DNA of 64,000 nt, taken from positions 22,376,243-22,440,242 of the forward strand of contig CM028333.1 of the NCBI GenBank assembly GCA_016647705.1, given 5' to 3'. The translations under genes and the position numbers were made by a program. Source of the stretch: Eucommia ulmoides. Its lineage: Eukaryota > Streptophyta > Magnoliopsida > Garryales > Eucommiaceae. The number at the start of each line of letters is the position of its first letter. Position 1 is the stretch's first letter. This document shows positions 1-64,000 of this stretch, one piece after another. The notes under the pieces were generated by a model that worked only from the letters and a program-made list of their open reading frames with translations, was not told the DNA's origin and did no database searches.

Positions 1-520
1 CTAAATAATAAATTTTTTGCATGAAAGATTTATTGAGGAGAGAGAGAGTGTGAATTTTGGTCTAAACATTAAAAATTCTTTTATTTTATTAGTAATTTAC
101 ATATATTGTATTCAACTTGAATGATGATTATTATATTTATAACTCTATTTTAGTTAATTATTTTTTTATTAGTTAGTGAATTTCTTATTTTATATGATTT
201 TAAATATTGATGGTAAATTTTTATTTTTATTTTTCTTTCTTTACTAAAGATGAACATTATATTTTAGTCTATGATTAGTTATACCCCATGCCTAAAGACA
301 CGACTTCGTAGGTATACAATTCTAAATTTGTATTGTAAATATAACACACAATTAACGTTAGTATGCATAGTAATAGGCATATATTGTTTTGTTTAAATTA
401 ATCTTATTCCCTTTAACTAGAGTCCAAACTAAATTGTATTTATATTGAAATTCGGGGTCTAAAATAAAATATGAGAAAATTTTAAGGCCATAATTTTAAT
501 TAGAGCCTTTATTTCCTCTT
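1..520. other. AT-rich intergenic DNA, no gene seen
   Basis: This stretch is very AT-rich, with stop codons in all frames. I see no domain, RNA gene or repeat structure in it. It lies outside the LTR element that begins at 821 and is probably the older local sequence. Confidence 0.6.
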
Positions 521-820
521 CCTTTTGTGTTGTCTGTTACCACAATCTACCAAAACCTCAGCCGCCACACACTACTGCAAGTCTGCAACTCGTCGCCGCC
601 GACCATCAATTGCCTTAGTTCTCTCTCTATCTCAATCCAAACGAACACCGCCGCCCAAAACCACACACACTCTCTCTCTAATTGTTTATGCCGCCACTGT
701 AGAGCGATACACCCCAACCAATTTTACCACCATCATTGGGCATCAGAGAGATTTAGCACCCTTCCACTGTGATCAATTTTTTAATTCAGAAGATCTAATT
801 TGTGGGGGCTCTTACGCAGT
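521..820 (+). other. Possible 5' region of a host gene cut by the LTR element
   Basis: Base composition changes sharply here from AT-rich to C-rich, with CTCTCT tracts and CCGCCG/GCCGCC triplets that resemble a plant 5' leader and first exon. Overlapping plus-strand frames of 81 and 102 codons are open, but I recognise neither protein. The element at 821 starts directly after GCAGT (816-820), and the same GCAGT follows its far end at 11034, so 820 and 11039 were once adjacent. A transcription unit may therefore have been interrupted. This is inference from composition only. Confidence 0.25.
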
Positions 821-1212
821 TGACGTTCCCTGATGTTTTTGAAAAGATTAAGAATATGAAATAATGATAGCATAAAAAAGGGGGATTTTTTTAAAAGTGC
901 CGATTTTCTTAAAAAGTACTTAGGCCATTTAAAAATAAGGAGTTACCATTTAACATTGGGTTTAAATGGTGTGTTAAGTCACCGAATAACCTCTTCTTCT
1001 ATTTTTATTTTTTATTTTTTATTTTTTCTCTTTCTATTTTCTCCCTATTTTTCTTTTATTTTTATTTTATTCTCTATTTTTCTACTTATTTATTTTTTAT
1101 TTTTTCTATTTTTCGTTTCAATTTTTTTCCAAGAATAACCTAAAATAAGAAATAAAACAAATTATAAAATTAAAATAAATTTTAGTGGAACGATCACAAT
1201 GACGTGTCTACA
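821..1212 (-). repeat. 3' LTR of the Ogre-like element, internally deleted
   Basis: This 392-bp copy matches both ends of the 2.1-kb LTR at 8935-11033. The AATAATGATAGC block, the GGGTTTAAATGGTGTG block with GTCACCGAAT, and the T-rich tail up to GTCTACA all align. About 1.7 kb of the middle is missing, with the junction near position 986. Purine-rich minus-strand sequence just inside (1213-1226) is a weak candidate polypurine tract. Confidence 0.8.
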
Positions 1213-1413
1213 GTTACCCATCTTTGTCATGCGAGTTTTACTTGCATGAAAATGACAAGAGATCACGCCATTTTGATCGTCCAATTTTTTAGATTTTTTA
1301 AAGCATTATTTTAACAACAAAATAATAAAAAATTAAAAAGATCCCTTTCAGGTCGTGATGGAAAATGATGAGAATGGAATATGGATGAATTGCAGTCGAA
1401 CTCTAAAAGGGTT

Positions 1414-1611
1414 TGTAGAAATTTTAATAGGCCTAACTCACTCTCAAAAGACGCCTTGTAAGAGGAGGATTACCCTTGGCTCTATATATAGCTCAGGATC
1501 AGATAACACAAGCGATGTGGGATTCAACACGCCTCCTCACGCGCAGGGTAGACTTTGACAAACCACTGCGAATGGATATCGGGAGGCCCAACATCAATGT
1601 GGGATTCAACA
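1414..1611 (-). repeat. Outer LTR (A), left copy
   Basis: Same length and ends as the copy at 4944-5141. On the minus strand it has a TATATATAG box and starts TGTTGAATCCCACATT. That start recurs 82 bp later inside the LTR after GTGAGGAGGC, so a polypurine-tract-plus-LTR-start segment has been duplicated into the LTR. A third, more diverged unit (1612-1692) lies just outside, ending in GTGAGGGGGC at the LTR edge. Confidence 0.65.
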
Positions 1612-1728
1612 TGCCCCCTCACGCGCAGGGTGGACTTTGATAAACCACTGCAAATGGATATTGCGGGCCCATCATTAATGTGAAATTTAACATACCCAAC
1701 ATCAAACAAAAGTCTGACTCTGATACCA

Positions 1729-1887
1729 TGTTAAAGTAAAAAGGTGATATGAAAAGAACGAAAAGGCTTAAACAATTGTATTAGCCTCTCCCTCTATTTA
1801 TATTAGTAAACAGATAACAATATAAGAAATCTTAAACGATATGGAAAACCCTAAACAATACTAGAAAGGCATAATTACCCTTTAACA
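1729..1887 (-). repeat. Copia LTR (B) with adjacent primer site and polypurine tract
   Basis: A 159-bp LTR with TGTTAAAG...CTTTAACA ends and a TATAAATAG box on the minus strand. Before it on the minus strand (1888-1900) is GCTTGAAGGGGAG, a good polypurine tract, which marks it as the 3' LTR of the copia body. After it (1718-1728) is TGGTATCAGAG, the initiator-methionine primer-binding site expected behind a 5' LTR. An LTR with both sites belongs to a tandem or chimeric arrangement. Confidence 0.75.
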
Positions 1888-2026
1888 CTCCCCTTCAAGC
1901 TGGAGCATATATATTGTATGCTCCTAGTTTGTTACAAATATATTTTATCTTTGAACCCCCTAACGGTTTAGTGAATAAATCAGTTAACTGATCAACTGAC
2001 TTGACATGTTTAGTTTCAATATGTTT

Positions 2027-4935
2027 CTATAATACTTTTTCTCGAATGAAGTGACAATCAACTTTAATGTGTTTTATCCTCTCATAGAACACTGAGTTGG
2101 ATGCAATGTAAATTGCTGCTTGATTATCACATACGAGATCCATTGGTGAAGAGTGTTTGAATCCAAGTTCTTCCAACAAATGTTTCAACCAAGTTAACTC
2201 ACAAGTGGTATGGGCCATCGTTCTGTATTCTGATTCTGCACTTGACCTCGCCACAACTGTCTGCTTTTTACTCTTCCAAGAAACGAGATTACCTCCAACA
2301 AACACACAATACCCTGTAGTAGACTTCTTATCCAAAGGGAATCCAGCCCAATCTGCATCTGTATATCCCTTAATTTGAGTGTAATCGAAGTTTTGATATA
2401 ACAAACCACATCCTGGAGAACCTTTTAGGTATCGAAAAATACGAATCACTGCATCGCAATTATAAGTCGTGGGACGATCCAAGAACTGACTGATAATACT
2501 CACGGCAAAAGAAATATCTGGTTTAGTAACTGTCAATTAGTTCAACTTCTCAACTAACCATTTGTATTGTGTTGAATTTGTCAATGGTACACCTTGATCT
2601 GCTAATAGTTTGCTGTTTGGATCCATAGGTAAATCAATCAGTTTAGCTCCTAGCATTCTTGTTTCACTTAACAGATCAAGAACATATTTCCTCTGACACA
2701 GGTAAATATCTTGACTTGATCGAGCAACTTCAATCCCCAAGAAATACTTCAATTAACCCAAATCTTTAGTTTGAAACTTTTCATGTAAAAACGTTTTGAG
2801 TTTCTGAATACCTTGGTGGTCGTCCCCGGTGATCATGATGTCATCCACATACATAATTAATAATATTCTCCTGACTTTACTGTGCTTATAAAACACAGAA
2901 TGATTGACTCCACAACGATGAAGACCAAATTCATTGACCACTTCACTAAATCTCCAAAACTATGCTCGAAGAGACTGCTTGAGGCCATAAATGGATTTCT
3001 TCAAACGACATACCAAACCAGACTCCCTCTGAGCAACAAACCCAGGAGGTTTCTCCATGAACACTTCCTCAGTCAAATCCCCATTTAAAAATGCATTCTT
3101 GATATCAAGTTGATGTAACGACCAATGAAATGTGGCAGACAAAGAGATGAACAAGCGAACAGAAACGAGTTTGGCAACGGGAGAAAAGGTCTCAGAATAA
3201 TTAAGACCATATACCTAAGTGTAACCTTTGGCAAATAAACGAGCCTTGAGTCGATCAATGGTACCATCCGGATGAACTTTGACTGTGTACACTCATTTAT
3301 ATCCAACTATTATTTTGTCAGGCGGAAGCGAGACAAGATCTCAAGTACCATTATGATGTAAAGCTAACATTTTTTCTTCCATTGCGGTCGTCCAACCAGG
3401 GTGACAGAGAGCCTCTGTGACAGACTTACGAATAGAAATAGATGATAGAGAAGCAACAAAAGAGAAATATAAATGAGATAGATGAGCATACGAGACAAAA
3501 TTATAAATAGGATGTTGAGTACATGTACGCTTACTCTTCTGAACAGCAATAGGTATGTCCAGGTCAGACACGGATTCATGAACTGGAGAAGAATCTGTAG
3601 ACATAGAGACGATTGGCTTAACGACGGGAACTACCTTCTGGCGATGAGTGTATACATGCAAAGGCGGTGAATGACGACTAGGTGGGGAAAGTTAAGGAGT
3701 GGAAGAAGATGGTGTCGGGTCTGGGAGACTTGGTAAAGGAAGGGTGACATCCAGATCATCCCGAGAGGATATGTCAGAAAAGTAAGAGGTGGACTCAAAG
3801 AAGGTGACATCTGCACAGATGAAAGAGTGACGTAAAGAAGGACTATAACACCGATAACCCTTTTGTGTGCGAGAATAACCAAGAAAGACACATTTTATGG
3901 CACGAGGATCTAATTTATCCTTGCCAGGAGTCAACTGACGGACAAAACAGACATATTCAAAGATACGGGGAGGTAAAACAAACTAGAGTGTGACATGAAT
4001 GAAGTAAAGGGTTGAGAAAAATATTCTCGAGCATTGTCACTACGAAGTATACGCACGAGAACATTAAATTGAGTTTTAATTTCAGCACAGAAGGCAAAAA
4101 AAATGGAGAACAATTTAGAATGATCTTTCATTAATTGAGCCATGTAACCTGAGAAAAATCATCGATAAACGTGACAAAATAACGAAAGCCAAGTGTAGAG
4201 GCAATACGGGGAAAGTAAATGAAGTGCAATGATATTTTCCCAATAGATAAGACTCATAATCTAAGGAGGAAAAATGACGTAAACTAGGAACAAGTACCTT
4301 TAGATTGGCAAGACAGGGACGACCTAGGCGACAATGAATTTGGTGGGCAGATGCAACGGCAGGGCAGGCAGTGGGTGGGATAACAGATGTCTCGGCATGA
4401 TTACGGAAGTAATAAAGACCATTTTTCTCATGCCCTACGCCAATCGTCTTCTGTGTTTTCAAATCCTGGATAATGACAGAATCAGGAAAGAAGCAAACAG
4501 AACACTGAAGTTGTTGAGTAAGCTTACTAACTGATATCAAATTAAAAGCAAATGAGGGAATATACAACACAGAGAATAAAGAGAAAGATGGGAAAAGTTC
4601 CACAATGTCAATACCATGAACATGGATAGTGGAACCATCAGCAATAGTAACAGAGAACAATGGGGGAGATGACTGAACATGCGTAAATAGAGAAGATGTA
4701 CCTGACATGTGCAGCGGAATCTATAATCCAAGGTATAGAAGTGGAAGGATGAAAAGAAAGACATGCAATAGGGTTACCTCGTTGAGCTAGCGAAGTAATG
4801 GGGGTAGATGTCCTCTTGGACGACTTAAACTGGAGGAACTGAACATACTCATCATCAGAAATGGTCTTGGGAGTTGAAGAGTTGGATGCGAAAATCAGAG
4901 CAACTTGATTATTAGTTGCTACATGAACATACTCT
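2027..4935 (-). pseudogene. pol: Ty1/copia pol remnant (protease, integrase, RT, RNase H)
   Basis: Minus-strand coding fragments follow copia order. The gag-protease linker and a WIIDSA-like aspartic protease site (near 4720) come first; the usual DSG is changed and a frame shift follows at once. Next come the pre-integrase/integrase core (4708-3931), integrase tail (3934-3692), RT with QLDIKNAFLNGDL (3110-3070) and an intact YVDD box (near 2850), then RNase H with DADWAG and the SSAESEYRTMA segment (2536-2027). At least six frame breaks or stops separate the pieces. The whole gag upstream of the linker is missing, so the copy cannot encode a working polyprotein. Confidence 0.9.
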
Positions 4936-4943
4936 GGATACCA

Positions 4944-5141
4944 TGTAGAAATTCTAATGGGCCTAACTCACTCTCAAAAGACGCCTTGTAAGAGGAGTAT
5001 TACCCTTGGCTCTATATATAGCTCAGGATCAGATAACACAAGCAATGTGAGATTCAACACGCCTCCTCACGCACATGGTAGACTTTGACAAATCCCTACG
5101 AATGGATATTGGGAGGCCCAACATCAATGTGGGATTCAACA
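4944..5141 (-). repeat. Outer LTR (A), right copy
   Basis: Aligns over its full 198 bp with 1414-1611, including the TATATATAG box and the internal 82-bp duplication. On the minus strand it ends in TTTCTACA and is followed directly by TGGTATCCAGAG. That string reads as copia gag codons but differs from a methionine-tRNA primer site by only one extra base. Confidence 0.65.
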
Positions 5142-6450
5142 AGGTTGCCTACATATCTCGACAGTGCTAAGAATCAAGTCTCGTGTAGTTCGACATCTGA
5201 CCTAGGTGGGGCAAATATAATGGCACTCATGGAGAGCGATGCAAAATATAAAAAAGTCGTCACGGGAGGCAAATTCAAAAAATGGAAAAGCCATCATAGA
5301 GGAAAAAAATTTGAAATAAAAGACCATTATAGAGAGGCCGAATGTAACATGAAATGTCATCATAGAGGGACAAAATGCAACCTAAAAAGCCATCACGGAG
5401 AGACTGAATGCCAAATAAAAAGTCATCATGGGGAGACAAATAAAAATAAATGGAAAAGCTATCACGGAGAAGCAAATGCAAAAAAAGAAAAAGTTATCAT
5501 AGAGAGGTAGATGCAACATGAAATGCTGTCACGGAGAGACTAAATGCGAAATAAAAAAAACCATTATGGGATAGCAAATGCAAAAAGTAGAAAAACCATT
5601 ACAGAGAGGCAAATGCGAAAAATAAAAAAGTTATCATGGAGAGGCAAAATGCAACATGAAATGCCATCACTGAGAGACAAAATGCAACCTAAAAAGCCAT
5701 CATAGAGGGACTGAATGCAAAATAAAAAGTCGTAACAGAGAGAAAAATGCAAAATAAAAAGTCATCACGGAGAGACAGAATGTAAAATGAAAAGCCATTA
5801 CGAAGAGGCAGAATGCAAAGTAAAAAGTGATCACAGGACGCAAAATGAAAAACCGTCATAAAGAGACAGAATGCAAAATGAAAAAACCGTCATGGAGAGA
5901 CAGAATGTAAAAGGAAATGTCATAACGAAGAGACACAATACAAAATGAAAAGGTCATCACGGAGAGACAAAATGAAAAATGAAAAGGCCATGACAGAGAG
6001 GCAGAATGCAAAAATAAAAAAGCTATCACGGAGAGGCAAAATAGAAAATGAAAATCCATAACGAAAAAGCAAATGCAACATAAAAAATCATCACAGAGAA
6101 AAACAATGCAACATAAAAAGCCATCACAGAGAGAAAAAAAAAAAAAAAAAAAAAAGACCATCATAGAGAGCTATAATGTAAAATGAAAAGTCATCATAGA
6201 GAGACATATTGCAAAATAAAAAACCGTCATGGAGAGACAGAATGTAAATGAAAAACTATGATGGAGAGACAAATGCAAAATAAGAAGTCAACACGGAGAG
6301 GCAAAATACAAAATGAATGGCTATCACGGAGAGGTAAATGCAAAATGAAAAAACATATGGAGAGGCAAAATGCAAAATAGAAAGTCATCACGAAAAGGCA
6401 AAATGCAAAATAAAAGACTATCACGGAGAGGCAAATGTGAAATAGTAAGG
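5142..6450. repeat. Degenerate ~35-bp minisatellite
   Basis: More than thirty imperfect units built on CATCACGGAGAGACAAAATG followed by an A-rich AAATGAAAAG spacer run through this block. Unit length drifts between about 30 and 40 bp, and A-tract slippage (23 As near 6136) is visible. On the plus strand, 5085-5510 stays open for 141 codons as repeats of SHHGE-type peptide; on the minus strand several frames read FCLSVMTF-type repeats. These are consequences of the repeat, not evidence of genes. In element orientation the block lies towards the 3' end, where Ogre/Tat elements are known to carry variable tandem repeats. Confidence 0.85.
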
Positions 6451-7640
6451 TATAAAATATGCCCTAGCCTGCGGTTGAGGCTACCAAGCTAAAATTCTCT
6501 AAATGCAGAAATGGGTAGACTTCAAATAATGAGCCCCAGCATGTGGCTGGGGAGAAATAATGGACAAAAGATAAAAAGCACCACAACCCGTGGTTGGGGT
6601 TGACACTGGAATGACCAAACATTTATAGGTTGCCTATGTACCTTAGCATTATGTCAAGGATCAGATTTAGCGTAGTTCACTATATGACTCTTTCAGGACA
6701 AGATATAAATACCTGAAGATGCTCATGAAATGGCAAGGAAATAACTGACCACAAGTATTCACACATTTTTTTAATAAAGAAAATATTGGCCATCCTTAAA
6801 TAATCCACAATTTTTTTTTTTTAAAGGCCACCTTTGCAATTTGAGACATTTCCCTCCCTTGGGATTGAATAAACGTTTCTTTCACCCGATGAGAAGTTTG
6901 AAAAGATAAGTGTGTCTTTTACCTTTATGGTATAGATTTGGCTTAGACTTCCATTTCTCTTTCATTGGCTACTAAAATTAATTCTAATGCTTGGGTTCTA
7001 AATCCCTGTATACTTTGTATTTCAATCAACTCCTCCAAACTGGATTAGCGAAAGTATGTAAAAAAAATAATTTAAAGCTTATTTATTCAAGTGTCCTATT
7101 TCTACCAGATATGATTTTTTATATTGATTTGATTTGAGTTTGATAAACATGATTTAGATAATAATCAAGATTTTCTCTAAAATTTGTATCACAAGATGAT
7201 TCCCTCAATTAATTAACAATCGAACCATTCTTACACGATGAGACTGAAGAAAGATGCTTCCCAATTTTTATTTTTATTTTTTTTTAGTGTCGTAGAGTTC
7301 TAAGTAATACATGTAACGAGCTTTAGGTAGTAATCCCGATCAAGTAGGCTTGAGTCACTAGGTGTTGAAACACCTCTACGGCTTAATACTCGAATTACCT
7401 AGATCACAAATTTGTTAAAGAAAAATTCATTTTTTTAAGCATATTTAATCTATTATAGATGACGAACAAAACTCATGAATTGAAAAGGTTTTTTATTTTG
7501 GGATGATGGATTTACTTTATAACGAATAGACTAGCCGTAGGGTAGGTAATTTGGGTAATGCCTTTTTGGGGTTGATTTAGCTTTATGGCGAATTGCCTAG
7601 CCATGGGATAGGTCATTTGAGTAATAATTTTTCAATAATA
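6451..7640. other. Ogre-like element interior without genes
   Basis: No coding sequence is recognisable. Between 6455 and 6610 three diverged ~60-bp units share CC(C)AGC.TG.GGTTGGGG. At 6628 a block starting AGGTTGCCTATGTACC repeats the sequence at 5142 (AGGTTGCCTACATATC, then ATCAA and GTAGTTC), so the minisatellite is bracketed by direct copies of an element-specific motif. The rest is AT-rich with no repeats I could confirm. Confidence 0.5.
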
Positions 7641-7880
7641 GTTTTTTGGATAACAACATTTGGGTAATGATAGATTGCCAGCCAATAGGTTTTTGGATAG
7701 TGGATTTTCGGATAATAGCTTTCTGGGTAAGGGATTTTCAGGTAATGGCTTTTCAAGTGATGTATTTTTTAGGTGATGGTTTCTGGGTAAGGGATTTTCA
7801 GGTAATGAATTTTTGGGTGATAGTTTCTGGTGGGATGACTTTGCTTTACGGATTACCTAGCCAATGGGGTTGGGGTGGTG
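7641..7880. repeat. Degenerate short tandem repeat
   Basis: Variants of a 15-20-bp unit (GGGTAAGGGATTTTCAGGTAATG and TTTTTGGGTGATGG-like) repeat here, with weaker copies back to about 7500. The 79-codon plus-strand frame with FWVRDFQVM repeats is a by-product of the array. Confidence 0.6.
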
Positions 7881-8317
7881 GGTAAAGTTTAAAAATTTAT
7901 ATCGAAAGATGTCCAAGATTTTTTGACACTCATCTAGCTAAGACAAATCATCCTATTTTATTTCCTCTTAGATCAAAATCTCTTTTAGTATCAAAATCAT
8001 ATTCACCATGATCAAGCAAATTCTAAGCACATAGATCACACACATATAGTTTTGGAATATTTTGAAAAATAAACATTAAACATTTGAGTCATAGTCTAGG
8101 TAACATAGTAGCATTTACTAAAAGGTTGAAGCCATCTACAAAGTAAATCATCTACTATCTAGAAGGCAAACTAAAAAGTAAGGTGGATTTTAAAAAAAAT
8201 TCCCAATTTTATCGAAATTTATCTCAGTTGACTAAGTTTACAAGTGGTACCCTCAGGTTAGACTTTGGCTTGTAATGGGATGACATCTTCTAATAAAGCT
8301 TAGGAACAATTAAAGTT

Positions 8318-8545
8318 TTAGCCTGGGGTGGATTCAACTGAATATTTTTCCCGTTGGTTGGTAAATTTACTTGGAAGATAGGGTGTTGAGAGTTTATAGC
8401 CATTTGGATAGAATGGCATATCGAACTGGAGGATGGGAGGATTTGTGTTATAGAAAAATGGGTAATTCAAGGTATTGGGGGTGGGGTATGGTTCAGATTT
8501 TGGTGAAAATGTAGGGGTACAACTTGATTTGGGGGTATGATACAA
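8318..8545 (-). CDS. Small proline/tyrosine-rich ORF, possible gag remnant
   Basis: A 75-codon minus-strand frame rich in P, Y, N and S lies about 400 bp downstream of the primer-binding site in element orientation, where a leader ORF or gag would start. Its composition recalls the proline-rich linker of some gypsy Gag proteins, but I see no zinc knuckle or other motif. It may equally be chance. Confidence 0.2.
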   Translation of the reverse strand: MYHTPKSSCTPTFSPKSEPYPTPNTLNYPFFYNTNPPILQFDMPFYPNGYKLSTPYLPSKFTNQREKYSVESTPG

Positions 8546-8765
8546 GTAGGTTAGTCAAGGTATCTAGGTGGTGAGGTTGGTTAGTATTTTGGTTGGTTAC
8601 TGTTTGGATTGGTGGTTTTGATTTGATGAGACAATGAAGTACCACTTGGTTCAGGGATATGGGTCAAGTAGTTAATTTAAGGTATATGAGTAGGGAGGTT
8701 GTTTGGTATCTTGGCTAGAAGAGTATCACTTGATTTGGAAGATATGGGTTAATGTGATTTTCATT
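8520..8765. repeat. Three diverged units of a ~115-bp tandem repeat
   Basis: Units begin at about 8522, 8640 and 8728 with (ACC/CA)ACTTG.TT..GG.(T)ATG, and continue through GTCAA..TATNTG and GGGAGGTTG, TATNTTGG. They are strongly diverged and run up to the element leader. Confidence 0.5.
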
Positions 8766-8914
8766 TGGGAAGGAAGTCTTAAAATTATGTACAAAAAAAA
8801 AAAAAGAAGTCATCATCACGACCCACCCTTATTTACAAAGTGGTAGGAAAAGATAACATTTTGACATAGATTATTTGGACTTATTTGAACATTGTAAGTT
8901 CGACTCTCTTACTT

Positions 8915-8933
8915 TCCCCAGTAGAGTCTCCAA
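8915..8933 (-). other. Primer-binding site of the Ogre-like element
   Basis: On the minus strand the LTR ends ...TGTCA, followed after one base by TTGGAGACTCTACTGGGGA. This resembles the TGGCGACTC-ACTGGGGA primer site complementary to arginine tRNA described for Ogre/Tat elements. It fixes the element's orientation and its LTR boundary. Confidence 0.65.
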
Positions 8934-8934
8934 C

Positions 8935-11033
8935 TGACATGCGCCGATTTTCCAAAAGAAAAATGATAATAAATAATGATAGCGTAAAAGATAAGGTTTT
9001 ATTTATTTATTTATTTAAAGCACCTATTTTCTCAAAAAGTACGTAGTCCATTTAAAGATAAGGAGTAGCCACCTAATATTGGGTTTAAATGGTGTGCTAT
9101 GTCACCGAATTTTTAGAGAACAATTTAAAAAGATCAAAGTAAAATTAACTCCAAAAATACGGTCAAACTAAAGATTTATTTAAAGAATTCGGGGGTCAAT
9201 TACACTAGAGGAAGACATTAAACACCCCAAGATGCCTGTCCAAAAATAGTACTTTATGTCCACTTAGGTCTAATTAGTTTAAGTCCGAATATTTTATTTT
9301 ATTTTGAAAATATTTTCCTTCTTATAAAACTCTTTTTGGTATTTTCAAATTAAGATGAGACAATTTTTTAGTACTTTTGGAGTGTTTTTCCGATATGATC
9401 TCTTATAAAATATTAAGGGATTTAAAAAGGATGGTCCCAAGGGGTAGTTTTATGTATGTTTTCGATGAACCTCTTTAATTTAAGTGGTCAAATCAATATA
9501 AATATTTTCTAAATGATGCATAAGGTAACATGCAAATCAACTTGAAATATTACATTATTTTAAATGCGATGTCACAAAATGTCAACTTTTCTAATTTGCC
9601 TAATCAATTTAAAGAAGTTCTAATTTGACATTCCTTTAAATTCTATGGAAATGAGAATCAAGAAAATATCATGAAAACGAGTTTTGTCGAAATTAATTTT
9701 TCCAAGACTTAAGTGGGTTAAACGAAACGACATACTGAGGAAAAACGATTTACTGAACTGACTGTTTCTAAATTCTATTTTACCTGGAAAATCAAATCAT
9801 CGGTATAGAAATCTTTCTTTCAATATATTGAATTCTTGAATTCACTCTAAGGCTCATAATAATTAATTCTTACAAAATAATTTATTATTATTTTTGTTTT
9901 TTTGTTATTATTTTTTATTTTTATGAATTTAGGTATAAGAACAACTTAAAATAAAAAATAACAAGAAGAAAAAGTAAAAGAAGAAAAAAATAAGAAGAAA
10001 AATAACCTCATCTCACGCTCAAAGGTTAAGTCCAAAAAAGAAAGTCTCGTCTCGACATTTTCATCAAATCTTTGGAAGATTTTATTTTTACGTTTTTCTT
10101 TCATGAATAGAAATAACTTAAATAAAGGATGATGATAAAGAAAAAAAAAATGACAAAATAAAAGAGTGTCCTCGTTTAACGCTAGGATTTAAGCTTGAGA
10201 ATAGAGAACCTCATCCCGGCATTTTTATCGAGTCATCGGATGATTTTTACATAATTAAGCTTGCAGGAATTTAAAGTACGATAACAAGAAAATAATGATG
10301 GAAATTAAAATACAAGAAAACATACATGCTCTAGCCAAGATTTCCAACGCAAAGGTTTTTTCTAGCCAAGATTCCCGATGCACGGGTTTTTCTTCTTCGC
10401 AAACAGCTTCCCGAATGGGTTTTTGCTGAGAATCGCTCTCTAGGAGGGTTTTTTTCTATGAATTTTTGAGTGAATAAATTAGGAGGATGATAGTTCTATT
10501 TATAGGGAAAGATGGGGAATGAAAAAACCCTTGAAACCCTAGGAAACCCTAATTGGCCGCCTAAACCCAGTCCAAATTCGACAGGGAAAGGGAAATTTCG
10601 AAAAAGAGAAAAAAAATAGAATTTTCTGCAATTAGCATGCGCCCTTTACCGGCTTCAGCAGAAGTTGCCGCATGGCAACTGACTGTGCGTGACAGCTGTC
10701 ACGCGGTACATATTTTTTCTTTCTTTCTTTTTTTGGTATCTTCTTCAAACAGGCAATAGGGGCCACTCTTCTCTCTCTCTCTCTCTCCTTTTCTCTCTTC
10801 TTTTATTTTTTTTTATTTTTCCTCTTTCTATTTTCTCGCCCTGTTTTTTATATTTTTCGATTTTTTTATTTTTTATTTTATTCTCTATTTTTCTTTTTCT
10901 TTTTCTTTTTCTTATTTTTTCCTTTTTCTATTTTTTATTTCAATTTTTCCCAAGAATGACTTAAAACAAAAAATAAAGAAAATTGTAAAATTGAATTCAA
11001 ATTTAGTGGGACAGTCAAAATACAATGTCTACA
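8935..11033 (-). repeat. 5' LTR of the Ogre-like element (2.1 kb)
   Basis: Runs from TGACATGCGCC to ATGTCTACA on the plus strand and is flanked on the right by the target duplication GCAGT. It has long CT and T-rich tracts (10690-10960) that open false frames on the plus strand. It is the full-length partner of the deleted copy at 821-1212. No gene lies inside. Confidence 0.8.
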
Positions 11034-11778
11034 GCAGTGGTGGCAAGATTAGAGAAAAGTAAGATGATATGGTTCCAGCGAAATGGTTAGATGGGGGGTC
11101 ATCACATCGGGTTTAGTTGGGTTCTCTTGCATACCTACTTGTATTGAAGATAGCATTTGGGTTCAGTAAATGGTAAGGTATTGCTGGTGGTGGTCGATTT
11201 AGGCAATGACGGAGGTCATGCTTTGCAAACTCGAACACACACACACACACACACTCTCTCTTTCTATCTCTATATGTATGAACGTATAATTCCACTTTCT
11301 CTATATGTATGAACATATATATGGTATGTGGTTATGAGACTTGGGTACATAATTGAAATTGAACAAATAATTTATTTTTAATTTTGACTCCAATACTTTA
11401 TTTTCTTGCTTTCAAACACTACCTGAACAATACGATATAGAAGATAACATATAAACTAGAAACCTTACCAAACATCATCAAAGGCATCAATCAAATCATG
11501 CAATGGTGGTAAGACTCATGTACCATGTCTAGAAGAGACTAAGAAGCATAAACTCAATGTATAAAAACAATACTTAATGTATCAATTCTAAAAATAGAAA
11601 CACCATCTCTTCAACAAATCATATGCACTACTGAACAGTGTGAACACCAATCCAATTGAGTTCAGTAATGACTAAGAATGGAAAGATGTAAACAATAAAA
11701 CGAAAATAAACAATTAATAAAAATTAATCAAATAATTACTTAATTTTATCAACTAAACTCAGTCAAACCAAAACAAAC
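11034..11778. other. Ancient flanking DNA, no gene seen
   Basis: Starts with the second GCAGT duplication of the Ogre-like element and ends with CAAAC, the duplication of the copia at 11779. A dinucleotide microsatellite, (AC)n then (TC)n, lies at 11235-11262. No frame has a recognisable domain. The first 200 bp could continue the interrupted region at 521-820. Confidence 0.5.
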
Positions 11779-11985
11779 TATTAGAAGGTAAAATTGAGAG
11801 AAAGAGTGAATGGAAAATTAATTCTCATTGATATTGGAATGGAAAAAGACAACAATATATAGATGGTAAATAACAAACCCACAACTAATTATTAACAACT
11901 AATAACAAGAAAATAACAAACTCAAAAACTAACAAACCAAGTTTCTTGATGGAATCTTCTAGTGAACCATTGGTGATTTCTAATA
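11779..11985 (-). repeat. 3' LTR of the TA...TA copia element
   Basis: 207-bp LTR with no inserted element. It aligns over its length with 16401-17208 after removing the MITE and shows the pre-insertion site of that MITE with a single TAA. Confidence 0.9.
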
Positions 11986-11992
11986 CTCCCCC

Positions 11993-14900
11993 TCAAGATG
12001 GAGAATACAAATTATGAATTCCCATCTTACTAAGTAGAAGGTGAAATTGGGATGGATGGAGAGCCTTGGTGAAGATGTCGGCTAACTGATTCTGACTAGA
12101 GACATGAAGAGCTTTTAACAACCCAATTTGAAGCTTTTCTCTAACAAGGTGACAATCAATCTCAATGTGTTTGGTGCACTTATAGAACACGGGATTGGCC
12201 ACAATATGGAGAGAAACTTGATTATCACAAAAAAGTAGTGCAGTTCCTGAGTGATTTACTCTCAAATTGGCAAGTAAAGAGAGCAACCAAACTATTTCAC
12301 AAGTAGCATTTGCTATGGAGCGATACTCTGCTTTTGCTGATGAACGAAAAATAGTGTGTTGCTTCTTAGATTTCTAGGATACTAGAGAAGAACCCAAGAA
12401 AACACAAAATCCACTGATAGATCGCCTTGTATCTTGACATGTTGCCCAATCGGCATCAATAAAAACCTTAAGCTGGATAGTGGAGTTGGCAAGAAAGAAA
12501 ATCCCTTGACCTGGGGCTCTTTTGATGTATTGTAAAATCTTTTGGGCTGCATGAAGATGTGGAGTTCGAGGAGCAGCCAAGAATTGGCTAAAACAATTCA
12601 CAACAAAACTCAAATCAAGCCAAGTGATGGTAAGATATAAAAGCTTCCCAATCAATTGCCTATACATAGTGGGATCTTCAAGCGAAGGACCATCATCTTG
12701 TGATAATTTCAAATTAGGATCCATAGGTGTAGAAGAGAATTTGATGGCCAAGGTCTTGTATCTGATAACAGCTCAAGAGCATAATAGCGTTGGCAAAAAT
12801 AAATGCTTGAACAAGAACGGGCCACTTCAAGACCCAAAAAATATTTAAAAGGCCCCAAATCTTTCAACTTGAAACGGCTATTGAGAAAAATCTTTAACTT
12901 GTCCACAGAGCTTGCATCATTACTAGAAATAACAATACCATCGACATAGATCAAGAGAGCAATGAAAGATTGTCCATTGAATTTGATGAGCAGAAAATGA
13001 TCACCAGACGATTGAGCAAAACTGTCACTAAGAAGAACACTGGTAAACTTCGAAAACCATTGTCGTGATGCTTGTATCAAGCCGTATATGGATTTTTTTT
13101 AATCGAGAAATGACATTAGGTGGCAAAGTCTCCCCCTCACGACAAGAATATCCAGGCAGAATAATCATATAAACCTCTTCATCCAGTTCACTATGTAAAA
13201 AAACATTGTTGACATCCAGTTGAGTCAATGGCCAGCAATGGATAGCGGCTAAGGACAAAAGGACTTTTACTGTAACGAGCTTAGCAATAGGAGAGAAAGT
13301 ATCTAAGAAATCAATACCCCATGTTGAGTGTATCCTTTTGCAACCAAACAAGCTTTGTAGCGCTCAATGAACCCATCAGCATGAAACTTGATTTTGTATA
13401 CCCATTTACAATCAATGGAATGTTTCCCTGGAGGGAGAGAAACAATCTACCAAGAATGATTGCCGGCTAAAGCATGAAGTTCATCAGTCATGGCCTGATG
13501 CCATTTCGGAATCTCAAGGGCCTGGGAAAAGGTATGTGGCTCGGGATGAGAGAAAATGGCTAAGGCTAAGGCACGGTGAGGAGGGGAAAGATAATGATAG
13601 CTAAAGACAAAAGAAATGGGATAAAGAGTATGAGTGGAAGTAGAGTTAAGAGAAGAAGACTGAATGACCAGAGAACAATGAAAATCATAAAGATAAGAGG
13701 GTTTCTTAGTGACTTGGTGAGGCGGGGTGGGAAGGGAAGAAGAAAAAGAAATAGGAATGATGAGAGAAGGTAAGGAGGTAGTGGGAACAGGAGAAGAAGT
13801 TGATGTAGAACAATCATGAATGAAACGGGGTAACACTCGGTTATGAAAGAAATTAAGCGGAGAAGGAGATATGGAAGTCCCAGAAAAAAGGAAAGATCGT
13901 CTCATGAAAAATGACATTGCGAGAAATGAAAGTGGAATTGGTAGTGAGGTTAAGAAGTTTGTACCCTTTGTAGCCAAAAGGGTAACCAAGAAAGATGCAA
14001 GGACGAGCACGAGGAGAGAACTTAGAGCGTTGGTTAAGTAAGGTAGAGGCATAACATAGACAACCAAAAGTTCTAAGGTGAGTGTAAGAGGGAGATTTGT
14101 GGGTTAAGAGCTCAAGAGGAGTTTTGTTGGCTAATAAATGAGACATAAGTCGATTAATCAAGTAAACGACAATCAGAACACAATCCCCCAATAACAAAGT
14201 GGTAAACCAGACGGAAAAGACAATGCACGGGAAACATTAAGTATAAGCTGGTGTTTTCATTCCACAATAGAATTTTATTCAGGAGTCTCAACACAAGAAT
14301 GATAATCAACAACACCTTTGGAATTAAAAAAAATCAATGAATTCAAGTTCAGGGGCATTATCAGAACAAACAACCTGAATAGATGTTTGAAATTGAGTGG
14401 AAATCAAATTAAAGAATTGAGGAATGATAGATTTAACATCAGATTTTGCACACAATAGATACAACCATGTCGCTTGAGTACAATCATCAATAATAGTGAG
14501 AAAAGATTTGTGTCCCCCAGTGGTGGCAGCATGAAATGAACCCCATATGTCAATATTAATCAAAGCAAAGGGCATATCAGACAAGTGATTATGTACAATG
14601 AAGGGCAAATGTTTTTACTTTGCCAAAGGACAAACAGGGCAGTGAAAAAGAGTAGTATGGGAAGATAAAGGAAGCTGTAACTCTTTATTAAGCACATGAA
14701 GTTTGACAAGAGAAGGATGTCCAAGCTGTACATACCAAAGATCTGGCTTGGACAAACACAAGCCAGGAGGAAAATTAAAAACGACATTGGAATTAAATGA
14801 AATGCTTCCTAAATCAAGAACATAAAGATTCATGTCTCGTCTACCCTTCCCAATCATCTGGTCCTGAATAAGGTTCTGGATAACACAAGAATCAGAGAGA

Positions 14901-16390
14901 AAAGTAACCGAACAATTGTAAGATTTGGTGAAATCACTAATGCTTAAGAGATTGAAACGAAACAAAGGAATATAAAAAACATTGGAAAGAATCAGGGAAC
15001 GGGTTAAATGCACAGAACCAATATGAGTGATCGGGGTGGTGTGACCATTTAGAAGTGAAAAGTGAGTGAGGAAAATATGAGAATAAGAAGAAAAATGAGG
15101 GAGATCACAACAAATATGATGTGTGGCACCTGTGTCAATAATCCAGTATTTAGAAGATAGTATAGAGGGAAGAGAAATATTACCAGTGAAAGTGGAGGTG
15201 GAAGAAGAGGAATCAGAAGATGGAGTAAGAGTATGGTGATGAAGTTGCGAACTCAATAGGGATATCAGCTTGTGGTAATGATCCACCATGAGAAATGGTG
15301 ACGGACCAGAAGAAATAGGACCAGCGGAGGTGGCCATGGCTGTAACGGAACTAGAAACAGGGGTGGTAGGCTGCAAGTGGGCCGAATTCTATGGGGTTGG
15401 ATAGGAAAATAATTTTGTTGGGCTTGGGGCTGAAATAAAAAATGAGTTATGGGCCAAAGGTGGAGGGAAATATGATGGGCTTGTGTGGAGATCCGAAACA
15501 AATGAATTATAGGCCTGAGGAGAATGGGCCGGATGGAAATGGTGGGGCAAACTAGCAGAAAACCAAATTGGGTTTGGGTTGCTGGGGCGGCTGGTTTGCT
15601 GACAAAGGGTAGAGGATGGTGCATGAGGATTTGAGTATGAACTGGTGCAAAAGAGTCATTGAGACGCATGAGAAACTGCATAAGGTGATTTTGCTGCTGA
15701 CAATCATTCCAAAACTTCATTCCTCCACAAGTGCAAACGGGAATTGGCTGAAAATCCTTTAATTCATCCCAAAGGATTTTCAGTTTTGTAATATACTGAT
15801 TAACATCAAGAGAACCTTGAGAGAGAGCGACTAATTATTGTTTAAGTTGAAAAATACGAGGAGCATTACTCTGGCGAAACTGAGTATGAAGGTCAGTCCA
15901 CACTTCTTGAGCAGTAGTCATGTAAAGAAAGCTGTGTCCAATCTCTTTGTCGACAGAATTGAGAAGCCAGGAAAGAACCATGCTATTGCAACGAGACTAA
16001 ATACCAGAAGACGGATCATCTGGCAGATGCAGGGGAAAAGTGCCAGTAACAAATCCCAATTTGTTCTTGGCATTGAGAGCTGTAAGCATAGCACGATTCC
16101 AGGTATTATAATTTGAACCCGTAAGAACGTGAGAAACGAGAGTCATTCCAGGATGATCACCACTATGAAGGAAGTAGGGGCTGTGATGATTGTTTATGGA
16201 AGAAAATTTTTGATTAGGAAGAGTGGTACTAGAAGAAGATTGAAGGGTGAGGGGCTGAAATCTATTGTTAGTGGTTGGAGGTTGCTAGTTACCACCGCCA
16301 CAAACCATGATGTTAATGGCGGTGGACTGGAATCAGCAGCAAGGTCTGTTGTTCTGCAGCAGTAGTGCTGCTTATGCTTGGAAAATTTCA
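11993..16390 (-). pseudogene. gag-pol: Copia gag-pol polyprotein remnant
   Basis: Read on the minus strand, Gag begins near 16390. It includes a GSNYNTWNRAM segment (about 16110-16080) and a FWNDCQQQNHLMQFL segment near 15700. The protease has an intact IIDTGATHHI site near 15150. The integrase has the DIWG and CSDNAPE aspartate segments (14560-14340) and a tail to 13853. RT follows with QLDVNNVFLHSEL near 13220; its catalytic box reads YVDGIV instead of YVDD (near 12940). RNase H (12480-12000) has DADWA and ends LADIFTKAL. Stops near 14612 and 15838, frame shifts near 14200, 13450 and 13080, and the lost catalytic aspartate make it inactive. A zinc knuckle was not found in Gag. Confidence 0.92.
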
Positions 16391-16400
16391 TCTCATACCA

Positions 16401-17208
16401 TATTAGAAAGTAAAATTGGGAGAAAGAGTGAAAGGAAAATTAATTCTCATTGATATTGGAATGGAAAAAGACTACAATCTATAGAAGGTAAATAAGGCCC
16501 CGTTTGGTTAGTATTCCCAACCAAACCTAACCCAACCCAACCCAACCCAAAAATTTTGGGTTTGATTTTTGGGAACGCGTTTGGCAAACACAAAACTTAA
16601 CCCAACCCAACCCAAAAAATAGGAATTGATTCTCAAAATCCTAAAGAAACCAGAAACAAAAAAAAAAAATTGTTTCTTTTTGTGCCAAAAAAATCCAACC
16701 CAAAGTTCTCAACTTCCGTCTTCACCTGCCGGCCGACCACCATCACCAGCCGCCGTTCGCCGCCGCCGGCCACCGTCCGGCGACAATCACCGGCGGCCGA
16801 CCGCCGTCTTCGGCCACTGTCTGGAGACCAACCGCCGTCTCCGGCCACCGCCGGCGGCGGCGGCGGCCACCGTCTGACACCGCCACGCCGCCAAACACAA
16901 ATTTCTTTTTTTTAAAAAAAAAAGAGTTTTAGGATAAAATCGTTACCAAACACATTCTGTTCTCAGCACAAAATAAAAATTGTCGTTACCAAACGCAATT
17001 CTATTCCCAAAATTCTCAACCCAACCCAATTCAACTCAACTCAACCTATTCCAATTAGGTTCAGAAAAGTGAAAACACTAATCAAACGCCACCTAACAAA
17101 CTCACAACTAATTACTAACAACTAATAACAAGAAAATAACAAACAAAAAAACTAACAAACCAAGTTTGTTGATGGAATCTTCAAGTGAACCATTGGTGAT
17201 TTCTAATA
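16401..17208 (-). repeat. 5' LTR of the TA...TA copia, interrupted by a MITE
   Basis: LTR sequence occupies 16401-16495 and 17094-17208; the intervening 598 bp are the inserted MITE. Outside the insertion it is nearly identical to 11779-11985, so the copia insertion is fairly recent compared with most elements here. Confidence 0.9.
16496..17093. mobile_element. Harbinger/Tourist-type MITE with a GC-rich core
   Basis: Ends are GGCCCCGTTTGGTTAGTATT and, read inward from the other side, GGTGGCGTTTGATTAGTGTT: imperfect terminal inverted repeats beginning GG. It is flanked by TAA (16493-16495 and 17094-17096), which occurs once in the intact LTR copy at 11779. A 3-bp TAA/TTA duplication is typical of PIF/Harbinger. 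Inside are CCCAA repeats near each end and a core (16720-16890) very rich in CCG/GCC triplets, unlike the AT-rich surroundings. The core reads as low-complexity Arg/Pro frames in several registers and may be captured from a gene's first exon. Confidence 0.85.
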
Positions 17209-17299
17209 CAAACAATGTACAACTGATTCTTCATAGCTCTATTGGAGCGGAAAATCACTTAATATGAGACATCGCGATCAAACATGAGATTTTTTTTTA
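17209..17299. other. Short flank of the copia element
   Basis: Begins with the CAAAC duplication. No feature is seen before the 420-bp tandem repeat starts. Confidence 0.5.
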
Positions 17300-18580
17300 A
17301 AGAGATGTGATGAAGTGTTTCAAATTTTAGAGCCAGAATTCATGAAACCTGAAGCTTAAATTTAAGCTCAAATTTCGAAGTTTAACATCCACAAACCGAA
17401 ACATCAATAGATCTTATTAGATTTTCAACATGCAACAATTTTCACGAAAAAAACAATGCTAAAATTTCAGGTTCAAATCACCGGCAAAGACGACACGAAC
17501 CCATAATTTTCACAGTAAATCTTCGTACAGAAACCAAAACATCAATAAGTCTGATTAGATTTTCATTATTGGGGAGAAAGAGAATCAATTAGAGTTTTAA
17601 GGCAAACGTGGGAGTGGGAGGCGGGAGAAACTAATAAATTTGTGAAGCTTGGGGCTAGAAATAAGGGACGATCGTGGGAGGGAAAGGTGTAGAAAGTAGG
17701 ATCATGGTTTTGAGTTTCTAGGGCTGGAAATGGGTGTAAATGCGATGAAGTGTTTCAAATTTCAGAGCCTAACTTCATGAAACCTAAAGCTCTTAACATC
17801 CACAAACCGAAACATCAATAAATCTGATTAGATTTTCAACACGCAACAATTTTCATGAAAAAAACAAAGCTAAAATTTCAGGTTCAAGTCACTGGCAAAG
17901 ACGACACGAATCCATAATCTTTATAGTAAATCTTCGTACAAAAACCGAAAACATCAATAAATTTGATTAGATTTTCATTACTGGGGAAAAAAAGAATCAA
18001 TCTGAGTTTTAAGATGTATGTAGGAGTGGGAGGTGGGAGAAATTGATGAATTTGTGAAGCTTAGGGCTGGAAATGATGGACGATCGTGGGAGGGGAAGGT
18101 GTAGAAGGTCGGATCGTGGCTGTGAGTTTCTAGGGTTGGAAATGGGTGTGAATTGGACATAGAGTTTCAAATTTCAGAGCCTGAATTCATGAAGCCTAAA
18201 GCTCAAATTTCTAAGTTTAACATTCACAAACTGAAACATTAACAAATCTGATTATATTTTCAACACGCAAGAATTTCCATAAAAACAACAAAGCTAAAAT
18301 TTCAGGTTCAAGTCAACGGCAAGGACAACGCAAATCCATAATTTTCACAGTAAATCTTCGTATAGAAACCAAAAACATCAATAAATCTGATTAGATTATC
18401 ATTATTGGGGAAAAAGAGAATCAATCTGAGGTTCAAGGCGAATGTGGGAGTGGGAGTTGGGAGAAACTAATGAATTTGTGAAGTTTAGGACTAGAAATAA
18501 GGGACGATTGTGGGAGGGGAAAGTTGTAGAAGGTGGGATCGTAGCTTTGAGTTTCTAGGGACGGAAATGAGTATGAATGG
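17300..18580. repeat. Three tandem copies of a ~420-bp unit
   Basis: Units start near 17307, 17744 and 18155, each with (G)AAGTGTTTCAAATTT.AGAGCC or a variant. They run through CACAAACCGAAACATCAATA, a ...TCACAGTAAATCTTCGTA block and GTGGGAGTGGGAG, and end near GAGTTTCTAGGG.TGGAAATG. Lengths are about 437, 411 and 425 bp. The minus strand has short open frames repeating SH..FPTLET.SHDPTF peptides, but each copy has different breaks, so I do not call a gene. A run of 23 A residues (18587-18605 region) follows the last copy. Confidence 0.85.
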
Positions 18581-18934
18581 GAGCAAAAAAAAAAAAAAAA
18601 AAAAAATTGAAAAAGGAAAGGTAGGGAAGAAGTATTGAATCCATGACCTTTTGCAATTAAACCACCTGAAATACCACTTGAGCCACAATGCACATTCCGT
18701 GAAGGCAGCAGTTATTTGAAATAGCCGCCTAAATTCTAGCCATCCAATTCGTGCGATTCGCACCAGACTATCAAAATGTCTCTCAATCCTGATTTATTAA
18801 TATATATATAAGGGTAAAATAGTAAATTTAATATGGGATTCAACATGTTCTAGAAGTAACTGTTTATTCCTGACTTGTTTTTGTTAGCCGTTGTCCTTCG
18901 CATCTTTAATTTGTTGAAAAAAAAAAAAAGAGAG
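18581..18934. other. Spacer with poly-A tracts, no gene seen
   Basis: Contains the A-run after the 420-bp array and a short (TA)n run near 18802. Minus-strand frames reading through the A-tract are phenylalanine-rich noise. Confidence 0.5.
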
Positions 18935-19230
18935 GGAACTTTTTGATAGCCTGTCCTTGAATGTGTAGCAACGACGGGGATTCCATCGGACTGTTTGGGT
19001 GACAACCCAGTAGAAACCGAACCACACCTCTGCCAAGAACATACCAATCCAGGCTAGACTTCCTGCTTCTCCGGGTGCTAGTACATTACTAACCTGGTGA
19101 CCAAACACAAAACATATGGACACCAATAATGAAGTAGCGTACAGAGAATATGGAACACCTCCATTTGCTGCCCTTGTTTCGAAGGGAGGAAGATAACAAT
19201 TTCTCTCTCTCCACCTCATCTCACTCATTG
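18935..19230 (-). pseudogene. Cellulose-synthase-like N-terminal fragment (CslE/CslG type)
   Basis: In the minus-strand frame 19303-18884, about 80 residues match the start of cellulose-synthase-like proteins. LPPFETRAANGG near 19180 is followed by a hydrophobic helix, then WIGMFLAEVWFGFYW, TQTVRWNPRRCYTFKDRLS ending near 18955. In the family this region precedes the first membrane helices and the glycosyltransferase core; proteins of this family make cell-wall glucans at Golgi or plasma membrane. After DRLSK the match ends at a poly-A/T tract, and no catalytic D,D,D,QxxRW region lies within reach. It is a first-exon fragment, either a decayed gene or a captured piece. CslE versus CslG cannot be settled from this length. 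Confidence 0.75.
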
Positions 19231-19593
19231 CGTGTGTAGTGTGTTTATGCATATAGCTGTAGAAATGGGCAAGAAACAATATGTGGCATAGAGATAGTTG
19301 CAAAATGCAAGTTGAATTCTTTTCATATAAATGTTAGAAAATGATGGTTTTGTCTGCTTGTGCTTGTCTATTATAACAGAAAAATTCTGTTCCAAACCAT
19401 TTTGGGTATTAAGATCTTGTCAACTTTTGGGTTCACTCAATCAGTTAACTCTACCGATCTCATCTATTTAGCAATTTGACTGTAGAGATGAGATATTTAG
19501 GTGGGAACAAAAACATCGATCTTGGAACACAAACACTAAACAAATGCCACTAATGGCAAGAACAAATCATAAATCTCAATTCTCAAATCAATA
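19231..19593. other. Flanking DNA, no gene seen
   Basis: AT-rich sequence between the cellulose-synthase-like fragment and the copia LTR. A TGTTAGAAAA at 19330 mirrors the LTR end at 19922 but has no primer site or duplication beside it. Confidence 0.45.
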
Positions 19594-19922
19594 TGTTAAA
19601 TTATCAAAAGTTCTTTAACATATAAACAAACGTATCTGAATTCATGGCGAAGAATCGTTGGCGTAGATGTCTTCTACAGACTAATCACTTGATATTTTTC
19701 AATGAGTTCTCTCTCAAAGATGAGAAAAGAAGAGATGAGTAGTTGTTTGATTAACCCTGGGGACCCTAATCCTAGTTTATATTCTTTATTTATTAGGCCA
19801 CCTCAAACCCCATTAACACTAATTGCGTAATATGTTTGGACCCCTATAAAATTTATAGCCCATATTATAACTATTTAATTAATCATATGATCCCACAATA
19901 GAAAATTATTATTTTTCTAACA
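19594..19922 (-). repeat. 3' LTR of the split copia element
   Basis: On the minus strand the LTR starts TGTTAGAAAAATAAT after the polypurine tract GCCCAAGTAGGAGAT (19937-19923), a standard copia arrangement. It carries a TATAAATTTTATAG stretch near 19840. The far end is placed at TGTTAAATT (19594); this is the less certain edge. Confidence 0.65.
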
Positions 19923-20427
19923 ATCTCCTACTTGGGCTACATTTGAAATTCCAAAAACAGTTATATTCCAGTCTTAAGTGTGCGCAAATGTGTTATCTTC
20001 TATGAAATATTCCTTAGGTACAACATGATCCATCTCCTATACTAGCGTGAGATCAAAACGACTTTTGTTACATTCATATTCGTAACTAGATCCATCAATG
20101 ATCACCATACCAAATATATTCAATGACATAAATCAAGTATAGATGTGCAGCGCGAAATTACATGCAATGTGATCTTAAACATGTATTTTTTCCAACTGGA
20201 CCTTCTTTATTGCGTAGTAAGATCAATCTTTAATCTTTTTATTCTTATGTTAAATCACAATTAGAAAGAACACATTCAGAGTAAACAAAATTTATCTGTA
20301 GAAAATCAAATATATGTATCTAACAAAAGAACATTCAACAAACACAAACTCTCACTAAACCTACATATCACCAAATAAAATCACATCCATATGAGCAGTG
20401 TGCTCATGAAACACCTTAGGCGGTAAA

Positions 20428-21804
20428 TGGTTGTGGAATTTCACGTTGATACTTTTACTGCAAGTGTACGGGTCAAGTTTTAATAGAATAGGGAGTAGGG
20501 TTGTCGTATCCACAGGGATTGGAAGAGCATGTAGCTAAGTACCGTGATTATTATAACCGGACTTTATTTAGGCGATAAAAAATGAAGTTTATAATAATTG
20601 TATACTAAACTAAATTAACCTAATTATACTAATACTAATATAGACGTTTATGAGAGTTAATTGCCTAGGGATTAACTTCATCCATTTAAACGTGTTCGTT
20701 TCAATCTAGTTTAAATTAATGGCATTCATCCTATCCGACAATCTCGGTATCAAAATCTCACTCACTACCTCTCCCAAGTGTAAAGTGAGTGAATATGTGA
20801 TTTCGCGTCAACGAAGAAGTCCCCCTTAATATCTTAACGACACTAAGTCACATGAGTCTTGCCCCAACGTCATTGATTGCATACTTTCTAACTCCTTCCC
20901 GGGTTATTAGATTATTGCATCGTGTTTACCCTAGTCCGAATTTGGGGTTACCTCTCCCAAGTGTTAAATCCCGTATTCTCAAAATATCTAAACAATCATA
21001 TAAATGATACAAGAATGGTAAACACAGTTGAATAACGAAGAACAACCGTTACTGAAACACAATTCAAACAAACGACATATTCATAAATTAATTATATTAA
21101 TCCCATAGACAATCTATGGTTAGTTAACGGCCATAACCGTATATACAATGATAAACGAGTTAAACATGCACAAACAATATACCAAAGTTAAGAAATGAAG
21201 AAAGAAATGAAGAGAACTAGCCGTATTCCGAAGATTTGACGCTAAAACCTTTTCGAGATTGCTTCTCCTTCTTCGCCTTATGATCTTCTTCTTCGAAATT
21301 GGATGAGCTCCCCAAAATCCTCTCAAAATATGCTCTAAGGAGCTCTATGGCAAAAAATAAGAGAATGAGGGAAGATATAGGGAACAAAATATCTCAAAAT
21401 ATCTAAAATTTGTGCAGAGTGACCGCCGTGGCGGTGGGCATGTCGGTTGTGTTTACCACTGCGGCAGTGGAAGTAGAGGCTTTCTGTTGTTTCACTACCG
21501 TCGCAGTGGATCTTACCGCTACAACAATGGATTTGTAGAGAGTTAAGGCCTCTCTCTATATTATGACTGCCGCGAGAGTGGGCTACAAGTTATGAATTTT
21601 GCCTTTTTGCTTGTTTTCCCACCGTTCTTCCACTATTCTTGCTCTGATATGATCGTTTAAGGACCGTTTTCATTCATTTTCACCCCACACACCTGATTTA
21701 TAGCAAAAAGAATAAAAACATATTAAAATGTATTAAAACACTATAAAAACACTCAAAAACTATCAAGTTCGGTTTGGAAATAGATAGGTAAATTACATCT
21801 ATCA
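20428..21804 (-). repeat. Athila-2 3' LTR
   Basis: TGGTTGTGG...ACATCTATCA on the plus strand. It contains a cluster of CCGCCGTGGCGGTGG-like inverted motifs (21420-21600), comparable in position to the CGCCTAGGCG cluster of Athila-1 LTRs. Confidence 0.9.
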
Positions 21805-23775
21805 AATACTCCCAAGCTTAGAATTTTACTAGTCCTCGAGCAAAACACTCACACTAAAACAAAAAACACAAACAACCTAAACATAACGATATGCAAGTTT
21901 TGAATTCTTCTACCGACCAAAACATTATCCCCTCAATAACCCCCAAATATTATCGAGTTCAGGAGTAAAACACACTATGTGGTGTTCTAGAATTTCGATA
22001 TTCAATAATGGTAAACGCCATTTTAGATTCTTTCAACGTGTATGTGCGAAAATCAATAATATAGCTATCCAAGATCAGATTGGATTATCCACCAACGAAA
22101 CTCACGACTTAAACCATAAATGATTAGGATATCCATATGCCTAACTGGGTTCTACTATCCACTAATATAGGCTCAGAAGTTCAAAAAGATCATTAGGACT
22201 TGATTCGGTTTGGAACATGGCCAAGGATATATCAGAAATAGAAAACAAGTTAACATCGTTAACTCAACAATAACCAAGGCACAACGCTTGACACAAAATC
22301 ACTCTCGAACCCCCATATATCAATTTGAAACAACCCTGAACTATTTTTTAAGAACGTTGTACTCACTTGTCAAAATAAACAAATATAGAACTATATTTAC
22401 ATACGATTTTCTTTTTCTCTTTTTCAACATGAACCACACCCTCAAACTTATTCAATTTTTATAATTTCACGAATGTGGTTAAAATGAAAGAAAAATGACA
22501 AGTAAGTACTCAAATACCAAACTAATCAAAAGTTCGCCGTAAACCCAACCACTCACTTCAAGTAGCATTTGCAACTGCTAACTTGATTCACTTAAATTGT
22601 GCCTTCAGTTTAGCGATAAAGGTTTGTAAACAGTTCAATCGGCCAGGGTAGCTGATACGTGATTAGAATTGAAACGGCTTATAGGCTTCGACAGGGTAAT
22701 GAGGGATAAACATGTTTCAAGGTAGGCTTCAAAGGCTCAAGCGATCAAATGAATACCTAAATCATATCTCCTGAACAACCTCGCCTAGGATTTCGAATCA
22801 CGTTTCCCCCAATCAGGTTCTACAATCCCTTAAATTGTCATGAATATGGCTAACGGATAATTGGCCTCAAATCAATTGGATAATTATACATTGAGTCTAT
22901 GTGCTCTTGCAAATTAGGATCCACAATAACTTTTACCAAAACGACATAACAAGCACACAGAATACACATAAATGAGCATTACCCTTAACCTCGACAAACA
23001 ACCAGGGGATAAACTCATCATTGGGTAATGGCCCAAATGAACGCAAAAGGTATGTAACAACAACAACAAACATAAAAACAATAACTAACCTAAACAAACA
23101 TGCACACAATATACTAAACAACATTTAAACATACTAAAATACTACACATCACTCCCAACTTAAAACGGTTAGTGTTCACAATGACCCATCGGCGATCCCA
23201 ATAGAAGCATGTAGCATGATAACAAAGAAGAGGGTTTAGAATATTTACCTAGGAGGCGAGGCAAGCTCGCCTCCAAATCATGTCGGCGGTGACGGATCTA
23301 ATTTATTTTTAACTTGGGTTACCTTCCAAGAAGTGCTTGGTTTATTGTCCTCGGCCTGACACGGAGAATGGATTGTCAAAGAGCGGTTTTCTTCCATAGT
23401 AAGTGTCGTACAACACTACATATGGGTCTTGATTCAGAATACCCTCAAGACTGGAGAGATTTGGCTCTGTTCAGCTCGAACTTTCAACTTGATTCTTCAC
23501 CATCTCATGTGCTTGGTTTGCTTCGATGTACGGTGCAAATGGCCAAGAAAGATAATTGAGCTACATTAGATCCTCATAGATATAATCATCTTGGATCAAT
23601 GGCGGCATCAATATTTGGATCTCAAGAGGTTAGAATCGCAAGTATTGATCCATTCTTGGGTTTCCATCTCAGTAGCATAATCATCAACGAATGCACCCAA
23701 GCTCCTCCAGCTTGTTTCCGGTTCCTCTCGGTGGCTTTCACATTCGGATGTGATTTATTCGCCTCTCAGTGCCAC
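21805..23775 (-). other. Athila-2 3' region without intact genes
   Basis: Holds the polypurine region (CTTGGGAGTATT on the minus strand, 21805-21816) and AT-rich untranslated sequence. Only short frames, broken by stops in every register, remain; none shows a recognisable domain. Confidence 0.6.
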
Positions 23776-24340
23776 CGTCTCTCACTCAGTCTCAATGAAG
23801 CAGATAAGTTGACCAATTTGTATCTGAATAGACGTTACGGTCGTATCAATCTCGTCACAGACCATCTCGATATTGTCAATACGATTCTCGTGCTCTTTGA
23901 GTCGGTCATGCGTTTTTCTCAGGAATATCTGAGTCTCTCCCATAACGGTAGAGAATATTTTCTCCAAGGCAGGGGAAGACTCTACATCTTGAACTGGAGT
24001 GTCAATCCATGACACCATGGTGTTGGAAAAATCCCCCAAGCTTTGGTGACTTGGTGAATAATTCCAACTTTGATAATCAAAGTTTGCCAATTCCTCCAAC
24101 AACCAAAGGGCTTCATCCGTGATTAGGTCGTAGAAAGAAGAGGTACCATTTCCTCTTTCCACCCATGTTCTGGTTATAGCTTGTAACCCATCGAGAAAAT
24201 TCAGTAGTTGACATTCTCTCGAGAAACCATGATTGGGGAACCGGCAAAACAACTCCTTGTAACGATCCCAAGCACAATAAAATGGCTTGGAATCCAGTTG
24301 AAAGAAAAGCAAAAGCACCTGTTGATCTAGCATCTTTAAC
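23776..24340 (-). pseudogene. gag: Athila-2 gag fragment
   Basis: A 183-codon minus-strand frame contains AWDRYKELFCRFPNHGF, the FLDGL...TRT segment, an ALWLLEELANFDYQSW segment, and the heptad-rich tail RLKEHENRID. All of these also occur in the Athila-1 Gag at 54100-54560 and 53900, in the same order. The N-terminal third is missing and the frame ends where pol should follow. Confidence 0.85.
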
Positions 24341-24454
24341 CACCTTACAGGAAAATAAAAAACAAAACTACAAACAAAAAATTATAAACAAAAGAAATGC
24401 CTAAATTAAAATCAAACTATTTACTCACAATATCAATAATAATCTAAAAACCAA

Positions 24455-24472
24455 TCCCTGACAATGGCACCA
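24455..24472 (-). other. Decayed aspartate-tRNA primer-binding site of Athila-2
   Basis: On the minus strand it reads TGGTGCCATTGTCAGGGA, six bases past the LTR end. The intact form in Athila-1 is TGGCGCCGTTGCCGGGGA. All four differences are C-to-T or G-to-A transitions at CG or CCG sites, as expected from deamination of methylated cytosine. Confidence 0.85.
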
Positions 24473-24478
24473 AAAACT

Positions 24479-25856
24479 TGGTAGCAGAATTTCACGTCGC
24501 TACTTTTACTGCAAGTGTACGGGTTAAGTTTTAATAGAATAGGGAGAGTAGGGTTGTCGTATCCACAGGCATTGGATTAGAACTTGTTGCTAAGTACCGC
24601 GATTATTATAATTGGATTTTATTTAGGCGATAAAAAATGAAGTTTATAATAATTGTATACTAAACTAAATTAACCTAATTATACTAACACTAATATAGAT
24701 TTTTATGGGAGTTAATTGCCTAGGGATTAATTTCGTCCATTTAAACATGTTTGTTTCAATCTAGTTTATATTAACGACATTCATCCTATCCGACAATCTC
24801 AGTATCGAAATCTCACTCACTACCTCTCCCGAGTGTAAAGTGAGTGAATATGTGACTTTGTGTCAACGAAGAAGTCTCCATCAATGTCTTAACGACACTA
24901 GGTCACCTGAGTCTTGCCCCAACGTCATTGATTGCACACTTTCTAACTCCCTCTCAGGTTATTAGATTGTTGTGTCATGTTTACCCTGGTCTGAATTCAG
25001 GGTTACCTCTCCCGAGTGTAAAACCTTGTATTCTCAAAATATCTAGACAAGCATATAAATTATACAAGAATGGTAAACAAAATCGAATAACAAAGAACAA
25101 CCGTTAACGAAATACAATTTAAACAAATGACATATTCATAAATTATATTAATCCCATAGACAATCTATGCTTAGCTAATGGCCATAACTATATATACAAT
25201 GATAAACGAGCTAAATGCTCAAACAAATATACCGAAGTTAAGAAATAAAGAAAGAAATGAAGAGAACTAGCCGTATTCCGAAGATTTGACGCTAAAACTG
25301 TTTCGAGATCGCTTCTCCTTCTTCGCCTTATTATCTTCGTTTTCAGAATTGGATTAGCTCCCCAAAATCTTCTCAAAATATGCTCTAAGGAGCTCTATGG
25401 ACGAAAATTACAGAAGGAGGAAAGATATAGGGAACAAAATATCTCAAAATATCTAATAAAATATCTAAAATTTGTGCAGAGTGACCGTTGTGGCGATGGG
25501 CATGTCGGTTGTGTTCACCGTTGCGGCAGTGGAAGCAAAGGCTTTCTATTGTTTCACCACCATGGTGGTGGATCTTACCGCTGGAGCGGTGGATTTACAA
25601 AGAGTTAAGGCCCCTCTTTGTATTATGACTGTCGCAGCGGTGGGTTGCAAGTTATGAATTTTGCCCTTTTACTTGTTTTTCCACCATTCTTTCACCGTTC
25701 TTGCTTCGATATGATCATTTAAAGACCGTTTTCATCCATTTTCACCCCACACACCTGATTTATAACAAAAAGAATAAAAACGTATTAAAACACTAGAAAA
25801 ACACTAGAAAACTAACAAGTTCGGTTTAAAAATAAATATGTAAATTACACCTATCA
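24479..25856 (-). repeat. Athila-2 5' LTR
   Basis: Aligns end to end with 20428-21804 with many single-base differences, which suggests an older insertion. It ends ACACCTATCA followed by GTAAA. Confidence 0.9.
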
Positions 25857-26345
25857 GTAAACTTTTAGTAAGTGGATCCACAATGATTGAATTCATTCCC
25901 ATATGTTCTATAGATACTATCTTGCTCTGAATTTTTTCTTTAACAACTAGAAATTTGATGTTAATGTCCTTCGACTTTGTGGAACTTCTTTTGTTATTAG
26001 AATATAACACTGTAGTTTTGTTGTCACAATATATCTTTAGTGGTTTTTAAATACCATCTACTACTCGTAGCCCAGTGACAAAGTTTCGTAGCCTAGCAAC
26101 AAAGTTTCGTAGCCATATTTCGTGATTTGTTGCCTCACAACAAGTTATAAATTCAGCTGCCATAGTGGAGGGAGCTATAAGTAACTCCTTAGCACTATTC
26201 CCGGAAATAGTACCTCCAGCCAGCAAGTGGACATAGCATGAAGTGGATCTCTTAGTGTCTTTGCCACCACCAAGATCAAAATCAGAATACCCAATAACCT
26301 CCAAATGATTTGTCTTCCGATAAGTGAGAAAATGGTATTTTGTTC
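25857..26345 (-). pseudogene. pol: Copia RNase H fragment
   Basis: Minus-strand frames carry the copia RNase H signature: HLEVIGYSDFD near 26320, KRSTSCYVHLLAGG, the TMAAEF segment, then NNKRSSTKSKDI and DPLTKS at the junction with Athila-2. A direct repeat of about 24 bp duplicates RNFV..LR within the domain (26075-26115), and a stop separates it from the downstream half. It belongs to the copia whose LTR lies at 19594-19922. Confidence 0.85.
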
Positions 26346-26360
26346 TTTATAAATACCTCA

Positions 26361-26696
26361 TGTTGGTGTCAAAAATTGGTAAACACCCCCAGTATGGTCT
26401 TGACAGATGACGTGTGTAAATTTCTTATTGAGGTGGAGGTGTTACACTTTGAAAACCAAGCTCTAAGCTTGAAAAACTTCTAACACTTTAGAGGTCCTGA
26501 GCGAATCTTTGCAATTTGAGCTGAGATCCACTCCAAATCCCAAGTTGAGCTTCAGGTCCACATTCCGTGCACCTTCACAGAGACCCATCGGGGTTGTGCC
26601 CAATGAAGTCCCTCTGACGGGAGAGTAAGTATATGTGGGAAAAGGATAAAAGTTATCTTGAGTTAATAAGAAGGAATACTTGGTGGTAATGGATGC
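26361..26696 (-). repeat. End of the Tat element's 3' LTR
   Basis: Minus-strand sequence ending GGGGGTGTTTACCAATTTTT then GACACCAACA lies exactly where the copia frame stops. It continues, across Athila-1, into 56707 and beyond. CCTCA (26356-26360) would be its target duplication; the partner lies outside the window. A 131-codon minus-strand frame crossing this segment and the Athila LTR is fortuitous. Confidence 0.65.
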
Positions 26697-28313
26697 TGCT
26701 ACGCGCTCAGATTCACACATGTTTCCTCCTCGCGGTAGTTGGACTTCTCGCAAGTATACGAGGTCTGGTTTTAATATAATGGATCTTTTAGGATCGGATA
26801 TCGTTCCACTAGGAATGGCAGGTAATTCAAGTGAGTATTGAGGTTTCAATAGTTTCATATTATCTCGACTAATTAAATTTTGTTTGTTTTCTAATTACTA
26901 TACTAAGATAAATGACAACTATAAAATTAGTTTTAATTACATTAATTACTTAGATATAAATCTCTTTCATATAATGCATAATTGATTTGATTTAGTTAGC
27001 TATAACGGTTTTTATCTAATCCGACAACCTCTGTATCAATAACTCCTCCGCTACCTCTTCCGAGTGTAAAACGAGGGATTACATGACTTCGTGTCAACGA
27101 AGAAGTCCCCTTCAACGCCTTAACGACCCTAAGTCGCGTGAGTTTTGAGCCAACGTCATGGGTTGCATACGTTCTAACGCCCTCCCGGGTAGTTAGAACG
27201 TCACGTTGTATTTACCTTAGTCTGAATCCGGGGTTACCTCTCCCGAGTGTCAAACCCTGCATTCCCGGTTTATCTATACAAGCATAGTATCAAGAATAAC
27301 GATAAACACACTCGGATTTCGACAAACAACACGTTAAAGTAACATAAATTTACTCAACTAAACGGTTACATGATTTTGACCACACCTAAGTAACATTTAA
27401 CTACTACTACAAGATCTTAGCCATATACCATACAAAATAAGGGGGATTCAAAATTCTTAGATATGAAAAAGTGATTACAAAGAATAAAACAAGAGAGAAA
27501 CGATCAAATCTAGAAGTGAAATAGTTCACTGTCGCTAATGATCGGTCCGCAAGTTATCTTTCTTTATCCGAATGATGAACCTCCTTCTTGATCTTCAAAA
27601 TATAGCTTAAGAGCTCTCTACTAGGGTTAGGGTTCTTCAACAACCAGTTTTAGACGTGGCCAAGGGGTATTTATAGGCTTAGGGGTTCAAAAATATCTAA
27701 ACAGATATTTTGACCTATTCTGCGATTTCTGCCTAAGCGGTGGAAACTTCACTTAGGTGGTGCTTAAGTTGGTTAGAATTCCGCCTAAGCGGTAGAATCT
27801 TCGCTCAGGCGGAGGACTAATTTCTTAGCTCCTTATCTTTCTGACAGAATTCCGCCTAGGCGGTAGCTACTTCGCCTAGGCGAATTTACAGCAGTACAGC
27901 TCTATCCAGCAGTTCAGTACTTCCAACGTTCTGGTGGATTTCTGCCTAGGCGGTGGAAACTTTGCCTAGGCGGATTCAAAACTTCAGCCCTTTCAATCTT
28001 CTGATGGATTTCTGCCTAGGCGGTGGAAACTTCGCCTAGGCGGATTTCAAATCTTCAACATTGCAACTTTCTGATGAATGTTCGCCTAGGCGGTGGAAAC
28101 TTCGCCTAGGCGGATTTGCTCTGTTATTTGATACCTCTTTTTTTTTTTTAATCTTTTTGGCTACCCTTTTCGCACCATTTTGCTTGGTTTACCAATTGTT
28201 TACGTCCTTGCTCCTGACTAATAAAAACAACTAAAACGGTATTCAAACTTCAATAAAATACTCGAAAACTGACAAATTCGGTTTAGAATTAGATAGGTAT
28301 TTTACACCTATCA
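26697..28313 (-). repeat. Athila-1 3' LTR
   Basis: 1617 bp, TGCTACGCGC...CACCTATCA on the plus strand. It includes about 200 bp (27300-27510) absent from the other LTR. The block is bounded by AACGAT on both sides, so the right LTR probably lost it by a microhomology deletion. An array of inverted CGCCTAGGCG motifs lies at 27725-28115. Confidence 0.95.
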
Positions 28314-29580
28314 AATACCCCTAAACTTGGAATTTTGCTAGTCCTCGAGCAAAACACCCTAATGCTAAATAACACTAAATACACTAATTAGTTACATCCT
28401 AAACTACAGATACGTAATCATTAACAAATAAGATGTACACGCCTGTGAGATTTAAGTTTAGTCAAAGAAACCATGATATTCTTCCCTCAATAACCCGTAA
28501 TCAAATCCGGTTAAGGAATAACACACACCACGTGGTGTTCCAGAATTTCAACACTCAATATTAGTTCAAATCATTTTAGATCCTATTGAAATGTGTGTGT
28601 GTGAGAACTCAGATATATAACAAATCAAACGCCGGATTGGATTTTTCAATGAATAAGATCATGACTTAACTTGTTAAAACATTAAGGGAAACCATATGCT
28701 TGACTGGGCTCAACTATCCACTAATGTAGGTTCGGACATTCACCGAGATCAATAGGGCTTGGTCAGGCTTTGGAGAACGGCCAAGGGTATTGTAGGATTA
28801 GAAACTCGTTATAATTTTAACGATATCTGAGGTACAAATGCTTGTCGCTAAATCTCTCTCATGACTCCCTTATCTTTGAAGATATTACCCTGAACAGGAT
28901 TTCGTAAACTTGTATTCACTTGTCAAAACTATTGAATTTAAACACTATATTCACATAGTTTTTTTTTTTTTTTTTTTTTTTTTAGAACACCCCCAAACTT
29001 ATTCAATTTTGTACAATTTTAGGGGTGTTTAGATACAACTAAAAGCTTGACAAGTGAATAATTTTTACCTAATCAACATGCTAAGCACACAAAACACACG
29101 TGAATGGCATTACCCTCAACCTTAAAACACAATTTAGGGGGTAATTTTCATCATTGGGACATGGTTCGGATGAACTCGAAAACTCAGCATGCTTGTACAA
29201 CTCAGTTCATTAACAATTCTACTCTAATTCTACAAACTAAGATTACCTATGCTAATTATCCTTACACATGCATAGCTAAACATTACACATGTATAACCAA
29301 AAAGAATTTCAAAATTTACAAAAATTTTAACATTAATAATAAATTTGTACACCAAAAAGAATTTTTGTTCCCCTTTACATCAAAATTTTTTCATCCTTCT
29401 TATCCCCCCAAGAAAAAAAAAAACTACATGCGTTTGCAGGCATTACTCCCCCAAACTTGAACGAGGCAGTGTCCCCACTGCCTAAGCAGCGAACCCAATA
29501 GCAGAATAGAAAAATATGTATTGAAACTGGGGCGGACACATACCTAGGAGGGAAGACATAAAAGTCTAACCTCCTACCGT
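28314..29580 (-). other. Athila-1 3' untranslated region
   Basis: Contains the polypurine tract (AGTTTAGGGGTATT on the minus strand, 28314-28327), the lineage motif next to it, and a T-run at 28960-28983. Plus-strand frames such as 29104-29460 have no domain and lie antisense to the element. No gene is seen. Confidence 0.7.
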
Positions 29581-30050
29581 TCATTGTGGTGGAGATGGCG
29601 GTGGCGGCTCATCCGGCTTGAATATAACTCGTTGGTTTTGATCTTGTGGCCGGATGTAGGACTCCATGTAGTTCTCCATCCGAGAAAAATTTTCTTGGAG
29701 TTGACTCATATCGAACTGGAGACTACGGACATCTCGTGAAAGTTGAATGAGCTGGCCGCGACTGGTTGTGGGCGTCGGTGGCTTCGAAGGACCGGCTTCT
29801 TCCTCTTCCTGACCCTCTTCTCCTTTACCTGATTCGCCCTTCCACAACCCTTTGTTGTCTTGGCAGTATGAATTATTGACGAGTAGATGTGCCAACCGAC
29901 ATTGATGGGCATCCCTCTATCAATGTCATATAGCACAAATACTCGCTCCTTAGCAACATCGGGCACATGGGAGGTAGGGAGCAGATAGGCGCAGATAAAT
30001 TGATGCTAAATCTTGGGGATCGGTTTCAGAAACCAGCGCCGCTTTGCCAT
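29581..30050 (-). pseudogene. Athila ORF3 (envelope-position) remnant
   Basis: The minus strand from an ATG at 30050 encodes a short basic start, a stop after 14 codons, then the block YLLPTSHVPDV...VLYDIDRGMPINVGWHI. That block is typical of the downstream ORF of Athila/Cyclops elements, catalogued as a putative plant transposon protein domain. A frame shift follows, then an acidic, proline-rich C-terminal part ending near 29581. The sequence before the ATG (TTTACAGGAAAA) looks like a splice acceptor, consistent with expression of this ORF from a spliced RNA. Most of the ORF's 5' portion is missing. No membrane segment or signal peptide is visible. Confidence 0.75.
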
Positions 30051-30700
30051 TTTTCCTGTAAATCACAATCATAACACCAACCACAATAATAAAAATAGAA
30101 CTCGCAATTCAAACTCTGGTCAGTGAACACACAATTCCCTATTGTCTCAAACATATGCCAACCAAAGCCAATCAATACAAATTTCACAAAATATTCCAAC
30201 AACCATAACCAAATCACATTTTTGTCGCAATGTAGCGTTCAATAAATGATTCACATTCTATAACAACACAAAAACATGATAGGGTTTACCATTAATCAAT
30301 CATCAATCCCAAATAACATGAAAACCGCAACTTAGGGTAAAAAGGGGTTTAGGGTTCTAACCAAATCCAGTGATTTTGGAAATAAATGAGCAAATAAAAC
30401 ACATATTTCAACAATTAAATGAAAAAATAGGATCACTGACACTTGTTGAAAAATTTGGATCAAATTAGTGGAGAATGGTGATTTCGCACTGTTTCACCGC
30501 TCGAACCCTAATTTTCGAGAATGGGTAGAGAAATTCCTTGTTTGGACGAAGTTTCTTGATGAGAATCCAAGTTTTTAGCACTATAGAATAAATCTTTAAA
30601 AGGGGGAAGGAATTTGAGATGGTGAAATTGAGAGGTTTCTTGAAATTTTTAGGAGGGAAATGCCGTTTGCGAAGTGGACTGTGCGTTTTAAAAACAGAGT
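30051..30700 (-). other. Athila-1 region between minisatellite and ORF3
   Basis: AT-rich sequence with short broken frames. It could hold the intron that ends at the acceptor near 30055. No motif is recognised. Confidence 0.5.
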
Positions 30701-31110
30701 TCGCGTAAATTCGCCTAGGCGGTGGTTTTACCGCTTAGGCGGATTAGCCCCTTTTCTTTTTGAAAACTTTCTGGTGTAAATCCGCTTGGGAGGTGATTTT
30801 TCCGCTGGGGCGAGTTTACACCAGTGTGAAACCCTGATTTGGTTGTAAATCCGCTTAGGCGGTGGGTTTTCCGCCTGAGCGAATTTACGCCAGTGTAGAA
30901 ACTCAACTTTTCTTCATTTTTCCGCCTAGGCGGTGGTTTTACCGCCTGGGCAAACTTACGGCAGTGTAAAATTGAGACTTTTTCTATCCAATTATCGCCT
31001 AAGCGGTGGTTTTACCGCTTGGGCGATATTACGCCAGAGTGTTTTCTCAGCCTTTTTGTCCAAAGTTCGCCTAGGTGGTGGGTTTACCGCTTAGGCGAAT
31101 TTTTTCCAGT
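30700..31110. repeat. ~62-bp minisatellite built on inverted CGCCTAGGCGG arms
   Basis: Six units, each with two near-palindromic arms of the type CGCCTAGGCGG flanking TGGTTTTAC. Spacers read TT(T)ACGCCAGTGT. The same arm motif, with a TGGAAACTT spacer, fills part of both Athila-1 LTRs. Unit boundaries are regular, but many arms carry one or two changes. Confidence 0.85.
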
Positions 31111-31309
31111 GTGGACCTAAGCTGAATTCCTTCAGGTTTTAACATTGTTTCTCTACACCTCTTATTTCCTCTTCAATCCTCAAATCAGTTTTAGCATGCA
31201 AAACAATCCTAAGCATCTAACCTTATCAATTTACCACAAAAAATTAATATAACGAGATCAATACGATCTCCAAAAAGGTATTTATACAAAAGTTGGGAAT
31301 ATTCATTAC

Positions 31310-31871
31310 GAGTTGTTTACCTATTAAATATTAAAAAAAAATTGATTTTTTTTTTTTTTTTTTGATCCCTCGCTTGTGAACGGCGGGATCAAAAAAATAT
31401 AATTTAATTTGATCCCGCCCTTCACAAGGGCGGGATCAGTTAATTTTTTTTTTTTTTTTTATTTGATCCCGCCCTTCACAAGGGCGGGATCAAATTAATT
31501 TTTTTTTTTTTTTTTTAAATGTGATCCCGCTCTTGTGAAGGGCGGGATCACTTCACGGCGACCAGCCGTTAGCACGACTGGTCGTCGTCTTCTTTGGCCG
31601 GTCATTTGACCGGCCAAAGCTGCAAAGAAGGTAGCCTAAAAAGGCTACCTTCTTTTCCCTCTTTTTTTTTATAGGTTTATAGGTTTTAGCTTTAATTTGA
31701 AATTTTAAAATCTCGGTATATGTGCACAATTTCGCCTATAAATATCACTTGCCGAATTTCATTAAAATTCACACTTCTTCATTTGCTCCTTCTCTCATTT
31801 GTTCTTCATTTTGATATTTTTTTGTTCTAGTTACACTTCTTCTATTCAGACTTCTACTCCTCTATTCACAG
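31310..31871 (+). repeat. Left terminal inverted repeat of the MULE
   Basis: From the outer end: the 20-bp tip and a T-run, then four near-perfect palindromes with arms GATCCCGCCCTT (31364-31552) separated by poly-T/AT tracts. Next come a hairpin with TTGGCCGGTCA arms (about 31592-31617) and one with AGAAGGTAGCCT arms (31625-31654), then a TATA box and a leader. The right end (48933-49558) has the same parts in the same order, inverted. Confidence 0.9.
31736..31871 (+). promoter_or_regulatory. Promoter and leader exon in the left terminal repeat
   Basis: CTATAAATA at 31736-31744 is followed by a CT-rich leader ending CTATTCACAG|GTTAGT, with the donor GT at 31872-31873. The same box, leader and donor occur in inverse orientation in the right repeat. 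The first downstream plus-strand gene is the mobile-domain gene, whose ATG lies just after a splice acceptor (TTTCAG, 38221-38226). I infer that this exon is its 5' leader. Promoters within terminal repeats that drive the internal genes are established for MuDR. Confidence 0.6.
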
Positions 31872-31879
31872 GTTAGTAT

Positions 31880-34800
31880 ATTTTTAACGTTTTTTTAATT
31901 TATTTGTTAATTTAATTAGTATATTTTTTACCTTTATTTGTTAGTTAGTTGGTTAGTTTAATTTGTTAATTTAATTGTTGAATTAAAAATTATACTTTGG
32001 CCATTTTCACATGTTTAAGAAAATATAAAATAATATATTATTTAAAAAAAATGTTAGTTAGTTAGTTTAATTTTTTACTCTAGCTATTTAATTAAAAAAA
32101 TATGTACTTTGACCCCTAAAAGTATAACAACTAGAAAAATATAAATTTTTAATATATTATTTTAAAATAAATTATTAGTTAGTTAGTTTGTTTTGTTAAT
32201 TTAATTTGTTAGTTTAGTTGTTTAATTAGTTGGTTAGTTTAATTTGTTAATTTACTTGTTAAATTAAAAATTACACTTTGTCTCCTTTCACATGTGTAGA
32301 AAAATATACACTTTGGCCCTTGAAATTTTTTCAATTACAAAAATATAAAATTTTCAACTTATTGTTTTAAAATAAATTGTTAGTTAGTTTCATTTTTGAA
32401 TTTTGTTATTTAATTTAAAATGTATTTATTTAATTTGTTAATTTAATTGTTAAATTAAAAATTACACTTTCGCCCCATGTGTACGAATATATAAATTAAC
32501 ATATTACATTTTTAGTTAGTTTAATTTTCTAATTTAGCTATTTAATTAAAATACACTTTGGCCCCTGAAATTTTGATAATTAGAAAAATATAAAACTAAA
32601 ATACCTATTATTTGTTTTATTTGTTAATTTAGTTTTTAAATTAAAAATTAGACATTCGCCCCTTTCACATGTGTAGGAAAATATAAATCAACATATTACA
32701 TTTTTAGTTAGTTTAATTTTCTAATTTAGCTATTTAATTAAAAATATACACTTTGGCCTCTTAAATTTTGATAATTAGAAAAATATAAAATTAAAATACC
32801 TATTATTTGTTTAATTTAGTTGTTAAATTAAAATTTACACTTTCGCCCCTTTCACATATGTAGGAAAATATAAACTTTGGCCCTTGAAATTTTTTCAATT
32901 AGAAACATATTAAATATTCAACCTATTGTTTTAAAATAAATTGTTAGTTAGTTTCATTTTTTAATTTCGTTATTTAATTTAAAATGTATTTATTTAATTT
33001 GTTAATTTAGTTGTTAAATTAAAAATTACACTTTCGCCCCTTTCACATGTGTAGGAAAATATACACTTTGGCCCTTTAAATTTTTTCAATTATAAAAATA
33101 TTAAATATTCAACCTATTGTTTTAAAATAAATTGTTAGTTAGTTTAATTTTTTAATTTCATTATTTAATTTAAAATGTATTTATTTAATTTGTTAATTTA
33201 GTTGTTAAATTAAAAATTACACTTTCTCCCCATGTGTACGAAAATATAAATCAACATATTACATTTTTAGTTAGTTTAATTTTATTATTTAGCTATTTAA
33301 TTAAAAATACACTTTGGCCCCTGAAATTTTGATAATTAGAAAAATATAAAATTAAAATATCTATTATTTGTTTTATTTGTTAATTTAGTTTTTAAAATAA
33401 AAATTAGACTTTCACCCCTTTCACATGTGTAGGAAAATATAAATCAACATATTACATTTTTAGTTAGTTTAATTTTTCTAATTTAACTATTTAATTAAAA
33501 ATATACACTTTGGCCCGTGAAAATTTGATAATTAGAAAAATATAAAATTAAAAAACCTATTATTTTGTTTAATTTGTTAATTTAGTTATTAAATTAAAAA
33601 TTACACTTTCGCCCCTTTCACATGTGTAGGAGAAAATATACACTTTGGCCCTTGAAATTTTTTCAATTAGAAAAATATTAAATATTCAACCTATTGTTTT
33701 AAAATACATTGTTAGTTAGTTTCATTTTATAATTTCGTTATTTAATTTAAAATGTATTTATTTAATTTGTTAATTTAGTTGTTAAATTAAAAATTACACT
33801 TTCGCCCCTTTCACATGTGTAGAAAAATATAAATCAACATATTACATTTTTAGTTAGTTTAATTTTTTAATTTAGCTATTTAATTAAAAATATACAATTT
33901 GGCCCCTAAAATTATGATAATTAGAAAAATTTAAAATTAAAATACCTATTATTTGTTTAATTTAGTTGTTAAATTAAAAAGTACACTTTCGCCCCTTTCA
34001 CATGTGTAGGAAAATATAAATCAACATATTACATTTTTAGTTAGTTTAATTTTCTAATTTAACTATTTAATTAAAAATATACACTTTGGCCCCTAAAATT
34101 TTGATAATTAGAAAAATATGAAATTAAAATACCTATTATTTGTTTTATTTTTCGTTAATTTAGTTATTAAATTAAAAATTATACTTTCGCCCCGTTCACA
34201 TGTGCAGGAAAATATACACTTTGGCCTTTGAAATTTTTTCAATTAAAAAAATATTAAATATTAAACCTATTGTTTTAAAATAAATTGTTAGTTAGTTTTA
34301 TTTTTTAATTTCGTTATTTAATTTAAAATGTATTTATTTAATTTGTTAATTTAGTTGTTAAATTAAAAATTACACTTTCGCCCCATGTGTACGAAAATAT
34401 AAATCAACATATTACATTTTTAGTTAGTTTAATTTTCTAATTTAGCTATTTAATTAAAAATACACTTTGGCCTCTGAAATTTTGATAATTAGAAAAATAT
34501 AAAATTAAAATACCTATTATTTGTTTTATTTGTTAATTTAGTTTTTAAATTAAAAATTAGACTTTCGCCCCTTTCACATGTGTAGGAAAATATAAATCAA
34601 CATATTACATTTTTAGTTAGTTTAATTTTCTAATTTAGCTATTTAATTAAAAATATACACTTTGGCCCATTAAATTTTGATAATTAGAAAAATATAAAAT
34701 TAAAATACCTATTATTTGTTTAATTTAGTTGTGAAATTAAAAATTACACTTTCGCCCCTTTTACATATGTAGGAAAATATACACTTTGGCCCTTGAAATT

Positions 34801-37800
34801 TTTTCAATTAGAAAAATATTAAATATTCAACCTATTGTTTTAAAATAAATTGTTAGTTAGTTTCATTTTTTAATTTCGTTATTTAATTTAAAATGTATTT
34901 ATTTAATTTGTTAATTTAGTTGTTAAATTAAAAATTACACTTTCGCCCCTTTCACATGTATAGGAAAATATAAATCAACATATTACATTTTTAGTTAGTT
35001 TAATTTTTTAATTTAGCTATTTAATTAAAAATATACACTTTGGCCCCTTAAATTTTGATAATTAGAAAAATATAAAATTAAAATACCTATTATTTGTTTT
35101 ATTTTTCGTTAATTTAGTTATTAAATTAAAAATTATACTTTCGCCCCGTTCACATGTGCAGGAAAATATAAATCAACATATTACATTTTTAGTTAGTTTA
35201 ATTTTCTAATTTAACTATTGAATTAAAAATATACACTTTGGCCCCTTAAATTTTGATAATTAGAAAAATATAAAATTAAAATACCTATTATTTGTTTAAT
35301 TTAGTTGTTAAATTAAAAATTACACTTTCGCCCCTTTCACATATGTTGGAAAATATACACTTTGGCCCTTGAAATTTTTTCAATTAGAAAAATATTAAAT
35401 ATTCAACCTATTGTTTTAAAATAAATTGTTAGTTAGTTTCATTTTTTAATTTCGTTATTTAATTTAAAATGTATTTATTTAATTTGTTAATTTAGTTGTT
35501 AAATTAAAAATTACACTTTCGCCCCTTTCACATGTATAGGAAAATATAAATCAACATATTACATTTTTAGTTAGTTTAATTTTTTAATTTAGCTATTTAA
35601 TTAAAAATATACACTTTGGCCCCTTAAATTTTGATAATTAGAAAAATATAAAATTAAAATACCTATTATTTGTTTTATTTTTCGTTAATTTAGTTATTAA
35701 ATTAAAAATTATACTTTCGCCCCGTTCACATGTGCAGGAAAATATAAATCAACATATTACATTTTTAGGTAGTTTAATTTTCTAATTTAACTATTTAATT
35801 AAAAATATACACTTTGGCCCCTTAAATTTTGATAATTAGAAAAATATAAAATTAAAATACCTATTATTTGTTTAATTTAGTTGTTAAATTAAAAATTACA
35901 CTTTCGCTCCTTTCACATATGTTGGAAAATATACACTTTGGCCCTTGAAATTTTTTCAATTAGAAAAATATTAAATATTCAACCTATTGTTTTAAAATAA
36001 ATTGTTAGTTAGTTTCATTTTTTAATTTCGTTATTTAATTTAAAATGTATTTATTTAATTTGTTAATTTAGTTGTTAAATTAAAAATTACACTTTCGCCC
36101 CTTTCACATGTATAGGAAAATATAAATCAACATATTACATTTTTAGTTAGTTTAATTTTTTAATTTAGCTATTTAATTAAAAATATACACTTTGGCCCCT
36201 TAAATTTTGATAATTAGAAAAATATAAAATTAAAATACCTATTATTTGTTTAATTTAGTTGTTAAATTAAAAATTACACTTTCGCTCCTTTCACATGTGT
36301 AGGAAAATATAAATCAACATATTACATTTTTAGTTAGTTTAATTTTCTAATTTAACTATTTAATTAAAAATATACACTTTGGCCCCTTAAATTTTGATAA
36401 TTAGAAAAATATAAAATTAAAATACCTATTATTTGTTTAATTTAGTTGTTAAATTAAAAATTACACTTTCGCCCCTTTCACATGTGTAGGAAAATATACA
36501 CTTTGACCCTTGAAATTTTTTCAATTAGAAAAATATTAAATATTCAACCTATTGTTTTAAAATAAATTGTTAGTTAGTTTAATTTTTTAATTTCATTATT
36601 TAATTTAAAATGTATTTATTTAATTTGTTAATTTAGTTGTTAAATTAAAAATTACACTTTCTCCCCATGTGTACGAAAATATAAATCAACATATTACATT
36701 TTTAGTTAGTTTAATTTTATAATTTAGCTATTTAATTAAAAATACACTTTGGCCCCTGAAATTTTGATAATTAGAAAAATATAAAATTAAAATACCTATT
36801 ATTTGTTTTATTTGTTAATTTAGTTTTTAAATTAAAAATTAGACATTCGCCCCTTTCACATGTGTAGGAAAATATAAATCAACATATTACATTTTTAGTT
36901 AGTTTAATTTTCTAATTTAGTTATTTAATTAAAAATATACACTTTGGCCCCTAAAATTTTGATAATTAGAAAAATATAAAATTAAAATACCTATTATTTG
37001 TTTTAGTTGTTAATTTAGTTTTTAATTTAAAAATTAGACTTTCGCCCCTTTCACATGTGTAGGAAAATATAAATCAACATATTACATTTTTAGTTAGTTT
37101 AATTTTTTAATTTAGCTATTTAATTAAAAATATATACTTTGGCCCCTAAAATTATGATAATTTGAAAAATATAAAATTAAAATACCTATTATTTGTTTAA
37201 TTTAGTTGTTAAATTAAAAAGTACACTTTCGCTCCTTTCACATGTGTAGGAAAATATAAATCAACATATTACATTTTTAGTTAGTTTAATTTTCTAATTT
37301 AGTTATTTAATTAAAAATATACACTTTGGCCCCTAAAATTTTGATAATTAGAAAAATATAAAATTAAAATACCTATTATTTGTTTTATTTTTCGTTAATT
37401 TAGTTATTAAATTAAAAATTATACTTTCGCCCCGTTCACATGTGTAGGAAAATATAATCTTTGGCCCTTGAAATTTTTTCAATTAAAAAAATATTAAATA
37501 TTAAACCTATTGGTTTAAAATAAATTGTTAGTTAGTTTTATTTTTTAATTTCGTTATTTAATTTAAAATGTATTTATTTAATTTGTTAATTTAGTTGTTA
37601 AATTAAAAATTACACTTTCGCCCAATGTGTACGAAAATATAAATCAACATATTACATTTTTAGTTAGTTTTATTTTCTAATTTAGCTATTTAATTAAAAA
37701 TACACTTTGGCCTCTGAAATTTTGATAATTAGAAAAATATAAAATTAAAATACCTATTATTTGTTTTATTTGTTAATTTAGTTTTTAATTTAAAAATTAG

Positions 37801-37988
37801 ACTTTCGCCCCTTTCACATGTGTAGGAAAATATAAATCAACATATTACGTTTTTAGTTAGTTTAATTTTCTAATTTAGTTATTTAATAAAAAATATACAC
37901 TTTGGCCCCTAAAATTTTGATAATTAGAAAAATATAAAATTAAAATACCTATTATTTGTTTAATTTGTTAATTTAGTTGTTAAATTTT
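31880..37988 (+). repeat. Left tandem array of the MULE (6.1 kb)
   Basis: AT-rich units of roughly 190-200 bp in two alternating kinds share a segment (AAATTACACTTTCGCCCCTT then CACATGTGTAGGAAAATAT). They then diverge. One continues AAATCAACATATTACATTTT...CTATTTAATTAAAAATATAC; the other continues ACACTTTGGCCCTTGAAATT...ATTTAATTTAAAATGTATTT. The order of kinds is irregular, with local higher-order duplications (for example 34740-35640 and 35300-36200). No frame is open for any length. If the leader intron proposed here is real, nearly the whole array is intron. Confidence 0.93.
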
Positions 37989-38190
37989 GATAGGCGAAAA
38001 TGTCCATCCCGACCATGCCTTGCACCCAATTGATTTTGTCGGTTTATTGTAATGAATGTTTATGCTACTTTATTTTTTTGTTATGTCAACTTTTATGTAT
38101 TATAAATTTTATGCACTTGTCGCGCACATTTCTTTATAATGAATCTTATATTTTGTTTATAAATATGATTAAATTTTAATTTCGTACTAA
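37989..38190 (+). repeat. Copy of the mudrA 3' end upstream of the mobile-domain gene
   Basis: About 200 bp match 42318-42516 in inverse orientation with few differences. They cover the last codons of mudrA (DRRKCPSRP...APN, stop) and about 150 bp of its 3' untranslated sequence. The copy starts at a GATA shared with the adjacent array unit and ends about 35 bp before the mobile-domain gene's first exon. Confidence 0.9.
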
Positions 38191-38228
38191 CAAATTTACC
38201 ACGAGTGTTGTGGGAAAAAATTTCAGCT

Positions 38229-40629
38229 ATGCATCCTGGGCCTGAAGATACTTCAGTTCTACACCAACAGGGGCAGCACAGGTCCGAACTAGTTTGGTTA
38301 GTGCAGGTAAACATTTAGGTTATTGCATTCTTTTTTTTTTTTTTATTTTAGTTTTTTAATTTTTTAATGTTATTTATTATGTCTCATTAAATGTTTCAGG
38401 ATATCAATACTTTTGACTGTGTTGGACACGATATAGGGGAATGGAGAGAAAATGTTCCCCCTAGAGTTATACAGTTAATAGAATCAGTCGGTTTGTACGG
38501 CCCATTTAGGTTGTGGCCGAAGCGGTTAGATAGGGCCCTCATAACCGCGTTGGTAGAGAGATGGCGTCTGGAGACGCACACTTTCCATCTACCTGTCGAG
38601 GAGATGACTGTCACATTGCAGGACGTGACCGTCTTATTGGGGTTACCCGTGCATGGGTTGCCAGTTATCCAGAATGATGACTCGCATGAGGATACCGTCT
38701 GGCAGAGACTCTGCGGTGAGCTACTCGGAGTGCAACCACCAGTGGATAAGATTAAGAATGGGTCTTTGACGCTGAAGTGGTTACGGGATACCTTTGCTAT
38801 AGTTCCTGACGAGGCCGACGAGGAGGTTATGCATTGCTACGCACGTGCATATTGCTTGCTTATGCTTGGTGAGATGTTATTTTCTGATAAATCACACAAC
38901 AGAGTTAAGTTAGCCTACCTCCTACTGCTGCGTGACTTGACACCTTTCGTCAAGTATAGCTGGGGCAGTGCGACCCTAGCGATCCTCTACCGCGAGCTCT
39001 GTAAGGCGACGAAGCCCAACACGAAACACATTGCCGGGTGCCTATTTTTGTTGGAGTGTTGGGCTTGGGAACGATTTCCAAGGCTTCGACCTGAAGTAGT
39101 CCCTCTCCCTGACTATAATATATCATTCGGAGACCTCGACTACGGCGACGACTTGAAGTTCCCAACTGCTCCGAGGGGTTCTTGGTAAGTAATTAGTATT
39201 TTCTTTTTAATTTCATTTATCATGTAATAGATATTTATTTATGGATATTAAATTTATGATTTATATTTTTGGTGTACAGGTGGACTCTTCAATTTAATTT
39301 GGATAATTTGTCGATGCATATTTTGGTGGTGTATCGCGATCAGTTAGATCGCTTGAAGAATGACGAGGTTATTTATTTACTTATATCGAAATTTTAATTT
39401 TTTTATTTGTTTGTTTATATTTTATTTTACAGGTCATTTGGATGCCCTATACCTTGCCGACTTTGCCTCCATATACTAAAGATAGAGAAGATATTTGGAT
39501 GGCAAAGTTGCCCCTAATATGCTATGAGATTGTCAAGTACACGTATCCCCTCCGCGTGTTACGACAGTTTGGTTATTGCCAGGGGTTCCTGAACCGGTAA
39601 TGTGGGACAGGAACTTGCACAAAATTACTCGGCGAGGATACTTCCGTGCAAACTGGGCTGACCATCACCATGCACATATAGTTGCGTGGAATAATCGGCA
39701 AGCACCAGATGTCGGCAACTTCGAGCAAGGGATAGGGGTTGACCAAGAATACATAGATTGGTATTGGCGAATCACACGAAGATTTTTGGTCAACCCGGCG
39801 TACCAACCTCAGTTTGGGTATCTACCAATAGGAGGACGACTGGGATTAGATGTATGATCACATTGACTGTACCATCTGTTTAGTTATATGAGTTAGATTA
39901 TATTGTTATTATTCATGTATTAATTAAACCAATTTATATGTTTCGTAGGATACGGAGGTATCAAACCTGATACGCTTGAGTGATCTAACTCTGCAGTCGG
40001 GTACTGCAGAATCGGGTATCGAGCTGGCTCATGATATCAATGATGGAACCATTGGGAGGATGTACCGAGGAGTACCACGCCATGTGGCAGCTGACGTTCC
40101 TTCATCTCCTCAGGCTGCTCCTCAGCCTTCTCCTTAGCCATGGACTTCTGATGCCTATCGTCCAAGTAGTGTGGGCGATGCCGAACCTTCTACATCGTAC
40201 GGCATGGGCACTTATGCTGAATCATCTAGTACGTATGGCATGGGCGCTCATGCCGAATCATCTAGTTCGTACGGCATGGGTGACGATGCTGGGCCATCCA
40301 ACGTGTACCAGATGCATGACCCTTATTCGCATTACGCATCACAGCTAGGTACACACCCGTCATCGTCATTCGTCACTCCGGAGATGGATGAATTTATTTC
40401 AACTTCAGGCGTCATTCCTCCAGTGGCATTTGTCGAACCCACAAGATTGCAAAGACAAGTGTCGCCGGTGCCGTGGTTCGAGGACGACGTCGATGCTATC
40501 CCGGGGAGTATGCATCAGGAGTTCACGATCTTCGGACAAGTTACACAAGTTCATGAGGAGGCTGAGGAACCTCCTATTGTACAACGACGAGAGCGGAGAA
40601 ACGTTCGTCGGAGGCCTTGCGGTACATAA
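38229..40629 (+). pseudogene. Plant mobile domain (PMD) protein gene, five coding exons
   Basis: Predicted exons are 38229-38306, 38400-39184, 39280-39367, 39433-39851 and 39949-40629, all with GT/AG borders and matching phases. The protein starts MHPGPEDTSVL, then the aminotransferase-like plant mobile domain: GLYGPFRLWPKRLDRALITA, a VEEMTVTLQDV...LGLPV segment, LTLKWLRDTF, WAWERFPRLRP. A basic YIDWYWRITRRF segment follows, and a C-terminal tail with three SYGMG...AESSS repeats ends in RRERRNVRRRP. PMD proteins occur in plant transposons and as host genes (MAIN, MAIL1) that affect transposon silencing. Two lesions are visible: a frame shift near 39575-39583 and an in-frame TAG at 40135-40137. 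Otherwise it is well preserved, more so than mudrA. Confidence 0.85.
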
Positions 40630-41067
40630 TTAGTTATGTAGTTGATAGTTTAGTTATAGAAATGTAAATACATTTTTTTTGTAAATATATAGTTATATAG
40701 CAATTTATGTAGTTAGTAAATACATTTTTTTGTAACGTCTGGAGATTTAGAAAATTGTTGATCTACCGTATATATTGCTTCGCAAATAGATATAGAATTT
40801 GAATGGGAGATCGAGCAATGTGTCTAACATTCCGGAAAGATTCTTAAAAAGGCAAAACAACTCCTAACAGTATAATATTAAAGGCGATTAAAGTTAAAAT
40901 AATCATAAATATTATATTAAAAAAATATTACATAGACGGAAACATATTTAACGATATTTGTTACAAAACTCATAACAAAGACAGTATATAAGAAATACAG
41001 TACATAATATCATGAAAATAGTGACAATAAAAACACTTAAAAATAAAATACCAGAGCAAAAAATTAA
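40630..41067. other. Intergenic region between convergent MULE genes
   Basis: Presumed 3' ends of the plus-strand PMD gene and the minus-strand small ORF meet here. It is AT-rich with ACATTTTTTTGTAA repeats (40665-40735). No coding frame is seen. Confidence 0.55.
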
Positions 41068-41574
41068 TTATTCTTCATTCGACATGTACCCCTCAGACAA
41101 ATATTCATTGTTATTTATCACGTTATGGTATTCGTTTGGAGAGAGTGCTCTGTTGCTTGCGGCAACCATTTCATTGGCTAGTTGTAGTAGATAATATCTA
41201 TTTCTGCGTAACAACATTCGATTATTCTCCAAGCGAATTCGTGTAATAGCATCTTCAATCTCGGTTGTGTCATCAATTATACATCGTCGAGGCATCTGAA
41301 GACTTCGACGATGTGGAACTGGTGCATTAAGATTTCTCAAACAAAATACAAGGTTATTAGACTTATTCACCCTGTATTCCCATTCTTGGCGTAGACCGAC
41401 GCGATACTCTATCGGGTTGGTCTCTTGATCACTCCAGTAATCATCATAATATGGTTTTAAAACCCAACATCTTGGGTGATCCCATGGTCCATGCCAACTC
41501 CAAACACCATACGAGTTCTCCTCACTTGAAAAACCATATGAACTTTCTTCACTTGAATTAATATGTGAAGACAT
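41068..41574 (-). CDS. MULE accessory ORF b, 168 aa, unknown
   Basis: Uninterrupted frame from an ATG at 41574 to TAA. The first 25 residues are Ser/Glu-rich (SSEESSYGFSSEENSYG), followed by a Trp-rich stretch (WSWHGPWDHPRCW), then EYRVNKS (66-72), a basic middle, IRLENNRM (113-120) and RRNRYYLLQLANEM. The second half aligns with ORF a at 41866-42300 (shared YRVN.S, R...ENNRM..R and spacing), so the two are paralogues. No known domain is recognised. The frame stays open 48 bp upstream of the ATG to TTTGCAG, a possible splice acceptor. It lies downstream of mudrA on the same strand. Conservation of an open pair inside a decaying element suggests a real gene. Confidence 0.6.
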   Translation of the reverse strand: MSSHINSSEESSYGFSSEENSYGVWSWHGPWDHPRCWVLKPYYDDYWSDQETNPIEYRVGLRQEWEYRVNKSNNLVFCLRNLNAPVPHRRSLQMPRRCIIDDTTEIEDAITRIRLENNRMLLRRNRYYLLQLANEMVAASNRALSPNEYHNVINNNEYLSEGYMSNEE

Positions 41575-41865
41575 TACGAAAATTATAGGCTGAACAGTTT
41601 CTTTACAAATATTATACTGCAAATTAAGAGTTCACAAAAAAATTAGTTTTTTAAAAAGATAATTAATGAAAAATTATGTTTTATAACTTATGTACACGAG
41701 CCTTAAATTAAAAAAAAAAAAAACTAACCCAACATCACCTATCAATTGAAACAGAAAAAGTCAGTTGTTTGGTAGAAGTAACGTTATTATAATTTAACAT
41801 AGAAATGATACATTAGATTTCAAAGGAAATACATAATTAAACTACAATTCACCAACGTGAAAACA

Positions 41866-42300
41866 TTAAACATTACTCTCATCATCAGACATTTCAATAT
41901 CTGACTGATATTGAGGATTCTTTGCGTGTCTCATGTAAGTACGCGATTCGGCGAACAAACCTTGTTCAAGACGCTCACGTGCCGTCGTTTTAAGCTCATG
42001 TCGAAAAAATCGAATTTGCATTCGGTTATTTTCTTCACGGTAGCGATGCAACGCCATTTGAAGATTATGCGGCGTGTCTATTGGCATTGTTCTGGCCAAT
42101 TGACGCACTATTGGAATATTATATTGCCTCCATCCGTCCACCATAACCTCTGATTGGTTGACACGATAAGTATATTCCTCCCGCATCCTTGCAACCGACC
42201 GTGAAAAGTAACGAACTCTTGGATCTAAAGAGTATGATAATTCCTCTTCCAAAAGCCAGTTACGTCCCATTGAACGATACAAATCTCTCACCGTGTACAT
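41866..42300 (-). CDS. MULE accessory ORF a, 144 aa, unknown
   Basis: Uninterrupted frame from an ATG at 42300 to TAA at 41866. It is rich in R and E (basic middle, acidic tail ...DIEMSDDESNV). Residues 38-50 (RMREEYTYRVNQS) and 84-100 (RYREENNRMQIRFFR) match ORF b at 41068-41574. The C-terminal half is predicted helical. It starts about 170 bp after the mudrA stop on the same strand. I do not recognise the family. Mutator elements often carry a second gene of unclear function, such as mudrB in maize, but I see no similarity I could claim to it. Confidence 0.6.
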   Translation of the reverse strand: MYTVRDLYRSMGRNWLLEEELSYSLDPRVRYFSRSVARMREEYTYRVNQSEVMVDGWRQYNIPIVRQLARTMPIDTPHNLQMALHRYREENNRMQIRFFRHELKTTARERLEQGLFAESRTYMRHAKNPQYQSDIEMSDDESNV

Positions 42301-42471
42301 TTTCAATCCTTTTCATTTTAGTACGAAATTAAAATTTAATCATATTTATAAATAAAATATAAGATTCATTATAAAGAAATGTGCGCAACAAGTGCATAGA
42401 ATTTATCATACATAACAGTTGACATAACAAAAAAAAATAGCATAAACATTCATTACAATAAACCGATAAGA

Positions 42472-45269
42472 TCAATTGGGTGCATGGCGGGGTCGGGATG
42501 GACATTTTCGCCTATCATGTCCAGTTTGGGAACATAAACCGCAATGATTTGTCATTGTTCTACGCGATTGATCCATCTCGTTTTGAATGCGAGTGGAATT
42601 TGGTCAACCACGATGCACAACTCGAAGTCTATCATGGTCTGGAATGAGGTTCGAAAAATTGGTCTCTGGCCAGTAGTCCTCATGAATAATCGGCCGAAAC
42701 GAAGACTCCCATGCGATGAATTGGTTTGTCATTGTATACACAGCAGCAATATAGCGGAATGCATTAACTCCACTATACTCCGTGGCCGCAAGCATATGGG
42801 AGCACGGATATCACCAAATTTTAAACTTCCCACATGCAATCAGGGTTATCTCCTAGTGTGACTTCATGAGGAATCAAGCCCCCAGTAAGAGTCTTCCTAG
42901 TTTTCACATGGAAGATCATATTCTCTCTAGAAAAAAAAATATTTAGTTGTTAAATTATGTCGTAACAATTATATGTAACGTGAAAAAATAATAATGAATA
43001 CTAAATTACCGATTGAATATTTGAATCTCGTATGTTTTAGACTTGGCTTGAGATTTCTGTATTTTATCAACGACGTTTTAGCATATACGTAACCGTCAGC
43101 TGAGTCCTTTAAAGCTTGTTGTCGACCAATATCAAAGTATTTAACCATCCTGTAGAACGTAATCTTGACGGCTGCAGTTATTGGAACATTTCTTGCACCC
43201 TTTAAACAGTTGTTAAATACCTCTGCATAATTGGTCGTCATGACTCCCCAACGCTTACCATTGTCGTGTGCCCTGGTCCATTTGTAAGGTGCATGATTGC
43301 TCAACCATGCATGCGCCTGAACATCAATCTTTTTGATCTCTTCCATGATAGCATCGTATTTTCGAATTTGTGTTGCAGCACCTGCATTCCAAGCAAGATC
43401 TTTGAGATGCTGATTTTTAGCAATCTTATTGAAATTGCTACAAAGGTGCCGCAAACAAAATCGATGATATCAGAGGGGCTCGTTATGTTGATTAAGCCAA
43501 ATATTGTCAACTGCACTAATAATGCTGGCGTGTCTATCAGATATCAATGTAACCTTAGGACGATCACCGACAATATGACGCTTAAGCATGTAGATGAACC
43601 ATCGCCAACATCGGTAATCCTCCGTCGGTACGACTGCAAAAGCCAATGGGTAGCACTTGTTGGACGACGTCATTCCTATGGCGATTAAAATCTTTCTCTC
43701 ATATTTACCATACAAATGGGTCCCGTCAATGGTGATTACAGGACGACAATAACGCCATCCGTCAACTGAAGCTTTGAATGCCCAAAATACCATGTCGAAC
43801 ATCCTATAGTCAGGCATATCAGTCGACACAGTGCTCCACTCGACAATCGTACGTGCATTATAGTGCTGCAACGCGACCATAAACTTCGGTAACTTCCGGT
43901 ATGATTCATCCCAATCTCCGAACAAGGTCTCAATGGCTTTAGATCTAGCCAACCAAGCTTTTATATAGGAGATAGTATATCCATAAGCCTCCTTCACGTA
44001 AGCCACAATGACGCCAATCTTCAATTCTGGATCCTGTTCGACTTGTCCAAGTATTAGGTTCGAAATGAGTGCAGAATCCAAATTTTTATGATCTACAGTA
44101 GTATGATTATAGAAACATGTGTGTTGCCCCTCATACTGTGTAATCTCAAACATACCGTGACTTTTTTTCCTTCCCGCCCACAACCTCCAATCGCATCCAT
44201 GCGAACAATTAATCGACTAGAGCTTCTTGTTCATTTGCGAGACATAAAACTCTTTGTTCTTTTTCAAGTGGTAAAATTTGACGGCCTGCTGGAGATGTTC
44301 CTTGTCCTTAAAGACCATACCGGTACGAAATTCGTCCATCTCCGGTGTCCAAAAATTCTTCCCCAACTTCGGCTCGTATTTCGCCAAGTCATCGTCGTCA
44401 CCCCAATCCAAGTTATTGAAAAATAAAATTACATTGTCCAACTCCAATTGCTGATTTTGACCCCCTTGCCCGCTAGGCCCAGCATCTAGATCTTCGTCTG
44501 GCTGAAACGCAACATCCGCATCTGACTCTTCTTCTGACATATCGTGGCGACTATCAATTGTATCAAAGTCACCACCATAATTACTTATGTTATCTTGCGG
44601 CGGACTACTCGGCGAATAATGGGGATGTGGAAGAGCAGAGCTGGTGCCATGACCACGGTCAATCATACTATGAGAATGATCTTGCTCTGGAATATAGGGG
44701 AGTGGGACGGTGTAATTAGACTCAAGTAATTGGGGGTGCAACATAGGAGTATTGTGGAAATGATATTGTTCTAGACTGTAAGGGGGTGGGATGGTGTAAC
44801 TAGATTGGACTGCTTGGAGAACGGTGCCGAAAAATTATCCGTCAGATTGGGTACTGTGCGGATTTAAACTCTGGGTCATTAAGCTGGTAAAATGACCACT
44901 TGGGGGAAAAAAATTTGGACCATCATCAAATGCTCGTTCTATCTCTACATACACTTCAACAGCAAGAAGGAAGGGTATATAAAGAGGTAACTCAAGCACT
45001 TGATTTAATGCTGAGTCATCCTCGATAGAAAACAAGGTATATTTATAGTTCGACCCGAAAAGAGCCATCGGCATCCTACACTTTAGTTTCAAAATTCCAG
45101 TAACCCCATCTTCAAGAACACATGGTTTTAGCGTCTCAATTAATTCATTTAAGATTGTTCCCCTATGGACAACCAAAGATTTTACAACTGATGTACTATA
45201 ACAAACTCCGAACTCCGTACCTTCCAATATTCTACCACCCCAATACAATAACAACCGAACGTGATCCAT
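42472..45269 (-). pseudogene. mudrA: mudrA-type MULE transposase, broken
   Basis: The minus strand starts at ATG 45269 with a PB1-like N-terminal region (to about 44930). An acidic linker and MuDR DNA-binding region follow (WTPEMDEFRTGMVFKDKEHL, then CSHGCDWRLWAGRK near 44190). The transposase core has VITIDGTHLYGKYE (first Asp, near 43730) and LISDRHASI (second Asp, near 43540), and a helical region to 43010. An intron probably lies at about 43007-42925. The SWIM zinc finger (CGKFKIW...YPCSHMLAA, near 42810) and a C-terminal zinc knuckle (CGLCSQTGHDRRKC, near 42520) end it. Lesions are in-frame stops near 44836, 44218 and 43468, plus a frame shift and stop in the SWIM finger. It would cut and join element ends in the nucleus if intact. 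Confidence 0.92.
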
Positions 45270-45640
45270 TTCAAGCGGCTATCATTTGACAAGGCAAAAC
45301 AAAACAAGAAAATAATATCGTTAACTAAAACTCAATCACAAAAGTATGTTGGTTTATAGTGTTCATTTTTTATGGGTTAGAGTAATTTATTTTCAATCCT
45401 TAATATTTTACTTATTTTGAATTTATTCAATAATTATTTTAACTTTAACTCTAAATCGAATATAAATTCCACGTCAAGCTTATATCAACTAAATAGATTC
45501 AATTAATTTGAGGAATGAAAGTGCACAATTTGTACATCATATTCCAATGTTTGTAGTGTTAATTTTTTATGGATTTCAGTAATTTATTTTCAATCTTAAC
45601 ATTTTACTTACCAATATAACAAGTTTAATAAACTAACCAA
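45270..45640 (-). other. mudrA upstream region with possible splice acceptor
   Basis: Just before the ATG the minus strand reads TCAAATGATAG|CCGCTTGAA, a possible acceptor at 45279. The rest is AT-rich and leads into the right tandem array. The acceptor is weaker than that of the mobile-domain gene. Confidence 0.4.
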
Positions 45641-48600
45641 AAATTATTTTATATAAGTTTAAACAAATACATTTTAAATTAAATAACGAAATTCAAAAAA
45701 TGAAATAAATTAACAAATTAAACAAAGAATAGGTATTTTAATTTTATATTTTTCTAATTATCAACTTTTCAGGGGCCAAAATGTATATTTTTAATTAAAT
45801 AGCTAAATTAGAAAAGTAAACTAACTAAAAATGTAATATGTTGATTTATATTTTCCTACATATGTGAAAGGGGCGAAAGTGTAATTTTTAATTTAACAAC
45901 TAAATTAAACAAATAATAGGTATTTTAATTTTATATTTTTCTAATTATCAAAATTTAAGGGGCCAAAGTGTATATTTTTAATTAAATAGCTAAATTAGAA
46001 AATTAAACTAACTAAAAATGTAATATGATGATTTATATTTTCCTACACATGTGAACGGGGCGAAAGTGTAATTTTTAATTTAACAACTAAATTAACAAAT
46101 TAAACAAAATAATAGGTATTTTAATTTTATACTTTTCTAATTATCAAAATTTAAGGGGCCAAAGTGTATATTTTTAATTAAATAGTTAAATTAGAATATT
46201 AAACTAACTAAAAATGTAATATGTTGATTTATATTTTCCTACACATGTGAACGGGGCGAAAGTGTGATTTTTAATTTAACAACTAAAATAAATAATAGGT
46301 ATTTTAATTTTATATTTTTCTAATTATCAAAATTTAAGGGGCCAAAATGTATATTTTTAATTAAATAGCTAAATTAGAAAATTAAACTAATTAAAAATGT
46401 AATATGTTGATTTATATTTTCCTACACATGTGAAAGGGGCGAAAGTGTAATTTTTAATTTAACAACTAAATTAAACAAATAATAGGTATTTTAATTTTAT
46501 ATTTTTCTAATTATCAAAATTTAAGGGGCCAAAGTGTATATTTTTAATTAAATAGTTAAATTAGAAAATTAAACTAACTAAAAATGTAATATGTTGATTT
46601 ATATTTTCCTACACATGTGAAAGGGGCGAAAGTGTAATTTTTAATTTAACAACTAAATTAACAAATTAAATAAATACATTTTAAATTAAATAACGAAATT
46701 AAAAAATGAAACTAACTAACAATTTATTTTAAAACAATAGGTTGAATATTTAATATTTTTCTAATTGAAAAAATTTCAAGGGCCAAAGTGTATATTTTCC
46801 TACACATGTGAAAGGGGCGAAAGTATAATTTTTAATTTAATAACTAAATTAACAAATTAAACAAAATAATAAGTATTTTAATTTTATATTTTTCTAATTA
46901 TCAAATTTTTACGGGCCATAGTGTATATTTTTAATTAAATAGCTAAATTAAAAAATTAAACTAACTAAAAATGTAATATGTTGATTTATATTTTCCTACA
47001 CATGTGAAAGGGGCGAAAGTGTAATTTTTAATTTAACAACTAAATTAACAAATTAAATAAATACATTTTAAATTAAATAACGAAATTAAAAAATGAAACT
47101 AACTAACAATTTATTTTAAAACAATAGGTTGAATATTTAATATTTTTCTAATTGAAAAAATTTCAAGGGCCAAAGTGTATATTTTTCTACACATGTGAAC
47201 AGGGCGAAAGTGTAATTTTTAATTTAACAACTAAAATAAATAATAGGTATTTTAATTTTATATTTTTCTAATTATCAAAATTTAAGGGGCCAAAGTGTAT
47301 ATTTTTAATTAAATAGCTAGATTAGAAAATTAAACTAACTAAAAATGTAATATGTTGATTTATATTTTCCTACACATGTGAAAGAGGCGAAAGTGTAATT
47401 TTTAATTTAACAACTAAATTAACAAATTAAATAAATACATTTTAAATTAAATAACGAAATTGAAAAATGAAACTAACTAACAATTTATTTTAAAAAAATA
47501 GGTTGAATATTTAATATTTTTCTAATTGAAAAAATTTCAAGGGCCAAAGTGTATATTTTTCTACACATGTGAAAGGGGCGAAAGTTTAATTTTTAATTTA
47601 ACAATTAAATTAAACAAATAATAGGTATTTTAATTTTATATTTTTCTAATTATCAAAATTTAAGGGGCCAAAGTGTATATTTTTAATTAAATAGTTAAAT
47701 TAGAAAATTAAACTAACTAAAAATGTAATATGTTGATTTATATTTTCCTACACATGTGAAAGGGGCGAAAGTGTAATTTTTAATTTAACAACTAAATTAA
47801 CAAATTAAATAAATACATTTTAAATTAAATAACGAAATTAAAAAATGAAACTAACTAACAATTTATTTTAAAACAATAGGTTGAATATTTAATATTTTTC
47901 TAATTGAAAAAATTTCAAGGGCCAAAGTGTATATTTTCCTACACATGTGAAAGGGGCGAAAGTGTAATTTTTAATTTAACATCTAAATTAAACAAATAAT
48001 AGGTATTTTAATTTTATATTTTTCTAATTATCAAAATTTAAGGGGCCAAAGTGTATATTTTTAATTAAATAGCTAAATTAAAAAATTAAACTAACTAAAA
48101 ATGTAATATGTTGATTTATATTTTCCTACACATGTGAAATGGACTAAAGTCTAATTTTTAATTTAAAAACTAAATTAACAAATAAAACAAAATAATAGGT
48201 ATTTTAGTTTTATATATTTCTATTTATCAAAATTTCAGGGGCCAAAGTGTATTTTAATTAAATAGCTGAATTAGAAAATTAAACTAACTAAAAATGTAAT
48301 ATATTGATTTATAATTTCGTACACATAGGGCGAAAGTGTAATTTTTAATTTAACAACTAAATTAACAAATTAAATAAATACATTTTAAATTAAATAACAA
48401 AATTCAAAAATGAAACTAACTAACAATTTATTTTAAAACAATAGGTTGAAAATTTTATATTTTTGTAATTGAAAAAATTTCAGGGGCCAAAGTGTATATT
48501 TTTGTACACATGTGAAAGGAGACAAAGTATAATTTTTAATTTAACAACTAAATTAACAAATTAAACTAACCAACTAATTAAACAACTAAACCAACAAATT

Positions 48601-48920
48601 AAATTAACATAACAAACAAACTAACTAATAATTTATTTTAAAATAATATATTAAAAATTTATATTTTTCTAGTTGTTAAACTTTTAGGGGTCAAAGTGCA
48701 TTTTTTTTTAATTAAATAGCTCGAGTAAAAAATTAAACTAACTAACTAACATTTTTTTTTAAATAATATATTATTTTATATTTTATTAAACATGTGAAAA
48801 TGACCAAAGTATAATTTTTAATTCAACAATTAAATTAACAAATTAAACTAACCAACTAACTAAAAAATAAAGGTAAAAAATATACTAATTAAATTAACAA
48901 ATAAATTAAAAAAACGTTAA
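45641..48920 (-). repeat. Right tandem array of the MULE (3.3 kb)
   Basis: Same unit family as 31880-37988 but in inverse orientation, with the same two unit kinds (complement of the ACTTTCGCCCC and ACTTTGGCCC segments). It is about half as long as the left array. With the terminal repeats, the arrays make the element a giant imperfect inverted repeat with a 7-kb loop. Confidence 0.93.
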
Positions 48921-48932
48921 AAATATACTAAC

Positions 48933-49066
48933 CTTTGAATAGAGGAGTAGAAGTCTGAATAGAAGAAGTGTAACTAGAACAAAAAATATCAAAATGAAGA
49001 ACAAATGAGAGAAGGAGCAAATGAAGAAGTGTAAATTTTAATGAAATCCGGCAAGTGATATTTATA
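48933..49066 (-). promoter_or_regulatory. Promoter and leader exon in the right terminal repeat
   Basis: Inverse of the left structure: TATAAATA at 49066-49059 on the minus strand, a CT-rich leader, and CTATTCAAAG|GTTAGT with the donor at 48932-48931. Its downstream gene is mudrA. Box, leader and donor are kept in both repeats even though the outer hairpins differ in number, which argues for function. Confidence 0.6.
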
Positions 49067-49558
49067 GGCGAAATTGTGCACATATACCGAGTTTTTTTAA
49101 AATTTCAAATTAAAGTATACCTATAAAGTATACCTATAGACTATATAGGCAAAAGAAGGTAGCCTAAAAGGCTGCCTTCTTTTCTTGCAGCTTTGGCCGA
49201 TCGTTTGACCAGCCAAAGCAGACGGCGACCAGCCGTGAAGTGATCCCGCCCTTCACAAGGGCGGGATCACATTTAAAAAAAAAAAAAAAAAAAATTAATT
49301 TGATCCCGCCCTTGTGAAGGACGTGATCAAATAAAAAAAAAAAAAATTAACTGATCCCGCCCTTGTGAAGGGCGAGATCAAATTAAATTATTTTTTTTTA
49401 TCCTGCCGTTCACAAGCGCGGGATCAAAAAAAATAAAAAATAAAAAAAAATTCAATTTCGCCCTTCACAAGGGCGAAATGCATTAGACCGGTAAATAAGT
49501 TAAAAGGTATTCTGTTTCAGTATTTTTTTTTTTTAATATTTAATAGGTAAACAACTCT
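48933..49558 (-). repeat. Right terminal inverted repeat of the MULE
   Basis: Contains five palindromes with CGCCCTT-type arms (49240-49475), one more than the left repeat. The outermost has changed arms (TTTCGCCCTT). A segment absent from the left (about 49476-49530) adjoins it. The hairpins with AGAAGGTAGCCT and TTTGGCC arms (49147-49222) match the left but have extra mismatches. Ends GGTAAACAACTC at 49558. Confidence 0.9.
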
Positions 49559-49641
49559 ATTCGTTACCCTTGATGTCACGTCAAAAAAAAAATGTTGCTT
49601 AGTTTTACGTCCCTAGCATGGACGTTTCAAGAATTCCGGCT

Positions 49642-51117
49642 TTATCCTTCAACGAGGGAGATATTCTCCACAACTCGCTCTTCATTTTTGAAGTAATGCT
49701 TGATCCGCTCCCCGTTGACTCGGAAAGTACGTCCGTCTTCGGCTTCTAGCTCGATAGCTCCAAAAGGATAGATATGCTTGATCCGGAACGGTCCAAACCA
49801 CTGAGACTTCAACTTTCCGGGAAAGAGCCTCAGCCTTGAATTAAACAATAAGACTTGTTGGCCCGGACTGAACTCCCTCCGGACTATCATTTTGTCATGC
49901 CATCTCTTCATTTTTTCTTTGTAGAGCTTGGCATTCTCATAAGCCTCGTGCCGGAATTCCTCCATTTCATTTAATTAGAGGAGACGTTGCGCACCAGAAG
50001 CTTTTATGTCAAAATTGAGTTTCTTGATCGCCCATAATGCACGGTGCTCCAATTCAACGGGCAAATGGCAAGCTTTCCCAAACACCAATCGATACGGCAA
50101 CATACCGATCGGTGTTTTAAAAGCCGTGCGATACGCCCATAAAGCATCATCAAGCTTCACTGCCCAATCCTTGCGATTTGTATAAACCGTCTTTTCCAGA
50201 ATGAGCTTGATCTCACGGTTTGAAACTTTCGCTTGGCCATTTGTCTGTGGGTGGTATGGTAGCGCCACCTTGTGCCTCACTCCATACTTTGCCAACAAGG
50301 CATTGAGCATTTTGTTACAGAAGTGGATCCCCTCATCACTGATTAAGGCTCGAGGTGTCCCGAATTGTGTCATGACATTATGTTGAAGGAACTTTAACAC
50401 CACTTTGGCATCATTAGTAGGTGTTGCCACGGCCTCGACCCATTTGGACACATAATCCACCGCTAGCAGAATATACTCCTTGCCAAATGAGGGCGGAAAT
50501 GGCCCCATGAAATCCAATCCCCACACGTCAAACAACTTAAGCTCAAGAATTGACGTCAGTGGCAGTTCATGCCTCCTTGATATGTTACCTACCCTTTGAC
50601 ATCTATCACAGGTTTTTACAAACGTATATGAATCTTTAAACAAAAAGGGCCAGTAAAAACCTGATTGCAGTACTTTTGATGCCGTGCGAGTCGCACCGAA
50701 ATGGCCGCCACAAGGTGATGAATGGTAATGGTAGAGAATACTAGCCATTTCCTCTTCCGGAACATATCTCTGGATCACCTGATCAGCACATTTCTTGAGT
50801 AGCAACGGCTCGTCCCACAGATAGTACTTAGTATCAAAAAGAAATTTCTTCCTTTGTGCATATGTCAAGTCATGTGGTAACACGCCACATGCAAGATAAT
50901 TAACAATGTCAACATACCACGGAAGTGCATTTTCTACTGAAAAGAGTTGTTCATCAGGGAACACTGCCGTGATATTAGACTCGTCACCAACGTCTTCTTG
51001 AATCAACCTCGACAAATGGTTGGCAATAACGTTCTCACTCCCCTTTTTGACCCTTATCTTCACATCAAACTCTTGTAATAAGAGAATCCACCTAATCAAC
51101 CTTGGCTTGGCATCTTT
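49642..51117 (-). pseudogene. pol: Athila-1 integrase (with end of RNase H linker)
   Basis: The minus-strand frame 51099-49975 starts in the linker after RNase H. The HHCC zinc finger ([12 protein letters not shown]...CDRCQR) lies near 50750-50600. The core has [11 protein letters not shown] and ISDEG. The third catalytic position, normally Glu in QTNGQxExxNR, is Lys here (QAKVSNRE, near 50230). After a stop at 49972-49974 the C-terminal domain continues from 49965 to 49642 (GPFRIKHIYPFGAIEL and a GERIKHYF end). A stop also separates it from RT at 51118. The Lys change would abolish strand transfer even without the stops. Confidence 0.93.
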
Positions 51118-52578
51118 CTAAGCAAATAAGTACCGGATAGCCGCGTGATCTGTGTAGATGATCACTTTTGACCCAATGATGTATGAACGAAACTTATCAC
51201 AAGCAAAGACCACCGCTAGCATTTCTTTCTCCGTTGTGGTGTAATTCTCCTGGGCGTCATTCAATGTTTTGCTTGCATAATAGATCGAGCGGAAGATCTT
51301 CTCCTTCCGTTGGCCTAACACCGCGCCAACAGCATAGTCACTCGCATCGCACATTATCTCAAATGGCATTTCCCAATCCGGAGTGACCATTATTGGAGCC
51401 GAGATCAACTTCTCCTTTATCGCCATACAAGTTTCATTGAATTCAAACAAAGTATCCTTCTCAAGAAGGTGACATAGTGGCTTCACCGTCTTCGAGAAGT
51501 CCTTAATAAAGCGCCGGTAAAAGTCGGCATGCCCCAAGAAACTTTGAACTCCTTTCACATTTATTGGTGGCGGAAGCTTCTCAATCGTTTTTATCTTTGC
51601 TCGGTCCACCTCAAGCCCCTTGGCAGAGACTCTATGACCTAAGACGATCCCCTCTTTAACCATAAAGTGGCACTTTTCCCAATTTAGAACCAAATTCTTT
51701 TCTTCACATCGGTCAAGAACAAGCGCCAGATTGTAGAGACAGTGATCAAAGGACGATCCAAAGACTGAGAAGTCATCCATAAATATTTCCATTTTCTCCT
51801 CCACCATATCAGAAAATATCGCCATTATACACCGTTGGAAAGTTGCTGGTGCATTGCAAAGGACAAATGGCATACGTCGATATGCAAACGTTCCATACGG
51901 GCATGTGAAAGTTGTCTTCTCTTGGTCCTCTGGTGTAATGGCTATTTGATTGTAACCGGAATAGCCATCAAGGAAGCAGTAGTACTCATAACCGGATAAA
52001 CGATCTAGCATTTGATCAATGAAAGGAAGAGGAAAATAATCTTTCCTCGTTGCCTTATTTAATCTCCGATAATCAATACATACACGCCACCCTGTGATGG
52101 TCCGTGTCGGAATAAGGTCATCTTTTTCATTCTTTACTACCGTCATGCCTCCTTTCTTTGGCACTACTTGCATCGGGCTCACCCACTCACTGTCGGATAT
52201 GGCGTATATAATCCCCGCATTTAATAGCTTCAACACCTCCGCTCTCACCACTTCCTTCATAGCCGAATTTAGCCGCTGTTGATGTTCAATGGAGGGTTTG
52301 AACGTATCCTCCATCAAAATCTTATGCATGCACACCGACGGACCAATTCCCTTGATATCCGAAATAGACCACGCAAAAGCGGATCGGTGCCGCTTCAAGA
52401 TTCTTAGTAACTTACTCTCCTCTTCTTCTGTCAGAGTTAATGAAATTATAACTGGATCGGTCAAATTCTCTCCCAAAAGGATATACCAAAGGTGTTCCGG
52501 TAATTGCTTGAGTAATAACCCACCGTGAGGCGAATTTGATTTCTCGGAAAAGTCTTCAACTTGTTCAATCTCCGCCAC
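51118..52578 (-). pseudogene. pol: Athila-1 reverse transcriptase and RNase H
   Basis: 486 codons open on the minus strand. RT motifs run in order: RVCIDYRRLNKATRKDYFPL, FLDGYSGYNQI, MPFVLCNAPATFQRC (Val replaces the usual Gly) and the catalytic IFMDDFSVFG. RNase H has MCDASDYAVGAVLGQ, TTTEKEMLAVV and IYTDHAAIRYL, so D, E and D are present. Both joints to the neighbouring domains are single stop codons (52606-52608 upstream, 51118-51120 downstream). The domain itself is uninterrupted, which marks a young copy. It would copy element RNA into DNA in cytoplasmic particles. Confidence 0.95.
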
Positions 52579-52605
52579 ATGAATAGGATAATCTACGTCT
52601 TTCGG

Positions 52606-53997
52606 TTAAGCGTCAATAGCCAGCACGTATTCCACCACATCAAGGTCCGTGGTAGAGCATCCCTCACCAAGATCCCCCATAGATAAGGACTTTGTGAGAG
52701 TGTACTCTAAGGAATCCATATCCATGTTTGCAAGAAAGAACTCCCGCACGCAAGAGTCTACAACATCAACTCGATTGCATTTGGGAGATTCATCCGGAAA
52801 GTTCATAGTATTAAAAATGTTGAACCTTATTTCTTCATCATTTACTCTTAATGTCAAATTGCCATTATGCATATCTATTAAGGCCTTTCCCGTTACAAGG
52901 AAAGGTCTTCCAAGGATGATCGGGATCTCTCGATCTTCTTCCATCTCAAGTACCATGAAATCCACCGGAAAAATAAATTTGTCCACTTTTACCAACACAT
53001 CTTCAATGATCCCCTTAGGATAGGTTAGAGAACGATCCGCCATTTGAAGAGATATAGTCGTAGGCTTTGCACTTCCGAGTCCTAACTTCCGATAAACGGA
53101 AGAAGGCATCAAATTGATGCTTGCCCCTAGATCACAAAATGCCTTATCGAAATGAGATTTCCCGATAGTACACGAAATCGTGAAACTACCCGGATCCTTT
53201 AATTTAGTAGGTAGCTTTCTCTGTAGTATTGCACTACACTCTTCAGTTAGCTTCACCGTTTCATAATCCTCCAACTTACACTTCTTTGTCATGATATCCT
53301 TCAAGAACTTGCCATAGTTGGGCATTTGTTCCAATGCATCCGCGAAAGGTATGCTGATGTGGATTTTCTTGAAGATTTCAAGAAATTTTTCGAATTGAAC
53401 ATCCAACTGCCTCTTTTGGAACCTTTGAGGATATGGAAATGGTGTAACTAGAATCGGCGGATTCTCTAAAAATGTTACTCTTCCCGGTATCACCCTTTCA
53501 TCTCTTCTTCTCTCCTCAACTTTCTCCTTGTTGCTACTCCCAATAACGTCTTCTTCACTCAGCTTCTCCTTTCCTTCATCAGCCTTTTCCTCAACTTTTT
53601 CCTCCACACAAGTTCTTGGTTCATCATCCGGAAACTCACGACTCACAGCTGGCTCAGTTTTCATAGGCCTCCTCACTTTCACGTCTCTGTCGCTCCTCAA
53701 CTTAATCACCTTCCATTCCCGAGGGTTGGTTTCCGTGTTGCTTGGAAACTTCCCCTTTTGTTGTTCTTGAATTGCCCTAGCAAGTTGCGCGATTTGAGTT
53801 TCAAGAGCCTTCACCATGGCATTAGTGTTGGTACACGTGGTATCAATAGAGTCCAGCCGTGTTTCATGTTTGTTCAGGCGATTATGCATCTCACGCATCA
53901 TAGTCTGCGTCTCTTTCATAAATGATCCCAGAACTTCATCCAAATTTGGCTTCGGATTGTGCATTGGCGGTTGTTGCATTTGGCGATTAGCTTGCAT
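52606..53997 (-). pseudogene. gag-pro: Athila-1 Gag C-terminal part and protease
   Basis: 463 codons open on the minus strand. First come a coiled-coil-like segment (MHNRLNKHETRLDSIDTTC) and a charged Glu/Lys-rich linker. An NPPI segment and YPQRFQKRQLDVQFEKFLEI follow, then the retropepsin with AFCDLGASINLMP, the Athila-type active site. The flap and an IILGRPFL segment come near 52920. The open frame stops at 52606 only by one codon. Its upstream neighbour is the broken Gag N-terminal part. Confidence 0.93.
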
Positions 53998-54002
53998 TGG
54001 AT

Positions 54003-55053
54003 ATCCCGAAGATTAATTTCCATACCCCGGAGGTGGTCGTAAAGTGTTCTGATTATTCGCATATGAAAAGTTCTCATGATTACAAAGTCCGGGATTGTAG
54101 TGAGTTGGAATGTTGGTAGCCGGCCTGAAAGTGTAAGCACGGTTGTTCAGAAAATGGCATTCCTCAAACTCGTTATCCAATCCGGACTAAGAACTACTTG
54201 CCGCTATTTCCTCCCCTTGATTCGACAAAGCACCTTTTGTAGACAAGGCGACTAATTGGTCCGAGAGCTTGGACACTTGGGCCGATAACGTTGAAATATG
54301 GTCAGATTCTTGAATAGAAGTGACCCGTCTTCCCGTGTTTCTCTCATTCAGCCATTGATAGTTATTAGCCACCATCTTCTCCAATAACGCATTTGCTTCG
54401 GTTGGGGTTTTGGACAATAATGATCCCCCGGAGGCCGCATCGACTATCGTTCTTGTCTGGTCGTCCAACCCGTTATAGAATAATTGGGTTTGAAACCAAT
54501 CTTGATAACCGTGTTGGGAGCACCTTCTCAATAAGTCTTTAAACCTCTCTCATGCTTCAAATAGTGGCTCGAAATCTCTCTAACGAAACTGCGCAATTTC
54601 GCCTCGGAGTTAAGACGTCTTCGAGGGTGGGAAGAACTTAGTAAGGAACCTTTGTACAAGGTCCTACTAAGTGTTAATACTCCCCGACTGAATCGATTGA
54701 AACCATCCCCTTGCTCGGTCTCATAAAAAGAATGGAAATAACCTCAGCCTTATCACATCTTCGGCGACTCCGTTGATTTTTACGGTGTCACAGATTTCCA
54801 GAAAAGTAGCCAAGTGTACGTTGGGATCTTCGTGAAGATTCCTTCCATATTGGTTCTGCTGAACCATGTTGATTAAGGCGGGTTTCAACTCGAAGTTATT
54901 AGCTTGGATCGGCTGCCTCCGGATCCCTGAATAATTGTCCAACATAAGGGGCCGATAATAATCTCGAAGGACTCGTTGTGTCCTCTCATGCTCCGGAGGC
55001 TGAAGTGCTTACGGCTCTGGTGGTTACGAAATATTCTCATGTCCACCGGCCAT
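54003..55053 (-). pseudogene. gag: Athila-1 Gag N-terminal part
   Basis: ATG at 55053 (MAGGHEN) is followed by stops within 14 codons. The frame then runs through the FELKPALINMVQQNQ...EDPNVHLATFLEIC segment (54880-54800), a frame shift near 54722 and further stops (54680-54540). It continues with GLDDQTRTIVDAASGG and ANALLEKMVANNYQW (54480-54360). At least six lesions are present, many as stop codons arising by C-to-T or G-to-A change, against four in the whole of pol. Confidence 0.88.
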
Positions 55054-55236
55054 TACTGTAGTTTTTTCTTCTTTTTGCTTAGCAATACGTTTACTCCACC
55101 GCATGCACTGCTCAAATTCAATTGATAAATAAAATAAATAAATGAATTGAATAAAATTTAAAAGCAAAAGAATTATTGTGATTAACATTCAACTACTTAA
55201 TCAGAATATCAACTTAATTGAAAAACACATTGCCGT

Positions 55237-55254
55237 TCCCCGGCAACGGCGCCA
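55237..55254 (-). other. Athila-1 primer-binding site (aspartate tRNA type)
   Basis: Minus strand TGGCGCCGTTGCCGGGGA, six bases after the LTR end. This is the primer site typical of Athila elements and confirms orientation and LTR edge. Confidence 0.95.
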
Positions 55255-55260
55255 AAAACT

Positions 55261-56701
55261 TGCTACGCTCAGATTCACACATGTTTTCTCCTCGCGGTAG
55301 TTGGACTTCTCGCAAGTATACGAGGTCTGGTTTTAATATAATGGATATTTTAGGATCGGATATCGTTCCACTGGGAATGGTAGGTAATTCAAGTGAGTAT
55401 TGCGATTTCAATAGTTTCATATTATCTCGACTAATTAAATTTTGTTTATTTTCTAATTACTATACTAAGATAAATGACAACTATAAAGTTAGTTTTAATT
55501 ACATTAATTACTTAGATATAAATCTCTTTCATATAATGCATAATTGATTTGATTTAGTTAGCAATAACAGTTTTTATCTAATCCGACAACCTCTGTATCA
55601 ATAACTCATCCGCTACCTATTCCGAGTGTAAAACGAGGGATTACACAACTTCGTGTCAACGAAGAAGTCATCTTCAATGCCTTAACGACCCTAAGTCGCG
55701 TGAGTTTTGAGCCAACGTCATGGGTTGCATACGTTCTAATGCCCTCCCGGGTCGTTAGAACATCACGTTGTATTTACCCTAGTCTGAATCTGGGGTTACC
55801 TCTCCCGAGTGTCAAACCCCGCATTCTCGGTTTATCTATACAAGCATAGTATCAAGAATAACGATCAAATTTGGAAGTAAAACGGTTCACTGTCGCTAAT
55901 GATCGATCTGCAAGTTATCCTTCTTTATCCGAATGATTAACCTCCTTTTTGATCTTCAAAATATAGCTTAAGAGCTCTCTACTAGGGTTAGGGTTCTTCA
56001 ACAACCAGTTTCAGACATGGCCTAGGGGTATTTATAGGCTTAGGGGTTCAAAAATATCTAAACAGATATTTTGACCTGTTCTGCGATTTCCGCCTAAGCG
56101 GTGGAAACTTCACTTAGGCGGTGCTTAAAATCGGTTAGAATTCTGCCTAAGCGGTAGAATCTTTGCTTAGGCGGAGGACTAACTTCTTAGCTCCTTATCT
56201 TTCTGACGGAATTTCGCCTAGGCGATAGCTACTTCGCCTAGGCGAATTTACAGCAGTGCAGCTCTATCCAGCAGTTCAGTACTTCTAGCGTTTTGGTGGA
56301 TTTCTGCCTAGGCAGTGGAAACTTCGCCTAGGCGGATTCAAAACTTCAGCCATTTCAATCTTCTGATGGATTTCCGCCTAGGCGGTGGAAACTTCACCTA
56401 GGCGTATTTCAAATCTTCAACATTGCAATTTTCTGATGAATGTTCGCCTAGGCAGTGGAAACTTCGCCTAGGCAGTGGAAACTTCGCCTAGGCGGATTTG
56501 CTCTGTTATTTGATACCTTTTTTTTTTTTTTTTTTTTTATCTTTTTGGCTACCCCTTTCACACCATTTTGCTCGGTTTACCAATTGTTTACGTCCCTGCT
56601 CCTGACTAATAAAAACAACTAAAATAGTATTCAAACTTCAATAAAATACTTGAAAATTGGCAAATTCGGTTTAGAATTAGATAGGTATTTTACACCTATC
56701 A
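55261..56701 (-). repeat. Athila-1 5' LTR
   Basis: 1441 bp, TGCTACGCTC...CACCTATCA, followed by GATGC. It lacks the ~200-bp block present in the 3' LTR. It has the CGCCTAGGCG cluster at 56090-56500, including one extra duplicated arm pair near 56450-56490, and a T-run of 20 at 56519-56538. Confidence 0.95.
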
Positions 56702-56949
56702 GATGCCTAGGATTATATATAGGGAGTAGGGTTCACTTAGCGTCGCCGAATTATGGACTCCAGTTTAGTTAATTAGCCTAATCTGGCTAGCAACCAATGA
56801 CCTTGCAGATAATGGTCCTAAGCACCTGGATTGAGCTTTTGGGCCCATTAGGAGAAGTCCAGGGCCGTCTCAATTCAAACAGAGACAAAGTGCCCGTTTA
56901 GGCCCTTCAGCTAAATAGAAGACCAGAAGGGATGTTTGGACAGATTTAG

Positions 56950-57630
56950 GCCTCTTTATGGCGATTAGTCAAGTAAAGGGTGCTTGAATCCTACTGTTCG
57001 GCAAGTAGTCATCTGGGCGATTTTGGGGCTTCTTTTTGGTGATTAGTTGAACAGAGGGTGCTCGGAGCCTACTGTTTAGTAAGGTTATTCTTTGAACGAT
57101 TTTGGGCTTTCCTTTTGTGATGATGCCGAGCAAAGAGTGCTCGGGGCCCGAAGCTTGGCCAAAGGAGCCTCTTGGGCAGTTTTAGGATTCCATTTTTGGA
57201 GGTTGTCATGCAAAGGGTGCTTGAAGTCCGGAGCTTGGCCAAGGTGGTCTTTTGGGCAGTCTTTGGCCTTTCTTTTTTGACGTTGTCGAGTAGAGGGTGC
57301 TTGGAGCCCAGAGCTCAGCCAAGGTGGCCTTTTGAATGATTTTAGGACTCCATGTTAGGAGGTTACTGAGAAGATAGTGCTCGGAGCCCGGAGCTCGGCC
57401 AAAGTGGTCTTATGGGCTGTCTTTAGCCTCTCTTCTGTGATGTTGCCAAGCAGAGGGTGCTCGAAGGCTGAAGCTTGGCCAATGAGGCCTTTTGAACAAT
57501 TTTAGGACTTTCCATTTAGATGTTTCCTGGCAGAGGATGCTCGGAGCCTGGAGCTCGGCCTTCCGAATGGTTTTAGGACTTTTTCTTTTGATGTTGCTGA
57601 GCAAAGAGTGCTCGAAGCCCGGAATGCGAC
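56950..57630. repeat. ~88-bp tandem repeat of the Tat element
   Basis: About eight units on GAGCAGAGGGTGCTCGGAGC then CCGGAGCTCGGCCAA, followed by GGCCTTTTGGGC.GTTTTAGGACT. Units drift by single bases and small indels. Several minus- and plus-strand frames through it are artefacts. Confidence 0.9.
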
Positions 57631-57987
57631 CTATTTTCCACACTTGATGTTTTTACACCTTTCATTACTTGTGATAGAACTCCCTATGCACATGTAGGTT
57701 TGGATAAGTGGCTTGGCGACCAAATTTTTCTTCATTAGTTGCTCCCTAGTCCCTAGCATGCAAATTTTTGGGACTCCGAACTCATAAAACAAAACTAGGA
57801 ATCCTCTAAACCCCTCTAGACATTCAGAACAGTTGCTTAAGGTATGCTTGGCACATGCGGTGGACTTTATCTTGCTGGGGAAGCTGAATCGTATGACCAT
57901 TAGATGGGAGAAATATGGCACCTGGCACGTAAATCGATGAAATAGGAGCCGTTGGGATCGTGCCCCTTCAAATAGACACCAACCTCC
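57631..57987. other. Spacer upstream of the antisense accessory ORF
   Basis: No repeats and no recognisable coding sequence. A 96-codon minus-strand frame (57921-57631) has no motif. It may hold promoter elements of the plus-strand ORF that follows. Confidence 0.45.
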
Positions 57988-57997
57988 TTATAAATAG
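57988..57997 (+). promoter_or_regulatory. TATA box of the antisense accessory ORF
   Basis: TTATAAATAG with a pyrimidine-rich leader 25-60 bp downstream, on the strand opposite to pol. It precedes the serine-rich start of the accessory ORF by about 100 bp. An AATAAA at 60682-60687 after the ORF gives a matching 3' signal. Confidence 0.55.
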
Positions 57998-58092
57998 TTT
58001 GTTTCCCTTATTCATTTCACACTTGCAAAAAAATTCAAGGGCTTTCCTTCTACTCGGTAATTGGTATATTTTTTCTCATTTGCCCGTTTCTT

Positions 58093-60520
58093 AGCCATAT
58101 AGCTTTCTTCTTCTTCATCTTCTGGTTCTTCTTACAACTCGAACTCAGACTCAGGATTCGATTCTTCAAATCAAACCATATTCGCCTCCCTGTCCTTCAG
58201 GGTTGAGCGCCGTTCAGCCCAGAGAGATGCCCTATTCTCCGCGTCTGACAGGCTTAATGAATCAAGCAACACGGTCCAGTCCAAGATGGTCGTTGTCTTG
58301 AGTATTGTAAGCCAGCCCAATGAGAGCAACGGGGTGTCCTTTTCTCGTGACCCTGTAGCTACGGTCCCATCTGGGGTCATGATGGTGACCAAATTTCTTG
58401 AGGCCCTTCCTATAACCCAAGTCCTACGTAACAACGTAGTGACCAATGTCGGGCCAGAGAAATTCCATGTCAAAGTCTTGGTCACAAACCTGATCTGGAA
58501 AATTGGGTCGATCATAGATAACAAATATGTCCTTGAGTGCCGAAGTAAATATACCTTCTCAGGCTCGGTAGAGACGAAACGTCCCCAGGCTCGGAGATCG
58601 GGCTTGTATGCCTCTATCGGGTTACCTGACCATCTACGAACACCAGTTGGAGGTAGGTCTATGGTTCTCCATCCATTGGTTGATCCATGCCGTCTATGCA
58701 GAGTATGGGTTGTGTCCCTCACAGCTTGTTTTAAATAACACAAGGGCGGTAGTAGCGGCATACATAATCTTTTGGGCCATGAGAATTGAGTCGAGCATAG
58801 AGCTCTTCAACACCGACCTTTCTCATTGACCTAGACTTTTCTATCAAAGATTGGAAGCCATATTTTTATTTCTCAAGGGGAGTAGCTGGTAGTTCGGCCG
58901 GGAGGATGAGAAGAAATACCCCATTCTGATATAATGAGAGAAAGGCGGTAAGGATATGGCCCATATGAGGGGATACTGGGAATTCTGGTTTTTTTTTTTT
59001 TTTTAACACTCTGGATTTTTCTAACTTTTCACTTTCTTTTTTTCCCAGTTCCTGAGTAGTCCAAAAAGAAAAAAAGGGAACCCTAAGCAAAATAATCACC
59101 GTGCATAGGGATAAGGTTCTGAGGATGGTGTACAAAAAATTGAGGATGTTGATCGCTTCACATCTTTTCGATAAATTCTTCGACCGATCCCCTTCTCTGC
59201 CCCCCGTCAGCACCATCCCGGGTGATTCGGAGAATGATAAGTGGTTTATGCTCAGTGAGTTTCCCACACTTGTCCCTTTTGATTCATATTTTCATATTTT
59301 GTTCATCTCTCACAGCCATGGACAAGGCCTACACGATCCAACGTCTGAAGGAACGTAAGGCCGGGAAGGCCGCCGGGGCAACCCAGGCTGAAGGTAGTCA
59401 GGCTGACCCCTCTGCTTAGCCATCCTCCTAGTTATAACAGTATTTGCAAAGCTACCCGCCACATGCCCGAACTAGGCCGCCAACCCTGTCAGGGGTCACA
59501 ATTAGGGACTCCCCACGTTCCCGCTCTGCTTTCCACTAGTCGATGCCAGCTAAGAGTGATGAGCCTTCCCCTGTGGACCCTTCTGATAAAGGGGAAGAAG
59601 AAGGCTGACGAGGGAAAACACAAGAAGAAATCCTCCAAGAAGGTGAAGGTAGCGAGTAAAGCCCCACCCAAGTTGGCAGCTGATAAGTGGTTCTTCGGTG
59701 TCTCGATCACCGGGCTCCCCATCGATCAAATCTTGTTGGACTTCCTAGAGTTGATGACTAACTATCTCAAGTGCATCACCCCCTAGAGGACAAGAAAATA
59801 CTGGCCTTTTTTAACCAGAGGAGGCTCATGCTTCATCTTTTCCGGGACCACATGTTGGTAAGGACTCATTCCCTCTATTCTGCACTTGTCTATTTTAATA
59901 TTATTTTTTCCAAGTATACGTATTTGATCATTATTGTGCAGGGAATTATCCGCTTGTTCGTCCTCAATGAGAGGCACTCCCAAAGCACTATAGGGGATGC
60001 CTCCATTAGGGCAGATAGGGATGTTTTCCTTGGGAAGATGGATAGGTTAAACACCCAGTTGCAATTCGTCGCTGAGGCCCAATCTGCCCTCCAGTCCCAG
60101 CTTCATTTGGTCACTTTGGAGAGGGACGACCTTACCACCCAGCTTCGGGCTAGGGTCTTTGAGGTGGAAGACTTGAAGAAGAACCTGGAGAATGAGGAGC
60201 TCTGGAGGGCCACTGCGGTCTACTGTAACGAGGATAAAGTTGTCAAAAAATAAAAGACGATCCAGGAATTTAAGGATCTCAAGGCAAATCTGGTTAGTGA
60301 GTACATGGATGAAGGCTTTGAGACAGGAATACGCTTTTTCTGTCTCCAATTTCCTCGCTTTCCTTATGAGCAGATACAAATAGAGTTCCCTGAGGAAGGT
60401 GAGGGAGTTAAGGAGGGAGAGATATTGGAAGGCAGCCAAGGGGGCGGTGAGGATGAGGACGATCAGAAGGCCCAAGCCAGGGCCGTGGACGTCGAGCACA
60501 TCTCAGAGGGCTCGACTTAG
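58093..60520 (+). pseudogene. Antisense accessory ORF of the Tat element (putative gypsy-type transposon domain)
   Basis: Plus-strand fragments line up as one decayed spliced gene. A serine-rich start (SSSSGSSYNSNSDSG, near 58110) leads to a 58300-58600 segment. The YEHQLEVGLWF...AEYGLCPSQLVLNNTRAVVA segment (58630-58760) matches the domain catalogued as putative gypsy-type transposon (Transposase_28 type). A basic KKK linker (59590-59650) follows. Likely introns are 59255-59315 and 59858-59941. A coiled coil (LQFVAEAQSALQSQLHLVTL, to about 60250) and an EGFETGIRFFCLQFP segment lead to an acidic tail ending near 60518. The start codon appears mutated and several frame shifts and stops are present. 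Tat elements are known to carry such extra ORFs, some antisense to pol. Function unknown. Confidence 0.7.
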
Positions 60521-60829
60521 CCGATCTCTTTGGGAGGCCAAGAGCACGATAACTAGTTCCTCAGCTTGGTTGTTTTTCAGGACTTAGCTTATTTTTTTAC
60601 CCTTTTTTTTTTTTTTTTTTGTTTCTTTCTGGTAATTTGTGTTGTTGGGCAAAAACTCCACCGGTTGTAAACATCTTTTTGAATAAAATAGATCACAAAT
60701 TGATTTTTTTTTTGGTAAACTTGAGTATTGGACTGTTGGATTGTTCCCCTACTCCTCATTCTTTAGGGTAGAGTAGTCCCGAGCTAGGGATTCCCCAAGC
60801 CTAGGGTTCTCCAAATGAGGCCCCTCGGA

Positions 60830-61560
60830 CGATTGTGAGCCCCTACTTTGTGAAGATGCCGAGCAGAAGGTGCTTGAAGCTTGGAGTTCAGCATGCAAGG
60901 CTCCCTTATAGGTTTTGAGCCTCTACTTTGAGAAGATGTTGAGCAGAAGGTGCTCGGAGCCCAAAGCTTTGCATATGAGGCTCCCTTGACAGGTTTGAGC
61001 CTCTACTTTGAGAAGATGTTGAGCATAAGGTGCTAGAAGCCTGAAGCTCGACATGTGAAGCTTCCTTGACAGTTTTGAGCCTCTACTTTTGAGAAGATGC
61101 CGAGCAGAAAGTGCTCGGAGCCCAAAGCTCGGCATGTGAGGCTTTCTTGATGATTTTGAGCATCTACTTTGATACGATGCCAAGCAGAAGGTTCGTAGAG
61201 CTCGATATATGAGTGTGGTTGGCCATGCTGATAATGGGTGGAGCCCTGTCTGATTATTTTTCATTTGAGAATAGTGTCTATCCTTGTCGAATTCGCGAAA
61301 TTTAGTTCGATTTTGGAACTTCCATTTTTAAACCATCTAAGCAAAGAGTGTTCAAAGAATGGAACTCAGGTACTTTTCCAAACAATATAACTCTATTTAG
61401 TTTTGGGTCCTCCAAATTCGAACCATCTGAGTAGAGGATGCTCAGAGAGCGGAGCTTGGTAATTTTTCCAAAAAATAAAATTATGTTCGGTTTTTGAACC
61501 TTCAATTTTGAACCATCTAAGCAAAGAGTGCTCAAAGAGTGGAGCTCAGTCCTTTTTCCA
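60830..61560. repeat. Second tandem-repeat block of the Tat element
   Basis: Four or five units of ~85 bp (GAGCCTCTACTTTGAGAAGA then TGCCGAGCAGAAGGTGCTCG, 60830-61200) are followed by three of ~95 bp with TTGAACCATCTAAGCAAAGA then GTGCTCAAAGAG.GGAGCTC (61310-61560). Both share the GAGCA.A..GTGCTCG.AGC core of the block at 56950, so one ancestral repeat lies on both sides of the accessory ORF. Confidence 0.88.
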
Positions 61561-61780
61561 TACTTGAATCTTATGAATTTTCATTGCCAAGGTCGTATCA
61601 TTCCTGCCTCCTCAGCTTGGAGCACAAGTTGAGTTTTTGCTCGTGCTACTAGCTCAATGGTGGAAATTTTCAAATGGTCTTTGGTTCTCACAGTCCACAG
61701 GGCACCATGCAAACATTGGGGCCATTGGCTGTTTATCAACGGGTTCTCCATAATCGGGCTCATCCTTGAGCCCTTTCAGG
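61561..61780 (-). other. Tat element segment left of the MITE
   Basis: A 60-codon minus-strand frame (61763-61581) continues, after removal of the MITE, towards the frame at 62574-62409. I do not recognise the peptide. It may be the end of the region after integrase. Confidence 0.4.
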
Positions 61781-62018
61781 TAGGGTTGGCCATGGGCCAA
61801 GCTGGGCCAGGCTTTAGCTAAGGTATTACAAAAATATACAAGGCCCTAGCCTGGCCTGGCCCTATGGTCGGGCCTTGTTTTCATTCCCAAGCCCAGCCCT
61901 ATCAAAATAATTAGGGTTCAAGTCTCGCCCTCGGGCCGACCCTGCCCTATAATTTTCTTTTAAATTTAAAAATTAAACAAAAATAAAAACATAATCGATC
62001 ATTCATTTCTACCAAAAC

Positions 62019-62097
<79 letters not shown>

Positions 62098-62408
62098 TCC
62101 TACAATGAATCCTGTACTCGCCAAACAATTTTTTCTTTTTGGTCAAGTACTTGCCAAACAATGAATCGTAAATTTGAAGCATGAACACAAACAGATCTAG
62201 GGATATGTGCTTACCAAAAAAATAGACGGGACGGGCTTGAGCCGGCCCTAAATTTTTTTACCTAACCCAAGCCCGGCCCTAGATTTCGTTAAGCCTCAAA
62301 GCTTGAGTCCAAGCTCTGTCCATGGGCTCAAAGTTTGAGCCCAAGCCCTATAAAAATAGGGTCGGGCTGGGCGAGCTTAGTGGGCCCCGCAGCCCATGAC
62401 CATCCCTA
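61781..62408. mobile_element. hAT-type MITE with an AAT microsatellite
   Basis: Ends TAGGGTTGGCCATGGGCC and, inverted, TAGGGATGGTCATGGGCTGC. Flanking octamers are CTTTCAGG and CTTTCAAG (7/8). An 8-bp duplication with TAGGG ends fits hAT elements. The interior has inverted GGGCC-rich arms and about 23 AAT units (62026-62096). No transposase. Confidence 0.85.
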
Positions 62409-62751
62409 CTTTCAAGTTATCCCAGTTTAGTACATTACAATGCATCTTCTCCATTAAGTCGCCTGACCCATGGTCAGCTATGAGAGGATAGATACTTAGT
62501 TGTAGGCATTCATACCCGATTGATGCCTTGCCCTTGGTGGATGGCTCTGGTCTATCTCCAGTAGGGACTATCAACCTATGTAGGGGGTCTGGTTATCACC
62601 CTTGATAGCCAGCATCAACATGTCACTTCAGAAGATGCATGCACAGATTAGAAGGTCGTTGCTTCTGAATATTCCATTTATTGATATGAAATTCGTTACA
62701 CTTAGTAGCAAAATAGAATGTTTACAAAATGACATCTTCCCTATAGAAATA
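62409..62751 (-). other. Tat element segment after integrase, no known domain
   Basis: A short minus-strand frame (62574-62409) runs up to the MITE. Nothing in it is recognised. Confidence 0.4.
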
Positions 62752-64000
62752 TCACTTGAGGTGGTCAGCATTCCAAGGGTGCCGTGGTAGAACCCCATCT
62801 TTGGTCTCGAGCTTGTATGTGCCCGACCTTTTGATTCTTGTTACTTGACAAGGGCCCTCCCAATTGGGAGCAAGATTTCCCACATTTGGCTCTTTGTTCG
62901 CCAAGGTAACCTTTCTAAGAATGAGGTCACTGACTTCAAAACAATGGGGGCACACTCATTTGTCATAGTAACGTGTTGCCGTTGTTGATATGTCGCTTGA
63001 CGGATTCATGCATATTCATTTCTCTCTTCTAACAAATCCAAATTGAGAGCCATCATAGCGTCATTTTCCCCTTGGTCGTGATCCCTTGCTGTCATTCTTA
63101 GAGTTGGCATACCAATTTCTGCAGGGATTATAGGCTTTGATCTAAATGTCATAACGAATGGAGTTTCTCTAGTTGGGGCTATGAGGTAGTATGGTATTCC
63201 CAGAGGATAGGGTACAGATCTTCTACCCACTTATGCTTTGACCTATCGAGTCTGGTCTTCAATCCATGCAGGATAATTCAATTAGTGACCTCGACTTGGC
63301 CGTTTGCTTGGGGATGACTTGAGAGGAGAAATGAGTTCGAATGACGAGGCCAGAACAAAAGTTGGTGACCAAGAATTTTCTTTAGCCGATGCCATGAGGA
63401 AAAGGTCCGAGCAGGTCAATTCTCCACTGAGCAAATGTCCACAGGCTAGTCATCAGTACCGGGGCAGTTGGAGGCACATGAGGATATGGGGCGAATATTT
63501 GACACTTGTCACATTTTTCACGAACTCTATTGTATCCTCAAGCATCTTTCTCTAGTATTACCCTTGGCAGAGCAGTTTGCTGGCCAAGGACTTGTCCCCT
63601 GGGTAGTTACCACATATTCCGTCGTGGACCTCTCTTGGAACGTACTCGGCTTCTTCTAGATGATGGCACCTGGAGTAAAGATTCGCGAAGGACTTCCAGT
63701 ACAGGATTCCATCTATGATACAATATCATGCCGACTGATAATGCATCTTCTAGCCTCAACACGATCATTCGACAACACCCCTCTGTCCAAGTACTATCGT
63801 ATCGGGTCCATCCAGGTTGGTTGGTCGTTGAGCTTGCAAATTGATGTGACCTGGTCGGACACCGTGTTCCTTAGCCAAATACTGCCCGTTGACTTGGTTG
63901 ACCACTAGTTGAGAGTCACAGAATACAATTAGCATTTCTACGTTAAAGTTCTAGGCTAGGTGAAGACTGGTAAGGAGCGCTTCGTATTCAGCTTCGTTAT
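62752..64000 (-). pseudogene. pol: Tat-lineage RNase H and integrase, broken and partial
   Basis: Read leftward from the window edge, an RNase H segment (NEAEYEALLTSLHLA, FCDSQLVVNQVNGQYL) leads into the integrase zinc-finger region (EVHDGICGN, LASKLLCQGYYWRKMLEDT, about 63600-63520). The NGQVEVTN segment with the catalytic Glu lies near 63290 and the RLDRSKHKWVEDLYP segment near 63245. Then come GETPF/RETPFVMTFRSKPIIPAEIG (63170-63110) and the C-terminal NWEGPCQVTRIKRSGTYKLE ending at HPWNADHLK (62752). Many stops and shifts break it. The PAEIG and NWEGP segments are typical of the Tat lineage. RT and everything upstream lie off the window. Confidence 0.88.

Follow-up and report, generated by a model that had tools for sequence, protein, structure and literature searches.

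A decayed copy of a four-gene MuDR-type transposon family with a PMD gene and a paired smA-smB cassette

The stretch of DNA analysed here (the window; 64,000 nucleotides, C9:22376243-22440242) contains a MuDR-type cut-and-paste transposon in decay, one copy of a family whose own four genes are the transposase gene mudrA, a PMD gene and two small genes, smA and smB. As far as the open-licence literature shows, the smA-smB protein family, its spread and apparent exchange, and the rearrangement in which mudrA changed place and a 203-bp stub stayed behind are new; no mention of the smA-smB pair was found in that literature, where the family has no name to search by. The transposon family makes it testable why MULEs carry PMD genes, having young near-identical copies, cleanly marked insertions, and extra genes that are complete and under selection. 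It also presents a small plant transposon protein pair without a Pfam match that recurs in other genera and seems to pass from one transposon lineage to another as a unit, behaviour that would suit an anti-silencing or helper module.

The window element and its genes

The whole element occupies 31310-49557 (18,248 bp) and carries its end motif on both sides: GAGTTGTTTACC begins the element at 31310 and the complement of GAGTTGTTTACC terminates it at 49557. The flanks TATTCATTAC and TATTCGTTAC are 10 bp long and differ at one position. A preliminary description had the element delimited by inverted repeats and a 9-10-bp duplication, which the matching ends and the 9/10-bp flanks bear out; of the span that it gave, 31310-49558, the start is correct and the end is one base too long. 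The parts outside the genes are as follows.

31300..31309, + strand: left target-site duplication TATTCATTAC, from comparison of the ends
31413..31650 (element positions 104-341): six GC-rich palindromes near the left end
31736..31873, + strand: TATAAATA box-like site and downstream splice-donor-like GT in the left arm, reading inward
32423..37986: left array of ~187/378-bp AT-rich tandem repeats
45715..48370: right array of ~187/378-bp AT-rich tandem repeats, inverted
48921..49067, - strand: TATA-like and donor-like sites in the right arm, as in the left arm
49156..49478 (element positions 17847-18169): four GC-rich palindromes near the right end
49558..49567, + strand: right target-site duplication TATTCGTTAC, 9/10 identical to TATTCATTAC

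Assignment to the MULEs was based on a MULE transposase domain, terminal inverted repeats and a target duplication of 8-11 bp. The domain PF10551 scores above its cut-off in the window and in two other loci (L025 and L029), the window element has terminal inverted repeats, and the target duplications measure 10 bp, with 9/10 identical bases in the window and 10/10 in the copies on C5, C6, C11 and C3. Directly outside the right end, the - strand holds open reading frames at 49642-52578 that were judged by eye to be integrase- and reverse-transcriptase-like, and from these frames the MULE appears to lie beside or inside a gypsy-type retroelement.

Within the element, the PMD gene lies on the + strand, while mudrA (two exons), smB and smA follow one another in reading order on the - strand.

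37988..38190, + strand: stub, an inverted copy of the mudrA end and its 3' side (42318-42517), 93% identity, 95% of aligned bases
38229..38306, + strand: PMD exon 1
38400..39184, + strand: PMD exon 2, first half of PF10536
39280..39367, + strand: PMD exon 3
39433..39851, + strand: PMD exon 4, second half of PF10536 (domain seen in L025)
39949..40629, + strand: PMD exon 5 with ~36-bp tandem repeats and one stop
41068..41622, - strand: smA, 184 aa, open
41866..42306, - strand: smB, 146 aa, open
42472..42926, - strand: mudrA exon 2 (SWIM and CCHC region), broken; SWIM domain seen in L025
43010..45269, - strand: mudrA exon 1 (DNA-binding and MULE domains), broken; 757-codon open frame in L025

This gene content agrees with the mudrA gene, five-exon PMD gene and two paralogous small frames described earlier, as judged by domains, splice borders and comparison of the reading frames. 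In the window, PF10536 reaches 196.9 bits against a cut-off of 34.9, and both halves of the domain are present in L025; five PMD exons can be read with GT/AG borders, which supports the earlier count. The smA and smB proteins (184 and 146 aa) are 34% identical over 108 aa (E 5e-11). The best protein match of the PMD exon is in Fagus, at 52% identity. The window stretch 38391-39188, which covers this exon, also gives a weak DUF1985 match (E 0.0023) below the cut-off; DUF1985 is known from ULP-type MULE genes. The last PMD exon contains a 36-bp tandem repeat, with 2.9 copies in the window (40178-40280) and 7.4 in a second subfamily (C2 element 7711-7975).

The window copy is broken by stops and length changes in mudrA and PMD, while smA and smB are open. 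Its mudrA has stops at 44837, 44219, 43472 and 42606, sites at which every other copy with sequence has a sense codon (10/10, 10/10, 8/8 and 7/7, respectively), and its mudrA exon 1 falls 1 nt short of the length in six of seven full copies. PMD exon 4 is likewise 1 nt shorter than in all seven full copies, and the last PMD exon holds one stop. The window gene core differs by 2.5-2.9% from the other full copies, whereas four of these (L014, L017, L024 and L025) are mutually 99.5-99.7% identical over the gene core. Thus, the window copy is older or faster decaying, in a family that has recently multiplied.

Recurrence and two gene orders in the genome

The genome searched comprises 946,670,599 bases in 391 contigs, and its listing for PMD holds 143 matches, with 117 of 2460 candidates scored. 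We fetched 23 loci, which are not a random sample since most were chosen for an open frame near 265 aa. PMD, smA and smB occur together in 16 of the 23, and nine of these have mudrA in the window order. Among the first 20 loci, ten are near-copies of the window (L014-L017 and L020-L025; PMD exon 95-97% identical): L014, L015, L017, L021, L023, L024 and L025 have all four genes in the window order, and L016, L020 and L022 lack part of the set. Seven further loci form the second subfamily, with a PMD 66-69% identical to that of the window; six of them (L009-L013 and L018) have both small genes at 83-87% identity, and no small gene was found in the fetched stretch of the seventh, L019. None was found in the fetched stretches of L026-L028 either (PMD 61-74%), of which L028 is a mudrA and PMD relative. 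The last three loci comprise two with four genes in the window order (L032 and L034) and one of subfamily 2 with both small genes (L033).

Both ends were reached in four more window-type copies, on C5 (12,261 bp), C6 (15,127 bp), C11 (13,964 bp) and C3 (15,085 bp), and all four have perfect 10-bp duplications, each of a different sequence. Their left arms and that of the window copy vary in array copy number, so that the elements measure between 12.3 and 18.2 kb. A subfamily-2 copy on C2 (L029:541 to L011:6863, 12,323 bp) has related ends, GAGTTGTTTAC, and reading of both ends gave no matching target duplication. Three of the seven full window-type copies (L014, L017 and L025) have no interrupting stop in the exons tested, which comprised all but the two short PMD exons; the one stop present lies at the 3' terminus of the segment taken for mudrA exon 1, where the 757-codon frame of these three copies terminates at a donor-like site. 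The set therefore recurs between the same ends in independent insertions, and copies free of interrupting stops exist, as the preliminary description had proposed to check. Recurrence in so many copies indicates that PMD, smA and smB belong to the element.

Genome-wide lists point in the same direction, and counts from the best 150 matches of each gene (smA, of 1496 candidates; smB, of 1649; catalytic piece of mudrA, of 4165) are lower bounds. Of the best 150 smA matches, 121 have smB 570-830 bp upstream on their own strand, and none of the 150 has it on the opposite strand within 2.5 kb. Among the matches listed, at least 36 of 65 PMD matches of the window class have smA or smB on the opposite strand within 9 kb, and none of the 28 of the other typed class has either gene within that distance. 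The best 150 mudrA matches divide into 72 with a same-strand small gene no more than 8 kb away, a few of them unusually spaced, 14 with an opposite-strand small gene at 4.5-5.6 kb and, among the matches listed, 13 with a same-strand PMD at 2.1-2.5 kb and no small gene, three with PMD opposite only, and 48 with neither PMD nor small gene; at least 18 have PMD, smA and smB all among the matches listed. The suggestion of a distinct MULE class thus holds in that the window gene order is frequent in the genome, and has to be qualified in that related mudrA and PMD MULEs lack the small genes (13 of the best 150; L028). A one-off capture, which would have spoken against the preliminary description, is contradicted by the 16 of 23 loci with PMD, smA and smB. 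As two-gene relatives exist, smA-smB is not needed by all members.

Two other groups of PMD sequences were seen in this genome. A cluster at C4:2507473-2604771 (L001-L008) has at least nine tandem PMD matches, six of them with a full-length domain and uninterrupted frames of 784-909 aa. The window PMD matches six of its loci at 25-27%, and the other window genes gave zero matches in L001-L008, so that by the window genes the cluster is not MULE-like. A further class extends PF10536 to position 346 with 7-8 TAA inside (e.g., C9:5391498 and C3:41740683) and has near-identical scores on many contigs, with at least 14 near-full-length entries among the matches listed; it is possibly intron-containing and retroelement-borne.

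Subfamily 2 has the same four genes as the window in a different order: mudrA and PMD share one strand, smA and smB follow on the opposite strand, and the element ends carry TATA-like and donor-like sites. Among the 14 copies with an opposite-strand small gene, one that was read over a 2-kb piece (L044) has PMD between mudrA and smA, on the mudrA strand, and this PMD is 92% identical to that of the window, so window-type sequence occurs in the other order too. The 203-bp stub at 37988-38190 stands directly before PMD, where the other order has mudrA, and the same stub is present in the C5 copy. The two copies of the stub stretch share 95% identity with each other and 83-87% with subfamily 2. 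From these comparisons, we infer that the window order arose by an inverted duplication of mudrA beyond smB and loss of the old copy.

Element ends and the smA-smB family

The 25 longest of 1296 inverted arm pairs measure 331-639 nt at 94-98% complementarity and are largely made of the ~187/378-bp AT-rich tandem arrays. An array in the subfamily-2 element on C2 (8850-9698; 4.5 copies) lies between PMD and smA and has a different unit; its 187-bp period is shared with the window arrays. The box-like and donor-like sites of the two arms may represent a promoter and a leader intron. A scan for GC-rich palindromes with arms of 9 bases gave 12 in the window element, of which 10 fall within its outer 400 bp, compared with 14 of 16 in the C5 copy and 11 of 16 in the C2 element; the background in the flanking window is 11 per 31,000 bases and 6 per 14,000 bases. 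Both subfamilies have the TATA-like and donor-like end sites and the palindromes. The first palindrome starts at base 83 in five of nine left ends scanned, from both subfamilies, and at base 104 in the left end of the window. The base-83 sequences themselves differ between left ends (GCCCTT type and CCCGGGG type), which suggests that the dyad is retained despite sequence change, as a protein site or a folded form.

Neither smA nor smB has a Pfam match, so their role is without support from sequence. Of 689 candidates, 39 proteins matched a profile of five members at E up to 1, and for 38 the E value was 2.1e-22 or better; they come from Rhododendron, Vaccinium, two Camellia species, Lithocarpus and metagenome contigs. 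The proteins share an ENNRM-like core and mostly an acidic SDxEMSDEE-like C-terminal tail. A midpoint-rooted tree of 41 rows splits with 100/100 support into 7 smA and 34 smB rows; both window rows have long end branches, and the window smB is not firmly placed within its clade. The smA clade has Rhododendron and Camellia members, and the smB clade has members from Camellia, Vaccinium and Lithocarpus together with one weak Rhododendron fragment (P0159, E 1.1e-4).

All four genes are under purifying selection between the two subfamilies (dN/dS 0.13-0.35; one pair). For that pair, L025 and the C2 element, a counting method with Jukes-Cantor correction gave dN/dS values of 0.19 for smA, 0.23 for smB, 0.23 and 0.35 for the PMD pieces, and 0.19 and 0.13 for the mudrA exons, with bootstrap upper limits of at most 0.57 throughout. 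The PMD and mudrA pieces have silent distances of 0.91, 0.71, 0.67 and 0.84, as against 0.30 for smA and 0.23 for smB. Identity over the 1.4-kb smA-smB stretch is 85.5-86.0% in all four subfamily-2 loci compared and 71-79% over the other aligned pieces, and it switches where mudrA was moved. That smA-smB is less diverged than mudrA and PMD in silent distance and identity fits an apparent exchange of the smA-smB cassette between MULE lineages after mudrA and PMD had split. The stretch might instead simply change slowly, with extra constraint at its silent and noncoding sites and no exchange. We consider this unlikely, as the high identity covers the whole 1.4 kb, noncoding parts included, in 4/4 loci against 71-79% in the flanking pieces, and silent distances of 0.23-0.30 stand against 0.67-0.91.

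Possible roles and comparison with known systems

It is probable, in our view, that PMD and smA-smB encode accessory proteins of this four-gene MuDR-type family that make expression or insertion of the element more likely; as a single mechanism, local counter-silencing or help to the transposase at the ends, rich in palindromes and repeats, is likeliest. Each end would have an inward-facing promoter that drives one gene block, the tandem arrays would be crossed as leader introns, and the transposase would act at the element ends. PMD may act on host PMD-dependent silencing, and smA and smB may act as a pair, given that they are kept together. The palindromes and arrays could be binding sites, by analogy with VANC proteins, whose targets are noncoding repeats within their own elements (PMC5735166). 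An anti-silencing role of MULE PMDs has already been proposed (Ikeda 2017, PMC5418596), and tea PMD genes and transposase genes yield phased siRNAs (PMC10673657), which makes a contest around PMD plausible. More tentatively, smA-smB may be an undescribed two-protein counter-silencing or helper cassette that has stayed paired across several plant orders, has passed between MULE lineages and acts together with PMD at the element ends with their palindromes and repeats, VANC-like and of separate origin.

MULEs often capture gene pieces (PMC2528002, PMC13317346) and two-gene relatives without the small genes exist, so PMD, smA and smB could be passengers, that is, host sequences acquired via transduplication that multiply only because the element does. 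The selection result disfavours such an origin: dN/dS between the subfamilies is 0.19-0.35 for smA, smB and PMD, as low as for parts of mudrA, the genes are complete and open rather than fragments in three of seven copies, and the smA-smB pairing and spacing are fixed, which together make mere passengers very improbable. We find it possible, if doubtful, that smA and smB are transposition helpers needed for insertion, like maize mudrB (PMC6446971, PMC9168764), and not silencing factors. They are small, adjoin mudrA and are kept with it in the window order; however, mudrB is transcribed against mudrA, and smA and smB lie on the mudrA strand in that order.

A PMD opposite the transposase, set against the classical MuDR plan in the preliminary description, is already in print (Dupeyron 2019, PMC6446971): the entry for the MUDR group reads 'PMD in antisense for most of them' and that for MULE-Solanaceae_1 reads 'unknown ORF and PMD (antisens)'. 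The MUDR, MUDRAVI2 and MDR groups of that paper share with the window family a SWIM-finger MuDR-type transposase, long ends, 9-10-bp duplications and an often antisense PMD, but its table does not name the smA-smB pair that the window family has. MULE-Solanaceae_1, likened by description only, shares one unknown ORF and an antisense PMD; its ends are given as 'None', whereas the window element has terminal inverted repeats. Grass and Amborella MULEs also carry a PMD, but fused to the transposase (PMC5418596), while the window PMD is a separate gene. Abermu type I, again by description, has a transposase accompanied by another ORF on the same strand and a further one, ORFR, on the opposite strand; the accessible part of PMC9168764 mentions no PMD for ORFR, whereas the opposite gene in the window is a PMD. 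The three-gene MULE VANDAL21 with VANC (Hosaka 2017, PMC5735166) shares tandem repeats in noncoding parts and is set apart, by description, by the PMD of the window element, none being mentioned for VANDAL21 in the accessible part of that paper. Finally, maize MuDR has in common a transposase plus helper between inverted ends, and at the level of gene plan alone the window family has a PMD gene and two small genes in place of mudrB.
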